Shown: positions 1-55,413 of the stretch, piece by piece
Layout: the number at the start of each line of letters is the position of its first letter
How positions within the stretch are numbered: the stretch's first letter is position 1
Virus record (IMG/VR): IMGVR_UViG_3300034027_000007
Location: 1-55,413 of that record
Source of the DNA: a virus
Reading direction: 5' to 3' (one strand)
DNA: 55,413 nucleotides
The notes under the pieces: generated by a model
Told to the model about the DNA's origin: nothing
The model's input: the letters and a program-made list of their open reading frames with translations, nothing else
Databases searched by the model: none
Program-made: the position numbers and the translations under genes

Positions 1-37
1 CACAAAAAAACACCCCCCCATATCGCAAGGAGGGCGC
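1..37. repeat. Left terminal inverted repeat (putative hairpin telomere)
   Basis: The first 37 bases match the reverse complement of the last 37 bases at 35 of 37 positions; the mismatches are at positions 1 and 31. The arm holds an A7 tract, a C7 tract, then ATATCGCAAGG and a G-rich part, so it also contains an internal C-tract/G-tract dyad. Joined end to end the two arms form a long, nearly perfect palindrome, the expected form of a telomere resolvase target. The alternative is a pair of identical outward-facing rho-independent terminators (GC stem plus T7) at which an assembly broke. Confidence 0.75.
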
Positions 38-63
38 TGTCTAGATTTGGATCATGCTTGAGA

Positions 64-1500
64 CTAGCTCAATCTTCTTTTGGTTGGTGCGTCGATCCAT
101 TCAGCACCTAAGTTTGATTGTGTCCTGCGGGTAGTGGTTTGTTTTTCCTGACGCTGTAACTCGACGGCCTCAGCCTCGGCTTTCTCGTCCCGCTCGTCAT
201 GCCAATCACTGGCCAAAACGTTGTTAGCTTTGATGTTGTTTTCGGCTAGGTGTTGGATCAAATTCCAATCCTCAAACACTCCTGTTAAACTTTCTTGCCC
301 TTGCCGACAATCGATCTCCCAACCGTTCGAGGGAGTCCAAAACAGCGCGGCCTTATCTTTGCGCGGTTTGCCTATCTCACCCCCTGTAACATTCCAGCTT
401 TTAATATCTGACTGGCTGCTAATCAACGTACCTACTCGAATGTTGATTGTTTCTAGCTCCTGCTTGATGGTTACAAACCGCTCGAATTCAATCTCTCGCC
501 CGGTAAAATAAACCATTGAATCGCGCTCGCCTTTTGTCAGTTTTTTGTGATTTGTATACTTAGGAGTCCTGTCAAAATGTTTGTAGTCAGCATTTGCCAA
601 AAGATGATCGACCTCGCCTAATTCGTCAATCGATTTACCTACCGGATCGAAAGTTTTAATTAACCTTGCCGTGAATTTGTAAGCGTACATTCCCTGATAA
701 TCTGATCTACACCACCGAAAGGCTTGACCGCCCAAACAGATATTATTGTTATCAAAAAATAACTCGATTAAAGTTGGCTGACCTTCGGCAACTGGCTTGA
801 CTTGATATGCAGGTTTTTGATTCTTGTTTACAAGCTCAGCAGTGCTGATATTTTGTGCGGGTGTAGGTGCGGGCCATTTTGGTAATGACATCAACTGATC
901 GTGCAATTCAACAGCCCGCTCGTCATTCTGTAAAATGTCGATAATGTTATTAAGTAACTGGGCTGTTGTACCTTCCCTTAATTGTCGCTGCACCCCTTCG
1001 TGCAATGATTTAATATCTGTGCCATCGCGGGTAAGTAGATGCTCATAAAAGTCTCGCAGTTGCTCAGTGCTTTTATAGCAACTTAGCGCATAATGCAAAT
1101 CGGGTTCTTTTGAGGTTAAATGCTTAGCCAATTGTGCAGCCCAACCCCTGATCGTGCTGAGTGTTGGATATTCCGGCTCAGGGTCAGCAGGAGTATAGCC
1201 AGCGCACTCCGGCGCAAAACCTCGATCGTCCGTGGGGTAAAGATCGCGAAACAACAGCGAGTTATTTTGCCCAACCCTGAGATCGTCAAAACAGAGTCCG
1301 TATTCGGTAAGAAACCGATCCAAAGTGTCAAGAGCTAACCGAGCATCCTCTAAATGCAATTTAGCGAGCGGGTGGTAACAATCTGCGGTTGCATCAACGT
1401 GCAAATAAATAGTCTCGTGCGTGAAGGCGAAACCGTTTCTATGAGCAATTGCTGAGGCAATAAGTCCGATAGCTTGTTTGTAGTGTTGCAGGTGTGACAT
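64..1500 (-). CDS. Telomere-proximal protein of unknown function (478 aa)
   Basis: I do not recognise a family. Residues about 109-155 contain YPTLSTIRGWAAQL followed by HYAL and STEQLRDFYEHL. The same pattern (YPSLETIEGWATIL, HYAL, TTDQLQRYYDHL) occurs in the gene at 53725-54375 near the other end, so the two are partial paralogues. The C-terminal 80 residues are charged and rich in Lys, Glu and Gln. The gene is the last one before the left telomere and reads outward. It has its own promoter of the replicon-wide type (-10 TATAAT at 1526-1531) and starts at an ATG about 26 nt downstream of the -10. The last coding bases lie 27 bp from the terminal repeat. Confidence 0.85.
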   Translation of the reverse strand: MSHLQHYKQAIGLIASAIAHRNGFAFTHETIYLHVDATADCYHPLAKLHLEDARLALDTLDRFLTEYGLCFDDLRVGQNNSLLFRDLYPTDDRGFAPECAGYTPADPEPEYPTLSTIRGWAAQLAKHLTSKEPDLHYALSCYKSTEQLRDFYEHLLTRDGTDIKSLHEGVQRQLREGTTAQLLNNIIDILQNDERAVELHDQLMSLPKWPAPTPAQNISTAELVNKNQKPAYQVKPVAEGQPTLIELFFDNNNICLGGQAFRWCRSDYQGMYAYKFTARLIKTFDPVGKSIDELGEVDHLLANADYKHFDRTPKYTNHKKLTKGERDSMVYFTGREIEFERFVTIKQELETINIRVGTLISSQSDIKSWNVTGGEIGKPRKDKAALFWTPSNGWEIDCRQGQESLTGVFEDWNLIQHLAENNIKANNVLASDWHDERDEKAEAEAVELQRQEKQTTTRRTQSNLGAEWIDAPTKRRLS

Positions 1501-1525
1501 GGTAGTTAATTTGTGGGATTGTTAC

Positions 1526-1556
1526 ATTATACCACCTTATCTTAACTTATCTGGAC
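1526..1556 (-). promoter_or_regulatory. GATAAGG-type promoter for the left-end gene
   Basis: Read on the minus strand the block is GTTAAGATAAGGTGG directly followed by a perfect -10 TATAAT (1526-1531). The same 19-base pattern, AAGATARGGTGGTATARTG, stands before at least five genes here. Transcription start and regulator are inferred only. Confidence 0.7.
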
Positions 1557-1582
1557 AAATTTTAAAAAAGTTTTTTAGCCAT

Positions 1583-1606
1583 CAAAAAACCCCTTGCGGG
1601 GCTTAG
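1583..1606 (-). terminator. Rho-independent terminator
   Basis: On the minus strand AGCCCCGCAAGGGG is followed by six T, giving a four-pair GC stem with a GCAA loop. It lies just downstream of the ArdA-like gene and before the promoter of the left-end gene. Confidence 0.75.
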
Positions 1607-1625
1607 CTTCATCGTTGGCTATTGG

Positions 1626-2237
1626 CTAATTTGTTGAGGCTTTAGGCGGTGGGACATATTCAAATATATGAAAATCGATTTTACCGCTATATCCTGGTTT
1701 AATGCCACTAACACCGATGTATTTAGCCTCGGCAGTATGGAACCATTCAAGAATAATCGCATCTTTGTTAAAATGGTAAGGCTGTATGCCTGTCTGGCTT
1801 AGTGCTGTGTTTTCTAACAACAAAGTAAGTTGCAAGTGTACAAAATCGGCTATCGAACTGTAAGACCCCCTATAATCGCGCTCAAAGTTGGCTATTGATT
1901 CGCCTTTTGCACAGACATGATTAATGTAACTTGCGAGAGCGTCCTCATATACCGTAAAGATTGAACCGCAATTGCCATTATCGCGTCGGTGAAAATATTT
2001 TGTAAACTCCAAATCGATTCGCGCTCGTTTTTGATACCTCAGATGTGCTTCCTCATAGGTGTTAAACGTTTCGCGTTGGTAATGTTCATCAGCCCAAGTT
2101 TTGTAAATACCTACACCCCATTCTGACTCGCTCAATCGCCGAAAAATTAAATACTCGCTAGTTTTTTTGCCGTTTTTATCTAGAATGCGGGCCGCTTTGA
2201 TGGCTTTAGCTGTAATCGAACCTAGAATGTTTGACAT
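1626..2237 (-). CDS. ArdA-like antirestriction protein (203 aa)
   Basis: The C-terminal two thirds resemble ArdA, a DNA-mimic that inhibits type I restriction enzymes. Visible signs are YEDALASYINH, then NFERDYRGSYSSIADFV (compare the ArdA pattern F-x2-Y-x-G-x-Y-x-S-x2-D/E-F), then a tyrosine- and acidic-rich tail with FNKDAIILEWFHTAEAKYIGV. The first 75 residues form a separate segment with no family I recognise. The gene has its own copy of the conserved promoter (-10 at 2266-2271). An antirestriction gene near the end of a mobile element would fit early expression on entry. Identification is by pattern only. Confidence 0.55.
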   Translation of the reverse strand: MSNILGSITAKAIKAARILDKNGKKTSEYLIFRRLSESEWGVGIYKTWADEHYQRETFNTYEEAHLRYQKRARIDLEFTKYFHRRDNGNCGSIFTVYEDALASYINHVCAKGESIANFERDYRGSYSSIADFVHLQLTLLLENTALSQTGIQPYHFNKDAIILEWFHTAEAKYIGVSGIKPGYSGKIDFHIFEYVPPPKASTN

Positions 2238-2263
2238 TTTGTTTGGTGGTTTGTGGGACTGCT

Positions 2264-2300
2264 ACACTATACCACCCTATCTTAACCCATCTGGACAAAA
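2264..2300 (-). promoter_or_regulatory. GATAGGG-type promoter for the ArdA-like gene
   Basis: On the minus strand: GGTTAAGATAGGGTGG followed by TATAGTGTA, with the -10 TATAGT at 2266-2271. It is almost identical to the blocks at 11109 and 38340. The leader contains AAACCACCAAAC, a variant of the AAACCACCTTAA element seen before other genes. Confidence 0.7.
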
Positions 2301-2426
2301 TTGTAAAAAGTTTTAACCCGGCTAAAATCCACTGTACACGCGATTCTAGTTGATGAGCTTGACCCTGTACAGTTGCCCGAGTACCATAATCAGATGTTTG
2401 TGTTTGAGTCTTAAGGTAAAATCCCC

Positions 2427-3572
2427 ATGACAGTAGCAGCGGCATCATTACAAAACCTGACCCCCTACCCTTCTACTTGGGGATTACCAACTCAGCCGAT
2501 CAGAGTCCCCGTACAGTTTCTAGGGAAGGTTAAAGAAATGGTGCAAAATCTAGTGCAGCAGTTAGTTATACAGGAAGGCAACGCGACCCCCAAAGGTCAA
2601 ACCGAGCAGGAATGGGCGAACGAGATCCTCGGTTTGCCGGCCGATTATAAAGTGGGCGATCCGCTGCCTTCAGACATAGCTGAGGAATTAGAACAGATCA
2701 AGCAACAGAACGCTCAAACAACAGCTTTAAGCGACTTATTAGAGCCTGAACATACAATCGCACCGGAACCACCTCGCGGCACTCAGGACTGGATAAACTG
2801 GCAGCAGGCAGCTTGCGGGGGTCGCTGGGAGTTCCCGGTCTATTTAAAAATGCTCAGAGAGGAAGCGGCAGAGGGTGACGAATCGGCTAAGGCCGAACTG
2901 ATGGCATTTAGGCGAAACGGTTTAGACTGCCTTGTCACTGACGATCCGGCACAGAGCCGCAAACAGGCAAAATTAGCTCGCCGTGCTGCTGTGGCTAAAC
3001 GTGCGGGTGCGAAGGTTTTGGATCTGGCTGCTATTGAGCAATTGACCGCGAAACGTTCACCAAATGCAGGTAAACAACATCAGGGGTTTGGTTATCATAA
3101 CCACACAGTAGAATCCGATAAAAATGCTTTAAAGATAGGCAAGCGCAATGATTTATTTTTTGAACACATTTATCAAGCGAGAATCTCGCTTGATAAGTTT
3201 TTAGATGAAATCAAGTCAACTTGTACACCCGGAAAATTAAAACAATACACAGATTTTTTGGAGCATGAAGATTATTGCTGGGTCAATAATATTGATACTC
3301 AGAGCGAGTTTATCAATAAAGTTGGTACAAAAGGTTACGCTAAAGCACTTACAAGGCTTACGGGTGAATTAAAACTTAAATTTGAGTGTGATTCGTCGGG
3401 TGTGTTAAAACATCGAGATCATAACGATCGCGTTTTTGGCGCTTGGGTTCGTTGTTTAGCTGTAGCTTGGGAGTATATAGCAATAAGAGAAGATTATCAA
3501 TATTTAATTGATATTCCAGATCCAGATACACAACGCAAATTAAAATTGCACGGCATTTTGCCCAAGCAATAA
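2427..3572 (+). CDS. Hypothetical protein (381 aa)
   Basis: I do not recognise a family. Residues 12-45 (PYPSTWGLPTQPIRVP, then a long amphipathic helix) resemble a short 'T-x-P-I-R-V-P' segment that I associate with cyanobacterial plasmid and phage proteins; this link is weak. The middle is acidic and Gln-rich. Residues 170-210 are very basic (RKQAKLARRAAVAKRAGAK), suggesting nucleic acid contact. The C-terminal half is helical with conserved-looking Trp and Tyr. It is the only plus-strand gene in the first 11 kb and converges on the resolvase gene, with a bidirectional terminator between. Confidence 0.8.
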   Translation: MTVAAASLQNLTPYPSTWGLPTQPIRVPVQFLGKVKEMVQNLVQQLVIQEGNATPKGQTEQEWANEILGLPADYKVGDPLPSDIAEELEQIKQQNAQTTALSDLLEPEHTIAPEPPRGTQDWINWQQAACGGRWEFPVYLKMLREEAAEGDESAKAELMAFRRNGLDCLVTDDPAQSRKQAKLARRAAVAKRAGAKVLDLAAIEQLTAKRSPNAGKQHQGFGYHNHTVESDKNALKIGKRNDLFFEHIYQARISLDKFLDEIKSTCTPGKLKQYTDFLEHEDYCWVNNIDTQSEFINKVGTKGYAKALTRLTGELKLKFECDSSGVLKHRDHNDRVFGAWVRCLAVAWEYIAIREDYQYLIDIPDPDTQRKLKLHGILPKQ

Positions 3573-3591
3573 AACAGTTTAAGCCATCAGT

Positions 3592-3625
3592 AAAACCCGC
3601 AGCATAGGTAAGTGCTGCGGGTTTT
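3592..3625. terminator. Bidirectional terminator
   Basis: A 13-bp perfect stem (AAAACCCGCAGCA / TGCTGCGGGTTTT) with an 8-nt loop lies between the convergent genes ending at 3572 (plus) and 3654 (minus). A and T tracts flank the stem on both strands. GATAAGG-type words (CCCTATCTTACCTTATCTT) follow at 3631-3649. Confidence 0.85.
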
Positions 3626-3653
3626 GTTTGCCCTATCTTACCTTATCTTATCC

Positions 3654-6600
3654 TTAGTAACCCTCTGGTAAAACCAACCCTCGATTATGCGTAGCAGCGC
3701 ACAAACCTCGATTATATTTCTCAAGCAATGGTGCATAAAAATTGATCCATTGGTTTGCCGTGTTGTTGTTGCACTTAGCGATCTTTGTGACGAGATTTTG
3801 CCCAATATACCACCGCTCTTTACCCGATTTTTTGGCATTAGCCTGCATAAAAGGCAGCATAGCCTCGCTGATTTTACGGAAGTTTGCCGGGGGCTTAGTC
3901 AAGCAACTATCAGGATCTGACAGCGGTCTTAAATCAACCTCACTCGATTTTTTGCTGACAATTTTTTGTACTTCTTGCTTAACCAATTCTGCGGGCGGTG
4001 CATTGTCTGGGGTGCGGTGATACAGTGGGATCTCGCGACTAGAAAGAGTAATTATTCTAGTCAGCCCTTTTAACATCTCGTGTTTGGGGGTTTTGTCCCA
4101 AACGTAAATATTTGTTGATGTTTTGTCTGTAGTCCATTCACCCGCATCATTTTTCCGGTAACAGAAGCGCGGCAAGTTCAGCATCATTGTGGGCGGGTTT
4201 TCTTGCAAGAACTTTAACCGATCTTGGCAAGCTTCAAACCAATCCAACCGCAGCACCATTACCAAACCTTTTAGGGCATGATCGAAAGCGTTTTTAATTA
4301 TAGGTGCGCTTAGTTTGCCATAAGGCGGGTTGCTAAAAATCCAGTCAGCTTTAGGCATTTTGTCCCAATTTTCGGCGACTGTAGCATCTAAGTGATTTTG
4401 CGCGGGTTTTTTAGGATCAATGTCGTTAGTCCAGACTTTAAACCCGGCCGCCTCCATTATGGAAGCGATCGCACGATTGCCGGAGCAAGGCTCGCCAATT
4501 GTGCCACTAAAAGGCACGTTAGCGAGTGCCAACAGCGTCATCCAGGCCGGAGTCTCATAAAAATCATACTTGTGCCTGCCGTTCTCATCTAACTCGATCT
4601 CGATAGCTTCTGGCGCTTCCTCTGTGGCTACTTCCTCAACAAGGGCGGCGGCGGGTGCTTCCTCAGCATCCGGCTCGACTTCCTCAAGGTCGATCTCGAT
4701 TGTCTCAACCTCGGCAGAGGCGGCGGGTGTTGCCTCTATCTCAACCTCAACAGGGGCGGCGGGTGTTGCCTCTATCTCAACCTCGGCAGGGGCGGCGGGT
4801 GTTGCCTCTATCTCAACCTCAACAGGGGCGGCGGCGGGTGTTACCTCAATCGGCTCGGTCACACCCTTGACGGTAGCGAGCAGATGTTCTGGCACTTCCC
4901 AGCCCCAAAGCTTCTGATATCCTCGGACTTTGACGGGTTCGATCGGTGTGACGTTTTCCAATAGCCAAGCATAGCGGCCAGCCTCCCAGATGCCGCAGCG
5001 CCGCTCTAAATCGGTTTGCTTGGCTATGTATTCCTCGGTCATCAGTACGCAGTCTACTAAATTGGCAACTGCGATTACATAACCGCGTTCTAAATCGCTG
5101 TGATGTCTGTCTACCAGCACGAGCAGATCGGGATTGATAGCCGTCTTTTTAACCGTTGACGCGATCGCAATCGGGCCCCGGTATTCACCGCCGCCAAACT
5201 TAGCCGGCCAGCCGCGAGTCTCAATTTTTTTGTTACCGTTGCGGACTAATTCGGCCCAGGGCTGATCGAGGCTCAAAGCTGGGATTTTAAGACTGACTTG
5301 TTGGACTGTTGCAGGAGCGGGTGCAATAACAGCGGGTGCAGCATTTACCACAACAGCGGGTGCAACAACGGCGGGTGCAGCATTTACCACAACAGCGGGT
5401 GCAACAACGGCGGGTGCAGCATTTACCACAACAGCAGGTGCAATAATTGCTTTGTCCTCTAAATCATCAATTTTCGCCCCTGGTTTTCTGACTACATAAT
5501 CGGCATAGTTTAACGTAGTCCTCAACGAGCTTAAATCGCCGTCAAAATGTCCTAAGATGCGCGATTTATATAACAGTTCGTTTGTGCCTTTTGGACAGTG
5601 TAAATCGGTCACGATAGCCGCCCAAGCGCCGCGCAAACTTTTACAGCTTGGGCTTTCTTCCCCTTGCCTAACAGGCAACCAAGAGAAATGTTTTGCCACC
5701 CCGATCCGGTTAACCTGTATCCGAATAGCATCTGAAAGTTTCTTGAGATCCGGATCGTCTGCGTCTATTTGTTGCGCTATTTTTTCCACTTCTGCGACCT
5801 TATCTCGAACTATCTTGCTATCTCTAATTAGATTAAGCCGTCTCAAGAAAAAATCAGAAGTTACACCCAGCAAGATAGTAGAGGTTGCCTGTATTTCTTT
5901 GTCGCGTTTTTTAACCCGCCCTTTAATTGTGAGCATTTTTGGCTCGCCTTCAATTGGGGTAAACTCTGCGGTGTAAATGATTTCAATTGGTCGGCATCCA
6001 GTCGCTGCGACAGCCCCTGCTATCATGCGGTAAACATCATCAGAAACTAAAGCAAACTTAATAGACTCTGTGAACTGTTCCGCGTGAAGGTCTAGCGCTT
6101 GGTTATCCAGTTTTGCAATTACCTTATCATCCGCGATTTTACGATCCTTGCTCCAATCGTAATCGAGGACGCCACAGTATTTAAAATGCAAGTGACGCAA
6201 TATTGTACTGCCGTCCGATTTCTGCCACATAACCGCATTTACACCCTCTACCAGCTTAGGCTTTAGCCTGTTAATTGCTGTGTTGTAGGCTGACAAACGT
6301 TGCATTTTTGTCTTGTCTGAGATCCTTTTAGGATCGAACCTGTCCATCGATAGAAGTTTATCGCACAATGCCTTAATGTCTTCCGGCGACTTAAGACTAA
6401 CCATCAATCGAGCGTACTCTCTCGCAGTCTTAAAGGTGTATTTATCATCTAGTTTGACTGTTTCCTCAGTTCGCTGCGGTAACAGCGCTTTAACGCGCTC
6501 TTGGCTCTGCATTTGGCGGACGATCGCGTATTGCTCAGGGGTGAAAATTTCTTTAATTTCAGCCCAAAAACCATCGCCAAAAGTTGTTTGATTGATTAAA

Positions 6601-7727
6601 GCCTGAATAAAGACTTTTTTAGACTTGTCTGAGCGCTGATCTTGCAGAACTTCCGCGAGCCGATAATCGCCTGATTTAGCTCGCCAGTACACCCGATCGC
6701 CGTTTTTGTACATGGGTGTTTTGATAGAGGTGTTAGGCGTCTCAATGGCAGTGCTAGCAGCCTCAGAAGCTTCGATCGGTTGCACCGCGTCCACATCGAG
6801 CGCAGATATCATATTAGGTTTGCTGGGGCTGTAGGCAAAAATCAACGTTTCGCCCGGTTTTTGGTCTTTATCGCACACCATAACCCGAACCGTACCGGGG
6901 CGGGGCGTCCAGTTAATCTTGTCACCAGCCTTGTAAAGTTTGATTGCTTCTGCGGGTGTTGCCACTACTTCAGCGGGTGCAGCGGCCGGCGCGGTTTCTG
7001 CGGGTGTTGCCACTACCTCAGCGGGTGCAGCGGTCGGCGCGGTTTCTGCGGGTGTTGCCACTACCTCAGCGGGTGCAGCGGCCGGCGCGGTTTCTGCGGG
7101 TGCTGCCACTACCTCAGCGGGTGCAGCGGCCGGCGCGGTTTCTGCGGGTGCAGCGACCAGCGGGGCTTGTTCGGGGGCGGTGACTGTTTCGGGTGCAGCG
7201 GCCGGTGTGGCTTCTGCGGGTGTAGCCGCCACGGCTTCAAAAGGAGCGCCGTACTTGTTGGTCGGATTGCCAAAGTGTTCCTGATACCAGCTATAGAGGG
7301 TTAACTCGCCTAAAGGGGCCCAAAAAGGTTTTTTCTTTTTCTCTGCAACCAGCAATTTTCTTGATGTTTCCGAATACTGATCTCGCTCGCAGTAGACAAT
7401 CAGAACATCGCCACCGCCGGCCGGAGTATAAACCAATTTGTCATTCTCCCGATACATCGGGGCTTTATAAACCTCTTTACCTTCTGCGAGATCGGGCTGT
7501 TTCGGCAATAGCTCTCTGTACTGGCTAGGGGTCATCAAGTCGCCAATATTTGCCCAAACCTTGCGGGTTCCGGTGCTGTCGGCGAGATTAACCCAAACTT
7601 TTTTAGACTTGCTGCTGGCTTGATCTTGGTCGCACTCAACCAAAATATAATTGCCGTCGCACTGATAGTATAAGTTGTCTCCCTTTTGGTGTAGCCGTTT
7701 GGTTCCTGTTTTGGTTGTGACTAACAT
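3654..7727 (-). CDS. Telomere resolvase (protelomerase)-ASCH-DNA methyltransferase fusion (1357 aa)
   Basis: Probable telomere resolvase that cuts the palindromic telomere and rejoins the strands as hairpins. Residues 1-400 hold four degenerate 50-70-residue repeats with the pattern Y-x2-GD-x-(V/I)-Y/N-W ... DQ-x4-K-K-V, split by an Ala-Pro linker. Residues about 430-750 form the catalytic domain: TGCRPIEI (R579), GRVKKR (K606/K607), SCKSLRGAW (R699), LGH (H727) and NYADY (Y741 or Y744), matching in order the R-K-R-H-Y set of TelN/TelK-type enzymes. The H-to-Y distance (14 or 17) is longer than in TelK or ResT. Residues about 810-945 are an ASCH domain (LSLDQPWAELVRNGNKKIET). Residues about 1050-1235 are an adenine-specific methyltransferase-like domain (motif I-like EPCSGNRA, motif IV SNPPYG at 1132-1137). 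An ordinary tyrosine recombinase is the main alternative for the core; the terminal repeats favour a resolvase. Confidence 0.8.
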   Translation of the reverse strand: MLVTTKTGTKRLHQKGDNLYYQCDGNYILVECDQDQASSKSKKVWVNLADSTGTRKVWANIGDLMTPSQYRELLPKQPDLAEGKEVYKAPMYRENDKLVYTPAGGGDVLIVYCERDQYSETSRKLLVAEKKKKPFWAPLGELTLYSWYQEHFGNPTNKYGAPFEAVAATPAEATPAAAPETVTAPEQAPLVAAPAETAPAAAPAEVVAAPAETAPAAAPAEVVATPAETAPTAAPAEVVATPAETAPAAAPAEVVATPAEAIKLYKAGDKINWTPRPGTVRVMVCDKDQKPGETLIFAYSPSKPNMISALDVDAVQPIEASEAASTAIETPNTSIKTPMYKNGDRVYWRAKSGDYRLAEVLQDQRSDKSKKVFIQALINQTTFGDGFWAEIKEIFTPEQYAIVRQMQSQERVKALLPQRTEETVKLDDKYTFKTAREYARLMVSLKSPEDIKALCDKLLSMDRFDPKRISDKTKMQRLSAYNTAINRLKPKLVEGVNAVMWQKSDGSTILRHLHFKYCGVLDYDWSKDRKIADDKVIAKLDNQALDLHAEQFTESIKFALVSDDVYRMIAGAVAATGCRPIEIIYTAEFTPIEGEPKMLTIKGRVKKRDKEIQATSTILLGVTSDFFLRRLNLIRDSKIVRDKVAEVEKIAQQIDADDPDLKKLSDAIRIQVNRIGVAKHFSWLPVRQGEESPSCKSLRGAWAAIVTDLHCPKGTNELLYKSRILGHFDGDLSSLRTTLNYADYVVRKPGAKIDDLEDKAIIAPAVVVNAAPAVVAPAVVVNAAPAVVAPAVVVNAAPAVIAPAPATVQQVSLKIPALSLDQPWAELVRNGNKKIETRGWPAKFGGGEYRGPIAIASTVKKTAINPDLLVLVDRHHSDLERGYVIAVANLVDCVLMTEEYIAKQTDLERRCGIWEAGRYAWLLENVTPIEPVKVRGYQKLWGWEVPEHLLATVKGVTEPIEVTPAAAPVEVEIEATPAAPAEVEIEATPAAPVEVEIEATPAASAEVETIEIDLEEVEPDAEEAPAAALVEEVATEEAPEAIEIELDENGRHKYDFYETPAWMTLLALANVPFSGTIGEPCSGNRAIASIMEAAGFKVWTNDIDPKKPAQNHLDATVAENWDKMPKADWIFSNPPYGKLSAPIIKNAFDHALKGLVMVLRLDWFEACQDRLKFLQENPPTMMLNLPRFCYRKNDAGEWTTDKTSTNIYVWDKTPKHEMLKGLTRIITLSSREIPLYHRTPDNAPPAELVKQEVQKIVSKKSSEVDLRPLSDPDSCLTKPPANFRKISEAMLPFMQANAKKSGKERWYIGQNLVTKIAKCNNNTANQWINFYAPLLEKYNRGLCAATHNRGLVLPEGY
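4698..4841 (-). repeat. 36-bp in-frame repeats (linker 3 of the resolvase fusion)
   Basis: Four copies of a 12-residue unit (TPAAPAEVEIEA-like) form an acidic Ala-Pro linker between the ASCH and methyltransferase domains. The DNA copies are nearly identical, which suggests recent slippage or expansion. Confidence 0.8.
5325..5441 (-). repeat. 39-bp in-frame repeats (linker 2 of the resolvase fusion)
   Basis: Three copies of a 13-residue unit (AVVVNAAPAVVAP) separate the catalytic domain from the ASCH domain. The unit differs in length and sequence from the other two linkers of the same protein. Confidence 0.8.
6954..7154 (-). repeat. 48-bp in-frame repeats (linker 1 of the resolvase fusion)
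   Basis: About four copies of a 16-residue unit (APAEVVATPAETAPAA) lie between the second and third N-terminal repeat domains. The opposite strand is open through this region only because of the repeat composition. Confidence 0.8.
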
Positions 7728-7746
7728 ATTTTCCTGTAAAAAATGA

Positions 7747-7771
7747 CCTTATCTTATTCTACAAGATAAGG
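7747..7771. promoter_or_regulatory. Inverted GATAAGG operator upstream of the resolvase gene
   Basis: CCTTATCTT (7747-7755) and AAGATAAGG (7763-7771) form a perfect 9-bp inverted repeat with a 7-nt spacer; a third direct copy, GGTAAGATAA, overlaps at 7770-7779. The site lies 20-50 nt before the resolvase ATG, so it is well placed for control of that gene. The half-site is the same word that occurs in the promoter family of this replicon. Confidence 0.65.
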
Positions 7772-7814
7772 TAAGATAATCCCGAACTTTTGGAAAATAT
7801 TTTTAAAAGATTTG

Positions 7815-8339
7815 TTAGTGGTAGCCGCGATCGGCTTCCGTCTCAGGGTGGCTAGCTGCCTTTAAACGCTCCCACAACGGCAACAGCCTTTTATTTTTTG
7901 GTTGATATAAATGCTGTACAAATAAGGGATACTCCCTCGCATACATCTCGTATAGCTTGGGGTTGTTTGCCTTACTGGCTTCAGTGTTGGCTATCCTGTC
8001 GGCTAATTTTACAATTAGTCCAATCTCGCTAGACATTACCCTCGATAGCACTGTTTTGATTTGGGTGATTCTATCTTGGCTTTCGGGGCTGCTAATTACC
8101 CACACAGCATAAGCGATCTCAATACCAAAATTTGCCTCCAATTCTTCATAAGTTGTTTGGGTATCCTCTAAAGTATCGTGCAACCATGCCGCCGCTTGCG
8201 TTAACGGCTCGTTGAATCCTAAAGTCTGGAGTATCTCGGCAACCCGCTCTAAATGCACAGAGTAATTATATCTGCCGTATTTTTGACCTTGATGCTTTTG
8301 TAGTGCAAATTGTCTCGCACGGGCAACAATTTCATCCAT
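7815..8339 (-). CDS. HD-domain hydrolase, RelA/SpoT hydrolase-like (174 aa)
   Basis: The protein has the metal-binding HD set of (p)ppGpp hydrolases: H29 in SVHLERV, LHDTLEDT (H54, D55, E58, D59) and VKLADRIANT (D113). At 174 residues it is a stand-alone small alarmone hydrolase, with no synthetase or TGS/ACT part. I chose ATG 8339 because translation from there begins directly with the HD fold; a GTG/ATG 15 codons upstream would add an unlikely leader. A terminator-like hairpin (8349-8366 plus eight T on the minus strand) sits immediately before this start, which may attenuate read-through. A phage alarmone hydrolase could counter host stress signalling, but this role is inferred. Confidence 0.75.
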   Translation of the reverse strand: MDEIVARARQFALQKHQGQKYGRYNYSVHLERVAEILQTLGFNEPLTQAAAWLHDTLEDTQTTYEELEANFGIEIAYAVWVISSPESQDRITQIKTVLSRVMSSEIGLIVKLADRIANTEASKANNPKLYEMYAREYPLFVQHLYQPKNKRLLPLWERLKAASHPETEADRGYH

Positions 8340-8348
8340 AAAAAAAAC

Positions 8349-8366
8349 GCGGTTAACCACCACCGC
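8349..8366 (-). repeat. 18-bp intergenic hairpin repeat, copy 1
   Basis: GCGGTTAACCACCACCGC here is identical to 10195-10212. Read on the minus strand with flanking bases it forms CGCGGT...ACCGCG followed by GTTTTTTTT, a terminator-like structure just before the HD gene start. Confidence 0.6.
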
Positions 8367-8390
8367 GCAAGGACTAAACAACGCTAGAAA

Positions 8391-9536
8391 CTATTCTAAC
8401 TCGGCTTTCATAATGTCAACTACTTCGGGAATCGTTAGCAGCATCCCTTCCGAAGGGCTGCTTTGTCCCTCATAGTCAAACACTCGCGGTTCAAAACCGA
8501 CGTAAGGACGCGGAATCCCCAACAGAGAGCGCTTTAAACATTCCCTTTCTGTCAGCTTGTCCCATACCCGCCTAGTCCCGTAGTTTGGCGGGCCCGATGG
8601 GTGCATCGGGACGTGATTTAAGCTAAAGTGCATACCCACTATGTACAAGTCGGGCAAAACGCTGCTCTCGCCATCTACAGCGCCGGGTGTGGGTAGCATT
8701 AAACCCTGCGGCGAACAATTTAGGGTCAGATAACGATCGCGGACTGTTAAAGTCATGTTTGCGGTCGGCATTTTAATGCGGGCCCATTCTATCAAGTGGC
8801 GATCGTTGATGGCCCCGATATATCCTCGCCCGTCCAAAATAGCCACACCCTCAAGGGCCCGGAAACGGTCATAAAGGCTGATCTCTTCCATCTGGTATCT
8901 AACAATTTGCTCGGTTGCCTGCTGTCTCATTTCACCTTGTCCCGGCCACATACAGCCCCCTAGAGCGGCTGAGATCAGCCATTCTGTAAACTTCTGAAAC
9001 AGTCGGGACTGATGGATCATCCGCTCGCCCACTGTCCACAAGTCAGGGTTTGGCTTTAGGTCAAAATAAGCTCGCACATCATCTGCAATCTTATCAAAGG
9101 TTGCAACGACAAGACGGCTAAAAACTTCTAAATCCGCTAACCCCTCACTGACTGGCAATTCGTAAATTTCCCCATAGTAGGAAATAGCGAGCAATTGCCG
9201 TCTAATTAAAGGTAAATTGCAGGACAAGCTCGGCACTTTAGTCTCAGCGCTAATAGATAAAACTTGCAGCCAAGCAGCCGCCGCGCATACGCTAGCGGTT
9301 AACTTTCTGGTTAAAAAACACGCAGATTTAGGTATAACAACATCGCTGTTTATTTCCTCTATCAAAGTGTTAGCGCCGTTATAACGGTGATGATTGAAAT
9401 GGTAATCGTTTTCAAGTTTTTTCCAGCCGTCCATCGCATCTCCGAGCATGATCTCGGGTCTAGCATCAACAGGTTTGATGCTTCCCCAGTAGACGTTATC
9501 TACTTCTACTCTGTAAACGTATCCTCTCGCGTCCAT
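8391..9536 (-). CDS. Hypothetical protein (381 aa)
   Basis: I do not recognise a family. The protein has an N-terminal acidic region with DYHFNHHRYNGANT (residues about 44-57), a histidine-rich stretch reminiscent of metal sites, then a helical centre with many Trp and Tyr, and a Pro-Gly-rich C-terminal part. No signal peptide is seen; the Ala-rich segment TASVCAAAAWLQVL is only moderately hydrophobic. It lies in a minus-strand run with the 201-aa gene upstream and the HD gene downstream. AAGG about 14 nt before the ATG is a possible ribosome binding site. Confidence 0.8.
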   Translation of the reverse strand: MDARGYVYRVEVDNVYWGSIKPVDARPEIMLGDAMDGWKKLENDYHFNHHRYNGANTLIEEINSDVVIPKSACFLTRKLTASVCAAAAWLQVLSISAETKVPSLSCNLPLIRRQLLAISYYGEIYELPVSEGLADLEVFSRLVVATFDKIADDVRAYFDLKPNPDLWTVGERMIHQSRLFQKFTEWLISAALGGCMWPGQGEMRQQATEQIVRYQMEEISLYDRFRALEGVAILDGRGYIGAINDRHLIEWARIKMPTANMTLTVRDRYLTLNCSPQGLMLPTPGAVDGESSVLPDLYIVGMHFSLNHVPMHPSGPPNYGTRRVWDKLTERECLKRSLLGIPRPYVGFEPRVFDYEGQSSPSEGMLLTIPEVVDIMKAELE

Positions 9537-9562
9537 TAGTGTTTACCTTGCGTTTGTGTTAA

Positions 9563-10168
9563 TTACCAGGGAATGTCTGACCAATGCCCGGTAAAACGAG
9601 ATTTTAGATAGTAGTAGCCGAGCGCGTTTAAACGCTTGTAAATTTCCCCTTTATTGTACCAAGCTAGAATGATTTTTTCGTCAGGGTGGTGACTAGCCAA
9701 AATTTCAACTGCTGCCTTAAACTTCTTTCGAGGTGTGCAGGCTTCTAAGCGCTGCCTGTTGCGAGCTAGCTTGAGATTGTGTTCGATCTCCTGCCGTTCG
9801 AGAGTATCAACAGTGCTGTTAATAACCTCAACCAAAAGATCGTCTATTTCATCCTTTAGCATCACTGTGTGCAGCCTGTCTTCTAAATCCTCAAAAACAA
9901 CGTCCAAAGCGTATGGTGTGCAATTCTCATAGAAGTTATTGAGAATAACACCGCGCTTGTCATCATCGTGATAAAAGTTGTCAGAGTCTGCAAACTGATT
10001 TTTAGTGTACTTGACCAATTCAGTAACAAAATCGCCCGCTAATTCGTCAAACGTTGACTTTTTTTGTCCGATCGCTTCATCCCCACTATTGACCAATATA
10101 AATCGATCGATTGCCTTCAATAATGCCGTGCTAATTGAAATACCTTTTAAGCATTTAGGTTTTGCCAT
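9563..10168 (-). CDS. Hypothetical protein (201 aa)
   Basis: No family recognised. The protein is mixed-charge and helical: an N-terminal segment KPKCLKGISISTALLKAIDRF, an acidic middle with DNFYHDDDKRG, and a basic aromatic end (YYYLKSRFTGHWSDIPW). AGGA lies 10 nt before the ATG. The 18-bp hairpin repeat (10195-10212) is in its leader. Confidence 0.8.
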   Translation of the reverse strand: MAKPKCLKGISISTALLKAIDRFILVNSGDEAIGQKKSTFDELAGDFVTELVKYTKNQFADSDNFYHDDDKRGVILNNFYENCTPYALDVVFEDLEDRLHTVMLKDEIDDLLVEVINSTVDTLERQEIEHNLKLARNRQRLEACTPRKKFKAAVEILASHHPDEKIILAWYNKGEIYKRLNALGYYYLKSRFTGHWSDIPW

Positions 10169-10194
10169 AATTTTGTCCTGTAAGGTTTTTAGGT

Positions 10195-10212
10195 GCGGTT
10201 AACCACCACCGC
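10195..10212 (-). repeat. 18-bp intergenic hairpin repeat, copy 2
   Basis: It is identical to 8349-8366. Here it lies in the gap between two minus-strand genes, upstream of the ATG at 10168, and is not followed by a long T tract. Confidence 0.55.
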
Positions 10213-10233
10213 AAGGGCTTCTAAATCGATCGA

Positions 10234-11028
10234 TTAAACTGTTCCCAACTGACCCAAACAAGCTCGCAATTCTGCAAGCACTGCTTGTATGTAGCGGTTA
10301 TTTTTAGTAGTTCGCCACCGACTGTCTATCACCTTGTAAGTGTTGCTCGCGTTGCGGTTTGCCGTGACGCGCAACGGAAGATCGACGCCGGGCCTCACAC
10401 CCGCTTGCCTGTCGCTTGGATCGCCCTCAATTTCACTGATGGCACAAACCAGCTTAACAATCGGGTGATCGGTCAGAGGGTCAATAATGCTGAATTGCCG
10501 ATAGCTTTGACCGCCATCGATAGAGACAGCCCCCGACATCAACGGCGCGGCCCAGATAATGCTTACTGGCGGTTGCGGTGCTTCAGTCGCGGTGCTGTTT
10601 GGGAGCGAATCGAACAGCGCCATAGAGTTAGCAGCCAAAGCACCGATCTTTGCTCGGATCACCGCCTCGAATTGGTCATTGAGTTCGCTCAAACGATCGC
10701 TGAACTCGCGGGCGCTGTCTTGGTCATTAGACATAATGGCAGCTTGCTCGGCATCGGCTACCCGATCGATCTCTGCCAAAATTTCCGCCTCGATGTCGGT
10801 GTCTGCCGTGTCCGGGACATTTCCGGGACGTGCATCGGACACGGTAGCAACTGCCGGGACGGCTTCAACTGCTGGGACTGCAACAGCGACAGCGGCCAAA
10901 ATGCCAGAAATCCAGCTAGTTTTGAATCGAGCATCCCCTGCGGGTTCTGCGTTGGTTTGGATTGCAATCTGTTTGAGATCCTTAATAGGTAGTTGGATCA
11001 GTGCTTCTGCGGTATAATTGATAGTCAT
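10234..11028 (-). CDS. Hypothetical protein with SAP-like N-terminus (264 aa)
   Basis: Residues about 10-42 (LIQLPIKDLKQIAIQTN ... RFKTSWISGIL) look like a SAP-type helix-extension-helix DNA-binding motif. An Ala-Val-Pro linker follows (PAVEAVPAV), then an acidic coiled segment, then a C-terminal domain with no known match. I place the start at ATG 11028 rather than the TTG at 11100: the TTG lies inside the promoter leader, and the conserved AAACCACCTTAA element lies between the two. An 11-bp repeat cluster (10808-10840) lies inside the gene. It is divergent from the oxygenase gene at 11283. Confidence 0.75.
   Translation of the reverse strand: MTINYTAEALIQLPIKDLKQIAIQTNAEPAGDARFKTSWISGILAAVAVAVPAVEAVPAVATVSDARPGNVPDTADTDIEAEILAEIDRVADAEQAAIMSNDQDSAREFSDRLSELNDQFEAVIRAKIGALAANSMALFDSLPNSTATEAPQPPVSIIWAAPLMSGAVSIDGGQSYRQFSIIDPLTDHPIVKLVCAISEIEGDPSDRQAGVRPGVDLPLRVTANRNASNTYKVIDSRWRTTKNNRYIQAVLAELRACLGQLGTV
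10808..10840. repeat. 11-bp repeat cluster 1 (coding)
   Basis: Three consecutive 11-bp units: GTGTCCGGGAC, ATTTCCGGGAC and GTGCATCGGAC. They lie inside the gene 10234-11028. The same unit recurs at 13059, 14921, 15048, 16328 and 19181. Confidence 0.7.
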
Positions 11029-11042
11029 GACATTTGCGAGCT

Positions 11043-11130
11043 TTAAGGTGGTTTGCTGTGTTAGGCGGGTGTTGAGCTGTGGGACGGTCAACACCCGCAA
11101 TTATTTACACTATACCACCCTATCTTAAGC
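11043..11130 (-). promoter_or_regulatory. Conserved promoter and leader element (minus)
   Basis: On the minus strand TTAAGATAGGGTGG is followed by TATAGTGTA (-10 at 11109-11114). GCAAACCACCTTAA occurs at 11043-11056, shortly before the ATG at 11028. This is one half of a divergent pair with the block at 11231-11275. Confidence 0.7.
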
Positions 11131-11230
11131 AATCGGGATAAGCTTAAAATAGGGTTTATTAATATTTAATGAGTTTTTCGCTTTGCTGATAACATAAGCT
11201 TATTAGAGCGCTTGTGGTTTTTGCCGGGAT

Positions 11231-11275
11231 ATGTAAGATAAGCTGGGATAGTGTACAGCTAACGCAAACCACCTT
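11231..11275 (+). promoter_or_regulatory. Conserved promoter and leader element (plus)
   Basis: TGTAAGATAAGCTGG is followed by GATAGTGTA (-10-like GATAGT at 11247-11252), then GCAAACCACCTTAAAG, then the ATG at 11283. It is a divergent copy of the element at 11043-11130. Confidence 0.65.
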
Positions 11276-11282
11276 AAAGACT

Positions 11283-11831
11283 ATGGAAACGATCGCCACG
11301 CTAGACAAAACGCAAGCAGATCAACTGCTCGACTGGTGCAGCCGTCAGGAATTGGGCCCCGAACACTATGCCGGAAAACTTACCGCCCGCCGTCAGAAAT
11401 GGTGGGGGCTTGAGGCTGAGATCCTCGGCTCTAGCGGCCGTTGGCTCGTTCACCAGCGGGACGCGATTCAATCTGATGAGTATTTAGCCAGCTTAAAGGC
11501 TAAGTACCGCCCTGACGCTAATTCTGTTTTGCTCTACCGCTATGAGATAGGGGCCGGCATTGGTGAGCACAGCGACAAGGATTGCTTTGAGCCGATGGTT
11601 GTTTTGGTCAATCTTATTGACGAACTGCCGGATCTGTTTGGCGGCCGCCCGCCTTGTCGCTTCCGGTACGGCTCCAAACCGGGCAAGGCCGGCACGTTTG
11701 AATCCGTACCGCGTTACCTTGACCTACAGCACGGTCAAATAGTGCAATTTAACAGCCGAGTCCTTCACGGCTTACCCAAGCTTAAAACGGCTCGCTATAG
11801 CCTCCAATTTCGCCGAGTAGTTACCCCATAA
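11283..11831 (+). CDS. AlkB-like 2-oxoglutarate-Fe(II) oxygenase (182 aa)
   Basis: Predicted non-haem iron dioxygenase; AlkB-family members remove alkyl groups from DNA or RNA bases. The iron ligands are visible: H96 and D98 in IGEHSDKD and H162 in LHGLP, followed by R171 and R177 (TARYSLQFRR), which would bind 2-oxoglutarate. YRYEIGAGIGEHSD matches the usual strand before HxD. Length suits a minimal AlkB-like domain. I choose ATG 11283 because the conserved leader element ends just before it; the upstream GTG-type start at 11214 would run through the promoter. It heads a short plus-strand operon with the next two genes. Confidence 0.75.
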   Translation: METIATLDKTQADQLLDWCSRQELGPEHYAGKLTARRQKWWGLEAEILGSSGRWLVHQRDAIQSDEYLASLKAKYRPDANSVLLYRYEIGAGIGEHSDKDCFEPMVVLVNLIDELPDLFGGRPPCRFRYGSKPGKAGTFESVPRYLDLQHGQIVQFNSRVLHGLPKLKTARYSLQFRRVVTP

Positions 11832-11845
11832 TCGCAGGAGTTCCA

Positions 11846-12220
11846 ATGGCTAAGAATACTTATGTTGCAATCGAGCAAGCGGCTATTTTGTTAAAGCAAT
11901 TATGCTCGCAAGTCAATCAAGCCGCTTTAGGTTTCACAACTGAACACGAGAATGTAATCATCAGTTTTGAGGACGTTTTGCCCACTTCTGGCACTCGGAC
12001 ATTCTGTAAGGCTGTCATAGTGTCCGAGGCTGAGTTAAACGAACTCAGAGAAGCACAGAACGAGCTAGCGGCAATCAAGGCCGGAAATATGGCTGAGGCA
12101 ATGGCAAGCGGTAAGCGCTTGAGGTCGGCTACCATACCCGAGCTATATCAAGAGCTAGGTTTTAAACTCGGAATGGTGCAGCGGCCACCGCTCAACTCCG
12201 AGGGCAACCCAAATGATTAG
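11846..12220 (+). CDS. Hypothetical protein (124 aa)
   Basis: No family recognised. The protein is largely helical with a predicted coiled region (ELNELREAQNELAAIKAGNMAEAM) and a C-terminal segment IPELYQELGFKLGM. CAGGAG lies 8 nt before the ATG. Its 3' end overlaps the antitoxin-like gene by 8 nt, so the two are probably translationally coupled. Confidence 0.8.
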   Translation: MAKNTYVAIEQAAILLKQLCSQVNQAALGFTTEHENVIISFEDVLPTSGTRTFCKAVIVSEAELNELREAQNELAAIKAGNMAEAMASGKRLRSATIPELYQELGFKLGMVQRPPLNSEGNPND

Positions 12221-12443
12221 CGAGCGGCCCGAGTTTGTGTTTACTTTAGAAGAAGCACAAAGCAATCTAGCAGCGCTCTGCGAGCAAGCTAAGAACAATC
12301 AGAACATTGTGATCCGCCTCCCTGACGGCACTCAATTCGCTCTAGTTACGGTTGAGGATTTAAACGCTCTAATAGACCAAGCGCATCAACTGATGCAAGT
12401 TTGCCACAGAGAGATTGAGAACCTCGGCTCAATCCTCAAATAA
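12213..12443 (+). CDS. Phd/YefM-like antitoxin (76 aa)
   Basis: The pattern FTLEEAQSNLAALCEQAK, then IVIRLPDGTQFALVTVEDLNAL, matches the Phd/YefM antitoxin N-terminal dimerisation and DNA-binding domain (T-L-x2-A-x3-L-x2-L, then a beta hairpin and S/D-x-L). No Doc, RelE or other toxin gene is adjacent: a terminator follows, and then a minus-strand gene. It may act as an orphan transcription regulator, or neutralise a host toxin in trans. The family call is by pattern only. Confidence 0.65.
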   Translation: MISERPEFVFTLEEAQSNLAALCEQAKNNQNIVIRLPDGTQFALVTVEDLNALIDQAHQLMQVCHREIENLGSILK

Positions 12444-12457
12444 CGCTAACAGGGAAT

Positions 12458-12488
12458 AAAAAACCGCTCTACAGTTGGGCGGTTTTTT
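12458..12488. terminator. Bidirectional terminator
   Basis: AAAAAACCGC and GCGGTTTTTT form a 10-bp stem with an 11-nt loop between convergent genes. T tracts are present on both strands. It ends the oxygenase-antitoxin operon and the minus-strand ATPase operon. Confidence 0.9.
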
Positions 12489-12503
12489 ACTGTCTTTACC
12501 AGC

Positions 12504-13508
12504 TTAAAAGGGGATTGGGTCTATATCGTTTAAATGATCGTTTAATCGTTTCTGGGGTGCTACAACTTGACCGTCTATCATGGGTTGCCATCTTTGCTCT
12601 GGAAACAAATTGAACTGTTTGCCCTCGTTATTCCTGATAATTCCGTTTGATGACACATAAGTAGTTGTGAGGGTGTAGCCGTCCTTAAGTTTAATTACTG
12701 TCGGCTCTTTCTTGAACGGCAAACCTGTATATTTTCGCCAGTCCTGCTTGGGTTTTATCCAAATAGGGAATCGGATAGACAAGCCACCGTCACCGATGAA
12801 AATGTGCAATTGCACAAGGTTTGCGCCTGTCCAGTGTACGCACGTCATTGTATCCACATTAATCATCCGCTCGCCCCAAAAATGATTAATGTTTGCCTTA
12901 ATTTCATCCCAATTAATCAAGCGAGAGTCACAGTACAAAACCCGACTTTTTATCACTGGATCTCTTAATTCCTTCCGCAACAAATAGAGCGCTCTGACCA
13001 CACTTACTAAATTTATCGAATAATCGATCACCGTTTCTCGCTTGCCGCGCTTCCACAAGTCCCGGACATTTCCCGGACATGACGGGGTAATCCCAAAGCC
13101 GAGATTGCTTTGTGCTAACTGTTCTAAATTATACCCACGTCGGCAGATTCCACTTAGAGGCTCGCCCGCCGCCCTCCGAACCTCAACCATCAAATCGTAG
13201 GTTGTGGTTAGGTTTATCCCGTAGGCGGCGCAAAGTTTGTCCCCAAACTCTAAGCCGTTAAAGCTGACAATCTCATCGGCCTCGCGGATCAGTGACTCAA
13301 CCCGCAAAAAACCGTCATCTTTCGTGAAGGCATAAAACTGCCGATCCTCTGGGAACCAGTCGGCATGAACCGCAAACACCGCTAAACCTAAATAACCATA
13401 GTCTGTCCAGTCCGCCTTATCTCTGATCCGGTTTTCCGGCGTGACGGCGTACACTAAGGTCTTTTTTGCGGGCTGCTTGCCAAACAACAGGGATTTAATA
13501 AAGCTCAT
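12504..13508 (-). CDS. RNase H-fold (DEDD-type) exonuclease-like protein (334 aa)
   Basis: The N-terminal part follows the RNase_H_2/DEDD layout: YGYLGLAVFAV (first strand), then a length of spacer, then LIREADEIVSFNGLEFGDKL (the 'a-D-x-I-V-x-F-N-x3-F-D' motif), then TYDLMVEVRRAAGEPL (conserved Asp in Y-D-L) and YNLEQLAQSNLGF. This suggests a 3'-5' exonuclease-like fold; the first acidic residue is not obvious, so activity is uncertain. The C-terminal third is unknown. The last residues, DIDPIPF, resemble the C-terminal tail of bacterial SSB. An 11-bp repeat cluster lies at 13059-13083. It is the last gene of the minus-strand ATPase operon. Confidence 0.65.
   Translation of the reverse strand: MSFIKSLLFGKQPAKKTLVYAVTPENRIRDKADWTDYGYLGLAVFAVHADWFPEDRQFYAFTKDDGFLRVESLIREADEIVSFNGLEFGDKLCAAYGINLTTTYDLMVEVRRAAGEPLSGICRRGYNLEQLAQSNLGFGITPSCPGNVRDLWKRGKRETVIDYSINLVSVVRALYLLRKELRDPVIKSRVLYCDSRLINWDEIKANINHFWGERMINVDTMTCVHWTGANLVQLHIFIGDGGLSIRFPIWIKPKQDWRKYTGLPFKKEPTVIKLKDGYTLTTTYVSSNGIIRNNEGKQFNLFPEQRWQPMIDGQVVAPQKRLNDHLNDIDPIPF
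13059..13083. repeat. 11-bp repeat cluster 2 (coding)
   Basis: On the minus strand two units, ATGTCCGGGAA and ATGTCCGGGAC, stand in tandem. They encode part of the exonuclease-like protein around CPGNVRD. Confidence 0.65.
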
Positions 13509-13708
13509 AAGTACCTCAAACGTTGATTTTGCGTGACGGTGTTTTGGGAGTTAGCGGCCAAAGTGCGATCGGTGCTTCCGGCGCATACAGGACAAGACTT
13601 GTAATTGATGAGCCGTTCTGTTTTTCCGGCAGATTTTTTTAGTGTTTGCCGAGGCCGGGGTTTTTTTACCGATGTTTGCCGGAGTTCCGGTAAAAACGCT
13701 GATCGCAC
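13505..13708 (-). CDS. Small ORF with CPVC motif, uncertain (67 aa)
   Basis: A GTG-started frame ends with a TGA that overlaps the ATG of the downstream exonuclease-like gene by four bases (ATGA), an arrangement typical of coupled genes. It is basic, with SCPVCAGS near residue 40, but only one CxxC pair. A second frame (13551-13739) is also open here. I see no strong ribosome binding site, so it may not be expressed. Confidence 0.3.
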   Translation of the reverse strand: MRSAFLPELRQTSVKKPRPRQTLKKSAGKTERLINYKSCPVCAGSTDRTLAANSQNTVTQNQRLRYL

Positions 13709-13845
13709 GTCGGCAAGTGAGTAGAGGGGCTTTCAGCAATTTTAAGACAAGGTAGCAGCGATCGCCGTTGCCGATGCTCCGGCAGATACTGCCAGAGAAA
13801 AAAGACTAAAAACGGCTGTAAGCCTTACTGGTTATATGTCGGTGG
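13709..13845. other. Spacer with short CCGGCA-type repeats
   Basis: No supported gene. Together with 13600-13708 the stretch is rich in TGCCGG/CCGGCA words (for example at 13681, 13789, 13853 and 13876), which could form several weak hairpins. Nothing else recognised. Confidence 0.4.
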
Positions 13846-16296
13846 CTACTTGCCGGAGGTTGCCGGAGTCTCGCCGGCCTTTGGTAAACGGAATGTTTTC
13901 CTACACTGGCGGTTGCCGCACTCATAGCGCGGCGTCCCGTCTTTGTAAGGCTTTAGGGGGTGTATTGTCGTGTACAAGCAATTCGGACAAGCCGCGAATT
14001 CATCCAAACCGCGATCGGCGTTTTCGCTTTCATTCTGGCGGTGCGGTGAGGTAACGCGGGCCCCTTCGGGAAACCGCAGCCCGTCCAGAGAAAAATCGCT
14101 GTAGGCAGGCTGCTGCACAAAGAAAGGCTCGAACGATGGCGCAACAACCAGGGCGATTCTATAAGCGTTTGGCGAGACTTTCTTAGAGTCGCCTATTTTT
14201 GGGCGAGCTGTAAGCCCTTCCTGCTCGTTTAAGAGGTCGCAGAGGCTGTTTAGTTGGTTTAGCTTATCCAGTAACTCAGCGCGGTTTGCAGCCGCTTTAT
14301 TGCTGTTTATATACGCTTTAGCTTGCTCTGAGGTCAGCACCATTGTGCAGTTGAGAAAGTCCTCTTTCATTAACCGGGTCGCGTTGCCCGTGTTTTTCTC
14401 GCCCTCTTCCGTCTTTTTCGTTCTTGCACCGCCGCTGAGGCCTGACACGTTCAACCCTTGCCCTGCCGATACAAACCCCATGTTTGTATGGTCAGACAAC
14501 TGATACATATCTTTGAAGAAGCGGCCGATCTCTTCGTAGTCCCGAGCGGTGGCATTATCTTCATCTAGGGCCATAACAAGATAATCTCTCTTGCTGGCTT
14601 CCTCTAAATTGTTCCTACGCCACTTAAACTCGCGGTGAAAGGCTTCTAACGCTTGCACGATGGTTTGTTCGGCGTTCATTCCCGGCTGTACAATGCCGGG
14701 GATTTTAAACCAGTCCTTAACCGATCCGGGGATAGGGTTAACGAGCCAAAGCACCCCTCTGTTTAGCTTGGCTAGCTCTACCGCGATCCGCTCTAGCAGC
14801 GGTGACTTACCGCCCGTGCTGCCTGCACAAACCCTCACTCGGTTGGTGAACTTAGTCCGCACCACTTCCCCAAACTGATCTGCCGGAAAACACCCCAATT
14901 CGATAAATTTATCGCGGTGTATGTCCGGCTCGTGTCTGGTTTGCGGCTCAAAGTCTAACCCTTTCTGTACTTTCGTTTTAGGCTTCTTGACCCGACTTAA
15001 ATCGGTTGTCAATAAGCCCCCAATAGTTGATAAATCGCTGTTGTCTCGTGTCCGGTTCATGTCCGCGTCATGTCCGGGACGTGTCTGGTTTACGGAAAAA
15101 ATCTCGACACTCACTAAAAAATCCTGCGGGTGCAACTTAAATTTTAATTCTCTGGTAGATAAACCCATTAACCCCCGCTGGTTTGTCACCTTGTTAAATT
15201 CTTCTGATGACAATTTAGTTTGGTCAGGGTTGCGATCGATCTTGAATTTAAGGCAATAGCCGCCTACTATTAAGTCAGTGCTGTGTGCATCAAATGTTAC
15301 ACCGTATTTATGGAAATGATCGATTATGGTATTGCCGATCTGATCTGGGTCAGTCAAACCCGAGAAACGGCGCGGCGCTTCATATTCGGCAATTTTCTGT
15401 TTTAAAATTGCGTTTTCTCCTGCTAGTTGGAGAAATTCAGAATCGCGGGCGCTCATCTCCTGTTTGTAAGCATTTTCTATTTGTGGCAGGGTGTTTTTTT
15501 CAATTGACTCCATTACATTTTGTTTGTCTCCTAAATCTTCCTGCAATATTGCAATAGCTTGTTTGAGCTTGGCAATCTCAGCGAGCTTGCTCTCAATAGC
15601 TTGACCTACTGCTTGCTGAGTGTAAGGGGCGATTTTGTTTCTAATTTCTAATTCCAACTTATAGTTAAAGTTAGTTTGTAGCTTGTCTAGCTCTAGGACT
15701 GTTTGTGCTAGCTCGCTGTCTAGATCGTCTTTTGCCGCTTCTAACTCTAGTACCTGTTCCTCTAAAGTCTTGTTGACTTCCTCCAATTCGGCAAGCTCGG
15801 CTAAGGTAGACTCTAAAGCCTGATTTTTTTCTGATAACTTTCTTTTTAGTGTCCCGATCAGTTCTTGCACTGGGGGCGAATCTAAAATTTTGGGGTTTTT
15901 TCCTGACTCCCAGTATCTAAGCCCTAATTCTAATTCCTCGCAGCGTCCCCTTAAATCGCTGACAGTCCGCTCTAATTCATCCCGATAGTGATTCCTCTCA
16001 GCGGTCATCTTCTCAAGCTCAGAGCGCAATTCTAGCTCTAAGATTGTTAATTTGCTCTTGGCATTCTCTAGCTCTAAAAGCAGTTCCTCTTGTTTCTCTT
16101 CCAACAGCCCTATAGCGTCCCGAGCGCCAAAGTTACAAGCGCTTGCACCCGCCAAAAATCCCGAAGTAAGGGCAAGACCGCTAGCAGCCAGCGGCGCTAA
16201 TCCCAAGCCGCCCAAAACAGCGACTACACCCAACCCGCCAAAGCTGACCGTGCCAAGCAGAGAAAACATTTTTGCTATCTCGTTTTTGGTACTCAT
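13846..16296 (-). CDS. Membrane-anchored coiled-coil P-loop ATPase with zinc ribbon (816 aa)
   Basis: Residues about 10-55 are hydrophobic and Gly-rich (two possible membrane segments). Residues about 60-305 are a long coiled coil rich in Leu, Glu and Lys. A linker follows, then a P-loop: CAGSTGGKSP (Walker A, K497) and YLVMALDED (Walker B, D578). Residues 770-798 are a four-Cys zinc ribbon (CPNC ... CGNRQC). I choose ATG 16296 because AGGAG lies 9-10 nt upstream; a start 11 codons upstream lacks one. The layout suggests a membrane-tethered motor acting on DNA, for example in segregation or transfer, but I know no exact family and the role is inferred. Three 11-bp repeat clusters lie inside or just upstream of it. 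Confidence 0.75.
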   Translation of the reverse strand: MSTKNEIAKMFSLLGTVSFGGLGVVAVLGGLGLAPLAASGLALTSGFLAGASACNFGARDAIGLLEEKQEELLLELENAKSKLTILELELRSELEKMTAERNHYRDELERTVSDLRGRCEELELGLRYWESGKNPKILDSPPVQELIGTLKRKLSEKNQALESTLAELAELEEVNKTLEEQVLELEAAKDDLDSELAQTVLELDKLQTNFNYKLELEIRNKIAPYTQQAVGQAIESKLAEIAKLKQAIAILQEDLGDKQNVMESIEKNTLPQIENAYKQEMSARDSEFLQLAGENAILKQKIAEYEAPRRFSGLTDPDQIGNTIIDHFHKYGVTFDAHSTDLIVGGYCLKFKIDRNPDQTKLSSEEFNKVTNQRGLMGLSTRELKFKLHPQDFLVSVEIFSVNQTRPGHDADMNRTRDNSDLSTIGGLLTTDLSRVKKPKTKVQKGLDFEPQTRHEPDIHRDKFIELGCFPADQFGEVVRTKFTNRVRVCAGSTGGKSPLLERIAVELAKLNRGVLWLVNPIPGSVKDWFKIPGIVQPGMNAEQTIVQALEAFHREFKWRRNNLEEASKRDYLVMALDEDNATARDYEEIGRFFKDMYQLSDHTNMGFVSAGQGLNVSGLSGGARTKKTEEGEKNTGNATRLMKEDFLNCTMVLTSEQAKAYINSNKAAANRAELLDKLNQLNSLCDLLNEQEGLTARPKIGDSKKVSPNAYRIALVVAPSFEPFFVQQPAYSDFSLDGLRFPEGARVTSPHRQNESENADRGLDEFAACPNCLYTTIHPLKPYKDGTPRYECGNRQCRKTFRLPKAGETPATSGK
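14921..14942. repeat. 11-bp repeat cluster 3 (coding)
   Basis: Two units, ATGTCCGGCTC and GTGTCTGGTTT, lie inside the ATPase gene. Confidence 0.55.
15048..15091. repeat. 11-bp repeat cluster 4 (coding)
   Basis: Four consecutive 11-bp units: GTGTCCGGTTC, ATGTCCGCGTC, ATGTCCGGGAC and GTGTCTGGTTT. They lie inside the ATPase gene although 11 bp is not a codon multiple, which argues for selection at the DNA level. Confidence 0.75.
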
Positions 16297-16327
16297 AAAA
16301 AATAACTCCTGTGTTTGTGTCTCGATC

Positions 16328-16349
16328 ATGTCCGGGTCATGTCCGGGAC
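16328..16349. repeat. 11-bp repeat cluster 5 (intergenic)
   Basis: ATGTCCGGGTC and ATGTCCGGGAC stand in tandem, followed by ATGAC. They lie 32 nt upstream of the ATPase start. Confidence 0.7.
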
Positions 16350-16417
16350 ATGACTTTAAGTAAAAAAAAGGGGCGATGCACCCCTTGAATATTTAGCAGT
16401 TAGATGCCTGTGTTTGG

Positions 16418-17155
16418 TTAAACGCTGACCGGGTTAGAGCCAATTAGTGCAGCGAGTGATTGCTGCCTGGTTAAATACTTTTGCTCTTGCTCTTGCAGCG
16501 TCAGTTTCAAATCATCAATTTGGACACTTAGGATTGATTTGTTAGTCTCGTTGACTGAGGTTAAATGCGTTTCTTTCCCTATCTCAGCATCGAGTTTTAA
16601 TGCACCTTGTCGCGTTTTTGATTGCTGAATTCCGAGGTTGTTTAACTCAGTATTGATGCCTTCCCGAGCTGTTGCGTACCTGACTTGCTCTTGCCCAATC
16701 TTGGCTGATTTAATGGCTGCTTTGAATGTAGACAGCATCACGTCTAAACCGTCGCTGATGTTGTCTATATAGTTTTTGTGTTCGCCATACTGGATCTTGT
16801 TTAACTCTCGCTCGTTGTTGGTGACGCGACCGTAGCCGGCCGCCTCAAATGATGCGGGATTAGATAAATCTGTTACGTTGGTCAAGGGCGTGAAATCAGG
16901 GAGGTTAGCCGACAGATTGAGCGGTAATCTACTGAAATCTAAAGCGCTTGTGCTGGCTGTCTGTTTTGGAGCTAGATTAAAATCAGGCTCGTGTACTAGC
17001 TGTGAGGTTGCAACATAAGCCTCGGCTTGTTGCTCGTCATCAGGTAACAAGTTGTTAACAGCTTTTACAACTGTTTGTTTAACTGCTTGCTTGGCTCGTT
17101 GAGTGCGGCTAGTCTTTTTTTGACTGCTGGCTGGTTTGGTTCTGGTAGCTACCAT
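16418..17155 (-). CDS. Hypothetical protein with basic N-terminus and coiled coil (245 aa)
   Basis: No family recognised. The first 35 residues are strongly basic (SQKKTSRTQRAKQAVKQT), so nucleic acid binding is possible. The C-terminal half is a long helix or coiled coil (about residues 115-240). It is preceded by TAGGAGATATCGAGC, where the stop of the 45-aa ORF overlaps the AGGAG site, so the two genes are probably coupled. It precedes the ATPase gene in the same operon. Confidence 0.8.
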   Translation of the reverse strand: MVATRTKPASSQKKTSRTQRAKQAVKQTVVKAVNNLLPDDEQQAEAYVATSQLVHEPDFNLAPKQTASTSALDFSRLPLNLSANLPDFTPLTNVTDLSNPASFEAAGYGRVTNNERELNKIQYGEHKNYIDNISDGLDVMLSTFKAAIKSAKIGQEQVRYATAREGINTELNNLGIQQSKTRQGALKLDAEIGKETHLTSVNETNKSILSVQIDDLKLTLQEQEQKYLTRQQSLAALIGSNPVSV

Positions 17156-17167
17156 GCTCGATATCTC

Positions 17168-17305
17168 CTAAATGACGTGAGTGTTTAAAATTGCCCAAAA
17201 CGAGATAAAACCCTGCCTGAGTTTTTGCAAGTCTTGATAAAGATTTGCTTGATTAAATTGGTTGATTTCTGTTAAAAAATGCTTAGCCGTCGATGGTGTG
17301 AACAT
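17168..17305 (-). CDS. Small ORF (45 aa)
   Basis: ATG 17305 is preceded by AGGGAGAG at a spacing of about 7 nt. The product (MFTPSTAKHFLTEI ... QGFISFWAILNTHVI) is helical with a C-terminal hydrophobic end. Its stop codon TAG forms part of the AGGAG site of the next gene. It overlaps the upstream 66-codon frame by 23 nt. Confidence 0.6.
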   Translation of the reverse strand: MFTPSTAKHFLTEINQFNQANLYQDLQKLRQGFISFWAILNTHVI

Positions 17306-17483
17306 ACGCGATCTCTCCCTGCCAAAAGGCGTTACAATATTGGTTGTACAGTGTCTCGATTTTTGGGTCGCGAGTGCTTCTATACTGCTGCCACAGTGCC
17401 TCGCTAATTGCTTTTAAAGTGTCTTGATACCGTTGAAAGGTATCAAGACTAGCGCCGCTGAGATGGTGCGGTATTGGAGCAAT
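17283..17483 (-). CDS. Small ORF without a standard start codon (66 codons)
   Basis: This frame fills the gap between the 180-aa gene and the 45-aa ORF. It encodes a protein-like sequence (PHHLSGASLDTFQRYQDTLK ... NAFWQGEIAYVHTIDG). No ATG, GTG or TTG occurs in frame near its 5' end. An ATT stands 2 nt after the stop of the upstream gene, and the frame is -1 relative to that gene. Possible explanations are an ATT start through coupling, a frameshift, or a sequencing error. An 11-bp perfect inverted repeat lies inside it. Confidence 0.45.
   Translation of the reverse strand: MAPIPHHLSGASLDTFQRYQDTLKAISEALWQQYRSTRDPKIETLYNQYCNAFWQGEIAYVHTIDG
17421..17449. other. Perfect 11-bp inverted repeat in a coding frame
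   Basis: GTCTTGATACC (17421-17431) and GGTATCAAGAC (17439-17449) with a 7-nt loop. No T tract follows on either strand. It could be an operator or an mRNA hairpin acting on coupling of the small downstream ORFs. Confidence 0.6.
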
Positions 17484-17485
17484 AC

Positions 17486-18028
17486 TTAATAAATCGCTGG
17501 CAACGCTGCGATCGATGCTTTGACTTTCGTTACCCTCCCGGCAAACTTCCCCCGCTTGGCTTGATGGTTGGTTGCAGATTGCACGATCGCTTTAGTCCGC
17601 TCGTTGATATCTGCGATTGTTTGTTCGGAACGTTCCATCTCAGACTCGAAGTAAGCGCCGATCGTCTCTTCCTTACCGCCCTTGTAGGCGTTTACAATCT
17701 CTACACCTGCGATTCGGCCTTGTTGGCGGCTGACAGCCAACTGCACCTCAAGCAAAGCATTCATAACGCCGTATTCAAAACCATCATCTGATAGAATCAC
17801 GTCGGAGGATTCAGCAACCGTTAGTTGGCCGCCCGTTAATTGCTGGCTGGTGCTGGGTGTTTCGGTGCTGTCGTACTGGGCGGCGTGGTACTTGATGCGG
17901 TCTAAAAACTCCTGCGGCACTTCCGAGTTGACCGTCCATTTTTGATCGGGGTAAGCTCCTGTGATTTGTCCTAAAAGGGCTTTAGGGGCTTGTTTGCAAT
18001 TTTCTGCAACTGTTGCGATAGTAGGCAT
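17486..18028 (-). CDS. Hypothetical protein (180 aa)
   Basis: No family recognised. It is soluble and mixed alpha-beta by eye, with a Ser/Thr/Gln-rich centre and a basic C-terminus (NHQAKRGKFAGRVTKVKAS). CCAGGAAC about 10 nt before the ATG is a good ribosome binding site. It belongs to the minus-strand operon from 19143 to 12504. Confidence 0.8.
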   Translation of the reverse strand: MPTIATVAENCKQAPKALLGQITGAYPDQKWTVNSEVPQEFLDRIKYHAAQYDSTETPSTSQQLTGGQLTVAESSDVILSDDGFEYGVMNALLEVQLAVSRQQGRIAGVEIVNAYKGGKEETIGAYFESEMERSEQTIADINERTKAIVQSATNHQAKRGKFAGRVTKVKASIAALPAIY

Positions 18029-18044
18029 AATTTTGGGTTCCTGG

Positions 18045-18365
18045 TTAATTGTATTGTTGATGTTGGTAGTGCATTTTTAATTCCATTTGTACGCGCAATT
18101 TATTGCGATGAAGTACAAATAAACTACGGACTCGCTGTAACTCGAATAGATGCCAATCAGTTAGTCTTTCGCCGTTTAATCCACCCGTGAAAGGGTTTTT
18201 AAAAGTACCGAAGTTTTCCTCGGCAAAAATAACTAACATTTCTAAATACCTTGTAACAGTTCGCCCGCTAACTGGTGGCGATAATTGCTCGCCCGCTTCA
18301 TCGCGGGTATAAACCTGCGGATTGTCAACAGAAACCGAACCCGCAGCAGGGGCGATATTTGGCAT
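18045..18365 (-). CDS. Helix-turn-helix-like protein (106 aa)
   Basis: The middle, YTRDEAGEQLSPPVSGRTVTRYLEML, has the form of a MerR or excisionase-type winged helix-turn-helix with an insertion, followed by GERLTDWHLFELQRVRSLF, which would be the second helix pair. This suggests a small DNA-binding protein. CAGGAG lies 9 nt before the ATG. Confidence 0.55.
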   Translation of the reverse strand: MPNIAPAAGSVSVDNPQVYTRDEAGEQLSPPVSGRTVTRYLEMLVIFAEENFGTFKNPFTGGLNGERLTDWHLFELQRVRSLFVLHRNKLRVQMELKMHYQHQQYN

Positions 18366-18397
18366 ACTTTATTAACTCCTGGTAGATAGCTTGTGTA

Positions 18398-18457
18398 TTG
18401 CCTGCCTGCACAGGCAAACCCTAAAAGGGATTAATGCAGGACTAGCCGAGGGGCTAG
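18398..18457. repeat. Three-hairpin intergenic module, copy 1
   Basis: Three short stem-loops follow each other: TTGCCTG/CAGGCAA, CCCTAAAAGGG, and CTAGCC-GAGG-GGCTAG. The last two are repeated almost exactly at 18789-18827. The module lies between two minus-strand genes of one operon and could process or stabilise the mRNA. Confidence 0.65.
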
Positions 18458-18468
18458 CCGTCAATTGT

Positions 18469-18747
18469 TTACATGAAATTGAAGCCTAGGGCTTGATTCA
18501 AAGCGCTGTTAAATTCGGCGTTGTTTGGCGGGTTGCGCTTGTCTTGCTCAACTTGTTTTAAGCAGTTAGTGTATTCTTTCAAATCAGCAATGATTTTCCC
18601 GAGTGTGCAATCTGTCAAGTCTTTAAAACCCTCTGTTCCTTCTAAGGCTACCAAATCATCAGTTTGCACCATCTCCATGCCTGCCGCGTTACCAGTTAAA
18701 ACAGTGACAATCATTTCTAAATCATCTGCACTAATCGATTTAGCCAT
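18469..18747 (-). CDS. Hypothetical protein (92 aa)
   Basis: No family recognised. It is acidic, helical and soluble (SADDLEMIVTVLTGNAAGME ... NSALNQALGFNFM). ATG 18747 is chosen over 18771 because AGGAG lies 8 nt upstream. It is flanked on both sides by the three-hairpin modules. Confidence 0.75.
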   Translation of the reverse strand: MAKSISADDLEMIVTVLTGNAAGMEMVQTDDLVALEGTEGFKDLTDCTLGKIIADLKEYTNCLKQVEQDKRNPPNNAEFNSALNQALGFNFM

Positions 18748-18772
18748 AAATACTCCTAAAGTTGTTGTCAAT

Positions 18773-18827
18773 ATTGCCTTTCGGCAATCCCTAAAAGGGA
18801 TTAATTAATGCTAGCCGAGGGGCTAGC
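18773..18827. repeat. Three-hairpin intergenic module, copy 2
   Basis: ATTGCC-TTTC-GGCAAT, CCCTAAAAGGG and GCTAGCC-GAGG-GGCTAGC in series, matching the order of the copy at 18398-18457. Confidence 0.65.
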
Positions 18828-18837
18828 ACAAGCTTAA

Positions 18838-19143
18838 TTAATCGTTGTCGTCTTCTTCCTCTTCTTCCTCTTCTTCCTCTTCTTCCTCTTCTTCCTCTTC
18901 TTCTTCCTCCTGTTCCTCTTCCTCTTGGTCGCCGTCTTCGTAGTCATCCGGGTTGTAGGCGTCGCCGTCTTCGTCTTCCTCTTCGTCTTCCCCCACGTTA
19001 TCTTGATTATCTTCCTCGGCTTCCTCGGCTTCCTCGGTTGGCTCGGTTGGGTCAACTAATTCGCTGCCTTCCGTTGGCTCGCCTACACTAAACACCGCTG
19101 GGGGAATGGGGCCGGGTTGCCCGATATTGTTGATAAAGCTCAT
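18838..19143 (-). CDS. Highly acidic protein with poly-Glu tail (101 aa)
   Basis: About 60 of the 101 residues, nearly all in the C-terminal two thirds, are Glu or Asp; residues about 73-101 are almost pure Glu/Asp. The tail is encoded by a TCTTCC/TCTTCT hexamer-like repeat at 18850-18910, prone to slippage. AGGAG lies 5 nt before the ATG. It is the first gene of the minus-strand operon. Such proteins can mimic DNA or bind basic partners; the role here is unknown. Confidence 0.75.
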   Translation of the reverse strand: MSFINNIGQPGPIPPAVFSVGEPTEGSELVDPTEPTEEAEEAEEDNQDNVGEDEEEDEDGDAYNPDDYEDGDQEEEEQEEEEEEEEEEEEEEEEEEEDDND

Positions 19144-19169
19144 AAGGCTCCTGTAAATTATTTTTGCTT

Positions 19170-19210
19170 GTGTCTGGGAAATGTCCGGGTCATGTCCGGG
19201 TCATGTCCGA
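19170..19210. repeat. 11-bp repeat cluster 6 (iteron-like, intergenic)
   Basis: A degenerate unit GTGTCTGGGAA is followed by ATGTCCGGGTC twice and a partial ATGTCCGA, in exact 11-bp phase. The cluster lies between the start of the minus-strand ATPase operon and the ribbon-helix-helix-like gene, the expected place for an iteron or centromere site. Confidence 0.75.
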
Positions 19211-19222
19211 ATAAAATTAACT

Positions 19223-19240
19223 TACCTGAGATTTCAGGTA
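19223..19240. promoter_or_regulatory. Inverted repeat, possible operator
   Basis: TACCTGA-GATT-TCAGGTA is a perfect 7-bp dyad between the divergent operons. It may control either direction. Confidence 0.5.
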
Positions 19241-19279
19241 TCTGTCAAGTGATTTAATAAAAAAAGATTTCTCAAAATG

Positions 19280-19330
19280 ATGCTGAAAGGCTAAAACCCT
19301 TGTGTTATGCTGGTTGCAGCCTTTTAGCAT
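19280..19330 (+). promoter_or_regulatory. Long stem-loop in the leader of the RHH-like gene
   Basis: ATGCTGAAAGGCT (19280-19292) and AGCCTTTTAGCAT (19318-19330) pair at 12 of 13 positions, with the odd pair G-U in RNA. It lies 18 nt before the ATG at 19348, and may be an mRNA hairpin or a pair of operator half-sites. Confidence 0.55.
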
Positions 19331-19347
19331 TTGGATCGAATCGAACC

Positions 19348-19623
19348 ATGACTCAAGTCTCAGGAACCATACCAGACCATATTGACGAATCGTTAATATT
19401 TCTCAGTGACAAATTAGATGTCTCAAAGTCGAGCTTGATTGCTACGTGCATCGAACTGGGCCTTGATGTCTTTATCAAAAGCTTAAACGATCGCCAAATT
19501 TGCTTTACAAATATTGACGAGCTTATAGAACTACTCACCGTTAGGCGCTTGGCTAGAGAGAAAGCGGCCGAGGTCGCAGCATTACAGGAAGCGGCGGCGC
19601 AAGACAACAAGGCTCGCATATAA
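19348..19623 (+). CDS. Ribbon-helix-helix-like DNA-binding protein (91 aa)
   Basis: The N-terminal VSGTIPDHIDESLIFLSDKL followed by SKSSLIATCIELGLDVF has the strand-helix-turn-helix layout of RHH (CopG/ParG/ParR-like) proteins. I chose ATG 19348 because the upstream start at 19300 would code through the leader stem-loop. It is next to the 11-bp iteron-like cluster, so it is the best candidate for its binder. The last 42 nt overlap the convergent fibre gene. Confidence 0.6.
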   Translation: MTQVSGTIPDHIDESLIFLSDKLDVSKSSLIATCIELGLDVFIKSLNDRQICFTNIDELIELLTVRRLAREKAAEVAALQEAAAQDNKARI

Positions 19624-20607
19624 CTCGCCCCCGGAACTGTTGCCCACAGGACGGCCCAAGCTCGCATCTGCGTTGTTTGGGTGCGTTGCTGAGGCGATCG
19701 CCTCTAGCCGCAGTTCTGGCGCGGCGGTAGTGACTACAAAAACTCCAAACCCGGTAGATCCTTGATTGAAGTCCTCACCTGCGGCAGAGCGGCCGGCAAT
19801 CGACTGCACCGCAGAACCGATCGCCACTTGATCCGAACCCAACATGATCCGAGTGTTGCCGCCGCTGATGCCGCAGAATGTCCCGAAAGAAAATACATAA
19901 TATCGGCAATTCCCCCCAGTACAAGGAACCTTTAAACCATAGCTGCTAAAGTTTAGATCCACTTCCTCTAAACCGATAATATTTCTACAATTTATATAAC
20001 CTTCCGTGTTCATTTGAGCAGTATTAAAGTTATTGGGTGTGAGGTTTCCACCCGGCAAGGTAACGTTCCGGCGACAGCTAACCGATGCCATTTCATAAGT
20101 GAAGGATTGACCGCTAGATACACGCCAATTAATGCTGCCAGTGCTATTAATTGTCAGCATAGATCCGCTGTTTTTGGTAGAGCTAGCAACAGCACTTAAA
20201 AAAGCATTGTAGGGCAAAGCATCAGCACTGACGGCGGTTAAATTAGTGTCAGCAGTAGTTAGCAAAGCGTTAGCGGTTGCTATTTTGGCTACAGCACTGC
20301 TATTGCTAGTGTTGAGAGTGTTAGCGGTTGTGTTGGTTTGAAACGATGTAACCAGTATAGGGTTAGCTGTATTTTGTACTGCTTGTAAGTTGGTTTGCTG
20401 TGTGCTAAAACTTGTTTCTATGCTTACAACAGCATTGTTAATGACATTAATTTGCTGCTCGATTTGTGCGGATGTGTTGCCCAACAGTTGCAACTGATCG
20501 GCGATTGCTTGCCAAGTCTGGTTAAATACTGACGCCAATTGCTCGTCAGTATCTCTAAATTTGCGAGCCAAGCTATAGTTAGATCGAGGTGTAAAGTTTG
20601 TTGGCAT
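19582..20607 (-). CDS. Putative tail fibre protein (341 aa)
   Basis: A short N-terminal head is followed by a Gln/Asn/Thr-rich coiled region (residues about 40-135) and a C-terminal beta-rich knob with several Cys (SCRRNV, NCRNI, CTGGNCRYYVF, FCGISGG). The knob resembles those of the next two genes, suggesting related receptor-binding tips. It starts at 20607, one base overlapping the stop of the upstream fibre gene, so the pair is coupled. Confidence 0.7.
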   Translation of the reverse strand: MPTNFTPRSNYSLARKFRDTDEQLASVFNQTWQAIADQLQLLGNTSAQIEQQINVINNAVVSIETSFSTQQTNLQAVQNTANPILVTSFQTNTTANTLNTSNSSAVAKIATANALLTTADTNLTAVSADALPYNAFLSAVASSTKNSGSMLTINSTGSINWRVSSGQSFTYEMASVSCRRNVTLPGGNLTPNNFNTAQMNTEGYINCRNIIGLEEVDLNFSSYGLKVPCTGGNCRYYVFSFGTFCGISGGNTRIMLGSDQVAIGSAVQSIAGRSAAGEDFNQGSTGFGVFVVTTAAPELRLEAIASATHPNNADASLGRPVGNSSGGELYASLVVLRRRFL

Positions 20608-21590
20608 TAGTAAATAATCCTCATAAAAAATAGAGCCGATTGCTGTGCCGAATAGTCAGAAAAATTAGCGGCTGCACCTCTCTGATTGTTGATAGTTGGC
20701 GGGTTAGCTTCATAAAAACTTTGAAAGTCTACCAAAATTTGAGAGTTTGTAAAAAATGTCCCTTGAATTCGGCTGATAAAGTTGACAGGCTCGCTGCCTA
20801 TAACTGACCCTGAAACCGTACCGCGAGACGCCGATCCAAAAACCAAAACGGTATTGTTTGTTATGTTCCTCAGTCTGCACTTAAAGCCGCTGGTGCAGCC
20901 CGTAGTGTGACCAAAAACAACATATTCCCCCGGTGGTACTGTTAGCTCTTTAGTGACATTATCGAGCGTAATTGTGGTGTTGTTATAATTGGTTATGTCT
21001 AAAGGGATAGCCGCCCAAGCGTTTAGCGCTTGACTGCCGCCAGAAGCAAGAGGGCTTAATCGCCTAGAGAATAAAGCCATCTTAAAACTGACGCCAGAAC
21101 CTGACGATCCGGTTGTTCGCCATAAAATGTTATTATTGCTGTCAGTTCCGAGCAGTCGATTGCTTGTTTTAGTAGCCGCAGCAATCCCAGACAAAATATT
21201 AGAATATGCCTGTATGTTTTGCCCAATAACTAATGAGTTAATTAGTTCGTTAATTGCCGTTACCCTGTTAGTTTGTATCTGTGCATTCTGGGCGTTGTTG
21301 GCGCTGCTGTCTTGTATTGCTGTCAAAACAGTGTTATTGCTGTCATTGGCGCTTAATGCGTTGCTTAACTGCTGTTGCAAGGTGTTAGCCTGTGCAATTA
21401 ATGCAGCAAACTGCGGGGAAGCGGTGGCGATTCTCCCCTCTAATTGAGTCGTCAAATTCTCTAGCTGCAACCTTAAAGTTTTTACTCTCTGTATGTTGGT
21501 TTTAGCTGTTAGGGCGATCGCGTTGTAGAGCGCGGCATCAGAGGGCTGATTGCGCTCAAACATGGGTAAAGGGTCTATTTGAGCAGGCAT
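20607..21590 (-). CDS. Putative tail fibre protein (327 aa)
   Basis: The N-terminal half is a coiled region rich in Leu, Gln and Asn. The C-terminal half is a beta-sandwich-like knob: ALNAWAAIPLDITNYNN, then LTVPPGEYVVFGHTTGC, and LFFMRIIY at the end. The W-A-A-(I/M)-P and (V/I)-P-(P/S)-G-x-Y-x-V pattern recurs in the tail protein I fusion next to it. Confidence 0.7.
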   Translation of the reverse strand: MPAQIDPLPMFERNQPSDAALYNAIALTAKTNIQRVKTLRLQLENLTTQLEGRIATASPQFAALIAQANTLQQQLSNALSANDSNNTVLTAIQDSSANNAQNAQIQTNRVTAINELINSLVIGQNIQAYSNILSGIAAATKTSNRLLGTDSNNNILWRTTGSSGSGVSFKMALFSRRLSPLASGGSQALNAWAAIPLDITNYNNTTITLDNVTKELTVPPGEYVVFGHTTGCTSGFKCRLRNITNNTVLVFGSASRGTVSGSVIGSEPVNFISRIQGTFFTNSQILVDFQSFYEANPPTINNQRGAAANFSDYSAQQSALFFMRIIY

Positions 21591-21682
21591 ATAAAAAGTG
21601 TCTTACACGATCCAAACCGAGATTAAGACAGCGTAAGACAACGTAAAGTGTACAGTTTCACCGTTCATTATGACACGGCTAA

Positions 21683-23245
21683 TTAAGGATAAACCCGCAT
21701 CAGCACCGCTTGCTGGTAAACTTGCTCGATCGCGTTGGCTGTACTCTGTCCTGCTGTCAAGCCGGCCCCGTTTGGGTGCAGTATTTTAGCTTTAAATTGA
21801 AACTCGATCTGAGTGTTCCCGGTAACGCTAAAGACCGCCAACAGCGTCCCCTCTGCCGCCCAAGTATCGCCGATTGAACCGCCGCCCGTTACTGTCTGGC
21901 CGGCACTACCCTGCTCGATAACTGTCCCGGTGGTGACATTCCAAATGCGGGCCCCGAAGGATAAGCACCCGCACCCTTGCCAGTTGTAAGTTACAAAGTA
22001 AGTGCCGCTGGGAATTGTGAAACGGGAAGCGCTCACAACCGACAGATAATCATCATCGTTGCTCGCCACGGTGAAAGGCATTGCCGCCCACACATCGGGG
22101 GCGGTATAGTTCCCGGCGTTGGTTCCGGCTGGCTGCTTGAATACCAGGCTGGCCACTTGTGGGATAAATATGCCTATAGGCGGGGTATTTTGTAAGACTA
22201 AAGTGTTGTCTGTTGCGGTGGCAATTACTCGATCTGTTGGGAAGGTTGCGCCGGGAATTAAAGCAGAAATATCCGATAGTGTTGGGTGTTTCCTTTGTAC
22301 CGTTGAATCTAACTGCCGCAGGTTAGATCCGGCTGAGATCGTACTCGCTTGCGTCTCTAATTGATTGGTTGAGGTTACTAGAGCGTTAACCGTTGGTGTT
22401 AGGTTAGCTAGTCGAATACTGAGGGCGTTATTGCTGCTTTGTAGGGCTGTTATGCCCTGGTTTATAGTTGATAGCTGCGAGTCGATTGTACCCCCGCCTA
22501 ATGAAGCGATAGCGGCGCTCATTGCATTAACTCTAGTACCTAAAGCGGCAAGAGCATCAATTTCAAACTTTATATTGTTAATTAGTCCCTGAATTTGCGC
22601 GTTAAAGTTATCTGCGTGGTTGCCTTGAGTGTTTGTAAGTAAAACTAAAGCTTGCTCGCTAGGATTGGGGATAAATGCCGTTGCAGCATCTAACCAGGGC
22701 TGCGGGGCCGGCTCTGTTTCTGCAAGTCCTTCTAAGTTGGAACTGCCATCGAGCAATCGGGTATTTTTTAAGACGATCGCGTTGATAAATCGGATAGAGG
22801 TTAACTTCCGGCTAGGAGGCTTTAGAGTGTTTATTATCGCTTCTACTTCGTTGTAGCGAAAGGGCTGCTGAGTGATTACCTCAAACTCTCCCCACTGCCT
22901 GATATTGTCCTTAATTGGGTTTTCTAGGAACGTTGCACCCGGATATCCAAAAATCTCTAGCACCCGCTTGATCGAGCGCGGGGTTCCGGCTAACTCCATC
23001 AGTACGGCTGACTCTGCCAATAGTTGCCGCTGATCGGCAATCGGCAAGCGGGTAGCCAAACCAGCTATCGGGCCCATGCCAAATTGAGCGAGCTTGTAGG
23101 GTATCAGCGAGGGCGGTATTGTGGCAGGATCTAAATCTGCGTGCTCGCAGCACAGCCAATAAACAATCCTGACAAAGTTCTTGCCGCGATCGTCGGCAAT
23201 TGATGAAGGCAGCAGTCTCAAAGCGTCAAATAGTGTAATAGGCAT
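21683..23245 (-). CDS. Tail protein I (P2 gpI-like) fused to a fibre (520 aa)
   Basis: Residues about 1-150 match the gpI baseplate family in outline: LLPSSIADDRGKNFVRIVYW, then ESAVLMELAGTPRSIKRVLE and FGYPGA. Residues 190-340 form a coiled stalk, and the C-terminus is a beta knob (VWAAMPFTV, FTIPSGTYFVTYNWQGCGC, QAVLMRVYP) like those of the two neighbouring fibres. The baseplate component therefore carries its own fibre. ATG 23245 is preferred over the GTG/ATG at 23278 because the upstream part covers the DnaA-box dyad. Confidence 0.75.
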   Translation of the reverse strand: MPITLFDALRLLPSSIADDRGKNFVRIVYWLCCEHADLDPATIPPSLIPYKLAQFGMGPIAGLATRLPIADQRQLLAESAVLMELAGTPRSIKRVLEIFGYPGATFLENPIKDNIRQWGEFEVITQQPFRYNEVEAIINTLKPPSRKLTSIRFINAIVLKNTRLLDGSSNLEGLAETEPAPQPWLDAATAFIPNPSEQALVLLTNTQGNHADNFNAQIQGLINNIKFEIDALAALGTRVNAMSAAIASLGGGTIDSQLSTINQGITALQSSNNALSIRLANLTPTVNALVTSTNQLETQASTISAGSNLRQLDSTVQRKHPTLSDISALIPGATFPTDRVIATATDNTLVLQNTPPIGIFIPQVASLVFKQPAGTNAGNYTAPDVWAAMPFTVASNDDDYLSVVSASRFTIPSGTYFVTYNWQGCGCLSFGARIWNVTTGTVIEQGSAGQTVTGGGSIGDTWAAEGTLLAVFSVTGNTQIEFQFKAKILHPNGAGLTAGQSTANAIEQVYQQAVLMRVYP

Positions 23246-23266
23246 AGGTTTCGGGTTTGTGGTTAA

Positions 23267-23298
23267 CGTTATCCACAATCAAGATAGGGTGGATAACG
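23267..23298. promoter_or_regulatory. Inverted pair of DnaA-box-like sites
   Basis: CGTTATCCAC and GTGGATAACG form a perfect 10-bp dyad with a 12-nt spacer. The left arm contains TTATCCACA, an exact E. coli DnaA-box consensus, and the right arm an 8-of-9 match in the opposite direction. A GATAGGG word lies in the spacer. It is placed between divergent genes. Confidence 0.5.
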
Positions 23299-23319
23299 GA
23301 CGGTTTGCGGGGGTTAACG

Positions 23320-23325
23320 TATAAT
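23320..23325 (+). promoter_or_regulatory. -10 element (TATAAT)
   Basis: Perfect -10 hexamer 26 nt before the start at 23352. No good -35 is seen; the dyad at 23267-23298 ends where it would be. Confidence 0.5.
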
Positions 23326-23351
23326 AGCGCTATATCTATCAAGTACCGATT

Positions 23352-23672
23352 ATGCTGACACCAAAACACGGGGCGATAATTAACCAAATGCCGAGGGCTT
23401 ACTGTATCGAGGTTTATCTCGGTTTTGTTCCCAAAAAAAAGCTTATTAGGAAGTTAGAGGCGCTAGGAAAATACAAAGGTATACAAATACAGGGGGTGAG
23501 GGAAATTGTCAGTAGGGCTGATTACTGGGTTAGTTATACAAAGGTTTGGGATGGGTTAGACATAGCCAACAAAATTAAGAAAATCTTTGAAAAACAGGGG
23601 GTTAATAATGTTTTGTTAGAACGTCAATTAGCTACAGATGAAAAGGAGAGGTTTAACTATTGTGACGATTGA
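23352..23672 (+). CDS. Hypothetical protein (106 aa)
   Basis: The alternation YCIEVYLGF, helix, VREIVSRADYWVSYTKV, helix, VNNVLLER resembles a small ferredoxin-like or SPOR-like alpha-beta fold, but no diagnostic residues allow a call. Its 3' end overlaps the next gene, whose ribosome binding site lies inside it. Confidence 0.7.
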   Translation: MLTPKHGAIINQMPRAYCIEVYLGFVPKKKLIRKLEALGKYKGIQIQGVREIVSRADYWVSYTKVWDGLDIANKIKKIFEKQGVNNVLLERQLATDEKERFNYCDD

Positions 23673-24024
23673 AATAGATCGAGAGGCGCTTAAAGCAATT
23701 GTTGAGCAACTAACAGCCGATTTAGGTTTAAACCATTCCGATCGGCTGTTTAATGCTTTGGTGGGTGTTGAGGATGCTTACCCGCCTACTGATAATTTCG
23801 ATCCAGAACAAAATCTCGGAAGTAGTGAGGAATATGCTATATTTAAAGCTGTCAGTGCTTACAATTTAGAGCAGCTTTATTTAGTGAAAAACGGCGTCAG
23901 GTTAAATATAGTTTTTCATTCTTATGCTGACACGTTGCTAACTATTAAGCAGATGGTATTATCCGGGAAAACTTTTACTGAGATCATGGCTTGGCTGTTG
24001 GAAGGTGTTTATACCTTTAGATAA
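23662..24024 (+). CDS. Hypothetical protein (120 aa)
   Basis: No family recognised. GTG 23662 is preferred to the ATG at 23638 because AAAGGAGAG (23642-23650) fits a ribosome binding site for it. The sequence is acidic and helical (DREALKAIVEQLTADLG ... FTEIMAWLLEGVYTF). Confidence 0.7.
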   Translation: MTIEIDREALKAIVEQLTADLGLNHSDRLFNALVGVEDAYPPTDNFDPEQNLGSSEEYAIFKAVSAYNLEQLYLVKNGVRLNIVFHSYADTLLTIKQMVLSGKTFTEIMAWLLEGVYTFR

Positions 24025-24047
24025 TTAACAATCTAGACAGGAAAACA

Positions 24048-24272
24048 ATGCAAAATATCTACCTCTTTACACTTACAGTTGATACCAGTAAAAGCGATCG
24101 CGCTATGCAGGAATTGTGCGACAAAGCGGGCATAGATAACAACACTCGGGAAGCTTTTAACGGCTTGTCACTCTTGCCCGATGTTGATGTGGCTAAACAG
24201 AACGCCAACCCTAACAGCCTAAAAACTCTGGCGCAAAACTTACAGAGGCAAGCTCGATCGCGTCACAACTAA
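24048..24272 (+). CDS. Hypothetical protein (74 aa)
   Basis: Small protein that starts with a beta strand (IYLFTLTVDT) and ends in a basic tail (LQRQARSRHN). AGGA lies 7 nt before the ATG. Its stop overlaps by 4 nt the end of the convergent baseplate gene. Confidence 0.7.
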   Translation: MQNIYLFTLTVDTSKSDRAMQELCDKAGIDNNTREAFNGLSLLPDVDVAKQNANPNSLKTLAQNLQRQARSRHN

Positions 24273-24964
24273 ATAATTCTATTTTTGGCGATGATTGTTG
24301 CTTCTAATGTCGTCTCAATAGCTGAACCGTAGCTTTGAGGCGGCATTACTACGTTAGTTAGCGGTTGCGTCAAATTGACATCTCGAATATCTACAATATC
24401 TCTAAGAATATCGATTAAATCCGTCCTAATAATATCCTCGCCTAATCTTTCCCTTTTTTCGTTGCTATATTCAGTTAATACCCTGGTTGCTTCATCTAAA
24501 ACTTTTTGTTTATTGGCTGTTGCGTAAAGCGTTAGGCTAGCATTTATTCGGTAGTTTATAGCCGTTGCAGGTTCTACGGTTATCACGTCGCATAATATTT
24601 TATTAAAATCGTTTTGCATAGTGTTCTGCACTAAGTTGAGCAGTGTTGCGCTTGGCTGGCCGCTAACTGCGAGCAAGTGAATTACCACATTATTGCCGCT
24701 AGGGTTGGTTATGCCGACATCAGCAATATCAGTGCTGATCATCTTCACTCTGTCGGCATAATCTTGGGCGCAACCTCGGATAATGCCCGGTTTTGCCTTG
24801 TTGGCGATCGCCTTCCGGGCGTTGAGGAAAAACGCCACGAGATAGGCTAGCACTTTGAGGTATAGCCGCTCTAGCTGACCGGGTTGGCTAGGGCTTCCGA
24901 CTAGGTAATCCCAAACGGCAACGCATTCAGCCTCAATTCGCTGTAACTCTTCCTGCAAACTCAT
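24269..24964 (-). CDS. Baseplate J-like protein (231 aa)
   Basis: The C-terminal two thirds follow the P2 gpJ/Mu gp47 pattern: NPSGNNVVIHLLAVSGQPSA, helix, VEPATAINYRINASLTLY, then a second helix and ERLGEDIIRTDLIDILRDI, then DIRDVNLTQP. At 231 aa it is shorter than P2 gpJ (about 300), lacking much of the N-terminal part. It forms the baseplate wedge together with gp25 and tail protein I. The gp25 gene is 17 kb away on the other strand. Confidence 0.8.
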   Translation of the reverse strand: MSLQEELQRIEAECVAVWDYLVGSPSQPGQLERLYLKVLAYLVAFFLNARKAIANKAKPGIIRGCAQDYADRVKMISTDIADVGITNPSGNNVVIHLLAVSGQPSATLLNLVQNTMQNDFNKILCDVITVEPATAINYRINASLTLYATANKQKVLDEATRVLTEYSNEKRERLGEDIIRTDLIDILRDIVDIRDVNLTQPLTNVVMPPQSYGSAIETTLEATIIAKNRII

Positions 24965-24995
24965 AAGATCAAACTGTGGTAAATTAAGTTAAAGC

Positions 24996-25030
24996 GTTTT
25001 TGGCGCGAGCTGTGAACTCGCGCCAAAAAC
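24996..25030. promoter_or_regulatory. 14-bp perfect dyad between divergent genes
   Basis: GTTTTTGGCGCGAG and CTCGCGCCAAAAAC with a 7-nt loop. Because T leads and A follows on both strands, it is not a terminator. It is placed between the start of the baseplate J gene and the GIY-YIG-like gene, as an operator would be. Confidence 0.65.
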
Positions 25031-25056
25031 TGACCCTTTACTCAAGCAGGTGAGCG

Positions 25057-25479
25057 ATGAAGGCTAAATCAATTTTAAGGCAAGATCGAGTAAAAGTGCA
25101 GGGAACCCGCAATGATTACGTTCCGGGTAATGTTTACATATTTGGCAGCAGGCACGGGCGAGTCAAGGTAGGTTTAAGCCGCAACGTCGCACGGCGGCGG
25201 CGAGAATTATCTGCGGTTTATCAGGAAGATTTGACGCTGATAGCGAGCGTTTTTACCTTTAATATGAAACTGCTTGAGAACATTTTGCACGAACAGTATG
25301 CAGCCTACAGCGAGCCGCAACCGCAGCATTTAAACGGGCATACAGAATGGTTTACCGCTAAATCTTTCAGGATTTTTCAAATCAAATCGAGTCTTTACAA
25401 GCAGGCATTTGTTATTAACTTTAGTTACGTTTTGGCAATAGTTTGGCTGTTGGGCTTCATTATCAGGTTAACTTCCTGA
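25057..25479 (+). CDS. GIY-YIG (T5orf172-like) domain protein with C-terminal membrane segment (140 aa)
   Basis: NVYIFG (Y27), VKVGLSRNVARRRREL (residues 37-51), LLENILHEQYAAY (E74) and HTEWF (95-99) are the core motifs of the T5orf172/Mug113 branch of the GIY-YIG nuclease fold. A hydrophobic segment follows at about 117-137 (FVINFSYVLAIVWLLGFII). A membrane-anchored form is unusual. Whether it cuts DNA is unknown. CAGGTGAG lies upstream of the ATG. Confidence 0.7.
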   Translation: MKAKSILRQDRVKVQGTRNDYVPGNVYIFGSRHGRVKVGLSRNVARRRRELSAVYQEDLTLIASVFTFNMKLLENILHEQYAAYSEPQPQHLNGHTEWFTAKSFRIFQIKSSLYKQAFVINFSYVLAIVWLLGFIIRLTS

Positions 25480-25531
25480 CATAAAATATTGTTATCTGCT
25501 AACATTGAGTAAATTTAGCGAGTAATATTTT

Positions 25532-26170
25532 ATGGATTACAAAGCAGTCCTTGACAAGTTAAGAGAAACATCGCCGGAAGGGGTCGCGATTATTGAGACT
25601 CACGTCAAAACCCTCAACAACGAGAGTGCAACCCGGCGGCACGAGCTAACAAAATTGCAGAGTCTTGTTGATTCGTTGCAGGCAATTGCAGGGGAAGGTG
25701 TCGATCTTCTGGCTGTAGTAAAAGAAGCCAAAACAGCAGAGAAAAAACTCGCAGATATGCAAACTCAGCTAGAAACCGCGCAACAAGCAGCGACCAACGA
25801 AAAACGCGAGGTTTTGCTGATTAAAGGCGCTCAACTTGTAAGCGCCGATCAAAACGCTCTCAGAACGTTTTTAAAGGATGTCAGCACTGACAAAATAACT
25901 ATTGACGATGCAGGCAAAGACATTAAGATCGAAGGCAAACCGCTCAAAGATTACGTTGCCACGCAAGGCGAGTTTTGGTCGCGGGCGTTATTTCCCACAA
26001 CTCCAAACGCCGCACCAGGAGCCGCACCAGGAGCCGCACCCGAATCCTTGCCTACTGGCGGCGCTAATCCCGACGCCATCAAGAGTCCTGTTGATACCTA
26101 CTTAGCACAGAAAGCCGCCGTTTTTGAAGGTATGGCAGCAACAGGTGTCATAATTCAAAAACCCTCTTGA
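25532..26170 (+). CDS. Putative capsid scaffolding protein (212 aa)
   Basis: It is acidic, Ala- and Gln-rich and coiled (residues 25-100), followed by a hinge and a Pro-Ala-Gly-rich tail (repeated APGAAPGAAP). Position and composition match phage scaffold proteins, which lie just before decoration and capsid genes. An unrelated structural protein is possible. Confidence 0.6.
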   Translation: MDYKAVLDKLRETSPEGVAIIETHVKTLNNESATRRHELTKLQSLVDSLQAIAGEGVDLLAVVKEAKTAEKKLADMQTQLETAQQAATNEKREVLLIKGAQLVSADQNALRTFLKDVSTDKITIDDAGKDIKIEGKPLKDYVATQGEFWSRALFPTTPNAAPGAAPGAAPESLPTGGANPDAIKSPVDTYLAQKAAVFEGMAATGVIIQKPS

Positions 26171-26212
26171 CCTTATCTCGATTGTAAGATAGGGTACTAT
26201 AAACCACCTTAA
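26171..26212 (+). promoter_or_regulatory. GATAGGG-type promoter with leader element
   Basis: CCTTATCT and AGATAGGG (26171-26178, 26187-26194) form an imperfect dyad. TAAGATAGGG is followed by TACTAT (-10) and by AAACCACCTTAA, then the ATG at 26221. Confidence 0.65.
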
Positions 26213-26220
26213 TTGTTGTT

Positions 26221-26928
26221 ATGTCAAACACAGATCCAGTAATGCCAGCGAGTGCAACCAACCCGTTAATAGTTGCTGCCTTTCAGCGGCTAAAACAACA
26301 CAATCCCGACTATTTAGAAGCGATCGAACTGCGACCGACTGGTAGCCAGTGGCGGCGGTGGAAGTGCGATCCAAAAAAAGCCAGCCCCAATTTAGAGATG
26401 CTGAGGCAACCGACCTCGAAACAGTGGCGGCGATGGTGCTGTCGGTGGGAGCGCCGCGCCACTTGGGAAGAGTTGGCGGCGCTGCCGTGGCAGATGTTGC
26501 CGAGCAGCGAAAGAGTAGAAGGGGTACACCGCATCGAGTGTATGTATTACCGCTGCACCAGCGGATTAGACGCGACAGCCACAGAGCACATCAAACTCTT
26601 GTCAGAGTTTGATAATTTTGATGACATCTACATACACGAAGGCCCGCACGGGGTAGAGCTACTTTCGCACTTAGTAGAGGAAACCTACACCGAGGAAGCC
26701 TGGTTAATTCTCGGGCCTCTATCTCTCGCCTCAGACAGCGAGAGCAATGATTTGATAGTTTATACTGCTTATCCCGGCCGGATGGCTTGCACAGTTACAC
26801 ATCACCCGCTTTGGGATGGAACGGCTACTTGCCTGCCTGCGATCGCAAAAACTAATATTCCGATCGCGGTTAAAGGGGTCAACGCACCCGCACCGATTCG
26901 CTTACCAGACTTTTTAAAACGTGCTTAA
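26221..26928 (+). CDS. Hypothetical protein (235 aa)
   Basis: No family recognised. The N-terminal third is basic with repeated QWRRW motifs (residues about 43-75); the C-terminal part is acidic and beta-rich. It has its own conserved promoter and its own terminator, so it is an independent unit placed among the head genes, like a moron. No conventional ribosome binding site is seen. Confidence 0.75.
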   Translation: MSNTDPVMPASATNPLIVAAFQRLKQHNPDYLEAIELRPTGSQWRRWKCDPKKASPNLEMLRQPTSKQWRRWCCRWERRATWEELAALPWQMLPSSERVEGVHRIECMYYRCTSGLDATATEHIKLLSEFDNFDDIYIHEGPHGVELLSHLVEETYTEEAWLILGPLSLASDSESNDLIVYTAYPGRMACTVTHHPLWDGTATCLPAIAKTNIPIAVKGVNAPAPIRLPDFLKRA

Positions 26929-26948
26929 CTAGCTCAATAATTTTTGTA

Positions 26949-26986
26949 ACAAAAACTCTCTGATTTGATCGTCAGGGGGTTTTTGT
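26949..26986 (+). terminator. Rho-independent terminator
   Basis: ACAAAAACTCTCTGA pairs with TCAGGGGGTTTTTGT through a 15-bp stem with two G-U pairs and an 8-nt loop, ending in T5. It follows the 235-aa gene. Confidence 0.75.
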
Positions 26987-27014
26987 GTATGCTGAAGGTG
27001 TTGCCGTTCCGGTT

Positions 27015-27042
27015 TTGCATAATCGTGCTGGTAGGGTATACA
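27015..27042 (+). promoter_or_regulatory. Possible promoter for the capsid genes
   Basis: TTGCAT (-35-like) and TATACA (-10-like) with a 16-nt spacer, 71 nt before the decoration gene. It differs from the GATAGGG type, as a late promoter might. Confidence 0.35.
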
Positions 27043-27112
27043 GGCCAGCCAGACTGGATCGGCGAGATGCCAAAAGGACAGAGCGCGAGCTCAGCACACT
27101 TCAATAGTCTTT

Positions 27113-27595
27113 ATGGCAAAAATAACAGCCGTCTCCTTTGGGCAAATGCCGCCCGATTTTATAGCCGAAGGCATAGGCTCTGGTACAGATTGCTTACTTC
27201 CCGGTGGCGTTCCGATCGATGTTGCAACAGTGCCAACTGTATCCGGCCCCAACGGCATCGCAATTAAAACTTTAGCAGCCGGATCGATTGTCAACAGAAT
27301 TGCGTCAGTCCGACAAAATTATGGGCCTTTTAAAGTTTGGCCCCCTGCATCGGGTACACCAGAAGCGCTGATCGATTTTTATTTGGTTGCTTTTACAGTG
27401 ACGGATATTGAGGGCCTCAGCTTAACCCCTCAAACGTTGTTAAGTAGTGGCGATCCGGGTTGCAACGTACTTCGCCCCGGTACATTGATCTATGAGGATA
27501 GGCTACCCCCCTATTTTGCTTTGTTGGCTGAAACCGACAAGGAAAAAATTAGAGACAAATATCCTATGCTCTTAGCTCGGAGGGTTGTACTATGA
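27113..27595 (+). CDS. Putative head decoration protein (160 aa)
   Basis: A beta-rich protein of about 160 residues directly before the capsid gene, where gpD-like decoration proteins are usually encoded. GTLIYEDRLPPYFALL and IKTLAAGSIVNRIASV are consistent with a beta-tulip-like fold but not diagnostic. The stop overlaps the capsid start by 4 nt. Confidence 0.5.
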   Translation: MAKITAVSFGQMPPDFIAEGIGSGTDCLLPGGVPIDVATVPTVSGPNGIAIKTLAAGSIVNRIASVRQNYGPFKVWPPASGTPEALIDFYLVAFTVTDIEGLSLTPQTLLSSGDPGCNVLRPGTLIYEDRLPPYFALLAETDKEKIRDKYPMLLARRVVL

Positions 27596-28788
27596 ATGTA
27601 ACAACGATCCGAGAGCTAGTTACCTGGATGGATACTTCCGGGCAATTTGAGGCGCTTTCTTCCTCGAATATGAGCCAATTTGGGACACCTCAAGAACCAA
27701 TGCTCGGAGCTACAATTTTGCCCGAAAGGCAAGATTTAGAAAACGCTTACAACTCAGTTTCACTGGCAATTAATAACGAGATCGGTAACAGTGGAGCCGA
27801 TTACAGTCCTGCTCAAAAAAACAAGGCACTAGGCGATTATAGCTTCCTAGTTAAACTAGGAAAATTGGACGCTGCAAGCGACTTGAACGGCCCCGAATTA
27901 GAGCGCATCATCCACTATTTAGAGCGGCGCTTGCCAACCCGAGATCCGCTCCTGTCAGCTTCTGAAATCTTGGCTCGATGGTTCGATCGCGGCGTTTTGC
28001 ACTCTCTGGCACAAGTCATGGAGCAGCAGCGCTGGCAGGCTATTGTTGACGGGCAAGTGAAGCGGCGCGGCTCAAATGGCTATGCTGAGAACGTTGACTA
28101 TCCATACGGAACATCGCACCAAATAACCACGGTTCCGAGCGGTACGCTCGCAGCCCCTGCGGGTTGGTACGATCAGAATATGGCCACGGCGTACAACCCC
28201 ATGCTCGACCTACTGGCTATCAAGCAGCGGTTTGCCGATCGCGGTTTCAAGTTGCGCCGGATAATCAGCAAGAGTGCAATCAGGACGGTATTTTTTAACA
28301 ACGGCAAAACCAGACAAAACGCTCTGCCGCTGAACATTTTGCCGCTAACTACCAGTCAAGTCCCCAGCGAGCGCGATATACAAGCGATGCTCGATCGGTA
28401 CGAGCTACCGCCGTGGGAAGTCTACAATTCGGGGTTTAAATACCGCGATCCGAACAATGCCGATCAGCTAAAATTCTCAGCTTATCTCGACCGTCAAGGG
28501 TTCGATCCTATTATTTTTCTGGCTACAACAACGCTAGAGCAACAAATCGAATTAGGGCGAGATCAGGGGATTATGTACCTGCCTAGCACCCTAGGTAATT
28601 TTGTCTTGGGTCGCAACTTGGGACAAATGCGGTTAGGTAAGGTTCCCAAATTGATTGTGCGCGATGAAAAATACCCATACTCAATATATGGGGAAATAGT
28701 CGCCACAGGCTTGCCAGTAATTGAAGCGGAAGTGCTAGCAATGGGCAATCCGATAGCTATCTTAAAAGTACCCAAACCCACGCCATAA
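27592..28788 (+). CDS. Major capsid protein, lambda gpE family-like (398 aa)
   Basis: The layout fits capsid protein E: N-terminal arm, GATILPERQDLE, a helical region, WQAIVDGQVKRRGSNGY, IISKSAIRTVFFN, then the C-terminal beta part with a late GEIVATGLPVIEAE. Length (398) is slightly above lambda gpE (341). Neighbours (decoration, scaffold, connectors) support it. The ATG overlaps the upstream stop (ATGA). Confidence 0.75.
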   Translation: MNVTTIRELVTWMDTSGQFEALSSSNMSQFGTPQEPMLGATILPERQDLENAYNSVSLAINNEIGNSGADYSPAQKNKALGDYSFLVKLGKLDAASDLNGPELERIIHYLERRLPTRDPLLSASEILARWFDRGVLHSLAQVMEQQRWQAIVDGQVKRRGSNGYAENVDYPYGTSHQITTVPSGTLAAPAGWYDQNMATAYNPMLDLLAIKQRFADRGFKLRRIISKSAIRTVFFNNGKTRQNALPLNILPLTTSQVPSERDIQAMLDRYELPPWEVYNSGFKYRDPNNADQLKFSAYLDRQGFDPIIFLATTTLEQQIELGRDQGIMYLPSTLGNFVLGRNLGQMRLGKVPKLIVRDEKYPYSIYGEIVATGLPVIEAEVLAMGNPIAILKVPKPTP

Positions 28789-28793
28789 ACGCT

Positions 28794-29051
28794 ATGAAAA
28801 CAGAGGAAGAATTGCAAGATACAGCAGAACAAGCAGAAGAAGCAACCGAGCCAAAAACTGCTAATTTTCGCTGTTTGACTACCTTTATGGTACACGGCGT
28901 AATTTACGAGCAAGGATCAGTCTATCCTTTTAAGGAAGAAGACATGGATTTAATTAATCCCGATCATATTCTTGCTGTTGAGCAAATACAAGCTGAGACA
29001 GAAACGCCGCCAAAATCTGCGGTAGGAAACAACAAGAAAAACAGCAAATAA
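28794..29051 (+). CDS. Hypothetical small head protein (85 aa)
   Basis: Acidic N-terminus, a small beta domain (RCLTTFMVHGVIYEQGSVY) and a basic tail. It lies 5 nt after the capsid gene. The 'G-x-I-Y-x-x-G-x-x-Y' hairpin resembles the one in the 81-aa gene at 30922 (DSVFIQGKTYDL). It could be a head-tail joining or stabilising protein. Confidence 0.6.
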   Translation: MKTEEELQDTAEQAEEATEPKTANFRCLTTFMVHGVIYEQGSVYPFKEEDMDLINPDHILAVEQIQAETETPPKSAVGNNKKNSK

Positions 29052-29104
29052 TTACCCTTATTAGCTATTAGTAATTAATTAGCACTTTGGGTAATTTGTT
29101 TTAA

Positions 29105-29515
29105 CTACCAAAAAAATTGTTTTAACACCCCTTTGGTGTTAGCTGGCAATCGGCTGCTATCCGGCGTCAATCCTTCTAATTTGTCTATTAGCTGCTGATA
29201 TTCGGCGCAATAAGGATTAACCACCTTTGACGCTTCCTTATCTCCCTTGTATTCGACTTTGTAACCCGCCTCGCGTACCTCAAACGATTTCAAGCCGGCC
29301 GCGCCTAAAAATTCAGGGTTAGCACTCGATAGGGTGCAAGCGAGCAACAGTTCGATCGCTTTGTCTTTAAAAATTTGCCAGCGGGGCCCGAGCAACTGCC
29401 AGTTATAGTCCTCTACTGCTGCTATTGCATCGGGTAAATGCAGGTTAAATTGTGTTTCTGGCAAGGTTCCAAAAGTCGGATATTTGACCTTAAAGTTAGC
29501 AAAGGTTACAGGCAT
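29105..29515 (-). CDS. Head-tail connector-like protein (DUF4054-like, 136 aa)
   Basis: FANFKVKYPTF at the start, then helices with FNLHLPDAIAAVEDYNW and KAIELLLACTLS, and a C-terminal EVREAGYKVEYKGDKEA segment, match the outline of DUF4054 head-tail connector proteins (gp6-like adaptors). It is on the minus strand while its neighbours are on plus. Its start codon overlaps that of the divergent next gene (CATG). A GTG three codons upstream (29524) is a possible alternative start. Confidence 0.6.
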   Translation of the reverse strand: MPVTFANFKVKYPTFGTLPETQFNLHLPDAIAAVEDYNWQLLGPRWQIFKDKAIELLLACTLSSANPEFLGAAGLKSFEVREAGYKVEYKGDKEASKVVNPYCAEYQQLIDKLEGLTPDSSRLPANTKGVLKQFFW

Positions 29516-29975
29516 GAGTGACACCTACTTAGATAGTTTGATTGTATCAACTATGAAATCTATACCCGGTTATTTTCAACCGGAGACTTTTGAACATAGC
29601 ACAATCAAATTTAAAATCAACGGAACCCCTACCGGGACAGATTCGAGAGGTAATCCAATTTATGCCACAACCGAGCTAACAGTTAAAACAATTCTGTACA
29701 AAAAACCCAGAATTAACAAGGTTATTCAAAAGTTAGATAAGGTTGCAAGCTTTGACATTTACGAAGGCAACATCATTGAACCTGCGAACGCTTTAGAGGT
29801 GTTACAACGCGAGATATCCAACGCTGAGGGGGAAATTTCAGGGGATGCCATAATTAACGGCGTATCTGGCAAAGCTCGGTTAGTGTCGATAGGTAAAGGC
29901 TATTTAAAGCCGTACAACCGCCACTTAGGGCGAGTGATTCAGTTAGAGTTTATCGGGGGTAAATTGAATGTCTAA
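29514..29975 (+). CDS. Hypothetical neck protein (153 aa)
   Basis: No family recognised. It is beta-rich, with KFKINGTPTGTDSRGNPIY near the start. It lies between connector and virion morphogenesis genes, so a head completion role is likely. ATG 29514 shares two bases with the divergent start codon; the TTG upstream (29484) lies inside the other gene. AAAGG lies 9 nt upstream. Confidence 0.65.
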   Translation: MSDTYLDSLIVSTMKSIPGYFQPETFEHSTIKFKINGTPTGTDSRGNPIYATTELTVKTILYKKPRINKVIQKLDKVASFDIYEGNIIEPANALEVLQREISNAEGEISGDAIINGVSGKARLVSIGKGYLKPYNRHLGRVIQLEFIGGKLNV

Positions 29976-30399
29976 AAGCCGAATAAAGCTAACTGTTGAC
30001 AATTCGGATCTACGAAAGATGACGGCGGGCCTCGTTGGTCGCGCTTCCGATTTTTCGGGGCCCCTGCGAGCTACTCGCAATTTACTTGAGGTAAAAATTG
30101 CTCGACAATTTGCCCAAGAAGTAGATCCGGACGGGCGACCGTGGCAGCAATTAAGCTCTGATTATTTGAAAGTTAAACAGGGCGGATCTATCCTAGTAAA
30201 AACTGGCGAGCTTAGGGACAGTTTTACCTTTAGCCTAGATAAAAACAGCCTAAGTGTAATGTCGAGTTCTAAGGTATTCGACAAACACGATCAGGGGTTG
30301 GACGGGATGCCGCAGAGAGAAATTTTGGGGCTAAGTGCAGAAGATAAAAACGAGATAGCGGGGCTGACGCGCCGCTACATTATGGGGCGCAAGCGATGA
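29968..30399 (+). CDS. Phage virion morphogenesis protein (P2 gpS/Mu gpG-like, 143 aa)
   Basis: DPDGRPWQQLSSDYLK, then ILVKTGELRDSFTF, then FDKHDQGLDGMPQREILGLS and a helical end with EDKNEIAGLTRRYI follow the virion-morphogenesis family outline. It acts in tail completion. It overlaps its neighbours by 8 and 4 nt. Confidence 0.8.
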   Translation: MSKSRIKLTVDNSDLRKMTAGLVGRASDFSGPLRATRNLLEVKIARQFAQEVDPDGRPWQQLSSDYLKVKQGGSILVKTGELRDSFTFSLDKNSLSVMSSSKVFDKHDQGLDGMPQREILGLSAEDKNEIAGLTRRYIMGRKR

Positions 30400-30920
30400 A
30401 AACATTCTCAGAATATGAGGTAGATATTTCCGAAAGATTAGCGCCTCTGCGGGCGATTTTAGCGCAAGGAAACATCCCGATCGCATCTTTACCTCGGGAG
30501 GCGGCTAAATACACTCAGAGGTATCCGGGAAGCCTGCGGGTGATTGTCGGTCACTCCTATCGGGGCGGTAAGGTGTCGATGGGTTCTCAAGAGGTTGAAA
30601 TTGACGCCACAGTCATCATCAGGCTAGCCGATCGCTATGAAGACCAACCGCCGCCCGTACCGCCTACGCCGGCCTTTATCAGAAAGGCGGCAGTTGATTG
30701 GGTAGAAGATGAAACCCGCAAACTCCTGCTCGGTTTTCTGCTGCCTTCCGCTGCTAGCGAATTAAAAATCAGACAAGCGCAACTGCTGCCACCAGAGGAG
30801 GGGGAATGGCAGAAAGAAATCACGTTTTCATTCTGGGATCATTTCGATTACATAAGGGAGGAAACACCGACGCTCGATACTGCTGAAATTCGACAAGTTA
30901 AGTTTACAATTGGGGGTTAA
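30396..30920 (+). CDS. Gp37-like tail terminator protein (174 aa)
   Basis: PGSLRVIVGHSYRGG, EVEIDATVIIRL, DETRKLLLGFLL and FSFWDHFDYI match the Mu Gp37-type family found just before sheath genes. Predicted to cap the tail tube. The start overlaps the upstream stop (ATGA). Confidence 0.7.
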   Translation: MKTFSEYEVDISERLAPLRAILAQGNIPIASLPREAAKYTQRYPGSLRVIVGHSYRGGKVSMGSQEVEIDATVIIRLADRYEDQPPPVPPTPAFIRKAAVDWVEDETRKLLLGFLLPSAASELKIRQAQLLPPEEGEWQKEITFSFWDHFDYIREETPTLDTAEIRQVKFTIGG

Positions 30921-30921
30921 T

Positions 30922-31167
30922 GTGACTGTTTATATCTATCGCGATAAATTGCACGATTCTGTTTTTATACAGGGCAAAACTTACGATCTTAACCCTGATT
31001 CGAGTATAGATTTGGATGAAGACGCCGAAAAAGAACCATATTTTAAACGTTTAATTGCACTGGGTTTATTGACAAATGTAAACACTATGGAAGTGCAATT
31101 AAGCGAACAAAATGAGTCAGGGCAAACCAAATCAAAATCACAGTCCAAAACGTCAACTAAGGGATAA
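30922..31167 (+). CDS. Small pre-sheath protein (81 aa)
   Basis: GTG 30922 is chosen: TTGGGGGTTAAT before it holds the previous stop and a G-rich possible ribosome binding site. A small beta domain (FIQGKTYDL) is followed by a Ser/Lys/Gln-rich tail (SKSQSKTSTKG). Short proteins of this kind often precede the sheath in Mu-like tails. Confidence 0.6.
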   Translation: MTVYIYRDKLHDSVFIQGKTYDLNPDSSIDLDEDAEKEPYFKRLIALGLLTNVNTMEVQLSEQNESGQTKSKSQSKTSTKG

Positions 31168-31173
31168 AACAAA

Positions 31174-32541
31174 ATGACAATAGCCACAGGTTTAGCTTAT
31201 GAAGAAGGGCGCAGAATTAATATTAGTGACAGCAATGCTGTTATAGCAATTGTCGGCACGGCTGCCGAAGGGTTCAACCTTAATAAGCCAACACTAATAA
31301 AAACTTCAACGCAAGCTATTACCCAATTTGGAATGCCAACACCGGGTGCAACAATTCCCGAAGCTTTAGCCTGTGCTTACGAAAAATACGGGCAAATAAG
31401 CTTTATAGTTGTTAACGTAGCAGCGGCGGCGGTTGCTGCTGTTGCGCCTAATTTACGCAGTTTTGACGCTCAGGACAGAATACAATTACCCCATGCCTCA
31501 ATAACTGGATTAGTGGTCAAAAACGCGAGTGGTACTACCACTTATGTAGCCGGAACTGATTACACCGTAAATAATTTTACGGGAATAATTACCAGAAAAG
31601 GGACGGCAATTCCCAGGACGGATCAGGTTTTAGTTAACTACAATAGACCAGATTTTGTGGCTGTAACCGCCCCTAACATTGTTGGAGGGGTAAACGCAAC
31701 GACCGGAAAGCGAGAGGGTTTAGAAGCGCTTATCGAGGCTGAATTTCTTGATATTACTAATACTAATATCAGCATAATCATTACCCCTGGATACTCGCAA
31801 TTGCCAACAGTAGCCGACAAATTAAAAGAAATTGGCGCTAAATTGCGGGCTGTTTACTGCTTGGACGCACCAGCAAGTGCAACAATAGACGAAGTTTTGG
31901 CGGGTCGGAATTCTGCCGCCGCTCCCGTCGCACATTTTGCAACAAGAGACACGCGGGCAATATTGTGTTACCCAAACCCGATTACAGAGAAAGGCGAGCA
32001 ATGGTTTTCGATTCACGTAGCTTGTGCAATGGCAATTGCACCAGAATGGAAAGCGCCAACAAATAACCCATTGAGGGGGGTTATAGGTTGGAAAACGCCG
32101 CTACTAACCTCGCCAAGCGATGAAAACGCGGATAACAGCCGTTTAAATAAAGCTGGCATTGTTACTCACCTCAATCGGAACGGTTTAGACATTGTTATCT
32201 GGGGTCACTTTAACGGCTCTTATCCCGAGGTTGCTGTTGAGAAATACGGACTCGATCGAATTCACATTATCCGAATAATTGACTCGGTATACAACCAACT
32301 AAATCAAGAATTGAGCCGATTTAACGGTCAAAGGTTGGGTGTAAATTGGGATGGAGCGAGTGCAACGATCGAGGCAAGCGTATCTCAAAAACTCAGAAAC
32401 AATCAAAACATAGACGGCGCAAATATTACTTGGCTACGAGAAGATTCTGATTTAACTAAGCGGTTGCTTGCTTTTAAATTAGAGATTAGAGTACCTGATG
32501 CGCTCGATATCATTGTGACTGTTTTAGAGTTTGTAATTTAA
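31174..32541 (+). CDS. Tail sheath protein (455 aa)
   Basis: Contractile sheath subunit of the P2 FI type. Features: NAVIAIVGTA near the N-terminus, a surface domain in the middle, IIITPGYSQLPTVADKLKEI, SIHVACAMAIAPEWKAP, NPLRGVIGWKTPL, and a late helix-strand with SVSQKLRNNQNIDGA. Length is within the usual range. It is followed by the tube gene in the conserved order. Confidence 0.9.
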   Translation: MTIATGLAYEEGRRINISDSNAVIAIVGTAAEGFNLNKPTLIKTSTQAITQFGMPTPGATIPEALACAYEKYGQISFIVVNVAAAAVAAVAPNLRSFDAQDRIQLPHASITGLVVKNASGTTTYVAGTDYTVNNFTGIITRKGTAIPRTDQVLVNYNRPDFVAVTAPNIVGGVNATTGKREGLEALIEAEFLDITNTNISIIITPGYSQLPTVADKLKEIGAKLRAVYCLDAPASATIDEVLAGRNSAAAPVAHFATRDTRAILCYPNPITEKGEQWFSIHVACAMAIAPEWKAPTNNPLRGVIGWKTPLLTSPSDENADNSRLNKAGIVTHLNRNGLDIVIWGHFNGSYPEVAVEKYGLDRIHIIRIIDSVYNQLNQELSRFNGQRLGVNWDGASATIEASVSQKLRNNQNIDGANITWLREDSDLTKRLLAFKLEIRVPDALDIIVTVLEFVI

Positions 32542-32563
32542 GCCATTAAAAGGAGTTTAAAGG

Positions 32564-33070
32564 ATGCCTCGCGAGTTTTTAAGTACAGCAGAAATTTACC
32601 TAGTAAATGAAGCTAGCGTCGATCCGCAAAGTGGAAATTTTGCTAACGCGGCACAGATTCACGTCCCTTTGTACGCATCAAATGTTACAATCCCTTTTTC
32701 GATGTCTACCGAAGACATTAAGTTTCTAGGGACTAACGGGAGTTACACGCAGGTTATGGGCCCGGAACCTACCCGCTTAGAAATGAACATCACATCATGG
32801 ACAGTTCAATTCTTAAAAGCAATTTTGGGAAGGGATGAAAACAACCGAGTATTTAGTAAATACGTCACTTTTCTGATACAAGCTAAAAAGCAAGAACAGG
32901 GAAGCAACGACCGAAAAAACGTGCAGTTTATTGTGTTTGGGCGGTTTATTGAAGGCGATTTGCTTTCATTAGAAGCCGGAGCGGCGCAAAGCACTGACTA
33001 TACGTTTAGTGCTGAATACATAACCATCAAGACTGAGAACGAATCGCTCGTGTACAACTTAGTAGGATAA
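32564..33070 (+). CDS. Tail tube protein (168 aa)
   Basis: P2 FII-like tube subunit: STAEIYLVNEA near the start, STEDIKFLGTNGSYTQVMG, LEMNITSWTVQFLKAI and VFGRFIEGDLLSLEAG, then DYTFSAEYITI. Size and place directly after the sheath fit. AAAGGAG lies about 10 nt before the ATG. Confidence 0.85.
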   Translation: MPREFLSTAEIYLVNEASVDPQSGNFANAAQIHVPLYASNVTIPFSMSTEDIKFLGTNGSYTQVMGPEPTRLEMNITSWTVQFLKAILGRDENNRVFSKYVTFLIQAKKQEQGSNDRKNVQFIVFGRFIEGDLLSLEAGAAQSTDYTFSAEYITIKTENESLVYNLVG

Positions 33071-33083
33071 ACAAGGTTAAATC

Positions 33084-33839
33084 ATGACAACAACAACGAC
33101 TAAACCAAAAACAGCAACAGCACCCGCACCCGCACACACAACAGAAACACCTACAGAAACAGCAATTGAGGTAATAGACAATCAAGCAGCTATCATCCCA
33201 GAAATTGACGGTTTAGAAGATGAAGAAATAGGGGAAGCGGTACTTAAACAGTTTGTACCGGGTAGTATTTTTTACGACTACCAAACCATCTTAAAAAACA
33301 AGAAAAGAGAAGCAAAAACACCAGCCGAAACGATGCGAGCCGTCTATGAGGCACAAGTCTGGTTATTGTGCCAAGTCTACGAACTGTTAGAGCCGGACGG
33401 TAAAAAACGGCCGCTAGGTTTAGAGGACGTGTCTTTTATGGGAGGCGAACAGCTTGCCGGAGCCGTTGGCGGATTAATGACGGTCGATTTGACTGTTAAT
33501 TTTTTAGACCAAAAAAACAGTCTCGAAACTAGCTGGCACTTTGAAGTAGTAGAGACAGGGCAACGCTTCCGCGTTAAGAAATTAAGCGTAGAAAAAGGCA
33601 TTGAAGTACAGTCTAAAAGTTCGGAAGATCCATCGGGAATCGAGCTAAATAAATGGCTAATAACTGAACGAATAACGCTAAACGGCGAGCCAATCACAAT
33701 GGAGATGTTTGAAGAAGTATTAAATTTTGAGGTGACAGTATTACTGTCAAATAAAATAAATTTTTTGTTAACGCAATCCCTACCAGAGAAGACATCCTTT
33801 GCTATACGCGGTTCACGAAGTGGACGTACTCAGACATAA
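33084..33839 (+). CDS. Tail assembly chaperone, short form (251 aa)
   Basis: It lies between tube and tape measure, the position of P2 gene E. The N-terminus is a Thr/Pro/Ala-rich linker; the rest is acidic and mixed. The heptamer T_TTT_TTG at 33761-33767 is in the correct phase for a -1 shift (codons 226-228). The shifted frame continues for 54 more codons to 33931. Confidence 0.75.
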   Translation: MTTTTTKPKTATAPAPAHTTETPTETAIEVIDNQAAIIPEIDGLEDEEIGEAVLKQFVPGSIFYDYQTILKNKKREAKTPAETMRAVYEAQVWLLCQVYELLEPDGKKRPLGLEDVSFMGGEQLAGAVGGLMTVDLTVNFLDQKNSLETSWHFEVVETGQRFRVKKLSVEKGIEVQSKSSEDPSGIELNKWLITERITLNGEPITMEMFEEVLNFEVTVLLSNKINFLLTQSLPEKTSFAIRGSRSGRTQT

Positions 33840-33931
33840 AGGATATGGATTGCGATGAATTTCAAAAATGGGTATCTACAGCCGTTAACCTAATCGAGAA
33901 AGAAATTGCAGCCCAAAAACATCAAAAATAA
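33761..33931 (+). CDS. Tail chaperone frameshift extension (E'-like)
   Basis: The -1 frame is open from 33755 to the TAA at 33929-33931 and encodes a protein-like tail (VNAIPTREDILCYTRF, then DIKDMDCDEFQKWVS, then a helix ending AAQKHQK). It has no good start of its own before an internal ATG at 33845. A -1 shift at T_TTT_TTG would give a product of about 282 residues. Frameshifted tail chaperones with a helical C-terminus are well known in phages, including P2 E/E'. Confidence 0.7.
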   Translation, partial: FFVNAIPTREDILCYTRFTKWTYSDIKDMDCDEFQKWVSTAVNLIEKEIAAQKHQK

Positions 33932-33933
33932 AA

Positions 33934-33961
33934 GCCGCCCGCGTTAGTCGAAACGGGCGGC
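33934..33961. other. GC-rich hairpin after the tail chaperone
   Basis: GCCGCCCG and CGGGCGGC with a 12-nt loop, 3 nt after the frameshift stop. There is no T tract, so an mRNA processing or pausing role is more likely than termination. Confidence 0.55.
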
Positions 33962-34005
33962 TCGTGCTTCATGGTCATGCCCAATTATAAGCCAATAAAT
34001 TTTAG

Positions 34006-37000
34006 ATGGCCGAATCGCGAGTAAAGATTTTTATAACTGCTATTGATGAAGCGAGCCAAACGTTTTCTAACGTTATGGACAGTAGTGAATCAATGGCAGC
34101 TAGACTCTCGCGGACGGGCGATACTCTGGGCGAATTGGGACAGCTTGCCTCGGACTTCACAGAACCTCTGGCTAAGGGTTTAAAAGCCAGTAAGAACGCC
34201 GCGATCGAATTCGAGTCAGGAATGGCCGAAGTGCGGAAAACGACCGGGTTAGGCGCGGTACAAACTGCCGAGCTAGGTAACGAGATTAAAAAACTCTCTC
34301 GAACAATTCCCCTCACCACACAGGAATTAACCGAGATAGGCGTTGCTGCGGGACAAAGCGGCATCGCAATGAACGATATACCAGCCTATATTAAAGACAT
34401 TTCAAAAGCATCCGTTGCACTCGCAGTTGATACAGATAAAGCGGGTTTGGCGTTTGGTAGATTAGCCAACGTTTACGGAATGTCTACTAAAGAAATACCC
34501 AAACTAGCCGCAGCAATTAATGTTTTAGGTGATAGTTCTGTAGCCTCCGAGGCTGAGATTTTAAACGTAATTATGCGGACTGCTGCACTCAGTCGGCAAG
34601 CTAATTTAACAGCTAAAGACAGCGCGGCTCTAGGCGCTTCTTTTGTTAGTTTGGGTATGGCGCCAAATGTTGCAGCCACTGCTATCAATGCACTTTTGAG
34701 TCGCATGACTACCGCAGAAATACAATCGGCTCGCTTCCAAAAGGGGTTAGCAATGATTGGTATGAGCGGGCAAGAATTGCAAAACATGACCTCGAAAAAC
34801 GGGGTACAGGCAATTTTTGCTTTAGGTCAAGCTGTTGATAAATTAGATCCGCAAGCTAGAGCGCAAGCAATCGGGTTGATGTTTGGCGCTGAACATTCCG
34901 ATAATGTTGGGGTATTTCTTGACAGAATGGAAGTTTTTAACAGCGCTTTGGGTAGCGTTGCAAACGACCAGCAAAATGTCAATCGATACAATGAGGTGTT
35001 TGCTACACAGCTAGACACAACCGAATCAAAAATGCAGTTGTTAACTAATTCTTTTCACGAATTAGCAATTGAAATAGGAACGGCTTTACTACCAGGAATT
35101 AAAGCCTTTGCTGCGTTTTTGACCCCAATTATCAACAAAACAACAGAATTCGCCGCCAAACACCCCAACATAGTCAGGCTTGGCTCGGCACTGGCAGGCT
35201 TAGCTATCTCGATCGGGCCCCTCCTGCTCGGACTGTCAGCACTGGCTAAAGCTTGGGGCTTCTTTAGTGCCGGGATACCCATCGTTGCCGCGCTCAGCAA
35301 CCAATTCTTAGGTATTGGCAACCCTATCTCAAAATTCTTGAACTGGCTAGCTAAGGGCAACCAGCGGCTGTTAGGAATGGGAGACGCGGCGCAAGGTATC
35401 AAGCCGCCAGAGGTCGGAGAGCTACCAACCGTTAAGAAGTGTTTGCCTATATGTATATGCCCTGAAATTTGCACCGGATTTGAAACTAAGTTAAAAAGTT
35501 TAGTTGAAAAACTAGATATTTGTATTCCTGTCTGCATTTGTCCAGAAGATGTAAACAAGGGCAAAATAAAAAAACCGACCGAAAAATTAGATACAGAAAC
35601 ACCAACACCAACACCAACACCAGAAAAACCAGTACAAACACAAATTCCGGTTAATGTAGAAACACCAAAACCGGAAGAAAAACCCGCAGAAAAACAGAAT
35701 TTAAGTTTGCCCCAAATTGCGATGCTAGTTGCAGCCCTGGGGGCTGCTGTCGTTGCTGTTCAAAAATTAACTGATAGTAACGCAAGTTTGGGCGAAAAAG
35801 TAGTTAGTGCCGCCACTGCAATCGGTGCGGGCATAGCAGCAAAAAACGTTTTAAATCAGGAGAAAACTGAGCAGCAAAACGCCGCAGAAGTGGCAGCAAT
35901 TCAACAGCAAGCAGCCCAACAGTTAGGCGCGGCGCAAATAGCCAACGCGCAAGAATTAGCCAACGTACAGCGCACAAATCAAGCCGCTGAAATTGCAACA
36001 GCCGACAAAATAGCGGCGGGTAAACTGTTAGCACAACAGGCATCAAATCAACTCGCCAACCAACAGTTAGCGGCGCAACTAGCAGCTCAAAGAGCGGGTG
36101 CGGCAGTCGAGACAGAGAAAACGCGGGCGGTCACGGCGCAACAAGTAGCGGCAACAGCAGCCCAAGCTCAAATCATGCTCGCGGCGCGATCGCAGATGGC
36201 AGCAACTGATATTGCAGCCGCACAAGCGATCGGCGCTCAACAAGTGGCTACAGCCCAACAGGTAGGCGCTCAACAAGCAGCAGCCGCGCAACAAGTCGCA
36301 GCGCAACAAGTGGCTACAGCCCAACAAGTCGCAGGGATTCAGGCAGAAGCCGCACAAAAGGCAGCAGCCGCCGCAGAAGCTAAGGCGAAAGCTGAGGCTG
36401 AGGCAGCAGCCGCCGCACCGCCGCCGCCCCCTCCTGCTAGCTCTGGCGGCGGTGGGATGCTCAAAAATGCTCTGATGCTGGGGGCGGGTGCTTTAGGGTT
36501 GGGCGGTGTTGCCTTTGCTGTGTCTAAAGTTGCGGGCGGGTTGGGCGGCGCTGTTGGTGGCTTGTTCAACGCAACCAAAACAGTAGCCGGGGCGGTCGGT
36601 AAAGTTGCGGGCGGCGTCGGTAAGGTTGGCGGGGCTGTTGGTGGGTTTGTTGAAAAAGGCAATCAAATCTCGCGGGGCGTTGGCGGTGTCGCGGGCGGCG
36701 CGATCGGTACGGGTATCCGTACTTTTCAAGCTGGCAACACTGCGGCACAAGGTATCGGTCAAATTGCGGGTACTGGCATCGGGGGAGCGATTAAGTCGAT
36801 CGGCGCTGTAAACGGTATTGCTAAAGATGCCGGGGCTTCTATCGGGCAAGCGCTCGGCAGTGCCATCAAAGGTACTCAATCCCTAAGCGCGGCGGCTAAC
36901 TCGGCAGGCAGCGGTATCGCCGGGGCTTTCAGCAAGGCCGGCAACACCATCGCGGGTTCTGTGGCTCGCGTCGGTACTGTTACCAACAGCGCCGCCGCAA

Positions 37001-37914
37001 ATATGGGGGGCGCTTGGTCTAAAGTCCAGAAAGCCGCCGGAGTAACTAAAAATGCTTTAACAAATTTTGGAACACCTGCCGCCAGTGCCAAAACAGGCAT
37101 TGTATCCACAATCGGAAAAACGGCAGACGGCGCAATCAGGCAAGCGCAAGGGCTGATCGGCAATATGTTTAGCGGCGCTTCAAAGCTGGCATCATCCCCC
37201 GCTAGCAAATTGATCGGCCCTGTGGCTGCTAGTGTCGCCGGGACGGTGGGTGCGGCATCGTTGGCAGGGAATCAATCAGAAGTAACCGCGCCGCCGCCTA
37301 CACCCGCACAAGAGCCGCTTATTGTGCCGCCTACACCCGCAGCAGCAGATTTAAGCCCAACAAACACCATCAGCAAGTTTACCCGCCGCGCCGCCCCCAC
37401 TACTCCGAGCGCTGACTTGGCCGCCACTGCGAGCGCGGTAGAAAAGAATAATATTGTGCCGCTGGTAAGGTCTAGCAACAGCAGCGGGCGAGCTATCTCG
37501 TCAGGATTGGCACAGGGCATAAATGAAAGCCGGCCACAGGCAGAGCTAGCAGCGGCGGGTCTAGCTCAGACGATAAGCGACTATTTACCCAGATCGCCCG
37601 CAGAACGGGGGCCGCTTGCCGATTTGGATCAAACGGGTTTTGGCTTGACTCAAGAATTTCTCAAAGGTATTGACGGCGGGGCGATACAGAGCAAGTTTGA
37701 GGAAGTGTTGAACCCGCCGTCAAAGTTTGAAGGGTTAAGCGTTGACAACAGCAGCGGGGGCGGTAACAATACCGTTACCAATACTTTTGCTCCCCAGTAC
37801 ACAATCTCGACAGGGGACGGTAAAGATTTAATAGCAGAGCTAGAAAAACGCGATCGTCAGTTCTTTGATTTTTTCAAACGCACTCAAGAGCAATTTAGCC
37901 GGGGTCAGTTCTAG
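34006..37914 (+). CDS. Tape measure protein (1302 aa)
   Basis: Sets tail length. Residues about 60-350 match the TP901/Mu-type tape measure core (KLSRTIPLTTQELTEIGVAA, LAFGRLANVYGMSTKEIP, ALGASFVSLGMAPNVAATA). A hydrophobic segment lies at about 385-425. Residues about 478-520 form a Cys-rich insert with two copies of C-x-P-x-C-x-C-P-E. A Thr-Pro hinge follows. Residues 625-805 are an Ala/Gln coiled repeat (QQVATAQQVGAQQ-like). Residues 820-1200 are Gly/Ala-rich and weakly hydrophobic. The end is IAELEKRDRQFFDFFKRTQEQ. The Cys-rich insert is not usual. Confidence 0.9.
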   Translation: MAESRVKIFITAIDEASQTFSNVMDSSESMAARLSRTGDTLGELGQLASDFTEPLAKGLKASKNAAIEFESGMAEVRKTTGLGAVQTAELGNEIKKLSRTIPLTTQELTEIGVAAGQSGIAMNDIPAYIKDISKASVALAVDTDKAGLAFGRLANVYGMSTKEIPKLAAAINVLGDSSVASEAEILNVIMRTAALSRQANLTAKDSAALGASFVSLGMAPNVAATAINALLSRMTTAEIQSARFQKGLAMIGMSGQELQNMTSKNGVQAIFALGQAVDKLDPQARAQAIGLMFGAEHSDNVGVFLDRMEVFNSALGSVANDQQNVNRYNEVFATQLDTTESKMQLLTNSFHELAIEIGTALLPGIKAFAAFLTPIINKTTEFAAKHPNIVRLGSALAGLAISIGPLLLGLSALAKAWGFFSAGIPIVAALSNQFLGIGNPISKFLNWLAKGNQRLLGMGDAAQGIKPPEVGELPTVKKCLPICICPEICTGFETKLKSLVEKLDICIPVCICPEDVNKGKIKKPTEKLDTETPTPTPTPEKPVQTQIPVNVETPKPEEKPAEKQNLSLPQIAMLVAALGAAVVAVQKLTDSNASLGEKVVSAATAIGAGIAAKNVLNQEKTEQQNAAEVAAIQQQAAQQLGAAQIANAQELANVQRTNQAAEIATADKIAAGKLLAQQASNQLANQQLAAQLAAQRAGAAVETEKTRAVTAQQVAATAAQAQIMLAARSQMAATDIAAAQAIGAQQVATAQQVGAQQAAAAQQVAAQQVATAQQVAGIQAEAAQKAAAAAEAKAKAEAEAAAAAPPPPPPASSGGGGMLKNALMLGAGALGLGGVAFAVSKVAGGLGGAVGGLFNATKTVAGAVGKVAGGVGKVGGAVGGFVEKGNQISRGVGGVAGGAIGTGIRTFQAGNTAAQGIGQIAGTGIGGAIKSIGAVNGIAKDAGASIGQALGSAIKGTQSLSAAANSAGSGIAGAFSKAGNTIAGSVARVGTVTNSAAANMGGAWSKVQKAAGVTKNALTNFGTPAASAKTGIVSTIGKTADGAIRQAQGLIGNMFSGASKLASSPASKLIGPVAASVAGTVGAASLAGNQSEVTAPPPTPAQEPLIVPPTPAAADLSPTNTISKFTRRAAPTTPSADLAATASAVEKNNIVPLVRSSNSSGRAISSGLAQGINESRPQAELAAAGLAQTISDYLPRSPAERGPLADLDQTGFGLTQEFLKGIDGGAIQSKFEEVLNPPSKFEGLSVDNSSGGGNNTVTNTFAPQYTISTGDGKDLIAELEKRDRQFFDFFKRTQEQFSRGQF

Positions 37915-37940
37915 CAAGATAGGGTAAGATAGGCAATAAA

Positions 37941-37964
37941 AAACCGCCCCTCTCAAGGCGGTTT
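37941..37964. terminator. Terminator
   Basis: AAACCGCC and GGCGGTTT with an 8-nt loop and flanking A and T tracts lie between the tape measure gene and a convergent minus-strand gene. A GATAGGGTAAGATAGG block (37917-37932) stands before it. Confidence 0.8.
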
Positions 37965-37981
37965 GCTTATGGCTTATAAGT

Positions 37982-38305
37982 TTAATTTACCATCCAGTCT
38001 GCCAAGTCGGCTAAATGCTGGGGTAGGGTTTGATACTGGCTGCACTCTTTCAGAGGCTCCATCAACCCGCAGGGGTTGGGGTTATTGGGGATGTAAAACT
38101 CGCCGTTTTCAAACTTTACACGATCGACTAAACGACCCTGACCGCACTCCCTCAAAGCTTCAAAAACCAGACACGCCACGGCTTTAGTTGCCTGCGACGG
38201 CAGATCCTTAAAAAACGGATCGTTTTCAGTTTGAAATACTTGCTCGGCTGTCAAGCGGGCCCAGAGTTCGGCGGTGGTTGTGTTGTTAAAAAAATCAGAT
38301 CCCAT
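37982..38305 (-). CDS. Hypothetical protein (107 aa)
   Basis: No family recognised. It is acidic with Cys residues (ACLVFEALRECGQGRL, NPNPCGLMEPLKECSQY). It has its own conserved promoter (-10 at 38340-38345) and lies as an inserted minus-strand unit within the tail region, like an independently regulated moron. Confidence 0.75.
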   Translation of the reverse strand: MGSDFFNNTTTAELWARLTAEQVFQTENDPFFKDLPSQATKAVACLVFEALRECGQGRLVDRVKFENGEFYIPNNPNPCGLMEPLKECSQYQTLPQHLADLADWMVN

Positions 38306-38318
38306 AATGTTTAAGCGG

Positions 38319-38360
38319 TTAAGGTGGTTTGCTTACTACACTATACCACCCTATCTTAAA
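38319..38360 (-). promoter_or_regulatory. GATAGGG-type promoter with leader element
   Basis: On the minus strand TTTAAGATAGGGTGG is followed by TATAGTGTA (-10 at 38340-38345) and GCAAACCACCTTAA (38319-38332), 14 nt before the ATG at 38305. It is a near copy of the block at 11043-11130. Confidence 0.7.
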
Positions 38361-38434
38361 CAGTCTGGAAAGTTTGCAAAAAAAAGACCGCTTGACAGGA
38401 GCGGCTCGGACAAGTGTTTGAGATCGAGAACAGA

Positions 38435-38830
38435 TTATAGCACGTTAAGTTCTAATTGCAACTGCTGGGGGTAGCCTGTGTTTTGGCGCGATCGGCGGCG
38501 TTCTGCCTTCATTGCTAGCTTTAATTTAGCTAGCTCTCGCAAGTGCGGAACCATCGGGCCGATCTGGGGGTAAATGGTGTAATTGACGCCGGGTTTTGAG
38601 CGGCACAGCGTCAGGGCAAAAGTCAAACACCGGGTGCTTATCCGCATTTTGTTTTCGATGACGATATAATCTAAGCCCTCGATGTATTTTGCCTCAACAA
38701 GCTTGCGGGTATAAGCTCGGCTGGAATAATTGCAAACTTTGGTTAATTGCTCTACAGTAAAAGGAAAATCCGGGTAATTCGGATCGGGTGCGATTGGGTT
38801 GCGCGTTGCTGTAATGCGTGTTATATTCAT
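38435..38830 (-). CDS. Antirepressor-like DNA-binding protein (131 aa)
   Basis: FTVEQLTKVCNYSSRAYTRK, GLDYIVIENKMRISTRCLTF and CRSKPG follow the outline of AntA-type antirepressor N-terminal domains. The 116-aa gene at 52481 has the same plan (VWEVLGYRNRNQAGRRL, GYDYIKYLTP, YLLSIEGFRALAMV). The C-terminus is basic (AMKAERRRSRQN). The call is by pattern only. Confidence 0.5.
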   Translation of the reverse strand: MNITRITATRNPIAPDPNYPDFPFTVEQLTKVCNYSSRAYTRKLVEAKYIEGLDYIVIENKMRISTRCLTFALTLCRSKPGVNYTIYPQIGPMVPHLRELAKLKLAMKAERRRSRQNTGYPQQLQLELNVL

Positions 38831-38936
38831 TTTGTTGATTTGTCGATCGAGAGTACGGTAAAGGCGGGCGAGAGGTCTAAGGCTCTGCCTGTCTTAAACT
38901 AAGATAACATAACCACAAACAATTATCAGGAGGTTA

Positions 38937-38972
38937 ATGCACGGTGAATTAAATCAAACGGATCGGGTATAA
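38937..38972 (+). CDS. Possible 11-codon leader peptide
   Basis: CAGGAGG stands 4 nt before an ATG that opens an 11-codon frame (MHGELNQTDRV). Two hairpins follow (38998-39031, 39056-39083) before the tail U gene. The arrangement resembles an attenuation leader, but no codon enrichment is seen. Confidence 0.35.
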   Translation: MHGELNQTDRV

Positions 38973-38997
38973 GTTTTAACTTGGGCAAGTTGTATCA

Positions 38998-39031
38998 AAG
39001 CTCGCAGAGATGGGTCACTCACTGCGAGCTT
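38998..39031 (+). promoter_or_regulatory. Leader hairpin 1
   Basis: AAGCTCGCAG and CTGCGAGCTT form a 10-bp stem with a 14-nt loop, followed by AAAATTTTG. It lies upstream of the second tail gene block. Confidence 0.6.
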
Positions 39032-39055
39032 AAAATTTTGATAATATTAGTAAAT

Positions 39056-39083
39056 AAATCAGCCGCTATTTAAGGGCTGATTT
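39056..39083 (+). promoter_or_regulatory. Leader hairpin 2
   Basis: AAATCAGCC and GGCTGATTT form a 9-bp stem with a 10-nt loop, ending in TTTG. It could be a weak terminator or attenuator 33 nt before the ATG at 39117. Confidence 0.6.
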
Positions 39084-39116
39084 GTAGTTATTAAGTTATT
39101 TAGCGAGGGTTAAATC

Positions 39117-39581
39117 ATGTTTGGCTACTATGGGCCGCTAACAATCCACCGCGCTACAACCTCGCGAAAATCGGGATTTTGGCCAGTAGCCGAGGCTGAT
39201 GTCAGTTTGGGCATCCCGTCGCTGCAACTTGTCAGCCGCAAACTTAAGGATTTTGAGCTTGAGTTGAGTCTGGTAGGGCCGACAGCAGACCAAGAGCGGG
39301 ATGCGTGGGAAATGCTCGCAGAGAGCCGCGAGCCGCAACTGTTAACCGTAGCGGGCAAACCTCTGGGATACTGGTTAATAACTGCTAATGTCGAGGAAAT
39401 TATACACGCGATCGACAGCAGTATAGATTATATAAAATTGCGAGTTACATTTAAAGAGCAAGGGGCGTTTTTGTGGGTTGGTAATTATCCCCCATACGAA
39501 CCGCCACCAACAGTCAGAAGGACTGCCGAGGCTGGAGTATCTGGACTTTCTCAGGGTGTATTGAATTGGTTAAAAAAATAG
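39117..39581 (+). CDS. Tail protein U (P2 gpU-like, 154 aa)
   Basis: SLQLVSRKLKDFELELSL, RDAWEMLAESREPQLLTVAGKPLGYWLIT and a final DYIKLRVTFKEQ fit the P2 gpU family. Size and position after the tape measure agree. Two minus-strand genes interrupt the usual order. Confidence 0.75.
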   Translation: MFGYYGPLTIHRATTSRKSGFWPVAEADVSLGIPSLQLVSRKLKDFELELSLVGPTADQERDAWEMLAESREPQLLTVAGKPLGYWLITANVEEIIHAIDSSIDYIKLRVTFKEQGAFLWVGNYPPYEPPPTVRRTAEAGVSGLSQGVLNWLKK

Positions 39582-39582
39582 A

Positions 39583-39891
39583 ATGGTATACACAATTAAC
39601 ATTATTTACGATCGAGCTTGGCACGTCCCCAGTAACACTTTAAACCCTACAACAGCGGTAATTCCTGCACATTTAATTGCTTTGCGCGGTTGGTCGCTGA
39701 CTGTTTTAATCAACGAGATTTTTTCGGAAGATTTTAAAACAGTTTTTACTAAAAACGAAAACTTGATTCACAATTCACCCTCAGAGGTAATTTTGATAGA
39801 TTCCCGGCTAACCCGCGAGCAAGTGGTAAGGCTTGATATGATGTATAGTGACGAGCCGGATAGAGTAAAATCGGTATTTTTATGCAGGTAA
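39583..39891 (+). CDS. Hypothetical tail protein (102 aa)
   Basis: No family recognised. It starts 1 nt after the stop of the U gene and overlaps the next gene by 10 nt, so it belongs to the tail operon. It is beta-rich at both ends (YTINIIYDRAW, SEVILIDSRL). Confidence 0.7.
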   Translation: MVYTINIIYDRAWHVPSNTLNPTTAVIPAHLIALRGWSLTVLINEIFSEDFKTVFTKNENLIHNSPSEVILIDSRLTREQVVRLDMMYSDEPDRVKSVFLCR

Positions 39892-41048
39892 AAACAGCAC
39901 CGTTTGACCGCTGGGACACGATCGCTCTGAGAGTTTACAATTTACCCGAGCTAGGATGGGCGATCGCTGATGCCAACCCAGAGTTAGCCGATCAGTTGGT
40001 GCTGTCGGCCGGCTTGACTGTTAATATCCCGGATTTAAACGCACTGAGGCGACCGCTTACCGCCGCCAACCCAGCGAGAGAAGATGGCGGCCAATTTCTG
40101 GGACTGCCGCCAGATGTACCCAGAGCGCCGGCCGTGCCTTCGGGCCCGGTCGCAGGTGATTATATACCGATGTCAGCAATTGGCGTTACAGTTGCGCCGT
40201 TAGAAGCCGGCCTTGTCCCGTTAGCGCGGCTACCCGCTTACCCAACACTGACAAGCTTGGGGGCTGTTTCAACAGCAACTTTTAACAGTTCAATAGCTAA
40301 TTTTGTCACCACAACCGCGTTAAATAGCGCAATAGCTAATTTTGTCACTACAACCGCGTTAAATAGCGCAATAGCTAATTTTGTCACTACAACCGCGTTA
40401 AACACTGCGATAGCTAATTTTGTCACCACAACCGCGTTAAATAATACAATTGCTAATTATGTCACTACAAGCACATACAATACAGGTATTTCTAATTTGG
40501 TCACTACAAACACATTTAACACAACTTTGAGCGGGTATGTCACAACAAGTAATTTAAATACTGCATTAAACAACTACATACTCTCTAATCAAATTGGTAC
40601 TACCATACCATCAATGACAAGCGGAAAGGTAAACCCGCAATACTTAGACTATCCAACTTTGACAACTCTAAACGCAGTCAGTAAAGATAGCGTTGATGAG
40701 ACAATTAACGGTAACAAACATTTTACAGGGTTTACCAGACTTGGGGATGATTCTATTAAGAAAAAGACAGTACAAGGCATAACAAACGCCGGACAAGGGC
40801 AACAGGTTAGCGTTACTCACGGCGTCAACGCTACTAAAATTAGGTCGGTTAGCGGCAATATTTTTTACACGGCGTCCGCCTTTCCTTTGGCTGATAATTT
40901 ACCCTCTGTGCCTATTATGGGAAAACAGGCAGGTTTTGCCAGCACTATCAACATCAGCGGAACGTCAATTAATGTTATTAACGATGCGAGCAATTCAGGT
41001 TCGATTCTCAGCAGACCTTTTATACTAACAATTGAATACACATCATAA
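39882..41048 (+). CDS. Tail protein X (LysM-like) fused to a repeat fibre (388 aa)
   Basis: Residues 1-55 are a gpX/LysM-like domain (FDRWDTIALRVYNLPELGWAIADANPEL). Residues about 130-240 contain a 13-residue repeat (AIANFVTTTALNS) of fibre type, and the C-terminal part is a beta-rich fibre tip (GNKHFTGFTRLG, IRSVSGNIFYTASAFPL). In P2 gpX is a separate protein of about 67 residues, so this is a fusion. It overlaps its neighbours by 10 nt and 1 nt. Confidence 0.75.
   Translation: MQVKTAPFDRWDTIALRVYNLPELGWAIADANPELADQLVLSAGLTVNIPDLNALRRPLTAANPAREDGGQFLGLPPDVPRAPAVPSGPVAGDYIPMSAIGVTVAPLEAGLVPLARLPAYPTLTSLGAVSTATFNSSIANFVTTTALNSAIANFVTTTALNSAIANFVTTTALNTAIANFVTTTALNNTIANYVTTSTYNTGISNLVTTNTFNTTLSGYVTTSNLNTALNNYILSNQIGTTIPSMTSGKVNPQYLDYPTLTTLNAVSKDSVDETINGNKHFTGFTRLGDDSIKKKTVQGITNAGQGQQVSVTHGVNATKIRSVSGNIFYTASAFPLADNLPSVPIMGKQAGFASTINISGTSINVINDASNSGSILSRPFILTIEYTS
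40277..40550 (+). repeat. 39-bp coding repeats in the X-fibre gene
   Basis: Units of 39 bp beginning near 40292, 40331, 40370, 40409 and 40448, then more divergent copies. The first four are nearly identical at DNA level and encode AIANFVTTTALNS. Confidence 0.8.
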
Positions 41049-42208
41049 TGCTAACAAATAACATATTAAAACCGAGCGTAAAACTTACAATAGAGGAACG
41101 TTACACGATAACAGTAGAGCAAAATAATTCTAATGCCGATGTATTCGATCGAATCTATAACATAGAATCCGACAAAATAGATATTGAATATAACAACGAA
41201 GGCAACAATACCTCAACGCTAAGACTTATAGTTCGATCGTCTCCAAATATTTTTAATAATGAATGGATACCCAAACCATTACAATACATCAAGTGTCAGT
41301 TTTACTATGTGGGTGACAGCGTAACACTCAATGCTGGCAATTTTCAAATAGAATCAGTTAGAGAGCGTATTGGCAACGCTTACGACACGTTAGAGATCCG
41401 GGCGATATCTGTGCCTATTATTGGCAGGATGTACGAAAAAAAGAATCTAAGTTTTAACAATGTTTCGTTGGAAGTATTGCTGAGAGATAAGGCTTTAGGT
41501 TTGAACTTATCGCCAAAGATTCAAGTGCCAGAATTGTTTATAAATGCCAATCAAGTAGAGCAAAGCGATTTAGATTTTTTAAGGACGCTTGCCGAGCAGT
41601 GGGGGTTTAATTTCACCATAGATAACGGCTCGCTAGTGATGGCGGGCGATGCCTATTTTAGAACAGTGCCTGCTATTTTAACTATGAGCAGAAGCGAGTA
41701 TAAAAGTCTCGATTTAGAACACACAGGCTATAACACTTATGCTAGCTGTGATGTTAGTTACAATTGGTTGGGTGAAAACAAAACCCTAAATGTGAAAGAT
41801 TGGGGGGTATTCACTGATAATTTAATTTCTTTGCGTTCTAGCCGCCGATTAGATCACGAGATGAAATTTCCAGTAGTCAGCCCCTACCATGCCGCTTATG
41901 CAGGATTGGAAAAATTGATTAGGGTAAACAACGGACAAATTAAGGGGACGCTAACAGCAATAGGGCGACCCGAATTAGTAGCACTCAACAATATTGAAAT
42001 ACTCGGCAACCGCTTCAACGGCAAGTATCAGATCGAGTCAGCCGTACACAGGTTTAACACTTCTGACGGTTGGCGCTGCGAGTGTAAGATAAGATGGTTG
42101 CCCAAACGCGCCGGCCCTGTACAATTCACCTGGTATGATATGTTAGAGATTGCCAGAGGTTCGATTGTAGGTTTCGGTATTGATATACCCGGAATTCCCG
42201 GAATATAA
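41048..42208 (+). CDS. Tail protein D (P2 gpD-like, 386 aa)
   Basis: LNAGNFQIESVRERIGN, DTLEIRAISVPIIG, SDLDFLRTLAEQWGFNFTID and a late KYQIESAVHRFNTSDGWRCECKI fit the gpD (late control D/hub) family, with the expected length of near 390. It forms the tail hub with the tube and spike. The start overlaps the previous stop by 1 nt. Confidence 0.8.
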   Translation: MLTNNILKPSVKLTIEERYTITVEQNNSNADVFDRIYNIESDKIDIEYNNEGNNTSTLRLIVRSSPNIFNNEWIPKPLQYIKCQFYYVGDSVTLNAGNFQIESVRERIGNAYDTLEIRAISVPIIGRMYEKKNLSFNNVSLEVLLRDKALGLNLSPKIQVPELFINANQVEQSDLDFLRTLAEQWGFNFTIDNGSLVMAGDAYFRTVPAILTMSRSEYKSLDLEHTGYNTYASCDVSYNWLGENKTLNVKDWGVFTDNLISLRSSRRLDHEMKFPVVSPYHAAYAGLEKLIRVNNGQIKGTLTAIGRPELVALNNIEILGNRFNGKYQIESAVHRFNTSDGWRCECKIRWLPKRAGPVQFTWYDMLEIARGSIVGFGIDIPGIPGI

Positions 42209-42216
42209 GAGGCAAT

Positions 42217-42510
42217 ATGAGCGCGTTTAAATTGGGTCAGATAGGATCTGAAGTAGCCGGAATTGATGACATCTTGCAGCAGTTGCAAGTGCTTTTTATG
42301 ACCGAAAAAGGAAGTTTACCCGGCGATCCTAATTACGGCTTAGCAATCAGTCAATACATACCTTATAGGGATGAATCTAAGCCTTTAATCATAGGTGAAA
42401 TAATGAACGCGATCGGGCGTTACCAATCAAGCATTAGAGTGCAAAAAATCGAGTTTGAAGGCGAGCGAGTGACTGTAAGGATTGAAGGTATAGGCACAAT
42501 AACGATTTAA
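42217..42510 (+). CDS. Baseplate wedge protein gp25/gpW-like (97 aa)
   Basis: IDDILQQLQVLFMTEKGSLPGDPNYGL is the conserved gp25-family start; VEFEG-like IEFEGERVTVRIEG closes it. Size fits. It works with baseplate J and tail protein I, which are encoded at 21.7-25.0 kb on the other strand. Confidence 0.85.
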   Translation: MSAFKLGQIGSEVAGIDDILQQLQVLFMTEKGSLPGDPNYGLAISQYIPYRDESKPLIIGEIMNAIGRYQSSIRVQKIEFEGERVTVRIEGIGTITI

Positions 42511-42532
42511 TTCCCGATTTTCCGTTATCTTG

Positions 42533-42573
42533 TGGTAAGATAAGGTGTGCAGGCAGGGTCGCACGACCGACCC
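42533..42573 (+). promoter_or_regulatory. GATAAGG word and hairpin before the three-paralogue block
   Basis: GTGGTAAGATAAGGTGTG (42532-42549) is followed by a hairpin GGGTCG-CACGAC-CGACCC (42556-42573; the loop and right arm share a base). The ATG at 42621 follows. A promoter is likely but no clear -10 is seen. Confidence 0.45.
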
Positions 42574-42620
42574 CTCACCAGCCCGCACCGCATACACAAG
42601 TTTAGAGGAAAGCTAAACCC

Positions 42621-43232
42621 ATGTCTGACCATTGTACACCGCAATCGATGCCGAGGACAGTAACGATCGGTACTGCTCAATATTGCGTCAGGGTTCAAGG
42701 CTATAATTTTTTAGCTCAACCCCCGCATTCTAATTTTGTCCTGAAAACCTTTATCGAGGTTGTAAGCAGCGGCAACCATCCCCAACTACTCGGATCGCTG
42801 GCTAGCCTCAGCGACCCAATCCACCCAAACCCAGACTTGCGAAAAATTCCGGTATTTTCTCGGATCGATGCTCAAATGTATCACTCGAAACGAGCCGTTT
42901 ATATTGGGGCTGACGGTTTCCAACAAGCTACAAACGATCTGGCCGCCATCTCTGATTATGCTTTAGCTCAAAGCATAAATTATTACATCATTCAGCACTT
43001 TGAAAGCACTATTCTGCTGCTGTTAAGAATGTATGACTCGCTTAATAAGAAGTGGTACACAGTCAAGCAGATCGACGCCAAAAGGGAGGATTTCAAGGAC
43101 GGCAAACCGCCTTTAACGTACAGATGGGATAATATCTTGTTCGATCAGTCTTCAGTGATTAATGATAGCGGAATTAGTCACATTATCTATGTGCCGAGTG
43201 AAATTAAGTTGAGGCAAAACAATGCTAATTAA
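42621..43232 (+). CDS. Hypothetical protein, family A copy 1 (203 aa)
   Basis: It is a paralogue of the next gene: both contain P-V-F, Y-x4-R-A-V-x2-G-x2-G, Y-Y, KPPL-x-Y-x-W and DSG-x-SHIIY in the same order. Function unknown; the beta-rich C-terminal part suggests a structural or accessory virion protein. It overlaps the next gene by 11 nt. Confidence 0.8.
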   Translation: MSDHCTPQSMPRTVTIGTAQYCVRVQGYNFLAQPPHSNFVLKTFIEVVSSGNHPQLLGSLASLSDPIHPNPDLRKIPVFSRIDAQMYHSKRAVYIGADGFQQATNDLAAISDYALAQSINYYIIQHFESTILLLLRMYDSLNKKWYTVKQIDAKREDFKDGKPPLTYRWDNILFDQSSVINDSGISHIIYVPSEIKLRQNNAN

Positions 43233-43866
43233 TGGTCGCATTTATCGGATGATCAGCGGCAATCTTGACGAATATTCTGTGTTTGTTCAATCGTACAGAC
43301 ATTTAAAGGGCGAGCCTTTTTCTGATTCTCGAATCAAACATTTGATTGTAGTGGAGAAAATTAGCCGCACAGGGCCGCACCCGATACGCGATACTTTTAC
43401 AACAACTATCGCAGCACTGCGAGGAATTGTTAATTATAGCGGTCGAGATCCTGAGTTGTCAAATGTGCCAGTTTTTGAATCAGTCGAAAGTCCAAATTAT
43501 TTGGCAACCCGAGCGGTATTTTATGGAGAAACAGGGTTAAAACTGGCTAACGATACACTTTCCAAGTTATCTAAAACTGAATTAGGGGCGGGTGTTTTTT
43601 ACTATTTAGTTTGGAAGTACACAACTGATATTGTGATTGACTTACAAGCTTACAGCCCGATTAGTAACAGTTGGGAAACCATACAGGAAATTGAGGCGAG
43701 TTTGAATTCAGGGTGTTTCGAGAACCATAAACCACCTCTTTTTTATGTTTGGAGCGGCACAACTTTTAAAATCTGTATGCTGCTTGAAAATGACAGCGGA
43801 AACAGCCACATAATCTATAGAGAGGTGCATTGGGAACGCAAACTCGAAAACAGCGAGATAGGGTAA
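43222..43866 (+). CDS. Hypothetical protein, family A copy 2 (214 aa)
   Basis: Paralogue of the upstream gene along its whole length (ELSNVPVFESVESPNYLATRA, HKPPLFYVWSGTTF, DSGNSHIIYREV). Function unknown. A GATAGGGTAAGATAATG block spans its stop and the next start. Confidence 0.8.
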   Translation: MLINGRIYRMISGNLDEYSVFVQSYRHLKGEPFSDSRIKHLIVVEKISRTGPHPIRDTFTTTIAALRGIVNYSGRDPELSNVPVFESVESPNYLATRAVFYGETGLKLANDTLSKLSKTELGAGVFYYLVWKYTTDIVIDLQAYSPISNSWETIQEIEASLNSGCFENHKPPLFYVWSGTTFKICMLLENDSGNSHIIYREVHWERKLENSEIG

Positions 43867-43870
43867 GATA

Positions 43871-44173
43871 ATGTCAAACAACGGACAAGGCAAACCGAAA
43901 GTTTACACGATTAAGGTTGTTGAGATCGACCGAAAAAACAATAAATGGTATACCGTACATACTGACACTATAGAGGCGGTGTCACCCCCTTTGACTTGGA
44001 CTTGGCAGGATCGGGAATACGTTTTAAAGGCAGCAGTTAAGCCCGCTGTTGGGATTATTTGCTATTACCACCGGGAAGGCAGCAGATTTTTTGTGGTCAG
44101 AGATCCGGTGATTTGGTCAGAGATTTCTAAGCTCATAACCATCATGGCAGGGGGTCAAGATGAAGTGCATTAA
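43871..44173 (+). CDS. Hypothetical protein, family A short copy (100 aa)
   Basis: It matches only the C-terminal third of the two upstream genes (NNKWYTVHTDTIEAVSPPLTW versus KKWYTVKQ ... KPPLTYRW). It starts 4 nt after their stop and overlaps the next gene by 14 nt. It may be a truncated copy or a separate single-domain form. Confidence 0.7.
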   Translation: MSNNGQGKPKVYTIKVVEIDRKNNKWYTVHTDTIEAVSPPLTWTWQDREYVLKAAVKPAVGIICYYHREGSRFFVVRDPVIWSEISKLITIMAGGQDEVH

Positions 44174-44732
44174 ATGTCTAGAGCGCTTTGATTTCATCAA
44201 GACAGCCCGAGAAACGGGGGAGCCGCCAGAATGGCAAACTTGCCCTCTGCCGCCGCTGAGAAACTGCGAATCGGACGTAATATCACTTTGGTCTAACTGG
44301 TGCGATTATTGCTTCTGCGACCTACCGCTAAAGGAGCGCTGGCCCAAGTGTACCCCCGCAGATTTAGAGCGAGCGGATCTAATCCTTAACCGAAGGCTTT
44401 ATGAGTTGCGTGACGCCCGGTTAGCAAAGGAAAACCCCAAACCGCAACCGGCCCCAGAGGTCAAGCCACCCGAACCGCAACCAGTGCCAGAAATCAAGCC
44501 GGCCAAGTCGAAAGCCGCACCGCCGCCTAAAGCGAAAGCCGCGCCGCCACCTAAAGCGACTAAGCCCAAATCTAAAGGCAAGAAAGGCACGGCTAACAGC
44601 GCTTTAAAGCCGGGGGAAGTGCCGATCGAGTACCAATTCGCGGGCGAGCTATTCTCGCGGCTGTACGGCGAAAAATCAGCCGCTGAGGGTGATAAACCAG
44701 CAACTGATGGCGAAACTGACATTCCGTTTTAA
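44160..44732 (+). CDS. Cys-rich protein with SSB-like C-terminal tail (190 aa)
   Basis: The first 60 residues contain nine Cys (CIKC, CPLPPLRNC, CDYCFC), probably binding zinc. The middle is a Pro-Lys-Ala linker (AAPPPKAKAAPPPKA). The last residues, DGETDIPF, match the DDIPF type tail with which SSB binds its partners. It could compete for or recruit SSB-binding enzymes. The N-terminal domain is unlike an OB fold, so it is not SSB itself. Confidence 0.65.
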   Translation: MKCIKCLERFDFIKTARETGEPPEWQTCPLPPLRNCESDVISLWSNWCDYCFCDLPLKERWPKCTPADLERADLILNRRLYELRDARLAKENPKPQPAPEVKPPEPQPVPEIKPAKSKAAPPPKAKAAPPPKATKPKSKGKKGTANSALKPGEVPIEYQFAGELFSRLYGEKSAAEGDKPATDGETDIPF

Positions 44733-44742
44733 TTACCAATAA

Positions 44743-44782
44743 GCAATAAAAAACCGCCCCTGCTTGGGCGGTTTTTTATTGC
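44743..44782. terminator. Bidirectional terminator
   Basis: A 17-bp perfect stem with a 6-nt loop (GCAATAAAAAACCGCCC and its complement) lies between the convergent Cys-rich gene and portal gene. Confidence 0.9.
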
Positions 44783-44796
44783 TGGTTAGCAATCGA

Positions 44797-46254
44797 TCAA
44801 ATAGGTATCAGGGAGCCGCCGCGACTGTCTGGCGGTCTATCATCAGACTGATTGCCCGTTTCAATCGGTGCATCGCTGAGTTTATTTGTGGGTTGCGGTG
44901 TTTCTGGCGATTTGTTCGCGGTTCCTGTGGAGTTGGCGGGTTGTGCCAGCACGGCGGCTTCACTTGCCTCTAACTTCAATTCCTCAAGCTCTCGCTCGAT
45001 ATCTGCTGTAAAACCCAATTGCTCAATAGCCGTGCGGCGAGATACCAAACCGCGATCGCGAGCCTCTAACACTAATTTTTTGTGTTCATCGCCCTGATAG
45101 ATGCGCGGTAAAATCTTTACAACTACTTTTTGTTTTACGCCTAAAAAATAGTTAGCAACAGTCAATAAATCGCTAATATAGTAACTAAATTTGCGCGAAT
45201 CGCTCCTAACTAAATTAGCAAAATCAAAGCGGCTTTGCTCTCTACTGATGCCGCTTAAAACTAAATTAGACCCTAGTATAAAAGTCTGGCTTGTTTGTTC
45301 GTATATAGACAAGCTAAAACCGCTAACAGTGTTTAAAAAGGTTTCTGGATCGCTTGGTTCTTCGATCTTTACTTCTGGTTTGGTGTAGTTTGTTATCTGC
45401 TGTTTTTCGTCTTTAAGCGGTAAGCCCTGGATGAACTGCACCACACCCGCCCCTGTTGGTAGTCCTTCCGGTCTAGGCGTAAATTTTGCCCTACCTCGGC
45501 TATCATAAGCCCATTCGCCGGGAGGTTGCGCGTTGAGGACAGATTTTTGCACCCACCCACCTTTTAACAGGTTATTTACTAACAGCGTAAGCGCTGAGTT
45601 GATTGCGTTCTGGTTTTCTTTCAGTGACTCGGTTACAAGTTGCGGCAAGTTGACCTCAACTATAGTGAAACCGCCGCCTAGATCGAGTTTTAACTGTTCC
45701 GTTACGCGCTCGCCGTCTACTGTTTCAATAACTGTTAAACCGTTCTGTAAATACTGTCTTTCGATTAACGATCTGCCGTCCTGATAATAAGCGTAATCAA
45801 ACCTATATAAAGTGTTGTCATTATTCCGATATGCTCGAACACTATGCTTGGGCGGACAGTGTACCTCTAAGGCTTCTTTTTTTGTTTCGGATGTATAAGT
45901 TTTCTGGAAATATAGCCGCAAGTAGGCCCGCCCCTCAACTTTCGCTTTGGTAGCCGCTTCCTCGAACGGGTGGCCGAACAGTCCCGAGTTTTCCCTCTCC
46001 CACTTCTGTAACAAGTCTTTCAAAAGCGGATCGACTTCGGATAAGTGGGAGGCTGAGAGCGCCGAGACGTGCCTGTTGACTACTTCCTTAATTTTGTTGC
46101 AGCTTTGAAAGTTCCGGGCGATGATCCGGGACGTGATGATATTGCTTTCTTGAGTCAAATCGAGAATGGTGCTTAGCCATTCTGTAACGAACACCTCGCC
46201 CGTGTACCAACCCCAAGCCGGGGCTTCCAGAAAATCAGGATAATTTCGATACAT
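44797..46254 (-). CDS. Portal protein (SPP1 gp6-like, 485 aa)
   Basis: Dodecameric DNA entry channel. FGHPFEEAATKAKVEGRAYLRL, LLVNNLLKGGWVQKSV, SGFSLSIYEQTSQTFIL and the C-terminal RDRGLVSRRTAIEQLGF match the portal outline. The Ser/Pro/Thr-rich last 50 residues are probably disordered. It is on the minus strand and separated from the terminase by the replication gene, which is unusual. Confidence 0.8.
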   Translation of the reverse strand: MYRNYPDFLEAPAWGWYTGEVFVTEWLSTILDLTQESNIITSRIIARNFQSCNKIKEVVNRHVSALSASHLSEVDPLLKDLLQKWERENSGLFGHPFEEAATKAKVEGRAYLRLYFQKTYTSETKKEALEVHCPPKHSVRAYRNNDNTLYRFDYAYYQDGRSLIERQYLQNGLTVIETVDGERVTEQLKLDLGGGFTIVEVNLPQLVTESLKENQNAINSALTLLVNNLLKGGWVQKSVLNAQPPGEWAYDSRGRAKFTPRPEGLPTGAGVVQFIQGLPLKDEKQQITNYTKPEVKIEEPSDPETFLNTVSGFSLSIYEQTSQTFILGSNLVLSGISREQSRFDFANLVRSDSRKFSYYISDLLTVANYFLGVKQKVVVKILPRIYQGDEHKKLVLEARDRGLVSRRTAIEQLGFTADIERELEELKLEASEAAVLAQPANSTGTANKSPETPQPTNKLSDAPIETGNQSDDRPPDSRGGSLIPI

Positions 46255-46375
46255 ATTTCTTAACCGTTTTGAGAAAGTTGGCCCGATCGATTTGTTGCGT
46301 ATTGTTCAATCTTAAGCCAGAATGAGAGTTGAGCCTGTGTTCGAGGGTTTCCCTTTAAGTGTAGGCAAAAAAAAG

Positions 46376-46500
46376 TTCTCAGAGCCGCTTCTGTCAGACT
46401 TTTATCATCGCCCCGGCAAGGGCAACAAGTCGCAAAAACGGGTAAGAACCCAAAACATACAAAAAATGAATGATTCCTTAAATTATAGCGGCTCTGAGAA
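46376..46500. repeat. 14-bp inverted repeat flanking about 97 bp
   Basis: TTCTCAGAGCCGCT (46376-46389) and AGCGGCTCTGAGAA (46487-46500) are perfect complements. They lie in the 275-bp gap between the divergent portal and replication genes. Possible roles are a replication origin element, a structured RNA, or the ends of a small inserted element. No transposase is present. Confidence 0.6.
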
Positions 46501-46529
46501 TCGATTGGCAACCCCCAAGGTCAACGATT

Positions 46530-49500
46530 ATGAGCAAATATAAATTAGCCAGCAAAAAAAATCTCTGCCCTGTGTGCGGGGCCCATAAAGATTGTAAAGA
46601 ATTACTTGGCGGCACTCAAATACTCTGGCTGTGCAAAAAACAGGGATCGTTAAACAAAGGTGAGAAAATACCCGGCACAGATCACAATATTTGGATTTGT
46701 TTAAAACCTGCTGAGGCCGCGATCTGGGCAACGATGGCGATCGCTGACGATCAGGAGATAACCCCAGAGGAACGAGCCAAGCGTAAAGCCGATTTGGACG
46801 CTCGCCAGCAAGAGGAAAAACGCAAGCGACAAGAAGCGCTCGCGATGGAGATGCCGGCCGGCGAGAGGGACGAACACTACAGAAAGATTTTTAGCCGCCT
46901 AGTCTTGACGAGCGGCGACTGTCAAAACTTGCTCGATCGGGGCTTTACTGAGGAACTATTGAGGCTGACAGGTTTTATATCTGTTGATAAGTCTCAAGTG
47001 ATTAGCGGCCTCTATCCTGACAATTTACCGGGATGCGTAGCGAGCGGCGGCAACAGTTGGCTGCAAGTTTCGGGGCCGGGTATCCTTTGCCCGTTTCCTG
47101 ATGAGCAAGGGCGGATCGTCGGTGCTCAGTTGCGGCTCAGGACTACTGGCGAGGATGAATCCCGTTATCGCTGGTTTGGTTGGAACAATGCAAGCAACTT
47201 GAACGGTGAGAAGCCGATCGCTTGTTGGGATTTTTCGCAGTCCGAGCAGCAGGATCGGATCTGGTTGGCTGAGGGTACGGGAATTAAACCCGCACTGGCT
47301 AGCTACCGATTGCGAGCACCTGTCGCGGGGGCGGCGGGGGGACTGTTTTCGAGCAGCCCCCAAAACACTCTGAGAACTCTAGAGCATCTGGCCGCTAAGT
47401 ACGGCACAAGGATGCTGGTAATGGCAGTTGACGCGGGGGACGTTGTTAATAAAGACGTGATCAAGCGGTTGCAGCGTCAGCGTAAATTCTTGCAAGATAA
47501 CGGGTATAACGTGACCTTTGCTTGGTGGGGTCAAGTTACAAAAGAGCATGATGATATTGACGAGCTAGCCGATCTAAGTGCAATCGCATACCTCGCCCCA
47601 AATCAATTCGATGCGATCGTTGCAGAAGCCAACGCACCGATAACCGATGAAGTGCGATCGCGATCGCAGTTAGTAGTGCAACCGCCGCGCCGCGATCGCA
47701 GGGAAGAAGCGCAACAGCAAGCGAAAGAAGTGAAAGAAGCGCGATCGGTGGTGCGGTTACAGCCTCCTGAGATTGAGCGTCCGAAAGGGTGGAAATCTTG
47801 GCAGAACTGCCGGAAGTTTACGCCGGACATTATACAAAGCAGTGAATTTGTAAAGTTTGACGCGCCAGAACCCGGCACAATTCTGGCTGTTAATGCTGGT
47901 TTGGGGACGGGTAAAACTAAAAATTTGGAGGATTTATTTGCACCCGGCGGTGCGTATGAAGGCAAGGGCGCGTTTGGTTTCTTTGCACGTAACAGCTTGA
48001 TCTATAATTTTATAGGCAGAATTCCATCATTCACGCATTTGAATGAGGAATTACTCATAATGCTGAGAGATCCGGGATCTCGTTTTGCATTGTGTACAAA
48101 CAGTTTAAAGAAAATTACAAACCCAGAATGGTTTGAAGGTAAGATTCTAATTATTGACGAATTCCCAGCAGTATCGCTGCACCTTGCTTGCAGTGCAACA
48201 CACCGGAAAGATCGCATACAATCTTTAGAAATATTTAAACAGGCATTTACGCTTTGCGAGTCGGTAATTATATTAGGCGGCGACCTTACCGACTGGCAGG
48301 TAGAATGGGCGGGCAAACAAGCGCCAAATAAGAAAATAGTCAAGCTTAAAAACAACGGCAAAAGACCGAGGGCAAAAGTCGAAATTTTGTTAGGAACTCC
48401 CACAAAATCGGGAAGCTTTGACAGTGCCAAATTATCGCCTTTTATTGCGCCTATTGTTAGTGCAAATCAGCCTATTACTATTTTCACTGACAGCCAAAAA
48501 CTAGGCGAGCAAATTGAATTACTATTAATTGACGCTGGTAAAAAAGGTTTAAGAATAGACTCTAAAACGGTTTATCCTAAAAGCGAGGCGAGACTCTGCC
48601 TTGATAATTGCAAGAAGTGGATTGAGGCAAATTTGCCCGATTATCTTCTCTGCTCGCCTACTTCCGAAAGCGGTGTTGATATGAATTTACCGGGCTATTT
48701 CTCTGATAGTTACGGCTTGTTTAGAGGAATTCTGGCAACCGATCAGCAGATGCAAATGATGGCGCGCAACCGCGATCCTAATTGCAACTGGCACATAAGT
48801 GTGCCTAAGCAGAGTTTTTTAAGGGGAAGCGACAAAGATTACAATTTAGACAATATCAACGCAGCAGCTAACAAATTGTTGGAGTTAGCTGAGATGGACA
48901 TCTCGCATTTACGCCTAAATAAGGACTGGTTAGGCGAGACTTTCTTACAGTACATTGAGGAAGCTCACAACGATGTCAATAACTTATTTGCTTTGAAATA
49001 CAGGGCAAAAGAAGCATTCGAGAAAGAGAATTTAAGAGAGTGCTTAATATTTGCTTTAGAGGAAGCCGGCCACGAGATAAACCAGACAGCTTATTTTGAA
49101 AATGCCAAAACGGAAGCGGAACTAAAAGCCGCTGGGGAAATGGTGAAAGACGCAACTGCCGCTCAAATCTTCCATGCGGAAGATATAACCGAGAAACAGG
49201 CAGAGGACTTAAATGCTAAGTGGGCATCGACTTGGGAAGATAGGGTGAAACTGATTAAGGCAGGCTATAAGAAGCTATTGCCGGGTATAGACGAGACAGA
49301 GTTTTGGAATAAAGAATTTATCAAGTTTCTGAAGTACGATCACCCTAAAGCGATAGCCGGGGCTGAGTTGCTGTACCTGTTCAAGAATCCCGATTTGGCA
49401 AATAAGAAGCAACACAATTTTTGGGCGAAAATAGCCACTGAGCGAGCGATTTTCTTGCCTGATATCACATCGTCTCACCTCAAGGTTAAAGCCCTGCAAT

Positions 49501-50150
49501 TCATCAATTTTGAGCGGTTTTTAGACCCTGATAAAACTTGGCACAAAAACAGCCCTGAGATTTTGGAATTGGTCAAGCTAGGGAACAGGCCGCGAGTGTA
49601 CAACGTGTTAGGGCTGTTTGTCCCCAAGTTTACAAAAGGGAAGCGCAAGGGCGAATATGATGGCATCACTTACCTGCGAAAATTGCTCGGCATGGTAGGG
49701 CTGCAATTGGGCCCGTGTCAGCAGAAGCAAGTTGAGGGCAAGCGCTTCAATGAGTACGCGCTCGATCGGGTTTGGTTGGAGAATCCTGTTAGGGTGGCGA
49801 TCGCTGACGCGGTGGCCCGGCGCTATGAAGAGTTTAGTCTCAATTGGGTGATGCCAGAAGTGCTGACAACACCCGTGCGTGACGTGTTAGAAGCCGTTGA
49901 GCCGCCAGATTTGACCAACGAGCCGGAAACTGATCCGGATGGCTTAAATTGGCGTGAGATCGAATTAGAAGTTAAAACACCTTTTGGCAAGTTGAGGGAG
50001 GGCGATCGGGTGATGCCGATCAGCCAACCGAGGCGCAAGGGCGAAAGCGAAAACTCTTGGCTGATATGGATCAAGTCTGCTGTTGGTGTGTTTTTAGTCG
50101 ATCTCGGGATGTTACAATTGTATTTTGAGATGCTCCCGCCCACAGTTTAG
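46530..50150 (+). CDS. Primase-helicase replication protein (1206 aa)
   Basis: Probable replication initiator. Residues 13-35 hold a Cys cluster (CPVCGAHKDC ... WLC) like primase zinc fingers. Residues about 180-345 are a TOPRIM-like (DUF3854-like) domain: IWLAEGTGIKPAL (catalytic Glu type) and MLVMAVDAGD. A linker at 360-415 is rich in HIP1 octamers. The helicase has Walker A VNAGLGTGKT (K462), Walker B ILIIDEFP (D543, E544), SPTSESGVD and a late motif QQMQMMARNRDP. A C-terminal region of about 440 residues is unknown. N15 RepA is likewise a single large primase-helicase, so the pair of this gene and the resolvase parallels N15. Confidence 0.8.
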   Translation: MSKYKLASKKNLCPVCGAHKDCKELLGGTQILWLCKKQGSLNKGEKIPGTDHNIWICLKPAEAAIWATMAIADDQEITPEERAKRKADLDARQQEEKRKRQEALAMEMPAGERDEHYRKIFSRLVLTSGDCQNLLDRGFTEELLRLTGFISVDKSQVISGLYPDNLPGCVASGGNSWLQVSGPGILCPFPDEQGRIVGAQLRLRTTGEDESRYRWFGWNNASNLNGEKPIACWDFSQSEQQDRIWLAEGTGIKPALASYRLRAPVAGAAGGLFSSSPQNTLRTLEHLAAKYGTRMLVMAVDAGDVVNKDVIKRLQRQRKFLQDNGYNVTFAWWGQVTKEHDDIDELADLSAIAYLAPNQFDAIVAEANAPITDEVRSRSQLVVQPPRRDRREEAQQQAKEVKEARSVVRLQPPEIERPKGWKSWQNCRKFTPDIIQSSEFVKFDAPEPGTILAVNAGLGTGKTKNLEDLFAPGGAYEGKGAFGFFARNSLIYNFIGRIPSFTHLNEELLIMLRDPGSRFALCTNSLKKITNPEWFEGKILIIDEFPAVSLHLACSATHRKDRIQSLEIFKQAFTLCESVIILGGDLTDWQVEWAGKQAPNKKIVKLKNNGKRPRAKVEILLGTPTKSGSFDSAKLSPFIAPIVSANQPITIFTDSQKLGEQIELLLIDAGKKGLRIDSKTVYPKSEARLCLDNCKKWIEANLPDYLLCSPTSESGVDMNLPGYFSDSYGLFRGILATDQQMQMMARNRDPNCNWHISVPKQSFLRGSDKDYNLDNINAAANKLLELAEMDISHLRLNKDWLGETFLQYIEEAHNDVNNLFALKYRAKEAFEKENLRECLIFALEEAGHEINQTAYFENAKTEAELKAAGEMVKDATAAQIFHAEDITEKQAEDLNAKWASTWEDRVKLIKAGYKKLLPGIDETEFWNKEFIKFLKYDHPKAIAGAELLYLFKNPDLANKKQHNFWAKIATERAIFLPDITSSHLKVKALQFINFERFLDPDKTWHKNSPEILELVKLGNRPRVYNVLGLFVPKFTKGKRKGEYDGITYLRKLLGMVGLQLGPCQQKQVEGKRFNEYALDRVWLENPVRVAIADAVARRYEEFSLNWVMPEVLTTPVRDVLEAVEPPDLTNEPETDPDGLNWREIELEVKTPFGKLREGDRVMPISQPRRKGESENSWLIWIKSAVGVFLVDLGMLQLYFEMLPPTV
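47654..47699. repeat. HIP1 octamer cluster
   Basis: GCGATCGC occurs at 47654-47661, overlapping at 47660-47667, and at 47692-47699, within the linker between the primase and helicase parts. HIP1 is a hallmark of cyanobacterial genomes. Confidence 0.8.
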
Positions 50151-50158
50151 GAGTCAGA

Positions 50159-50431
50159 ATGGAACGGCATAAAATGCGGTTGGTAAGGAACCGCAGAACG
50201 CTCAATAGCGAGCAAATAACGTATGAATCAGTTTTAGCAGATGCCTTAAAAGGTATCTCTGAGGGTGTGGTTGTATTGTGCGATATTATGCACAATGCAG
50301 AGTCAGATAAAGATAGAATAGCCGCAGTCAACGGGTTACTGAATATCGGAGTAAAACTCGCGGGGGTTGCTGTTGTTGAACAGTTGCCGCTGTTAAAAAA
50401 GTTAGAGGAAGATGTCAGGAAATCTGCATAA
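50159..50431 (+). CDS. Putative terminase small subunit (90 aa)
   Basis: It lies directly before and overlaps (20 nt) the large terminase gene, as small subunits do. The N-terminus is basic (MERHKMRLVRNRRT) and the rest is helical (ALKGISEGVVVLCDIMHNAE, LLNIGVKLAGVAVV). No classical terminase-small helix-turn-helix is evident, so the call rests on position. Confidence 0.5.
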   Translation: MERHKMRLVRNRRTLNSEQITYESVLADALKGISEGVVVLCDIMHNAESDKDRIAAVNGLLNIGVKLAGVAVVEQLPLLKKLEEDVRKSA

Positions 50432-51860
50432 TGTCGCACATAGAATTACTGCCTTAAAAGGCAAGGTTGAGCAGAAAAAGAAAAAGTCAACGGCGCTAAT
50501 TGTGCCTAAAACTTTTGATGATTTTTGCTCGGGCATTACAATGCGAAGCGGCGGCAAAATGCGGCAGTTTCAAGCGTATAAATATCAAGTGCTGCTTGAC
50601 TGGCTAATAGAAAAATACAGCCCTGTTACTGTATTAAAAACGCGACAGTTAGGCACTACACAGATGATGATTGCGCGAGCGCTGCATAAAGGCTCGCAAA
50701 ATCCTGCATATCAAAGCAGTTTTTTTATGCGGAACGATGGGGACGCCACCGCCATCAAAACCCGCACATCCTGGCTAGCAAGGGAAGCAAAGCTAGAATT
50801 AGAAATAGATAACGACAAATTAATCAGACTGCTAAACGGTGCAGAATATCGGTTTTATAACAGCGGTAAGGAAGGCAATAGAAGCGCGGATTCTTTATGT
50901 TTTGCAGTGTTTGATGAGGCTGCATTCAATCCTAATATAGCTAGCATATACGCAGCTAGTACAGCATCTACAATACTCACGGGCGAGGATGCCAAAATTG
51001 TTATAGTATCAACGCCATCAGCGCGATCGGGTTGGTATTGGGACAATATCAGCGAAAATAACGGCGGTCGCGATATTGAGGAAATCTGCCGCGAAGTAGG
51101 AAATTTAAACCTTTACAGCAACGATCTACCGGGTTTTTACTGGTTTCCAGATGAAGCGGACGGCTGCAAAGTTTTTGTACATTGGCGCTGTCATCCAATT
51201 TATAGTCAGTGGGATGATTTTGTTGAGCGTATGGCTCGCAAATATAAGCTTGACATGATGGACGCCGAAAGAGAATATAATATGGTGTTCTGCGATCCGG
51301 CGATCGAAGTGTTTCCGGCTGAGTTTATTATTGAGGCTGAAAACTTAGAATTAACCCCTAGAAATAGGGGCTGTTATATTGGTTTGTATGTTTCAGAAAC
51401 ACATTCCCATGCTGTTAGTTATTGCGACGGTGCGGTTATTTCTAGTGCTAGCGAGAAAAACCCCTCAGCAAACACGGCGATCGGTTTGGTTCCGATGGTT
51501 GCAGAGAGTTATTTTATTAATACAATTGCTGTAAAACAAGCAGACGGCGGGGAAGCCATCGCCCGCAGATTGCGGCAACTCTATCCCGGTGCAACTGTTT
51601 TAGAGGTTGCAAAGTCCGATTATCCCAACACAATAGCAAATTTAAGCCTGCTGTTAGAGAATAGACTGATTGCTATACCCAAGTACACAGCATCACCTAG
51701 ATCCAGCCCTATAGCCAAGCATTTAAGAGATTTTAGGAGACAAGAGGGCAAGCTCGGCTCGCTCGACAAAAATAAAAGGGATGATGGAGCCTGGGCCCTT
51801 GCGTTTAGCGTTTGGGCAAGCGATTACAATTGTCAAGAATTACCTATTGGAACTCGATAA
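50412..51860 (+). CDS. Terminase large subunit (482 aa)
   Basis: Packaging motor and nuclease. The deviant Walker A is VLKTRQLGTTQMM (residues 74-86), Walker B is LCFAVFDEAAF (D168, E169), and a coupling motif IVIVSTPSARSGWYWDN follows. The C-terminal nuclease ends in RDDGAWALAFSVWA with an Asp pair. The usual first nuclease Asp (G-x-D) is not seen; the segment reads GCYIGLYVSETHS. Activity of the nuclease is therefore uncertain. Confidence 0.85.
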   Translation: MSGNLHNVAHRITALKGKVEQKKKKSTALIVPKTFDDFCSGITMRSGGKMRQFQAYKYQVLLDWLIEKYSPVTVLKTRQLGTTQMMIARALHKGSQNPAYQSSFFMRNDGDATAIKTRTSWLAREAKLELEIDNDKLIRLLNGAEYRFYNSGKEGNRSADSLCFAVFDEAAFNPNIASIYAASTASTILTGEDAKIVIVSTPSARSGWYWDNISENNGGRDIEEICREVGNLNLYSNDLPGFYWFPDEADGCKVFVHWRCHPIYSQWDDFVERMARKYKLDMMDAEREYNMVFCDPAIEVFPAEFIIEAENLELTPRNRGCYIGLYVSETHSHAVSYCDGAVISSASEKNPSANTAIGLVPMVAESYFINTIAVKQADGGEAIARRLRQLYPGATVLEVAKSDYPNTIANLSLLLENRLIAIPKYTASPRSSPIAKHLRDFRRQEGKLGSLDKNKRDDGAWALAFSVWASDYNCQELPIGTR

Positions 51861-51917
51861 TAAATAAGAATAAATGATATTACAAATTAACCTGATTTGT
51901 TTGTGTTAGTATCTATA

Positions 51918-52118
51918 TGTGGTTGGTAGTAGCTCTCCAACCGCTCGCAAGTATCGTCACTGCTTGCGGCGCATTTGTTCAAAAGGCTAGTTTTAATTAA
52001 CAAACGGCTCTAACGGTTCATCCAATATCAGATTTAACAGCCTCCTGTTAAAATTTGGTAGTGTTTCTCAAAGTCTAAAGGCAAAAATCGAGGGTAGCGC
52101 GGCTAACCCTCGATTTTT
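51918..52118 (+). ncRNA. Candidate structured RNA or packaging site
   Basis: The 295-bp gap after the terminase gene has no supported gene. It contains stems GGTTGG/CCAACC (51921-51942) and CGCAAG/CTTGCG (51945-51968) back to back, and ends in a strong terminator (52083-52118). TTGTTTGTG before TATCTATAT at 51911 could be a promoter. A small RNA or a cos/pac region are both possible; not a tRNA. Confidence 0.35.
52083..52118 (+). terminator. Rho-independent terminator
   Basis: AAAAATCGAGGGT and ACCCTCGATTTTT form a 13-bp stem with a 10-nt loop and a T5 end. Confidence 0.85.
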
Positions 52119-52155
52119 GTGTTTTAATGTTTTTACAGTTTGAGGTTTGACAGCA

Positions 52156-52431
52156 ATGGAATTAGAACATTTAAAGGCAACAGCCGAGGAAGCGATCGCT
52201 AATGCACAGAGCAATCCTTTTAGCGTTAAGCTCGGTTTAGTGCCAATGGTGCAAGTATATAAACTTACACCTATGCAGGGGCTTCCCGAGTCAATTAAAT
52301 GCGTGTATGTAGGCAGGAGTCACAATTTGTACGTTTACAACTTAAACGCCGCTGACTTGCTAACCTGGATAAAATTACAGGAAACAGCGCGGCAATTTAT
52401 AAACGAGTGCTTAAACACAAATCAAAAATAA
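52156..52431 (+). CDS. Hypothetical protein (91 aa)
   Basis: No family recognised. ATG 52156 is chosen because GAGG lies 10 nt upstream; a TTG at 52147 is too close to it. Helix at each end and a beta hairpin in the middle (KCVYVGRSHNLYVYNL). Confidence 0.7.
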   Translation: MELEHLKATAEEAIANAQSNPFSVKLGLVPMVQVYKLTPMQGLPESIKCVYVGRSHNLYVYNLNAADLLTWIKLQETARQFINECLNTNQK

Positions 52432-52454
52432 AACCAGCGGACGGTGCTGGTTTT
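52430..52454. terminator. Terminator between convergent genes
   Basis: AAAACCAGC and GCTGGTTTT form a 9-bp stem with a 7-nt loop, starting within the stop codon region of the 91-aa gene. Confidence 0.75.
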
Positions 52455-52456
52455 AA

Positions 52457-52499
52457 GGTTGGGCTTAAGATAGGTTGAGCTTAAGATAGGTTGAGCTTG
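52457..52499. repeat. 16-bp tandem repeat
   Basis: GGTTGRGCTTAAGATA occurs twice, followed by a partial third copy. It covers the end of the antirepressor-like gene and contains the TTAAGATAGG word of the promoter family. Confidence 0.7.
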
Positions 52500-52831
52500 T
52501 AAATCCTTTCGAGGTCTTGTTTGATTTCAACCTCTAAGTTAACAAAAAACTCGCGGACGGTGCGGCCCTGGTAAGTGTTAGCCACCATTGCGAGCGCTCT
52601 AAACCCCTCAATGCTCAAAAGGTATTTTTGAGGCTGTTTCTTGCTAGATGGCGTTAAATACTTGATGTAATCGTACCCGTGTATAAGTTGGGCAATTAAA
52701 CGGCGGCCGGCTTGGTTCCGGTTCCGATAGCCTAACACTTCCCAAACTTCATCAAAATCAATCCCGAACTTAATACCCTCTTGCTCTGAGGCTATTGCCT
52801 TTTTTACTATCTGTGCTATCATTTCTTTCAT
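52481..52831 (-). CDS. Antirepressor-like protein (116 aa)
   Basis: FDEVWEVLGYRNRNQAGRRL, GYDYIKYLTP and YLLSIEGFRALAMVANTYQG follow the plan of AntA/MSV199-type phage antirepressor domains. ATG 52831 is preferred to the GTG at 52885 because AGGA lies 11 nt upstream. It has its own GATAGGG promoter and a distant paralogue at 38435. Confidence 0.55.
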   Translation of the reverse strand: MKEMIAQIVKKAIASEQEGIKFGIDFDEVWEVLGYRNRNQAGRRLIAQLIHGYDYIKYLTPSSKKQPQKYLLSIEGFRALAMVANTYQGRTVREFFVNLEVEIKQDLERIYKLNLS

Positions 52832-52900
52832 GCCGATTATTCCTGTAAATTGGCTGCTGATGTACGCTCGGGGTGTTTGCCGCACCCCGTCAGCTAATTA

Positions 52901-52920
52901 CTTATACCACCCTATCTTAG
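52901..52920 (-). promoter_or_regulatory. GATAGGG-type promoter
   Basis: On the minus strand AAGATAGGGTGG is followed by TATAAG (-10, 52901-52906). It serves the antirepressor-like gene about 70 nt downstream. Confidence 0.65.
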
Positions 52921-52935
52921 TATTTCAGTCATAAA

Positions 52936-52960
52936 AAAAACTCGCTCACAGCGAGTTTTT
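52936..52960 (-). terminator. Terminator of the membrane protein gene
   Basis: AAAAACTCGCT and AGCGAGTTTTT form an 11-bp stem with a 3-nt loop just downstream of the 169-aa gene. Confidence 0.85.
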
Positions 52961-52981
52961 GAGTATCAAATCAATATTTGA

Positions 52982-53491
52982 TTATTGATTTTTTTGGGCT
53001 TCTATATCAGATTTATGTAAAATCCCTGCACTTGGCTTGTCTAAATCTTTGTAGAACTCTTGCACTTTTTCTTTTAGTGCTGGATTGTATTGAAACCATC
53101 TGATATCATTTTCGCGATTTGATAATTCCCGAATTAGCCCCTGACATAATGCGTTAAATCTTTCAATTGTCGGGTAATCTTTAATTACAACTGCCGACAA
53201 TACTTGCACCGCTCCCTGCTTAACTAAATCATCGGGTATAGGATACTGTACAGCTATAATTCGGCGGTTTAATCTGACACTTTGCTGATAGCACGTATCA
53301 ACGCGCTCTATCCTAGTGGTAGTAAATTCCGAGGAAATTTCTTGAGATGCTGGATAAATCAACCACAACAAAAGACAAAATAAACTAAGAGAAAAGAAAA
53401 CAAAAAACTTTTTTCGAGTGTTAATAGCAGCCAGCAAGCGTTCAAACGCGCTCACAATAGCATTTAACAACTCAACAATGGAATGGATCAT
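52982..53491 (-). CDS. Single-pass membrane protein (169 aa)
   Basis: Residues about 28-46 are a hydrophobic helix (FFVFFSLSLFCLLLWLIYP) after an amphipathic N-terminus with basic residues, so the C-terminal 120 residues would be on the outer side. No family recognised; a lysis accessory or envelope role is possible. GAGG lies 8 nt before the ATG. Confidence 0.75.
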   Translation of the reverse strand: MIHSIVELLNAIVSAFERLLAAINTRKKFFVFFSLSLFCLLLWLIYPASQEISSEFTTTRIERVDTCYQQSVRLNRRIIAVQYPIPDDLVKQGAVQVLSAVVIKDYPTIERFNALCQGLIRELSNRENDIRWFQYNPALKEKVQEFYKDLDKPSAGILHKSDIEAQKNQ

Positions 53492-53670
53492 GATATCCTC
53501 TACAGCAATCGTTTTTGTAAAGCTACTTATAGTTTAACAACCTAACTCAACTAGATCCGGAAATGTGCGGATTTTAACAAAATTGTACTGTATACTTAAA
53601 GTTTTGTTGGCAGCACATTTTTTTAGTGAGATTTATAAAGCTTGTGTAAAGTCTGAGTAATGTCCTGAAA

Positions 53671-53714
53671 TGTAAGATAAGGTAAGATAGAGTTAAATAG
53701 CAAACCACCTTAAA
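53671..53714 (+). promoter_or_regulatory. GATAAGG-type promoter with leader element
   Basis: TGTAAGATAAGGTAAGATAG is followed by a weak -10 (TAAATA) and GCAAACCACCTTAA at 53700-53713, then the ATG at 53725. Confidence 0.6.
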
Positions 53715-53724
53715 AGGTTACAAA

Positions 53725-54375
53725 ATGACTACCAACGAAAACAACATCGAATACACAGTCAAAATTACAGGCGACATTAACCCGAAAGCTTGGGAAAATT
53801 TTTGTGCAAGACAGCAAGGCTCGGAAGCCCCCCAAGCAACCATCGAAGTTTATCCTAGTCTAGAGACGATCGAGGGTTGGGCCACCATCTTAACCGGATA
53901 CTGGAATACACCAGACGTTAAATTTAAGCACCATTACGCTTTAGAACATTTTCAGACTACCGACCAATTACAGCGGTATTACGATCATCTCTGCGAAACT
54001 ATCGAGCATGAAACTCGGCAAGATTGGATCTGTAACAACAAATCTCACCTTGCTATTGCAATTATCCGTATTCTCAAAGAGGAGGCTTATTGCAAAAAAC
54101 AGGAAGAGTTAGAAGCGCTGCAAGTTAAAAAGGCTAATGATTCACAACTTAGTGAAGCCATTAAAACAAACACCGTGATCAAGTGCGAAAAACTTGCGTA
54201 TTGCACAGTACCCGCTTACATGGTATTAAGGCAATTAAAAGGCGGGGATAGTCCAGAATGGGCAACGCATTTTTACAACGCCGATCAAGACTCTTTCGAG
54301 TTTGGTTACTATACCCGCGATTTTAAAAAGGCTCTAAACAATTTTGATGCGCGTGTAAAGGAATATGCCGGGTGA
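53725..54375 (+). CDS. Paralogue of the left-end gene (216 aa)
   Basis: Residues about 42-95 (YPSLETIEGWATIL, HYAL, TTDQLQRYYDHL) match the centre of the 478-aa protein at the left end. The rest differs. Function unknown. AAAGG stands 8-12 nt before the ATG. Its stop TGA overlaps the next start by 1 nt. Confidence 0.85.
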   Translation: MTTNENNIEYTVKITGDINPKAWENFCARQQGSEAPQATIEVYPSLETIEGWATILTGYWNTPDVKFKHHYALEHFQTTDQLQRYYDHLCETIEHETRQDWICNNKSHLAIAIIRILKEEAYCKKQEELEALQVKKANDSQLSEAIKTNTVIKCEKLAYCTVPAYMVLRQLKGGDSPEWATHFYNADQDSFEFGYYTRDFKKALNNFDARVKEYAG

Positions 54376-54554
54376 TGGATTCAAGTATTAACCCAGCACC
54401 CGAGCAGCCATCTGCCAACGAGCTAGACCACTGGGAGCGCACCGGAGTTGATATGTATGATGTTTACCCAAATTTTCGGGATCTGCCTGTCGCTGAACTT
54501 GATGCCATATACGACGGATTAGTGGAGGGAACAGCCTATGAGGGTTTAATCTAA
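54375..54554 (+). CDS. Small acidic protein (59 aa)
   Basis: Coupled to the upstream gene through TGATG. The product is acidic (ELDHWERTGVDMYDVY, LPVAELDAIYDGLVEG). No family recognised. Confidence 0.65.
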   Translation: MDSSINPAPEQPSANELDHWERTGVDMYDVYPNFRDLPVAELDAIYDGLVEGTAYEGLI

Positions 54555-54595
54555 GGAATCTACCACAAAACAATCTAACAACGCTCACAAGCTAA

Positions 54596-54623
54596 AATAA
54601 ACACTTCTAACGGGGTGTTTATT
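54596..54623 (+). terminator. Terminator
   Basis: AATAAACAC and GTGTTTATT form a 9-bp stem with a 10-nt loop after the paralogue operon; the stem is A-T-rich, so it may be weak. Confidence 0.55.
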
Positions 54624-54691
54624 TATTTATGCCTGTTATCCCAAAATATGTATGATATATATTAAACAATCAGTTTACCAAAGGATAAATT

Positions 54692-55336
54692 ATGGTCAGT
54701 ACAGCACAATCAAAGGAAAAAAGTTTTGCCGAAAGAATTGTTGCCTATATGGAAACACAAAAGTATAAAATTTTTCGGGACAAAGGAGAGAAAAACATAG
54801 TTTATGTTGAGGGTGCAGACACTAACGGACGGACAAACGACGATAGACCCAACTATTTTAACGATCTTAGGCTTATTATTGCGTTTGACCAAGCATTTAG
54901 ACCAGTGATTGAGGGCATTTATATTGCTAGCACAGAGCCGGGATTTTACTATACTGATAACCCTATGAACCCCGCAGGGGCTGCTCGGATCAAGTTTGGA
55001 CAATACACGGCTTGGCAAGTCGGTTTACATGGCCACTCAAGCCCCCATGAGGCTTTAGTTCAGGTTGAGGAAGTCGCCGTGCATAGGGACTATAACCGCG
55101 ACATGATGCGGACAGGCGATGCGATTGATTGGGGTTTGTTTGGTATAAACCAACACTGGGCATATAACTATCCGATTGAGGATATTAGCGACGCCGGGGC
55201 GGGTTGCCTGATTGGTCGGCTCTGGGAAGAGCATCTTGATTTTATGCGGCGAGTCAAGAGCGATCGGCGTTACATAGCAAATCGGAATTTTGTTTTCCCC
55301 ACAACAATCATTGATCGGACTAAGTTACCAGAATAG
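54692..55336 (+). CDS. Putative cell-wall hydrolase or L,D-peptidase-like endolysin (214 aa)
   Basis: NIVYVEGADTNG, NYFNDLRLIIAF, AWQVGLHGHSSPHEALVQ, VHRDYNRDMMRTGD, FGINQHWAYNY and DAGAGCLIGR resemble a cyanobacterial and phage family that I associate with peptidoglycan-binding proteins. His and the Gly-Ala-Gly-Cys set recall YkuD-type catalytic residues (H ... S-x-G-C). No signal peptide is present. AAGGA lies 8 nt before the ATG. It is the last gene before the right telomere and would act in lysis. Confidence 0.5.
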   Translation: MVSTAQSKEKSFAERIVAYMETQKYKIFRDKGEKNIVYVEGADTNGRTNDDRPNYFNDLRLIIAFDQAFRPVIEGIYIASTEPGFYYTDNPMNPAGAARIKFGQYTAWQVGLHGHSSPHEALVQVEEVAVHRDYNRDMMRTGDAIDWGLFGINQHWAYNYPIEDISDAGAGCLIGRLWEEHLDFMRRVKSDRRYIANRNFVFPTTIIDRTKLPE

Positions 55337-55376
55337 TTTGCAGACTAAAATCTAAACAACCTCACCTATCATGCCT

Positions 55377-55413
55377 GCGCCCCCCTTGCGATATGGGGGG
55401 GTGTTTTTTTGTA
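55377..55413. repeat. Right terminal inverted repeat (putative hairpin telomere)
   Basis: Reverse complement of 1-37 with 35 of 37 matches. It reads CGCCCCCC-TTGCGATAT-GGGGGGG then TGTTTTTTTGTA, so on its own it also resembles a rho-independent terminator of the endolysin-like gene. Confidence 0.75.

Follow-up and report, generated by a model that had tools for sequence, protein, structure and literature searches.

The described telomere resolvases TelA (Agrobacterium), TelK (phiKO2), TelN (N15) and ResT (Borrelia) have a common catalytic fold and a common set of Arg, Lys, Arg, His and Tyr residues, and carry neither a methyltransferase nor an ASCH domain. Telomere phages of the N15/VP882/HY01 type combine a protelomerase with structural genes and plasmid replication, and have proteobacterial hosts; in two of them, VP882 and HY01, separate methyltransferase genes are present as well, with an adjoining ASCH gene in HY01. 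In cyanobacteria, only hairpin-ended linear plasmids have been reported so far, and these are suspected phage remnants (PMC5987646). Additionally, a terminase-like gene is known from the Anabaena incision element, for which terminal hairpins are unreported (PMC4148955).

The window analysed here is a viral record of 55,413 nucleotides, and one of its genes encodes a telomere resolvase-like protein of 1357 residues that also contains ASCH and methyltransferase domains (Table 1). Taken as a whole, the observations are best explained by a telomere resolvase of a cyanobacterial phage-plasmid that carries a methyltransferase to phage DNA, and we place the probability of this reading at about 0.6. 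The protein suggests that end sealing and chemical DNA marking are physically linked in one polypeptide.

Table 1. Positions of features in the window (res, residues of the 1357-residue protein)
Feature	Position	Strand	Remarks
Left telomere half, CACAAAAAAACACCCCCCCATATCGCAAGGAGGGCGC	1..37	+	35/37 identical to reverse complement of right end
Terminator-like perfect inverted repeat	3592..3625	unassigned	Hairpin downstream of fused gene
Whole fused gene	3654..7727	-	Four repeats, resolvase core, ASCH, methyltransferase, resolvase C-terminal domain
Resolvase C-terminal domain	3657..3887	-	res 1281-1357; past methyltransferase
SAM-dependent DNA methyltransferase domain	3963..4592	-	res 1046-1255; NPPY motif
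Linker 3, acidic Pro/Ala	4593..4877	-	res 951-1045; 36-nt tandem repeat 4703-4834
ASCH domain	4878..5303	-	res 809-950; GxKxxExR motif
Linker 2	5304..5462	-	res 756-808; 39-nt tandem repeat 5316-5443
Telomere resolvase core-binding and catalytic region	5490..6452	-	res 426-746; R579, K606, K696, R699, H727, Y741
N-terminal repeat 4	6504..6725	-	res 335-408; modelled small SH3-like barrel and C-terminal helix
N-terminal repeat 3, shorter	6762..6953	-	res 259-322; above shuffles, repeat-profile hmmsearch
Linker 1, Pro/Ala-rich	6942..7247	-	res 161-262; 48-nt tandem repeat 6948-7150
N-terminal repeat 2	7254..7475	-	res 85-158; above shuffles, repeat-profile hmmsearch
N-terminal repeat 1	7488..7703	-	res 9-80; above shuffles, repeat-profile hmmsearch
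Operator-like inverted ACCTTATCTT / AAGATAAGGT sites	7746..7778	unassigned	Directly upstream of fused gene
827-aa protein	13846..16329	-	Homologs near resolvase gene in cyanobacterial genomes
Major head protein	27592..28788	+	phrog_29 E=6.6e-10
Contractile tail sheath	31174..32541	+	Pfam below cut-off; tblastn to sheath proteins E=3e-25
Tape measure protein	34006..37914	+	phrog_28 E=2.8e-59
Portal protein	44797..46254	-	PHROG E=9e-6; Pfam below cut-off
CyRepA1-family plasmid replication protein	46530..50150	+	NCBIfam NF042913 E=2.4e-87, above cut-off
Terminase large subunit	50412..51860	+	Pfam
Right telomere half, inverted copy	55377..55413	-	Pairs with 1..37

A telomere resolvase core in a single gene

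One uninterrupted open reading frame on the minus strand encodes the protein, exactly where an earlier sequence-only reading had placed a single gene. A ribosome-binding site (AGGA) lies 5 nt ahead of its ATG, and no internal promoter-like site was found on the minus strand within 3654-7727.

By sequence profile and modelled fold, the core of this protein is a telomere resolvase. Residues 549-744 match PF16684 with E=8e-17, above the curated cut-off, and no integrase family in Pfam was matched by the protein at E<=10. Similarly, a resolvase profile compared with the PDB retrieved TelK (2e-19), TelA (7e-17) and ResT (2e-9), and no recombinases or integrases. A predicted model of the core (pLDDT 83) matches TelA, TelK and ResT in Foldseek, with TelA ranked first (TM 0.64, E=4e-9) and Cre far behind (E=5e-3). 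All six active-site positions are filled and are conserved across relatives: R579, K606, R699, H727 and Y741 are equivalent to TelA R255, K286, R366, H394 and Y405, whereas TelA Y363 is replaced by K696, resembling the topoisomerase Lys. An ordinary tyrosine integrase belongs to the same superfamily, and Cre is indeed a weak structural match, but Pfam, the PDB profile and the fold each favour resolvases, and the record has inverted ends; an integrase core can therefore be given almost no weight. The sequence-only reading had recognised a telomere resolvase, and both the HMM search and the predicted structure agree with it, placing the core in the resolvase family, closer to the catalytic domains of ResT and TelK than to tyrosine integrases, with a TelK/TelA/ResT-like fold. 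Judged from family, fold and active site, resolution of telomeres by the protein is very likely.

TelA, TelK, TelN and ResT are remote from the window protein in sequence, and nearer to it are the 'protelomerase family proteins' that linear plasmids of cyanobacteria encode (e.g. Nostoc N6 pNPM8/9/10, Fischerella AP018305); they have the resolvase core in common with it, at 28-35% identity in the closer group of them. The active-site positions and the C-terminal domain are also found in these stand-alone proteins; however, they have at most 776 residues, lack the N-terminal repeats, and have a coiled coil in place of the ASCH and methyltransferase domains. In a phylogeny of the family, the window resolvase is on a very long branch and its placement is unsure.

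An ASCH domain and a methyltransferase inserted into the resolvase

The last ~70 residues of the protein, beyond the methyltransferase, resemble the C-terminal domain found in resolvases that cyanobacterial plasmids encode as stand-alone proteins (phmmer E=3e-5, with only resolvase ORFs matched; hmmsearch E=5.6e-4, against 0.18 for the best of 2000 shuffles; hhalign P=4e-6). Because of this match, the ASCH and methyltransferase domains are considered to be inserted inside one resolvase, between its catalytic and C-terminal domains, and a merger of separate genes by sequencing error, an objection that the sequence-only reading had itself raised, is argued against. The fusion is carried by a single record, and the tandem repeats in its linkers are difficult for short reads, such that their unit counts are possibly wrong. 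Nevertheless, in addition to the position of the C-terminal domain, the gene runs for 4 kb without a frameshift, codon usage is even along all 1357 residues, and the linker repeats have no match above ~60% identity in other genes of the first 13 kb of the window. An assembly chimera or sequencing error joining separate genes is thus highly improbable.

The ASCH domain was matched by phrog_3193 at residues 810-949 (E=5.6e-30) and, at 18.1 bits only and under the cut-off, by Pfam; its stand-alone homologs on cyanobacterial plasmids are 37-43% identical. The methyltransferase domain was matched by phrog_799 'DNA methyltransferase' at residues 1049-1229 (E=6.9e-27), contains SNPPY and a motif I (GEPCSGNRA) that are conserved in homologs, and is 36-45% identical to stand-alone plasmid methyltransferases (e.g. 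of Nostoc HK-01), which are unfused. From these sequence features we infer an N6-adenine type, together with its presumed activity and target. No defence family was matched in PADLOC. Overall, Pfam, PHROG and fold evidence support the presence of all three parts, resolvase, ASCH and methyltransferase, that had been proposed for this one protein. The same domain layout was found in none of about 60 relatives, an order-wide search for the family included, and no telomere resolvase with an inserted enzyme domain was encountered among them or in the literature searched. Viral contigs gave no match either, whether the query was the full-length protein, its N-terminal part, the alignment of resolvases, the Rep, the terminase or the telomere sequence.

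Four repeats precede the core, and in five of the six pairs the similarity between repeats exceeded all 300 shuffles, with the pair of repeats 1 and 3 being marginal. An AlphaFold model of repeat 4 (pLDDT 87) has PWWP/Tudor domains as its best, weak Foldseek matches (E about 0.01-0.05, TM about 0.55-0.6). Therefore, of the four small beta domains described from the sequence alone, the four repeats stand, and their predicted SH3/Tudor/PWWP-like barrel fold is tentative. The repeats had no significant match when compared with plasmids and phages. The three linkers contain different tandem-repeat units (48, 39 and 36 nt), also as described earlier; however, rather than all joining resolvase, ASCH and methyltransferase, the 48-nt linker parts repeats 2 and 3, and the other two flank the ASCH domain.

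Ends and gene content of the record

The 55,413-bp record is bounded by 37-nt inverted repeats that are identical at 35 of 37 positions, while the best match elsewhere in the record to its first 40 nt is 22/40. Such inverted ends probably represent hairpin telomeres, as would be expected of a covalently closed linear prophage. Because the two tip bases differ (C vs T), the point at which the palindrome is centred is ambiguous. The tip is A/C-rich. Telomere palindromes GTTAATTT|AAATTAAC, present on contigs bearing related resolvases, match the published hairpin ends AAATTAACRGAC of the Nostoc N6 plasmids (PMC5987646), and these plasmids encode homologs of the window resolvase. The Nostoc motif AAATTAACRGAC is absent from the window tip, and from the window beyond chance. 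Candidates for an internal telomere palindrome, the best of which were terminators or a 63-nt imperfect palindrome in a coding region (3152-3214), were rejected because the terminal inverted repeats were found. Neither these repeats nor the C-terminal resolvase domain had been noticed in the sequence-only reading.

The record joins a protelomerase, virion and packaging genes, and a plasmid replication module in one genome, as do N15-like telomere phages, and looks like a previously undescribed phage of this kind, a linear phage-plasmid of a cyanobacterium. It differs from the N15/VP882/HY01-type phages in its replication protein, which is of the CyRepA1 family and has relatives on linear resolvase plasmids. 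The cyanobacterial protelomerase plasmids have inverted replicon ends and, in several cases, a CyRepA1-like Rep, as in the window, but they are small and without phage structural genes. The terminase large subunit is 36% identical to those of Nodularia phages and 34-36% identical to TerL of three resolvase plasmids. The record appears to be a complete telomere phage, beyond the linear plasmids known in cyanobacteria, and it is now testable whether the small linear cyanobacterial plasmids that encode a resolvase together with a related terminase are derived from, or ride with, such phages.

Possible roles of the inserted methyltransferase

CyRepA1-type replication would leave copies joined via a palindrome in which two telomere halves meet. 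The protein, as a dimer, would then cut both strands with Tyr741 and refold them into hairpins, like TelK and TelA, and family, fold and active site all point to such hairpin formation. TelN binds the product just as it does the substrate, and shields the ends (PMC12624138). Because resolvases such as TelN remain on the resolved telomere, the methyltransferase would most likely be brought to phage DNA, and the flexible Pro/Ala linkers may give it, beside a nucleic-acid-binding ASCH domain, reach to nearby DNA. An N6-adenine-type methyltransferase could in this way be delivered to phage DNA, chiefly around the termini, so that host restriction would treat this DNA as self. While we infer that the methyltransferase is tethered to telomere DNA, a coupling in function between methylation and the telomere is plausible, though less likely than not. 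The sequence-only reading had proposed that the protein may mark or protect the telomere during resolution, or couple resolution to modification; just as well, the methyltransferase may act on any DNA. Against the preferred reading as a whole, the fusion was seen once across about 60 relatives and the viral contigs, and stand-alone methyltransferase homologs exist, for which a telomere tie is not needed. Also counting against it, end protection by TelN persists without its C-terminal domains (PMC12624138).

Alternatively, resolution could be real and the methyltransferase and ASCH domains independent of it, serving genome-wide anti-restriction and sharing one polypeptide for co-expression. Both domains have common stand-alone homologs on cyanobacterial plasmids, the linkers are long and flexible, and the separate genes of VP882 and HY01 are consistent with such independence; however, the insertion is internal rather than terminal, and thus every copy of the methyltransferase is bound to telomere-binding domains. 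This alternative is somewhat unlikely. More speculatively, the protein might act as a self-contained end complex that makes the hairpin, stays bound, and both methylates and reads the surrounding DNA via its ASCH and Tudor-like domains; the virus genome would then have an epigenetic telomere mark by which resolution is controlled or the ends are protected. We consider this reading unlikely. Even less probable is a regulatory coupling in which the methylation state of the telomere (full, or half after replication) is read by the ASCH or Tudor-like domains and times or licenses resolution. PUA/ASCH-superfamily domains bind modified bases (PMC7641849), four Tudor/PWWP-like repeats are predicted, and these modules are fused to the resolving enzyme itself; on the other hand, a reader role of the domains is only putative, the A/C-rich telomere tip has no evident methylation palindrome, and the cyanobacterial relatives resolve without such modules. 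With both activities predicted in one protein, a coupling between telomere making and DNA modification is now testable.

Identity of the resolvase core

In the sequence-only reading, the 1357-residue protein was taken for a telomere resolvase fused to an ASCH domain and an NPPY methyltransferase, the alternatives being an ordinary phage integrase or a sequencing error merging separate genes. Regarding the integrase, residues of the core matched the Pfam family ResT-TelK_cat (E=8e-17), exceeding the curated cut-off, and the Pfam search returned no integrase family for the fused protein at E<=10. In the PDB, a profile built from 47 cyanobacterial relatives, the window core included, matched TelK (2e-19), TelA (7e-17), and ResT (2e-9); recombinases were absent from the hits. 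The core as modelled by AlphaFold (pLDDT 83) is closest in fold to TelA, TelK, and ResT (best E=4e-9, TM 0.64), with the recombinase Cre behind them at only E=5e-3. Pfam, the PDB profile, and the predicted fold thus agree on a telomere resolvase rather than a phage integrase, and the proposed assignment holds in both the HMM and structure-prediction checks. By alignment, the TelA active-site residues R255, K286, Y363, R366, H394, and Y405 (PMC3558466) correspond to R579, K606, K696, R699, H727, and Y741, respectively; position 696 is lysine, as in topoisomerases IB, whereas TelA has tyrosine. Homology, fold, active site, and replicon ends all point to resolution by the TelK/TelA route, which makes it a well-supported prediction.

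Integrity and domain order of the fused protein

The open reading frame is real and frameshift-free, starts at an ATG with AGGA five bases before it, and resembles other window genes in codon usage and GC3, the repeat linkers excepted. No promoter-like site was found inside the gene on its own strand. The tail following the methyltransferase resembles the C-terminal domain found in stand-alone resolvases of cyanobacteria, with similarity centred on an ERWYIG motif. When the tail alone was searched with phmmer, every one of the eight matched ORFs was a resolvase or part of one (best E=3e-5); a homolog profile matched the real tail at E=5.6e-4, versus 0.18 for the best of 2000 shuffled tails, and hhalign gave P=4e-6. 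This argues that the ASCH and methyltransferase domains sit between the catalytic and C-terminal domains, replacing the coiled coil of the relatives. Since an error-joined pair of genes would not yield this order, the suspected merging is not borne out, and the sequence indicates one protein.

Features of the window (positions are window nucleotides unless residues are stated)
Feature	Position	Match or remark
Inverted ends	1-37 and 55377-55413	35/37
Terminator-like perfect inverted repeat	3592-3625	beyond end of fused gene
Fused gene	3654-7727	minus strand
Pfam match in the resolvase core	residues 549-744	ResT-TelK_cat
ASCH domain	residues 810-949	phrog_3193, 5.6e-30
Methyltransferase domain	residues 1049-1229	phrog_799, 6.9e-27
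HD-domain phosphohydrolase	7815-8381	directly upstream of resolvase gene
827-aa protein	13846-16329	
CCNTATCTTA sites	1535, 2275, 3631, 3641, 7747, 11118, 26185, 38349, 42536, 52910, 53673	

Homologs of the ASCH domain occur on cyanobacterial plasmids (37-43% identity), and methyltransferase homologs of 36-45% identity retain the motifs GEPCSGNRA and NPPY. Because of NPPY and a weak similarity to Dam (E=0.045), the enzyme is presumably of the N6-adenine type. The four N-terminal repeats are mutually similar and had no other occurrence among the sequences searched. Repeat 4 was modelled by AlphaFold as a small SH3-like barrel (pLDDT 87), to which PWWP and Tudor domains come closest among solved structures (E 0.01-0.05), a likeness that is suggestive only.

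Replicon ends and phage genes

Elsewhere in the record, no stretch matches the first 40 bases better than 22/40. Inverted ends are expected of a contig that spans from one hairpin telomere to another, or of one whose assembly halted at a telomere palindrome; because its end repeats are near-identical, the record is probably a complete linear replicon, though classed plain 'linear'. The relatives AP018305 and pNPM10 likewise have perfect or near-perfect inverted ends, of 1.49 kb and about 1 kb, respectively. A palindrome with GTTAATTT and AAATTAAC meeting at its centre is exposed in seven resolvase-bearing contigs or plasmids assembled through the telomere (L012, L015, L018, L020, L024, L036, and L061), and a variant, GGTAATCT meeting AGATTACC, in an eighth (L052). 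Some plasmids assembled in this way were deposited as circular. The palindrome is the AAATTAACRGAC end known from linear plasmids of Nostoc N6, for which reads had suggested hairpin closure and a phage-remnant origin was suspected (PMC5987646); these plasmids encode homologs of the window resolvase. The window tip differs from that end, and work on TelA describes hairpin telomeres as highly divergent in sequence from one system to another (PMC3558466).

A CyRepA1 replication protein (2.4e-87, above the cut-off), whose relatives are on the same linear plasmids as the resolvase homologs, is encoded in the window together with terminase, portal, major head, sheath, tape measure, and baseplate proteins. 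Because of this combination, the record is best read as a cyanobacterial telomere phage in the manner of N15 and VP882, the host being suggested by the gene relatives. A related terminase is carried by three small resolvase plasmids, intact on AP018305 (L002) and AP018215 (L012) and in pieces on pNPM9 (L084). No portal match was found on these plasmids; they are possibly satellites or remnants of telomere phages. All three are linear and ~22 kb, and the first two also carry a CyRepA1-like Rep.

Provisional novelty and possible role of the fusion

The ASCH, methyltransferase and other added domains were absent from all of 59 distinct cyanobacterial resolvase ORFs and more from 100 genomes of one order, the longest having at most 776 residues, and scans of viral contigs found no relatives. 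Full-text searches of partial coverage found neither a fused telomere resolvase nor a cyanobacterial telomere phage; novelty is provisional because of that coverage.

TelN has similar affinity for substrate and product and shields hairpins from SbcCD, its C-terminal domains being dispensable for shielding (PMC12624138). A methyltransferase on flexible linkers in a TelN-like end-bound protein would be kept at the phage DNA, and the simplest benefit would be to mark that DNA as self. We infer such a functional gain; the methyltransferase could instead be a mere passenger enzyme, or resolution could be controlled by methylation state. Vibrio telomere phages, HY01 (PMC7919010) and VP882 among them, carry separate methyltransferase genes, that of HY01 adjoining an ASCH gene; the same toolkit may therefore be joined in the fused protein.

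The 827-aa protein is likely part of a linear-plasmid backbone: in many contigs from cyanobacteria, its homologs lie <=10 kb from the resolvase gene. Finally, CCNTATCTTA is present in 11 copies (0.38 expected), many of them intergenic and some on either side of the resolvase gene, and looks like an operator of a phage repressor.

What the first reader, a model, noticed from the sequence alone, without database searches (positions are those of the whole stretch)
10808..19210. Six clusters of an 11-bp tandem repeat, inside and outside genes
Units of RTGTCCGGGWC stand in exact 11-bp phase at 10808, 13059, 14921, 15048, 16328 and 19181, including inside three genes where 11 bp does not fit codons. 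Eleven-base direct repeats are bound by RHH partition proteins such as ParR, and N15 has dispersed centromere sites. The RHH-like gene at 19348 and the membrane ATPase at 13846 would be candidate partners.
Basis: partly seen in the sequence, partly recalled or inferred. Interest (0 to 1): 0.82.

Follow-up and report, generated by a model that had tools for sequence, protein, structure and literature searches.

The report
Phased 11-bp site arrays, linear phage-plasmid
A phage that lives in its (probably cyanobacterial) host as a linear plasmid carries six small arrays of an 11-letter DNA word repeated exactly once per helix turn, inside genes and in front of genes, which look like docking sites for a DNA-binding protein, although what binds there and why is not yet shown.

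Summary
Seventeen units of RTGTCCGGGWC stand in exact 11-bp phase in six arrays (10808-10829, 13059-13080 on the minus strand, 14921-14942, 15048-15091, 16317-16349, 19170-19213). Ten lag-11 pairs were found against 0.005 expected. Unit edges are sharp, RTGTCYGG is nearly invariant and the last three bases vary. Four arrays lie inside three genes, in all three codon phases; the two inside the membrane-ATPase gene fall in two insertions absent from nine homologues. Two arrays sit 20-26 bp before start codons. The record is a near-complete 55-kb linear plasmid prophage (telomere resolvase, inverted-repeat ends). Related cyanobacterial linear plasmids share telomere resolvase, ATPase plus partner, CyRepA and terminase but not the arrays; no sequenced cyanobacterial genome scanned holds the exact dimer.

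Best reading: DNA-level binding sites of a replicon-encoded protein, used as operators of the leftward operon and the ATPase gene and possibly as dispersed maintenance sites. An FtsK-like motor with TRS-like loading sites, origin iterons and functionless repeats remain open rivals.

The parts
10808..10829 (+). array C1, 2 units, inside gene 10234-11028 (-)
   Evidence: GTGTCCGGGAC ATTTCCGGGAC
13059..13080 (-). array C2, 2 units, inside gene 12504-13508 (-)
   Evidence: ATGTCCGGGAA ATGTCCGGGAC
14921..14942 (+). array C3, 2 units, inside ATPase gene, in an insertion unique to this copy (aa ~452-459)
   Evidence: ATGTCCGGCTC GTGTCTGGTTT
15048..15091 (+). array C4, 4 units, inside ATPase gene, in a second unique insertion (aa ~403-417)
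   Evidence: GTGTCCGGTTC ATGTCCGCGTC ATGTCCGGGAC GTGTCTGGTTT
16317..16349 (+). array C5, 3 units, between a terminator and the ATPase start codon (16296)
   Evidence: GTGTCTCGATC ATGTCCGGGTC ATGTCCGGGAC
19170..19213 (+). array C6, 4 units, leader of the leftward operon (start codon 19143), divergent from gene 19348
   Evidence: GTGTCTGGGAA ATGTCCGGGTC ATGTCCGGGTC ATGTCCGAATA
13846..16296 (-). 816-aa ATPase: N-terminal hydrophobic part, coiled coil, FtsK/HerA-like P-loop domain, C-terminal zinc ribbon
   Evidence: homologues in nine cyanobacterial linear plasmids; FtsK motor E 0.012 with the family profile; P-loop GSTGGKS
16418..17155 (-). 245-aa partner of the ATPase, conserved as its neighbour
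   Evidence: iterative search and alignment with nine plasmid proteins
19348..19623 (+). 91-aa small protein in the divergent regulator slot; RHH-like by eye only
   Evidence: no family match; relatives have RHH or XRE proteins in this slot
3654..7727 (-). 1357-aa telomere-resolvase fusion protein
   Evidence: PF16684 E 8e-17
1..37 (+). left telomere half (terminal inverted repeat)
   Evidence: 35 of 37 identical to the inverted right end
55377..55413 (-). right telomere half (terminal inverted repeat)
46530..50150 (+). CyRepA1-family replication protein
   Evidence: NF042913 E 2.4e-87
19223..19240 (.). perfect palindrome TACCTGA-N4-TCAGGTA in the leftward promoter region, a possible separate operator
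   Evidence: single perfect copy in the window

Best explanation
The six arrays are DNA-level binding sites (an 8-bp core RTGTCYGG plus a 3-bp spacer, one helical turn per unit) for a protein encoded by the linear phage-plasmid, most likely the small protein from 19348. Bound side by side on one face of the helix, at least two units per array, the protein controls the two transcription units whose leaders carry arrays C5 and C6 (the ATPase gene, and the leftward operon divergent from 19348). The four intragenic arrays are further docking sites of the same protein in the same module, kept in tolerant linker segments, and may serve plasmid maintenance (a dispersed centromere or loading site for the adjacent ATPase). 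Shown: arrays, phase, core conservation, placement, replicon type, gene neighbourhood. Inferred: that a protein binds, which protein, and any maintenance role.
For: Exact 11-bp phase, far beyond chance. Variation is concentrated outside positions 2-5 (p about 0.001) while position 10 is always A/T. Units occur in all codon phases inside genes and also outside genes, so selection on protein does not explain them. The ATPase-gene arrays lie in insertions absent from nine homologues. C5 and C6 lie at matching leader positions, 20 and 26 bp from start codons. All arrays are confined to the 10.8-19.2 kb module. The divergent slot is occupied by an RHH or XRE DNA-binding protein in the relatives. 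Precedent: R1 ParR needs at least two 11-bp repeats, and a Clostridium ParR binds two 8-bp repeats 3 bp apart (PMC9426499).
Against: No binding data. The 91-aa protein is not recognisable as RHH by any profile and its model is poor. None of the examined relatives has the arrays, so there is no cross-species conservation. Array C6 lies beside an unrelated perfect palindrome that could be the operator of that promoter. The test of positional variation is weakened because the units were chosen by their match to the pattern.
Confidence: 0.45

Rival explanations
1. Loading or orientation sites for the FtsK-like membrane ATPase, working like the 8-bp TRS repeats of Streptomyces TraB: the ATPase binds the arrays and pumps or positions the linear plasmid.
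For: Arrays C3-C5 lie in or directly before the ATPase gene and C2 lies ~0.8 kb past its end; the ATPase family profile matches the FtsK motor best among motor proteins (E 0.012) and ends in a zinc ribbon that could read DNA. The T-type unit contains GACCCGGA, the TRS of pSVH1 (PMC5133688), three times.
Against: The FtsK match is weak; no winged-helix gamma domain was found. GACCCGGA is present in only 3 of 17 units and three hits are not rare (4 of 100 shuffles). Homologous ATPases live on plasmids without such arrays.
Confidence: 0.15
2. Dispersed centromere of a ParMRC-like or ParA-ParG-like partition system with the 91-aa protein as centromere binder.
For: Low-copy linear plasmid lifestyle; 11-bp direct repeats as in R1 parC; relatives have ParG or RHH genes in this slot and two carry an actin-like gene next to the ATPase.
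Against: No ParA was found and no ParM-like gene was recognised in the window; the ATPase pair also occurs on plasmids that have their own ParA or ParAB, so it need not be a partition motor; the RHH assignment is unproven.
Confidence: 0.15
3. Neutral or selfish short tandem repeats that spread within the module and are tolerated in linkers.
For: Near-identical units in different arrays; C3 and C4 share flanking sequence beyond the units, as after duplication; no relative has them; insertion into unconserved linkers.
Against: Variation is not even along the unit; both intergenic arrays sit in gene leaders; none elsewhere in 55 kb; intragenic lengths of 22 and 44 bp are not multiples of three, so simple spread would have broken frames.
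Confidence: 0.2
4. Replication-origin iterons of the linear plasmid.
For: Two related phage contigs (L016, L017) carry tandem ATGTCCCGGAC units among ~11-bp repeats inside a replication-initiator-like gene linker, a precedent for origin repeats inside genes.
Against: CyRepA is 27 kb away; arrays spread over 8.4 kb; the GC-skew minimum near 20 kb disappears at fourfold-degenerate sites.
Confidence: 0.07

Closest known systems
ParR/parC of plasmid R1 (type II partition)
   Same: 11-bp direct repeats in strict phase, at least two needed for binding, next to small DNA-binding protein and regulated promoter
   Different: one compact locus next to parM; here six dispersed arrays, four inside genes, no ParM-like gene recognised, RHH identity of the candidate unproven
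N15 SopB centromeres IR1-IR4
   Same: telomere-phage linear plasmid with several dispersed sites
   Different: N15 sites are single inverted repeats for a ParB-type protein with SopA; here direct-repeat arrays, no ParA found
Streptomyces TraB/clt TRS repeats
   Same: clusters of a short 8-bp word near the gene of an FtsK-like membrane motor; partial identity GACCCGGA
   Different: ATPase only weakly FtsK-like, no gamma domain found, word present in 3 of 17 units
PhoB/OmpR-type direct-repeat operators (from general knowledge, not looked up)
   Same: direct repeats in 11-bp phase before regulated genes
   Different: no response regulator found in the window; four arrays intragenic

Membership tests
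Telomere phage (N15 type) | telomere resolvase gene | tested here: met
   PF16684 E 8e-17
Telomere phage (N15 type) | linear replicon with inverted-repeat (hairpin) ends | tested here: met
   35/37 bp terminal inverted repeat; covalent closure not testable
Telomere phage (N15 type) | phage structural and packaging genes | tested here: met
   terminase PF03237, tail sheath similarity
ParMRC partition system | direct repeats in phase as centromere | tested here: inconclusive
   repeats present; binding and stability untested
ParMRC partition system | RHH adaptor protein | tested here: inconclusive
   91-aa protein fits by eye only; no profile match
ParMRC partition system | actin-like ParM | tested here: inconclusive
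   none recognised among the window proteins scanned against Pfam; most structural-region proteins and small ORFs were not scanned; present in relatives L009 and L012
ParABS / ParAFG | Walker-type ParA | tested here: not met
   in frames over 90 codons the Walker-motif scan found only the 13846 ATPase and one short spurious frame
FtsK/TraB translocase with cognate sites | FtsK-type motor domain | tested here: inconclusive
   profile E 0.012 to FtsK
FtsK/TraB translocase with cognate sites | sequence-specific C-terminal domain binding short repeats | not testable with these tools
   zinc ribbon present instead; binding not testable
Replication iterons | repeats at the origin, bound by the initiator | tested here: inconclusive
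   no compositional sign of an origin; binding untested

The most novel reading that the evidence does not exclude
A new kind of maintenance system for linear phage-plasmids of cyanobacteria: a membrane-anchored FtsK-like ATPase with a conserved partner protein replaces ParA or ParM and is tied to the plasmid by dispersed, partly intragenic 11-bp arrays read by a small adaptor protein.
Probability: 0.15. Interest if true: 0.8.

Novelty: new variant of a known kind. Interest (0 to 1): 0.5.

Why it matters
If the arrays are a dispersed docking system, they would show how a telomere phage of cyanobacteria is inherited without a ParA or a recognised ParM, would give a function to a conserved ATPase plus partner pair found on cyanobacterial linear plasmids, and would be a clear case of protein-coding genes carrying embedded, codon-independent control sites. 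It is directly testable with two proteins and a 44-bp oligonucleotide.

Tried and rejected
Protein-level repeat: rejected, units lie in all codon phases and outside genes. RNA element: leaders and intragenic copies do not share a fold and Rfam has no match. Replication origin inferred from the GC-skew minimum at 20.0 kb: rejected, at fourfold-degenerate sites the minus-strand genes on both sides have the same skew (0.105 and 0.108). Same array in relatives: absent at the corresponding promoters and by lag-11 scan; one relative (L027) has two 22-bp copies in its divergent region only. Close relatives of this phage in IMG/VR by ATPase, terminase, telomere core and promoter motif: none; in GenBank phages and plasmids the array region has no match. 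Exact 22-bp dimer in 84,980 genomes: 7 hits, all in GC-rich actinobacteria. Structure models of the 91-aa protein (pLDDT 62, no fold match) and of the ATPase C-terminus (pLDDT 34) were not informative. The actual host genome and metagenomes could not be searched.

Full report
OBSERVATION. The pattern RTGTCCGGGWC occurs 15 times with at most one mismatch against 1.57 expected. Allowing two mismatches, ten pairs lie exactly 11 bp apart, against a mean of 0.005 in 200 simulated sequences, and none lie at the neighbouring lags 7-10 or 12-14. Read in phase there are 17 units in six arrays: C1 10808-10829, C2 13059-13080 (minus strand), C3 14921-14942, C4 15048-15091, C5 16317-16349, C6 19170-19213. 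The neighbouring phased 11-mers outside the arrays are at background in nearly all cases, so the edges are sharp. The core RTGTCYGG occurs 15 times in the window, 13 of them in the arrays.

ANATOMY OF THE UNIT. Deviations from the consensus by position are 0,0,1,0,0,4,1,2,6,0,5; positions 2-5 are almost free of change (p about 0.001 under even placement), positions 9 and 11 are loose and position 10 is always A or T. This is the picture of an 8-bp contact plus a spacer that completes one helical turn. The test is weakened by the fact that units were picked by their likeness to the pattern. The A-type unit GTCCGGGAC is a 9-bp near-palindrome; the T-type unit is not.

WHERE THE ARRAYS ARE. Four arrays lie inside three minus-strand genes. 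Units occupy all three codon phases, so the repeat is not a protein repeat. In an alignment with nine homologues from cyanobacterial plasmids, C3 and C4 fall in two insertions, in the linker before the ATPase domain, that only the window protein has. C5 lies between a terminator and the ATPase start codon, C6 in the leader of the leftward operon, 20 and 26 bp from the start codons; a perfect palindrome (19223-19240) lies just upstream of C6. All arrays are within 10.8-19.2 kb of the 55.4-kb record.

THE REPLICON. The window is a whole virus record. Its two ends are inverted repeats, 35 of 37 bases alike, and it encodes a telomere resolvase, a terminase, a tail sheath similar to known phage sheaths and a CyRepA1 replication protein. 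It is therefore a near-complete linear plasmid prophage. The host is probably a cyanobacterium: the relatives of its replication, telomere and ATPase proteins are mostly or all cyanobacterial plasmids and the HIP1 word GCGATCGC occurs 17 times. Seven small cyanobacterial plasmids share its terminase.

THE NEIGHBOURING GENES. The 816-aa ATPase and the 245-aa protein before it are a conserved pair in cyanobacterial linear plasmids. The ATPase family matches the FtsK motor only weakly (E 0.012); it has an N-terminal hydrophobic part, a coiled coil and a C-terminal zinc ribbon. The gene divergent from the leftward operon is, in relatives, an RHH protein (RHH_5 above cut-off in two, ParG above cut-off in one, weaker in others) or an XRE-type HTH protein. 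The window's 91-aa protein holds this slot and looks like an RHH by eye, but no profile confirms it. A motif scan of long frames found no ParA, and no actin-like gene was recognised among the proteins scanned, although two relatives have one beside the ATPase.

BREADTH. The exact dimer was found in three viral contigs and seven actinobacterial genomes, none related. One contig (L018) has ten exact tandem units GTGTCCGGGTC plus an eleventh with one mismatch behind its terminase gene; two (L016, L017) have the unit inside a replication-gene linker. Relatives of the window replicon do not carry the array.

INTERPRETATION. The arrays are most simply binding sites for a protein of this replicon. 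Their leader positions argue for operators; their intragenic positions, in tolerated insertions, argue for an additional role that needs sites at several places. R1 ParR needs at least two 11-bp repeats, and a Clostridium ParR reads two 8-bp repeats 3 bp apart (PMC9426499), so the layout works like a ParR site; membership in a ParMRC system is not established because no ParM was recognised and the adaptor is unproven. TraB of pSVH1 reads GACCCGGA (PMC5133688), which occurs in three of the 17 units; this is a lead only. Neutral spread is not excluded.

VERDICT. I rate the finding as a new variant of a known kind (phased direct-repeat binding sites), unusual in being dispersed and partly intragenic in a linear phage-plasmid.

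Noticed in passing
1-37 and 55377-55413: The record ends in a 37-bp terminal inverted repeat (35 identical), so it is a near-complete linear plasmid prophage with telomere halves at both ends.
   Followed up: yes
1536, 2276, 3632-3642, 7748-7772, 11119, 26185, 37925, 38350, 42536, 52911, 53673: A second dispersed motif, TAAGATARGG, often in tandem at 10 bp or as TTAAGATAGGGTGGTATARTGTA directly before genes; probably a phage-specific promoter class. Not found at the 11-bp arrays.
   Followed up: partly
L010, L011, L027-L031 (AP018305, AP018306, AP018215, NC_019679, AP018286, CP026691, NC_014535): Small (13-27 kb) cyanobacterial plasmids carry a terminase 27-34% identical to this phage's, most with telomere resolvase, CyRepA-like or the ATPase pair; annotation shows no structural genes. 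They look like satellites that use such phages for packaging.
   Followed up: partly
13846-17155: A two-gene module (membrane coiled-coil FtsK-like ATPase with zinc ribbon, plus ~220-aa partner) conserved on cyanobacterial linear plasmids; no convincing Pfam family matched.
   Followed up: partly
L018:1420-1540: An unrelated phage contig has ten exact tandem copies of the same 11-bp unit GTGTCCGGGTC plus an eleventh with one mismatch, directly after its terminase gene.
   Followed up: no
L016:870-930, L017:10240-10300: Tandem ~11-bp repeats with core ATGTCCC inside the linker of a replication-initiator-like gene, possibly origin iterons.
   Followed up: no
3654-7727: The telomere resolvase is a 1357-aa protein with a weak ASCH match and a C-terminal region (aa ~1050-1270) similar to separate hypothetical proteins on Nostoc plasmids, an unusual fusion.
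   Followed up: no
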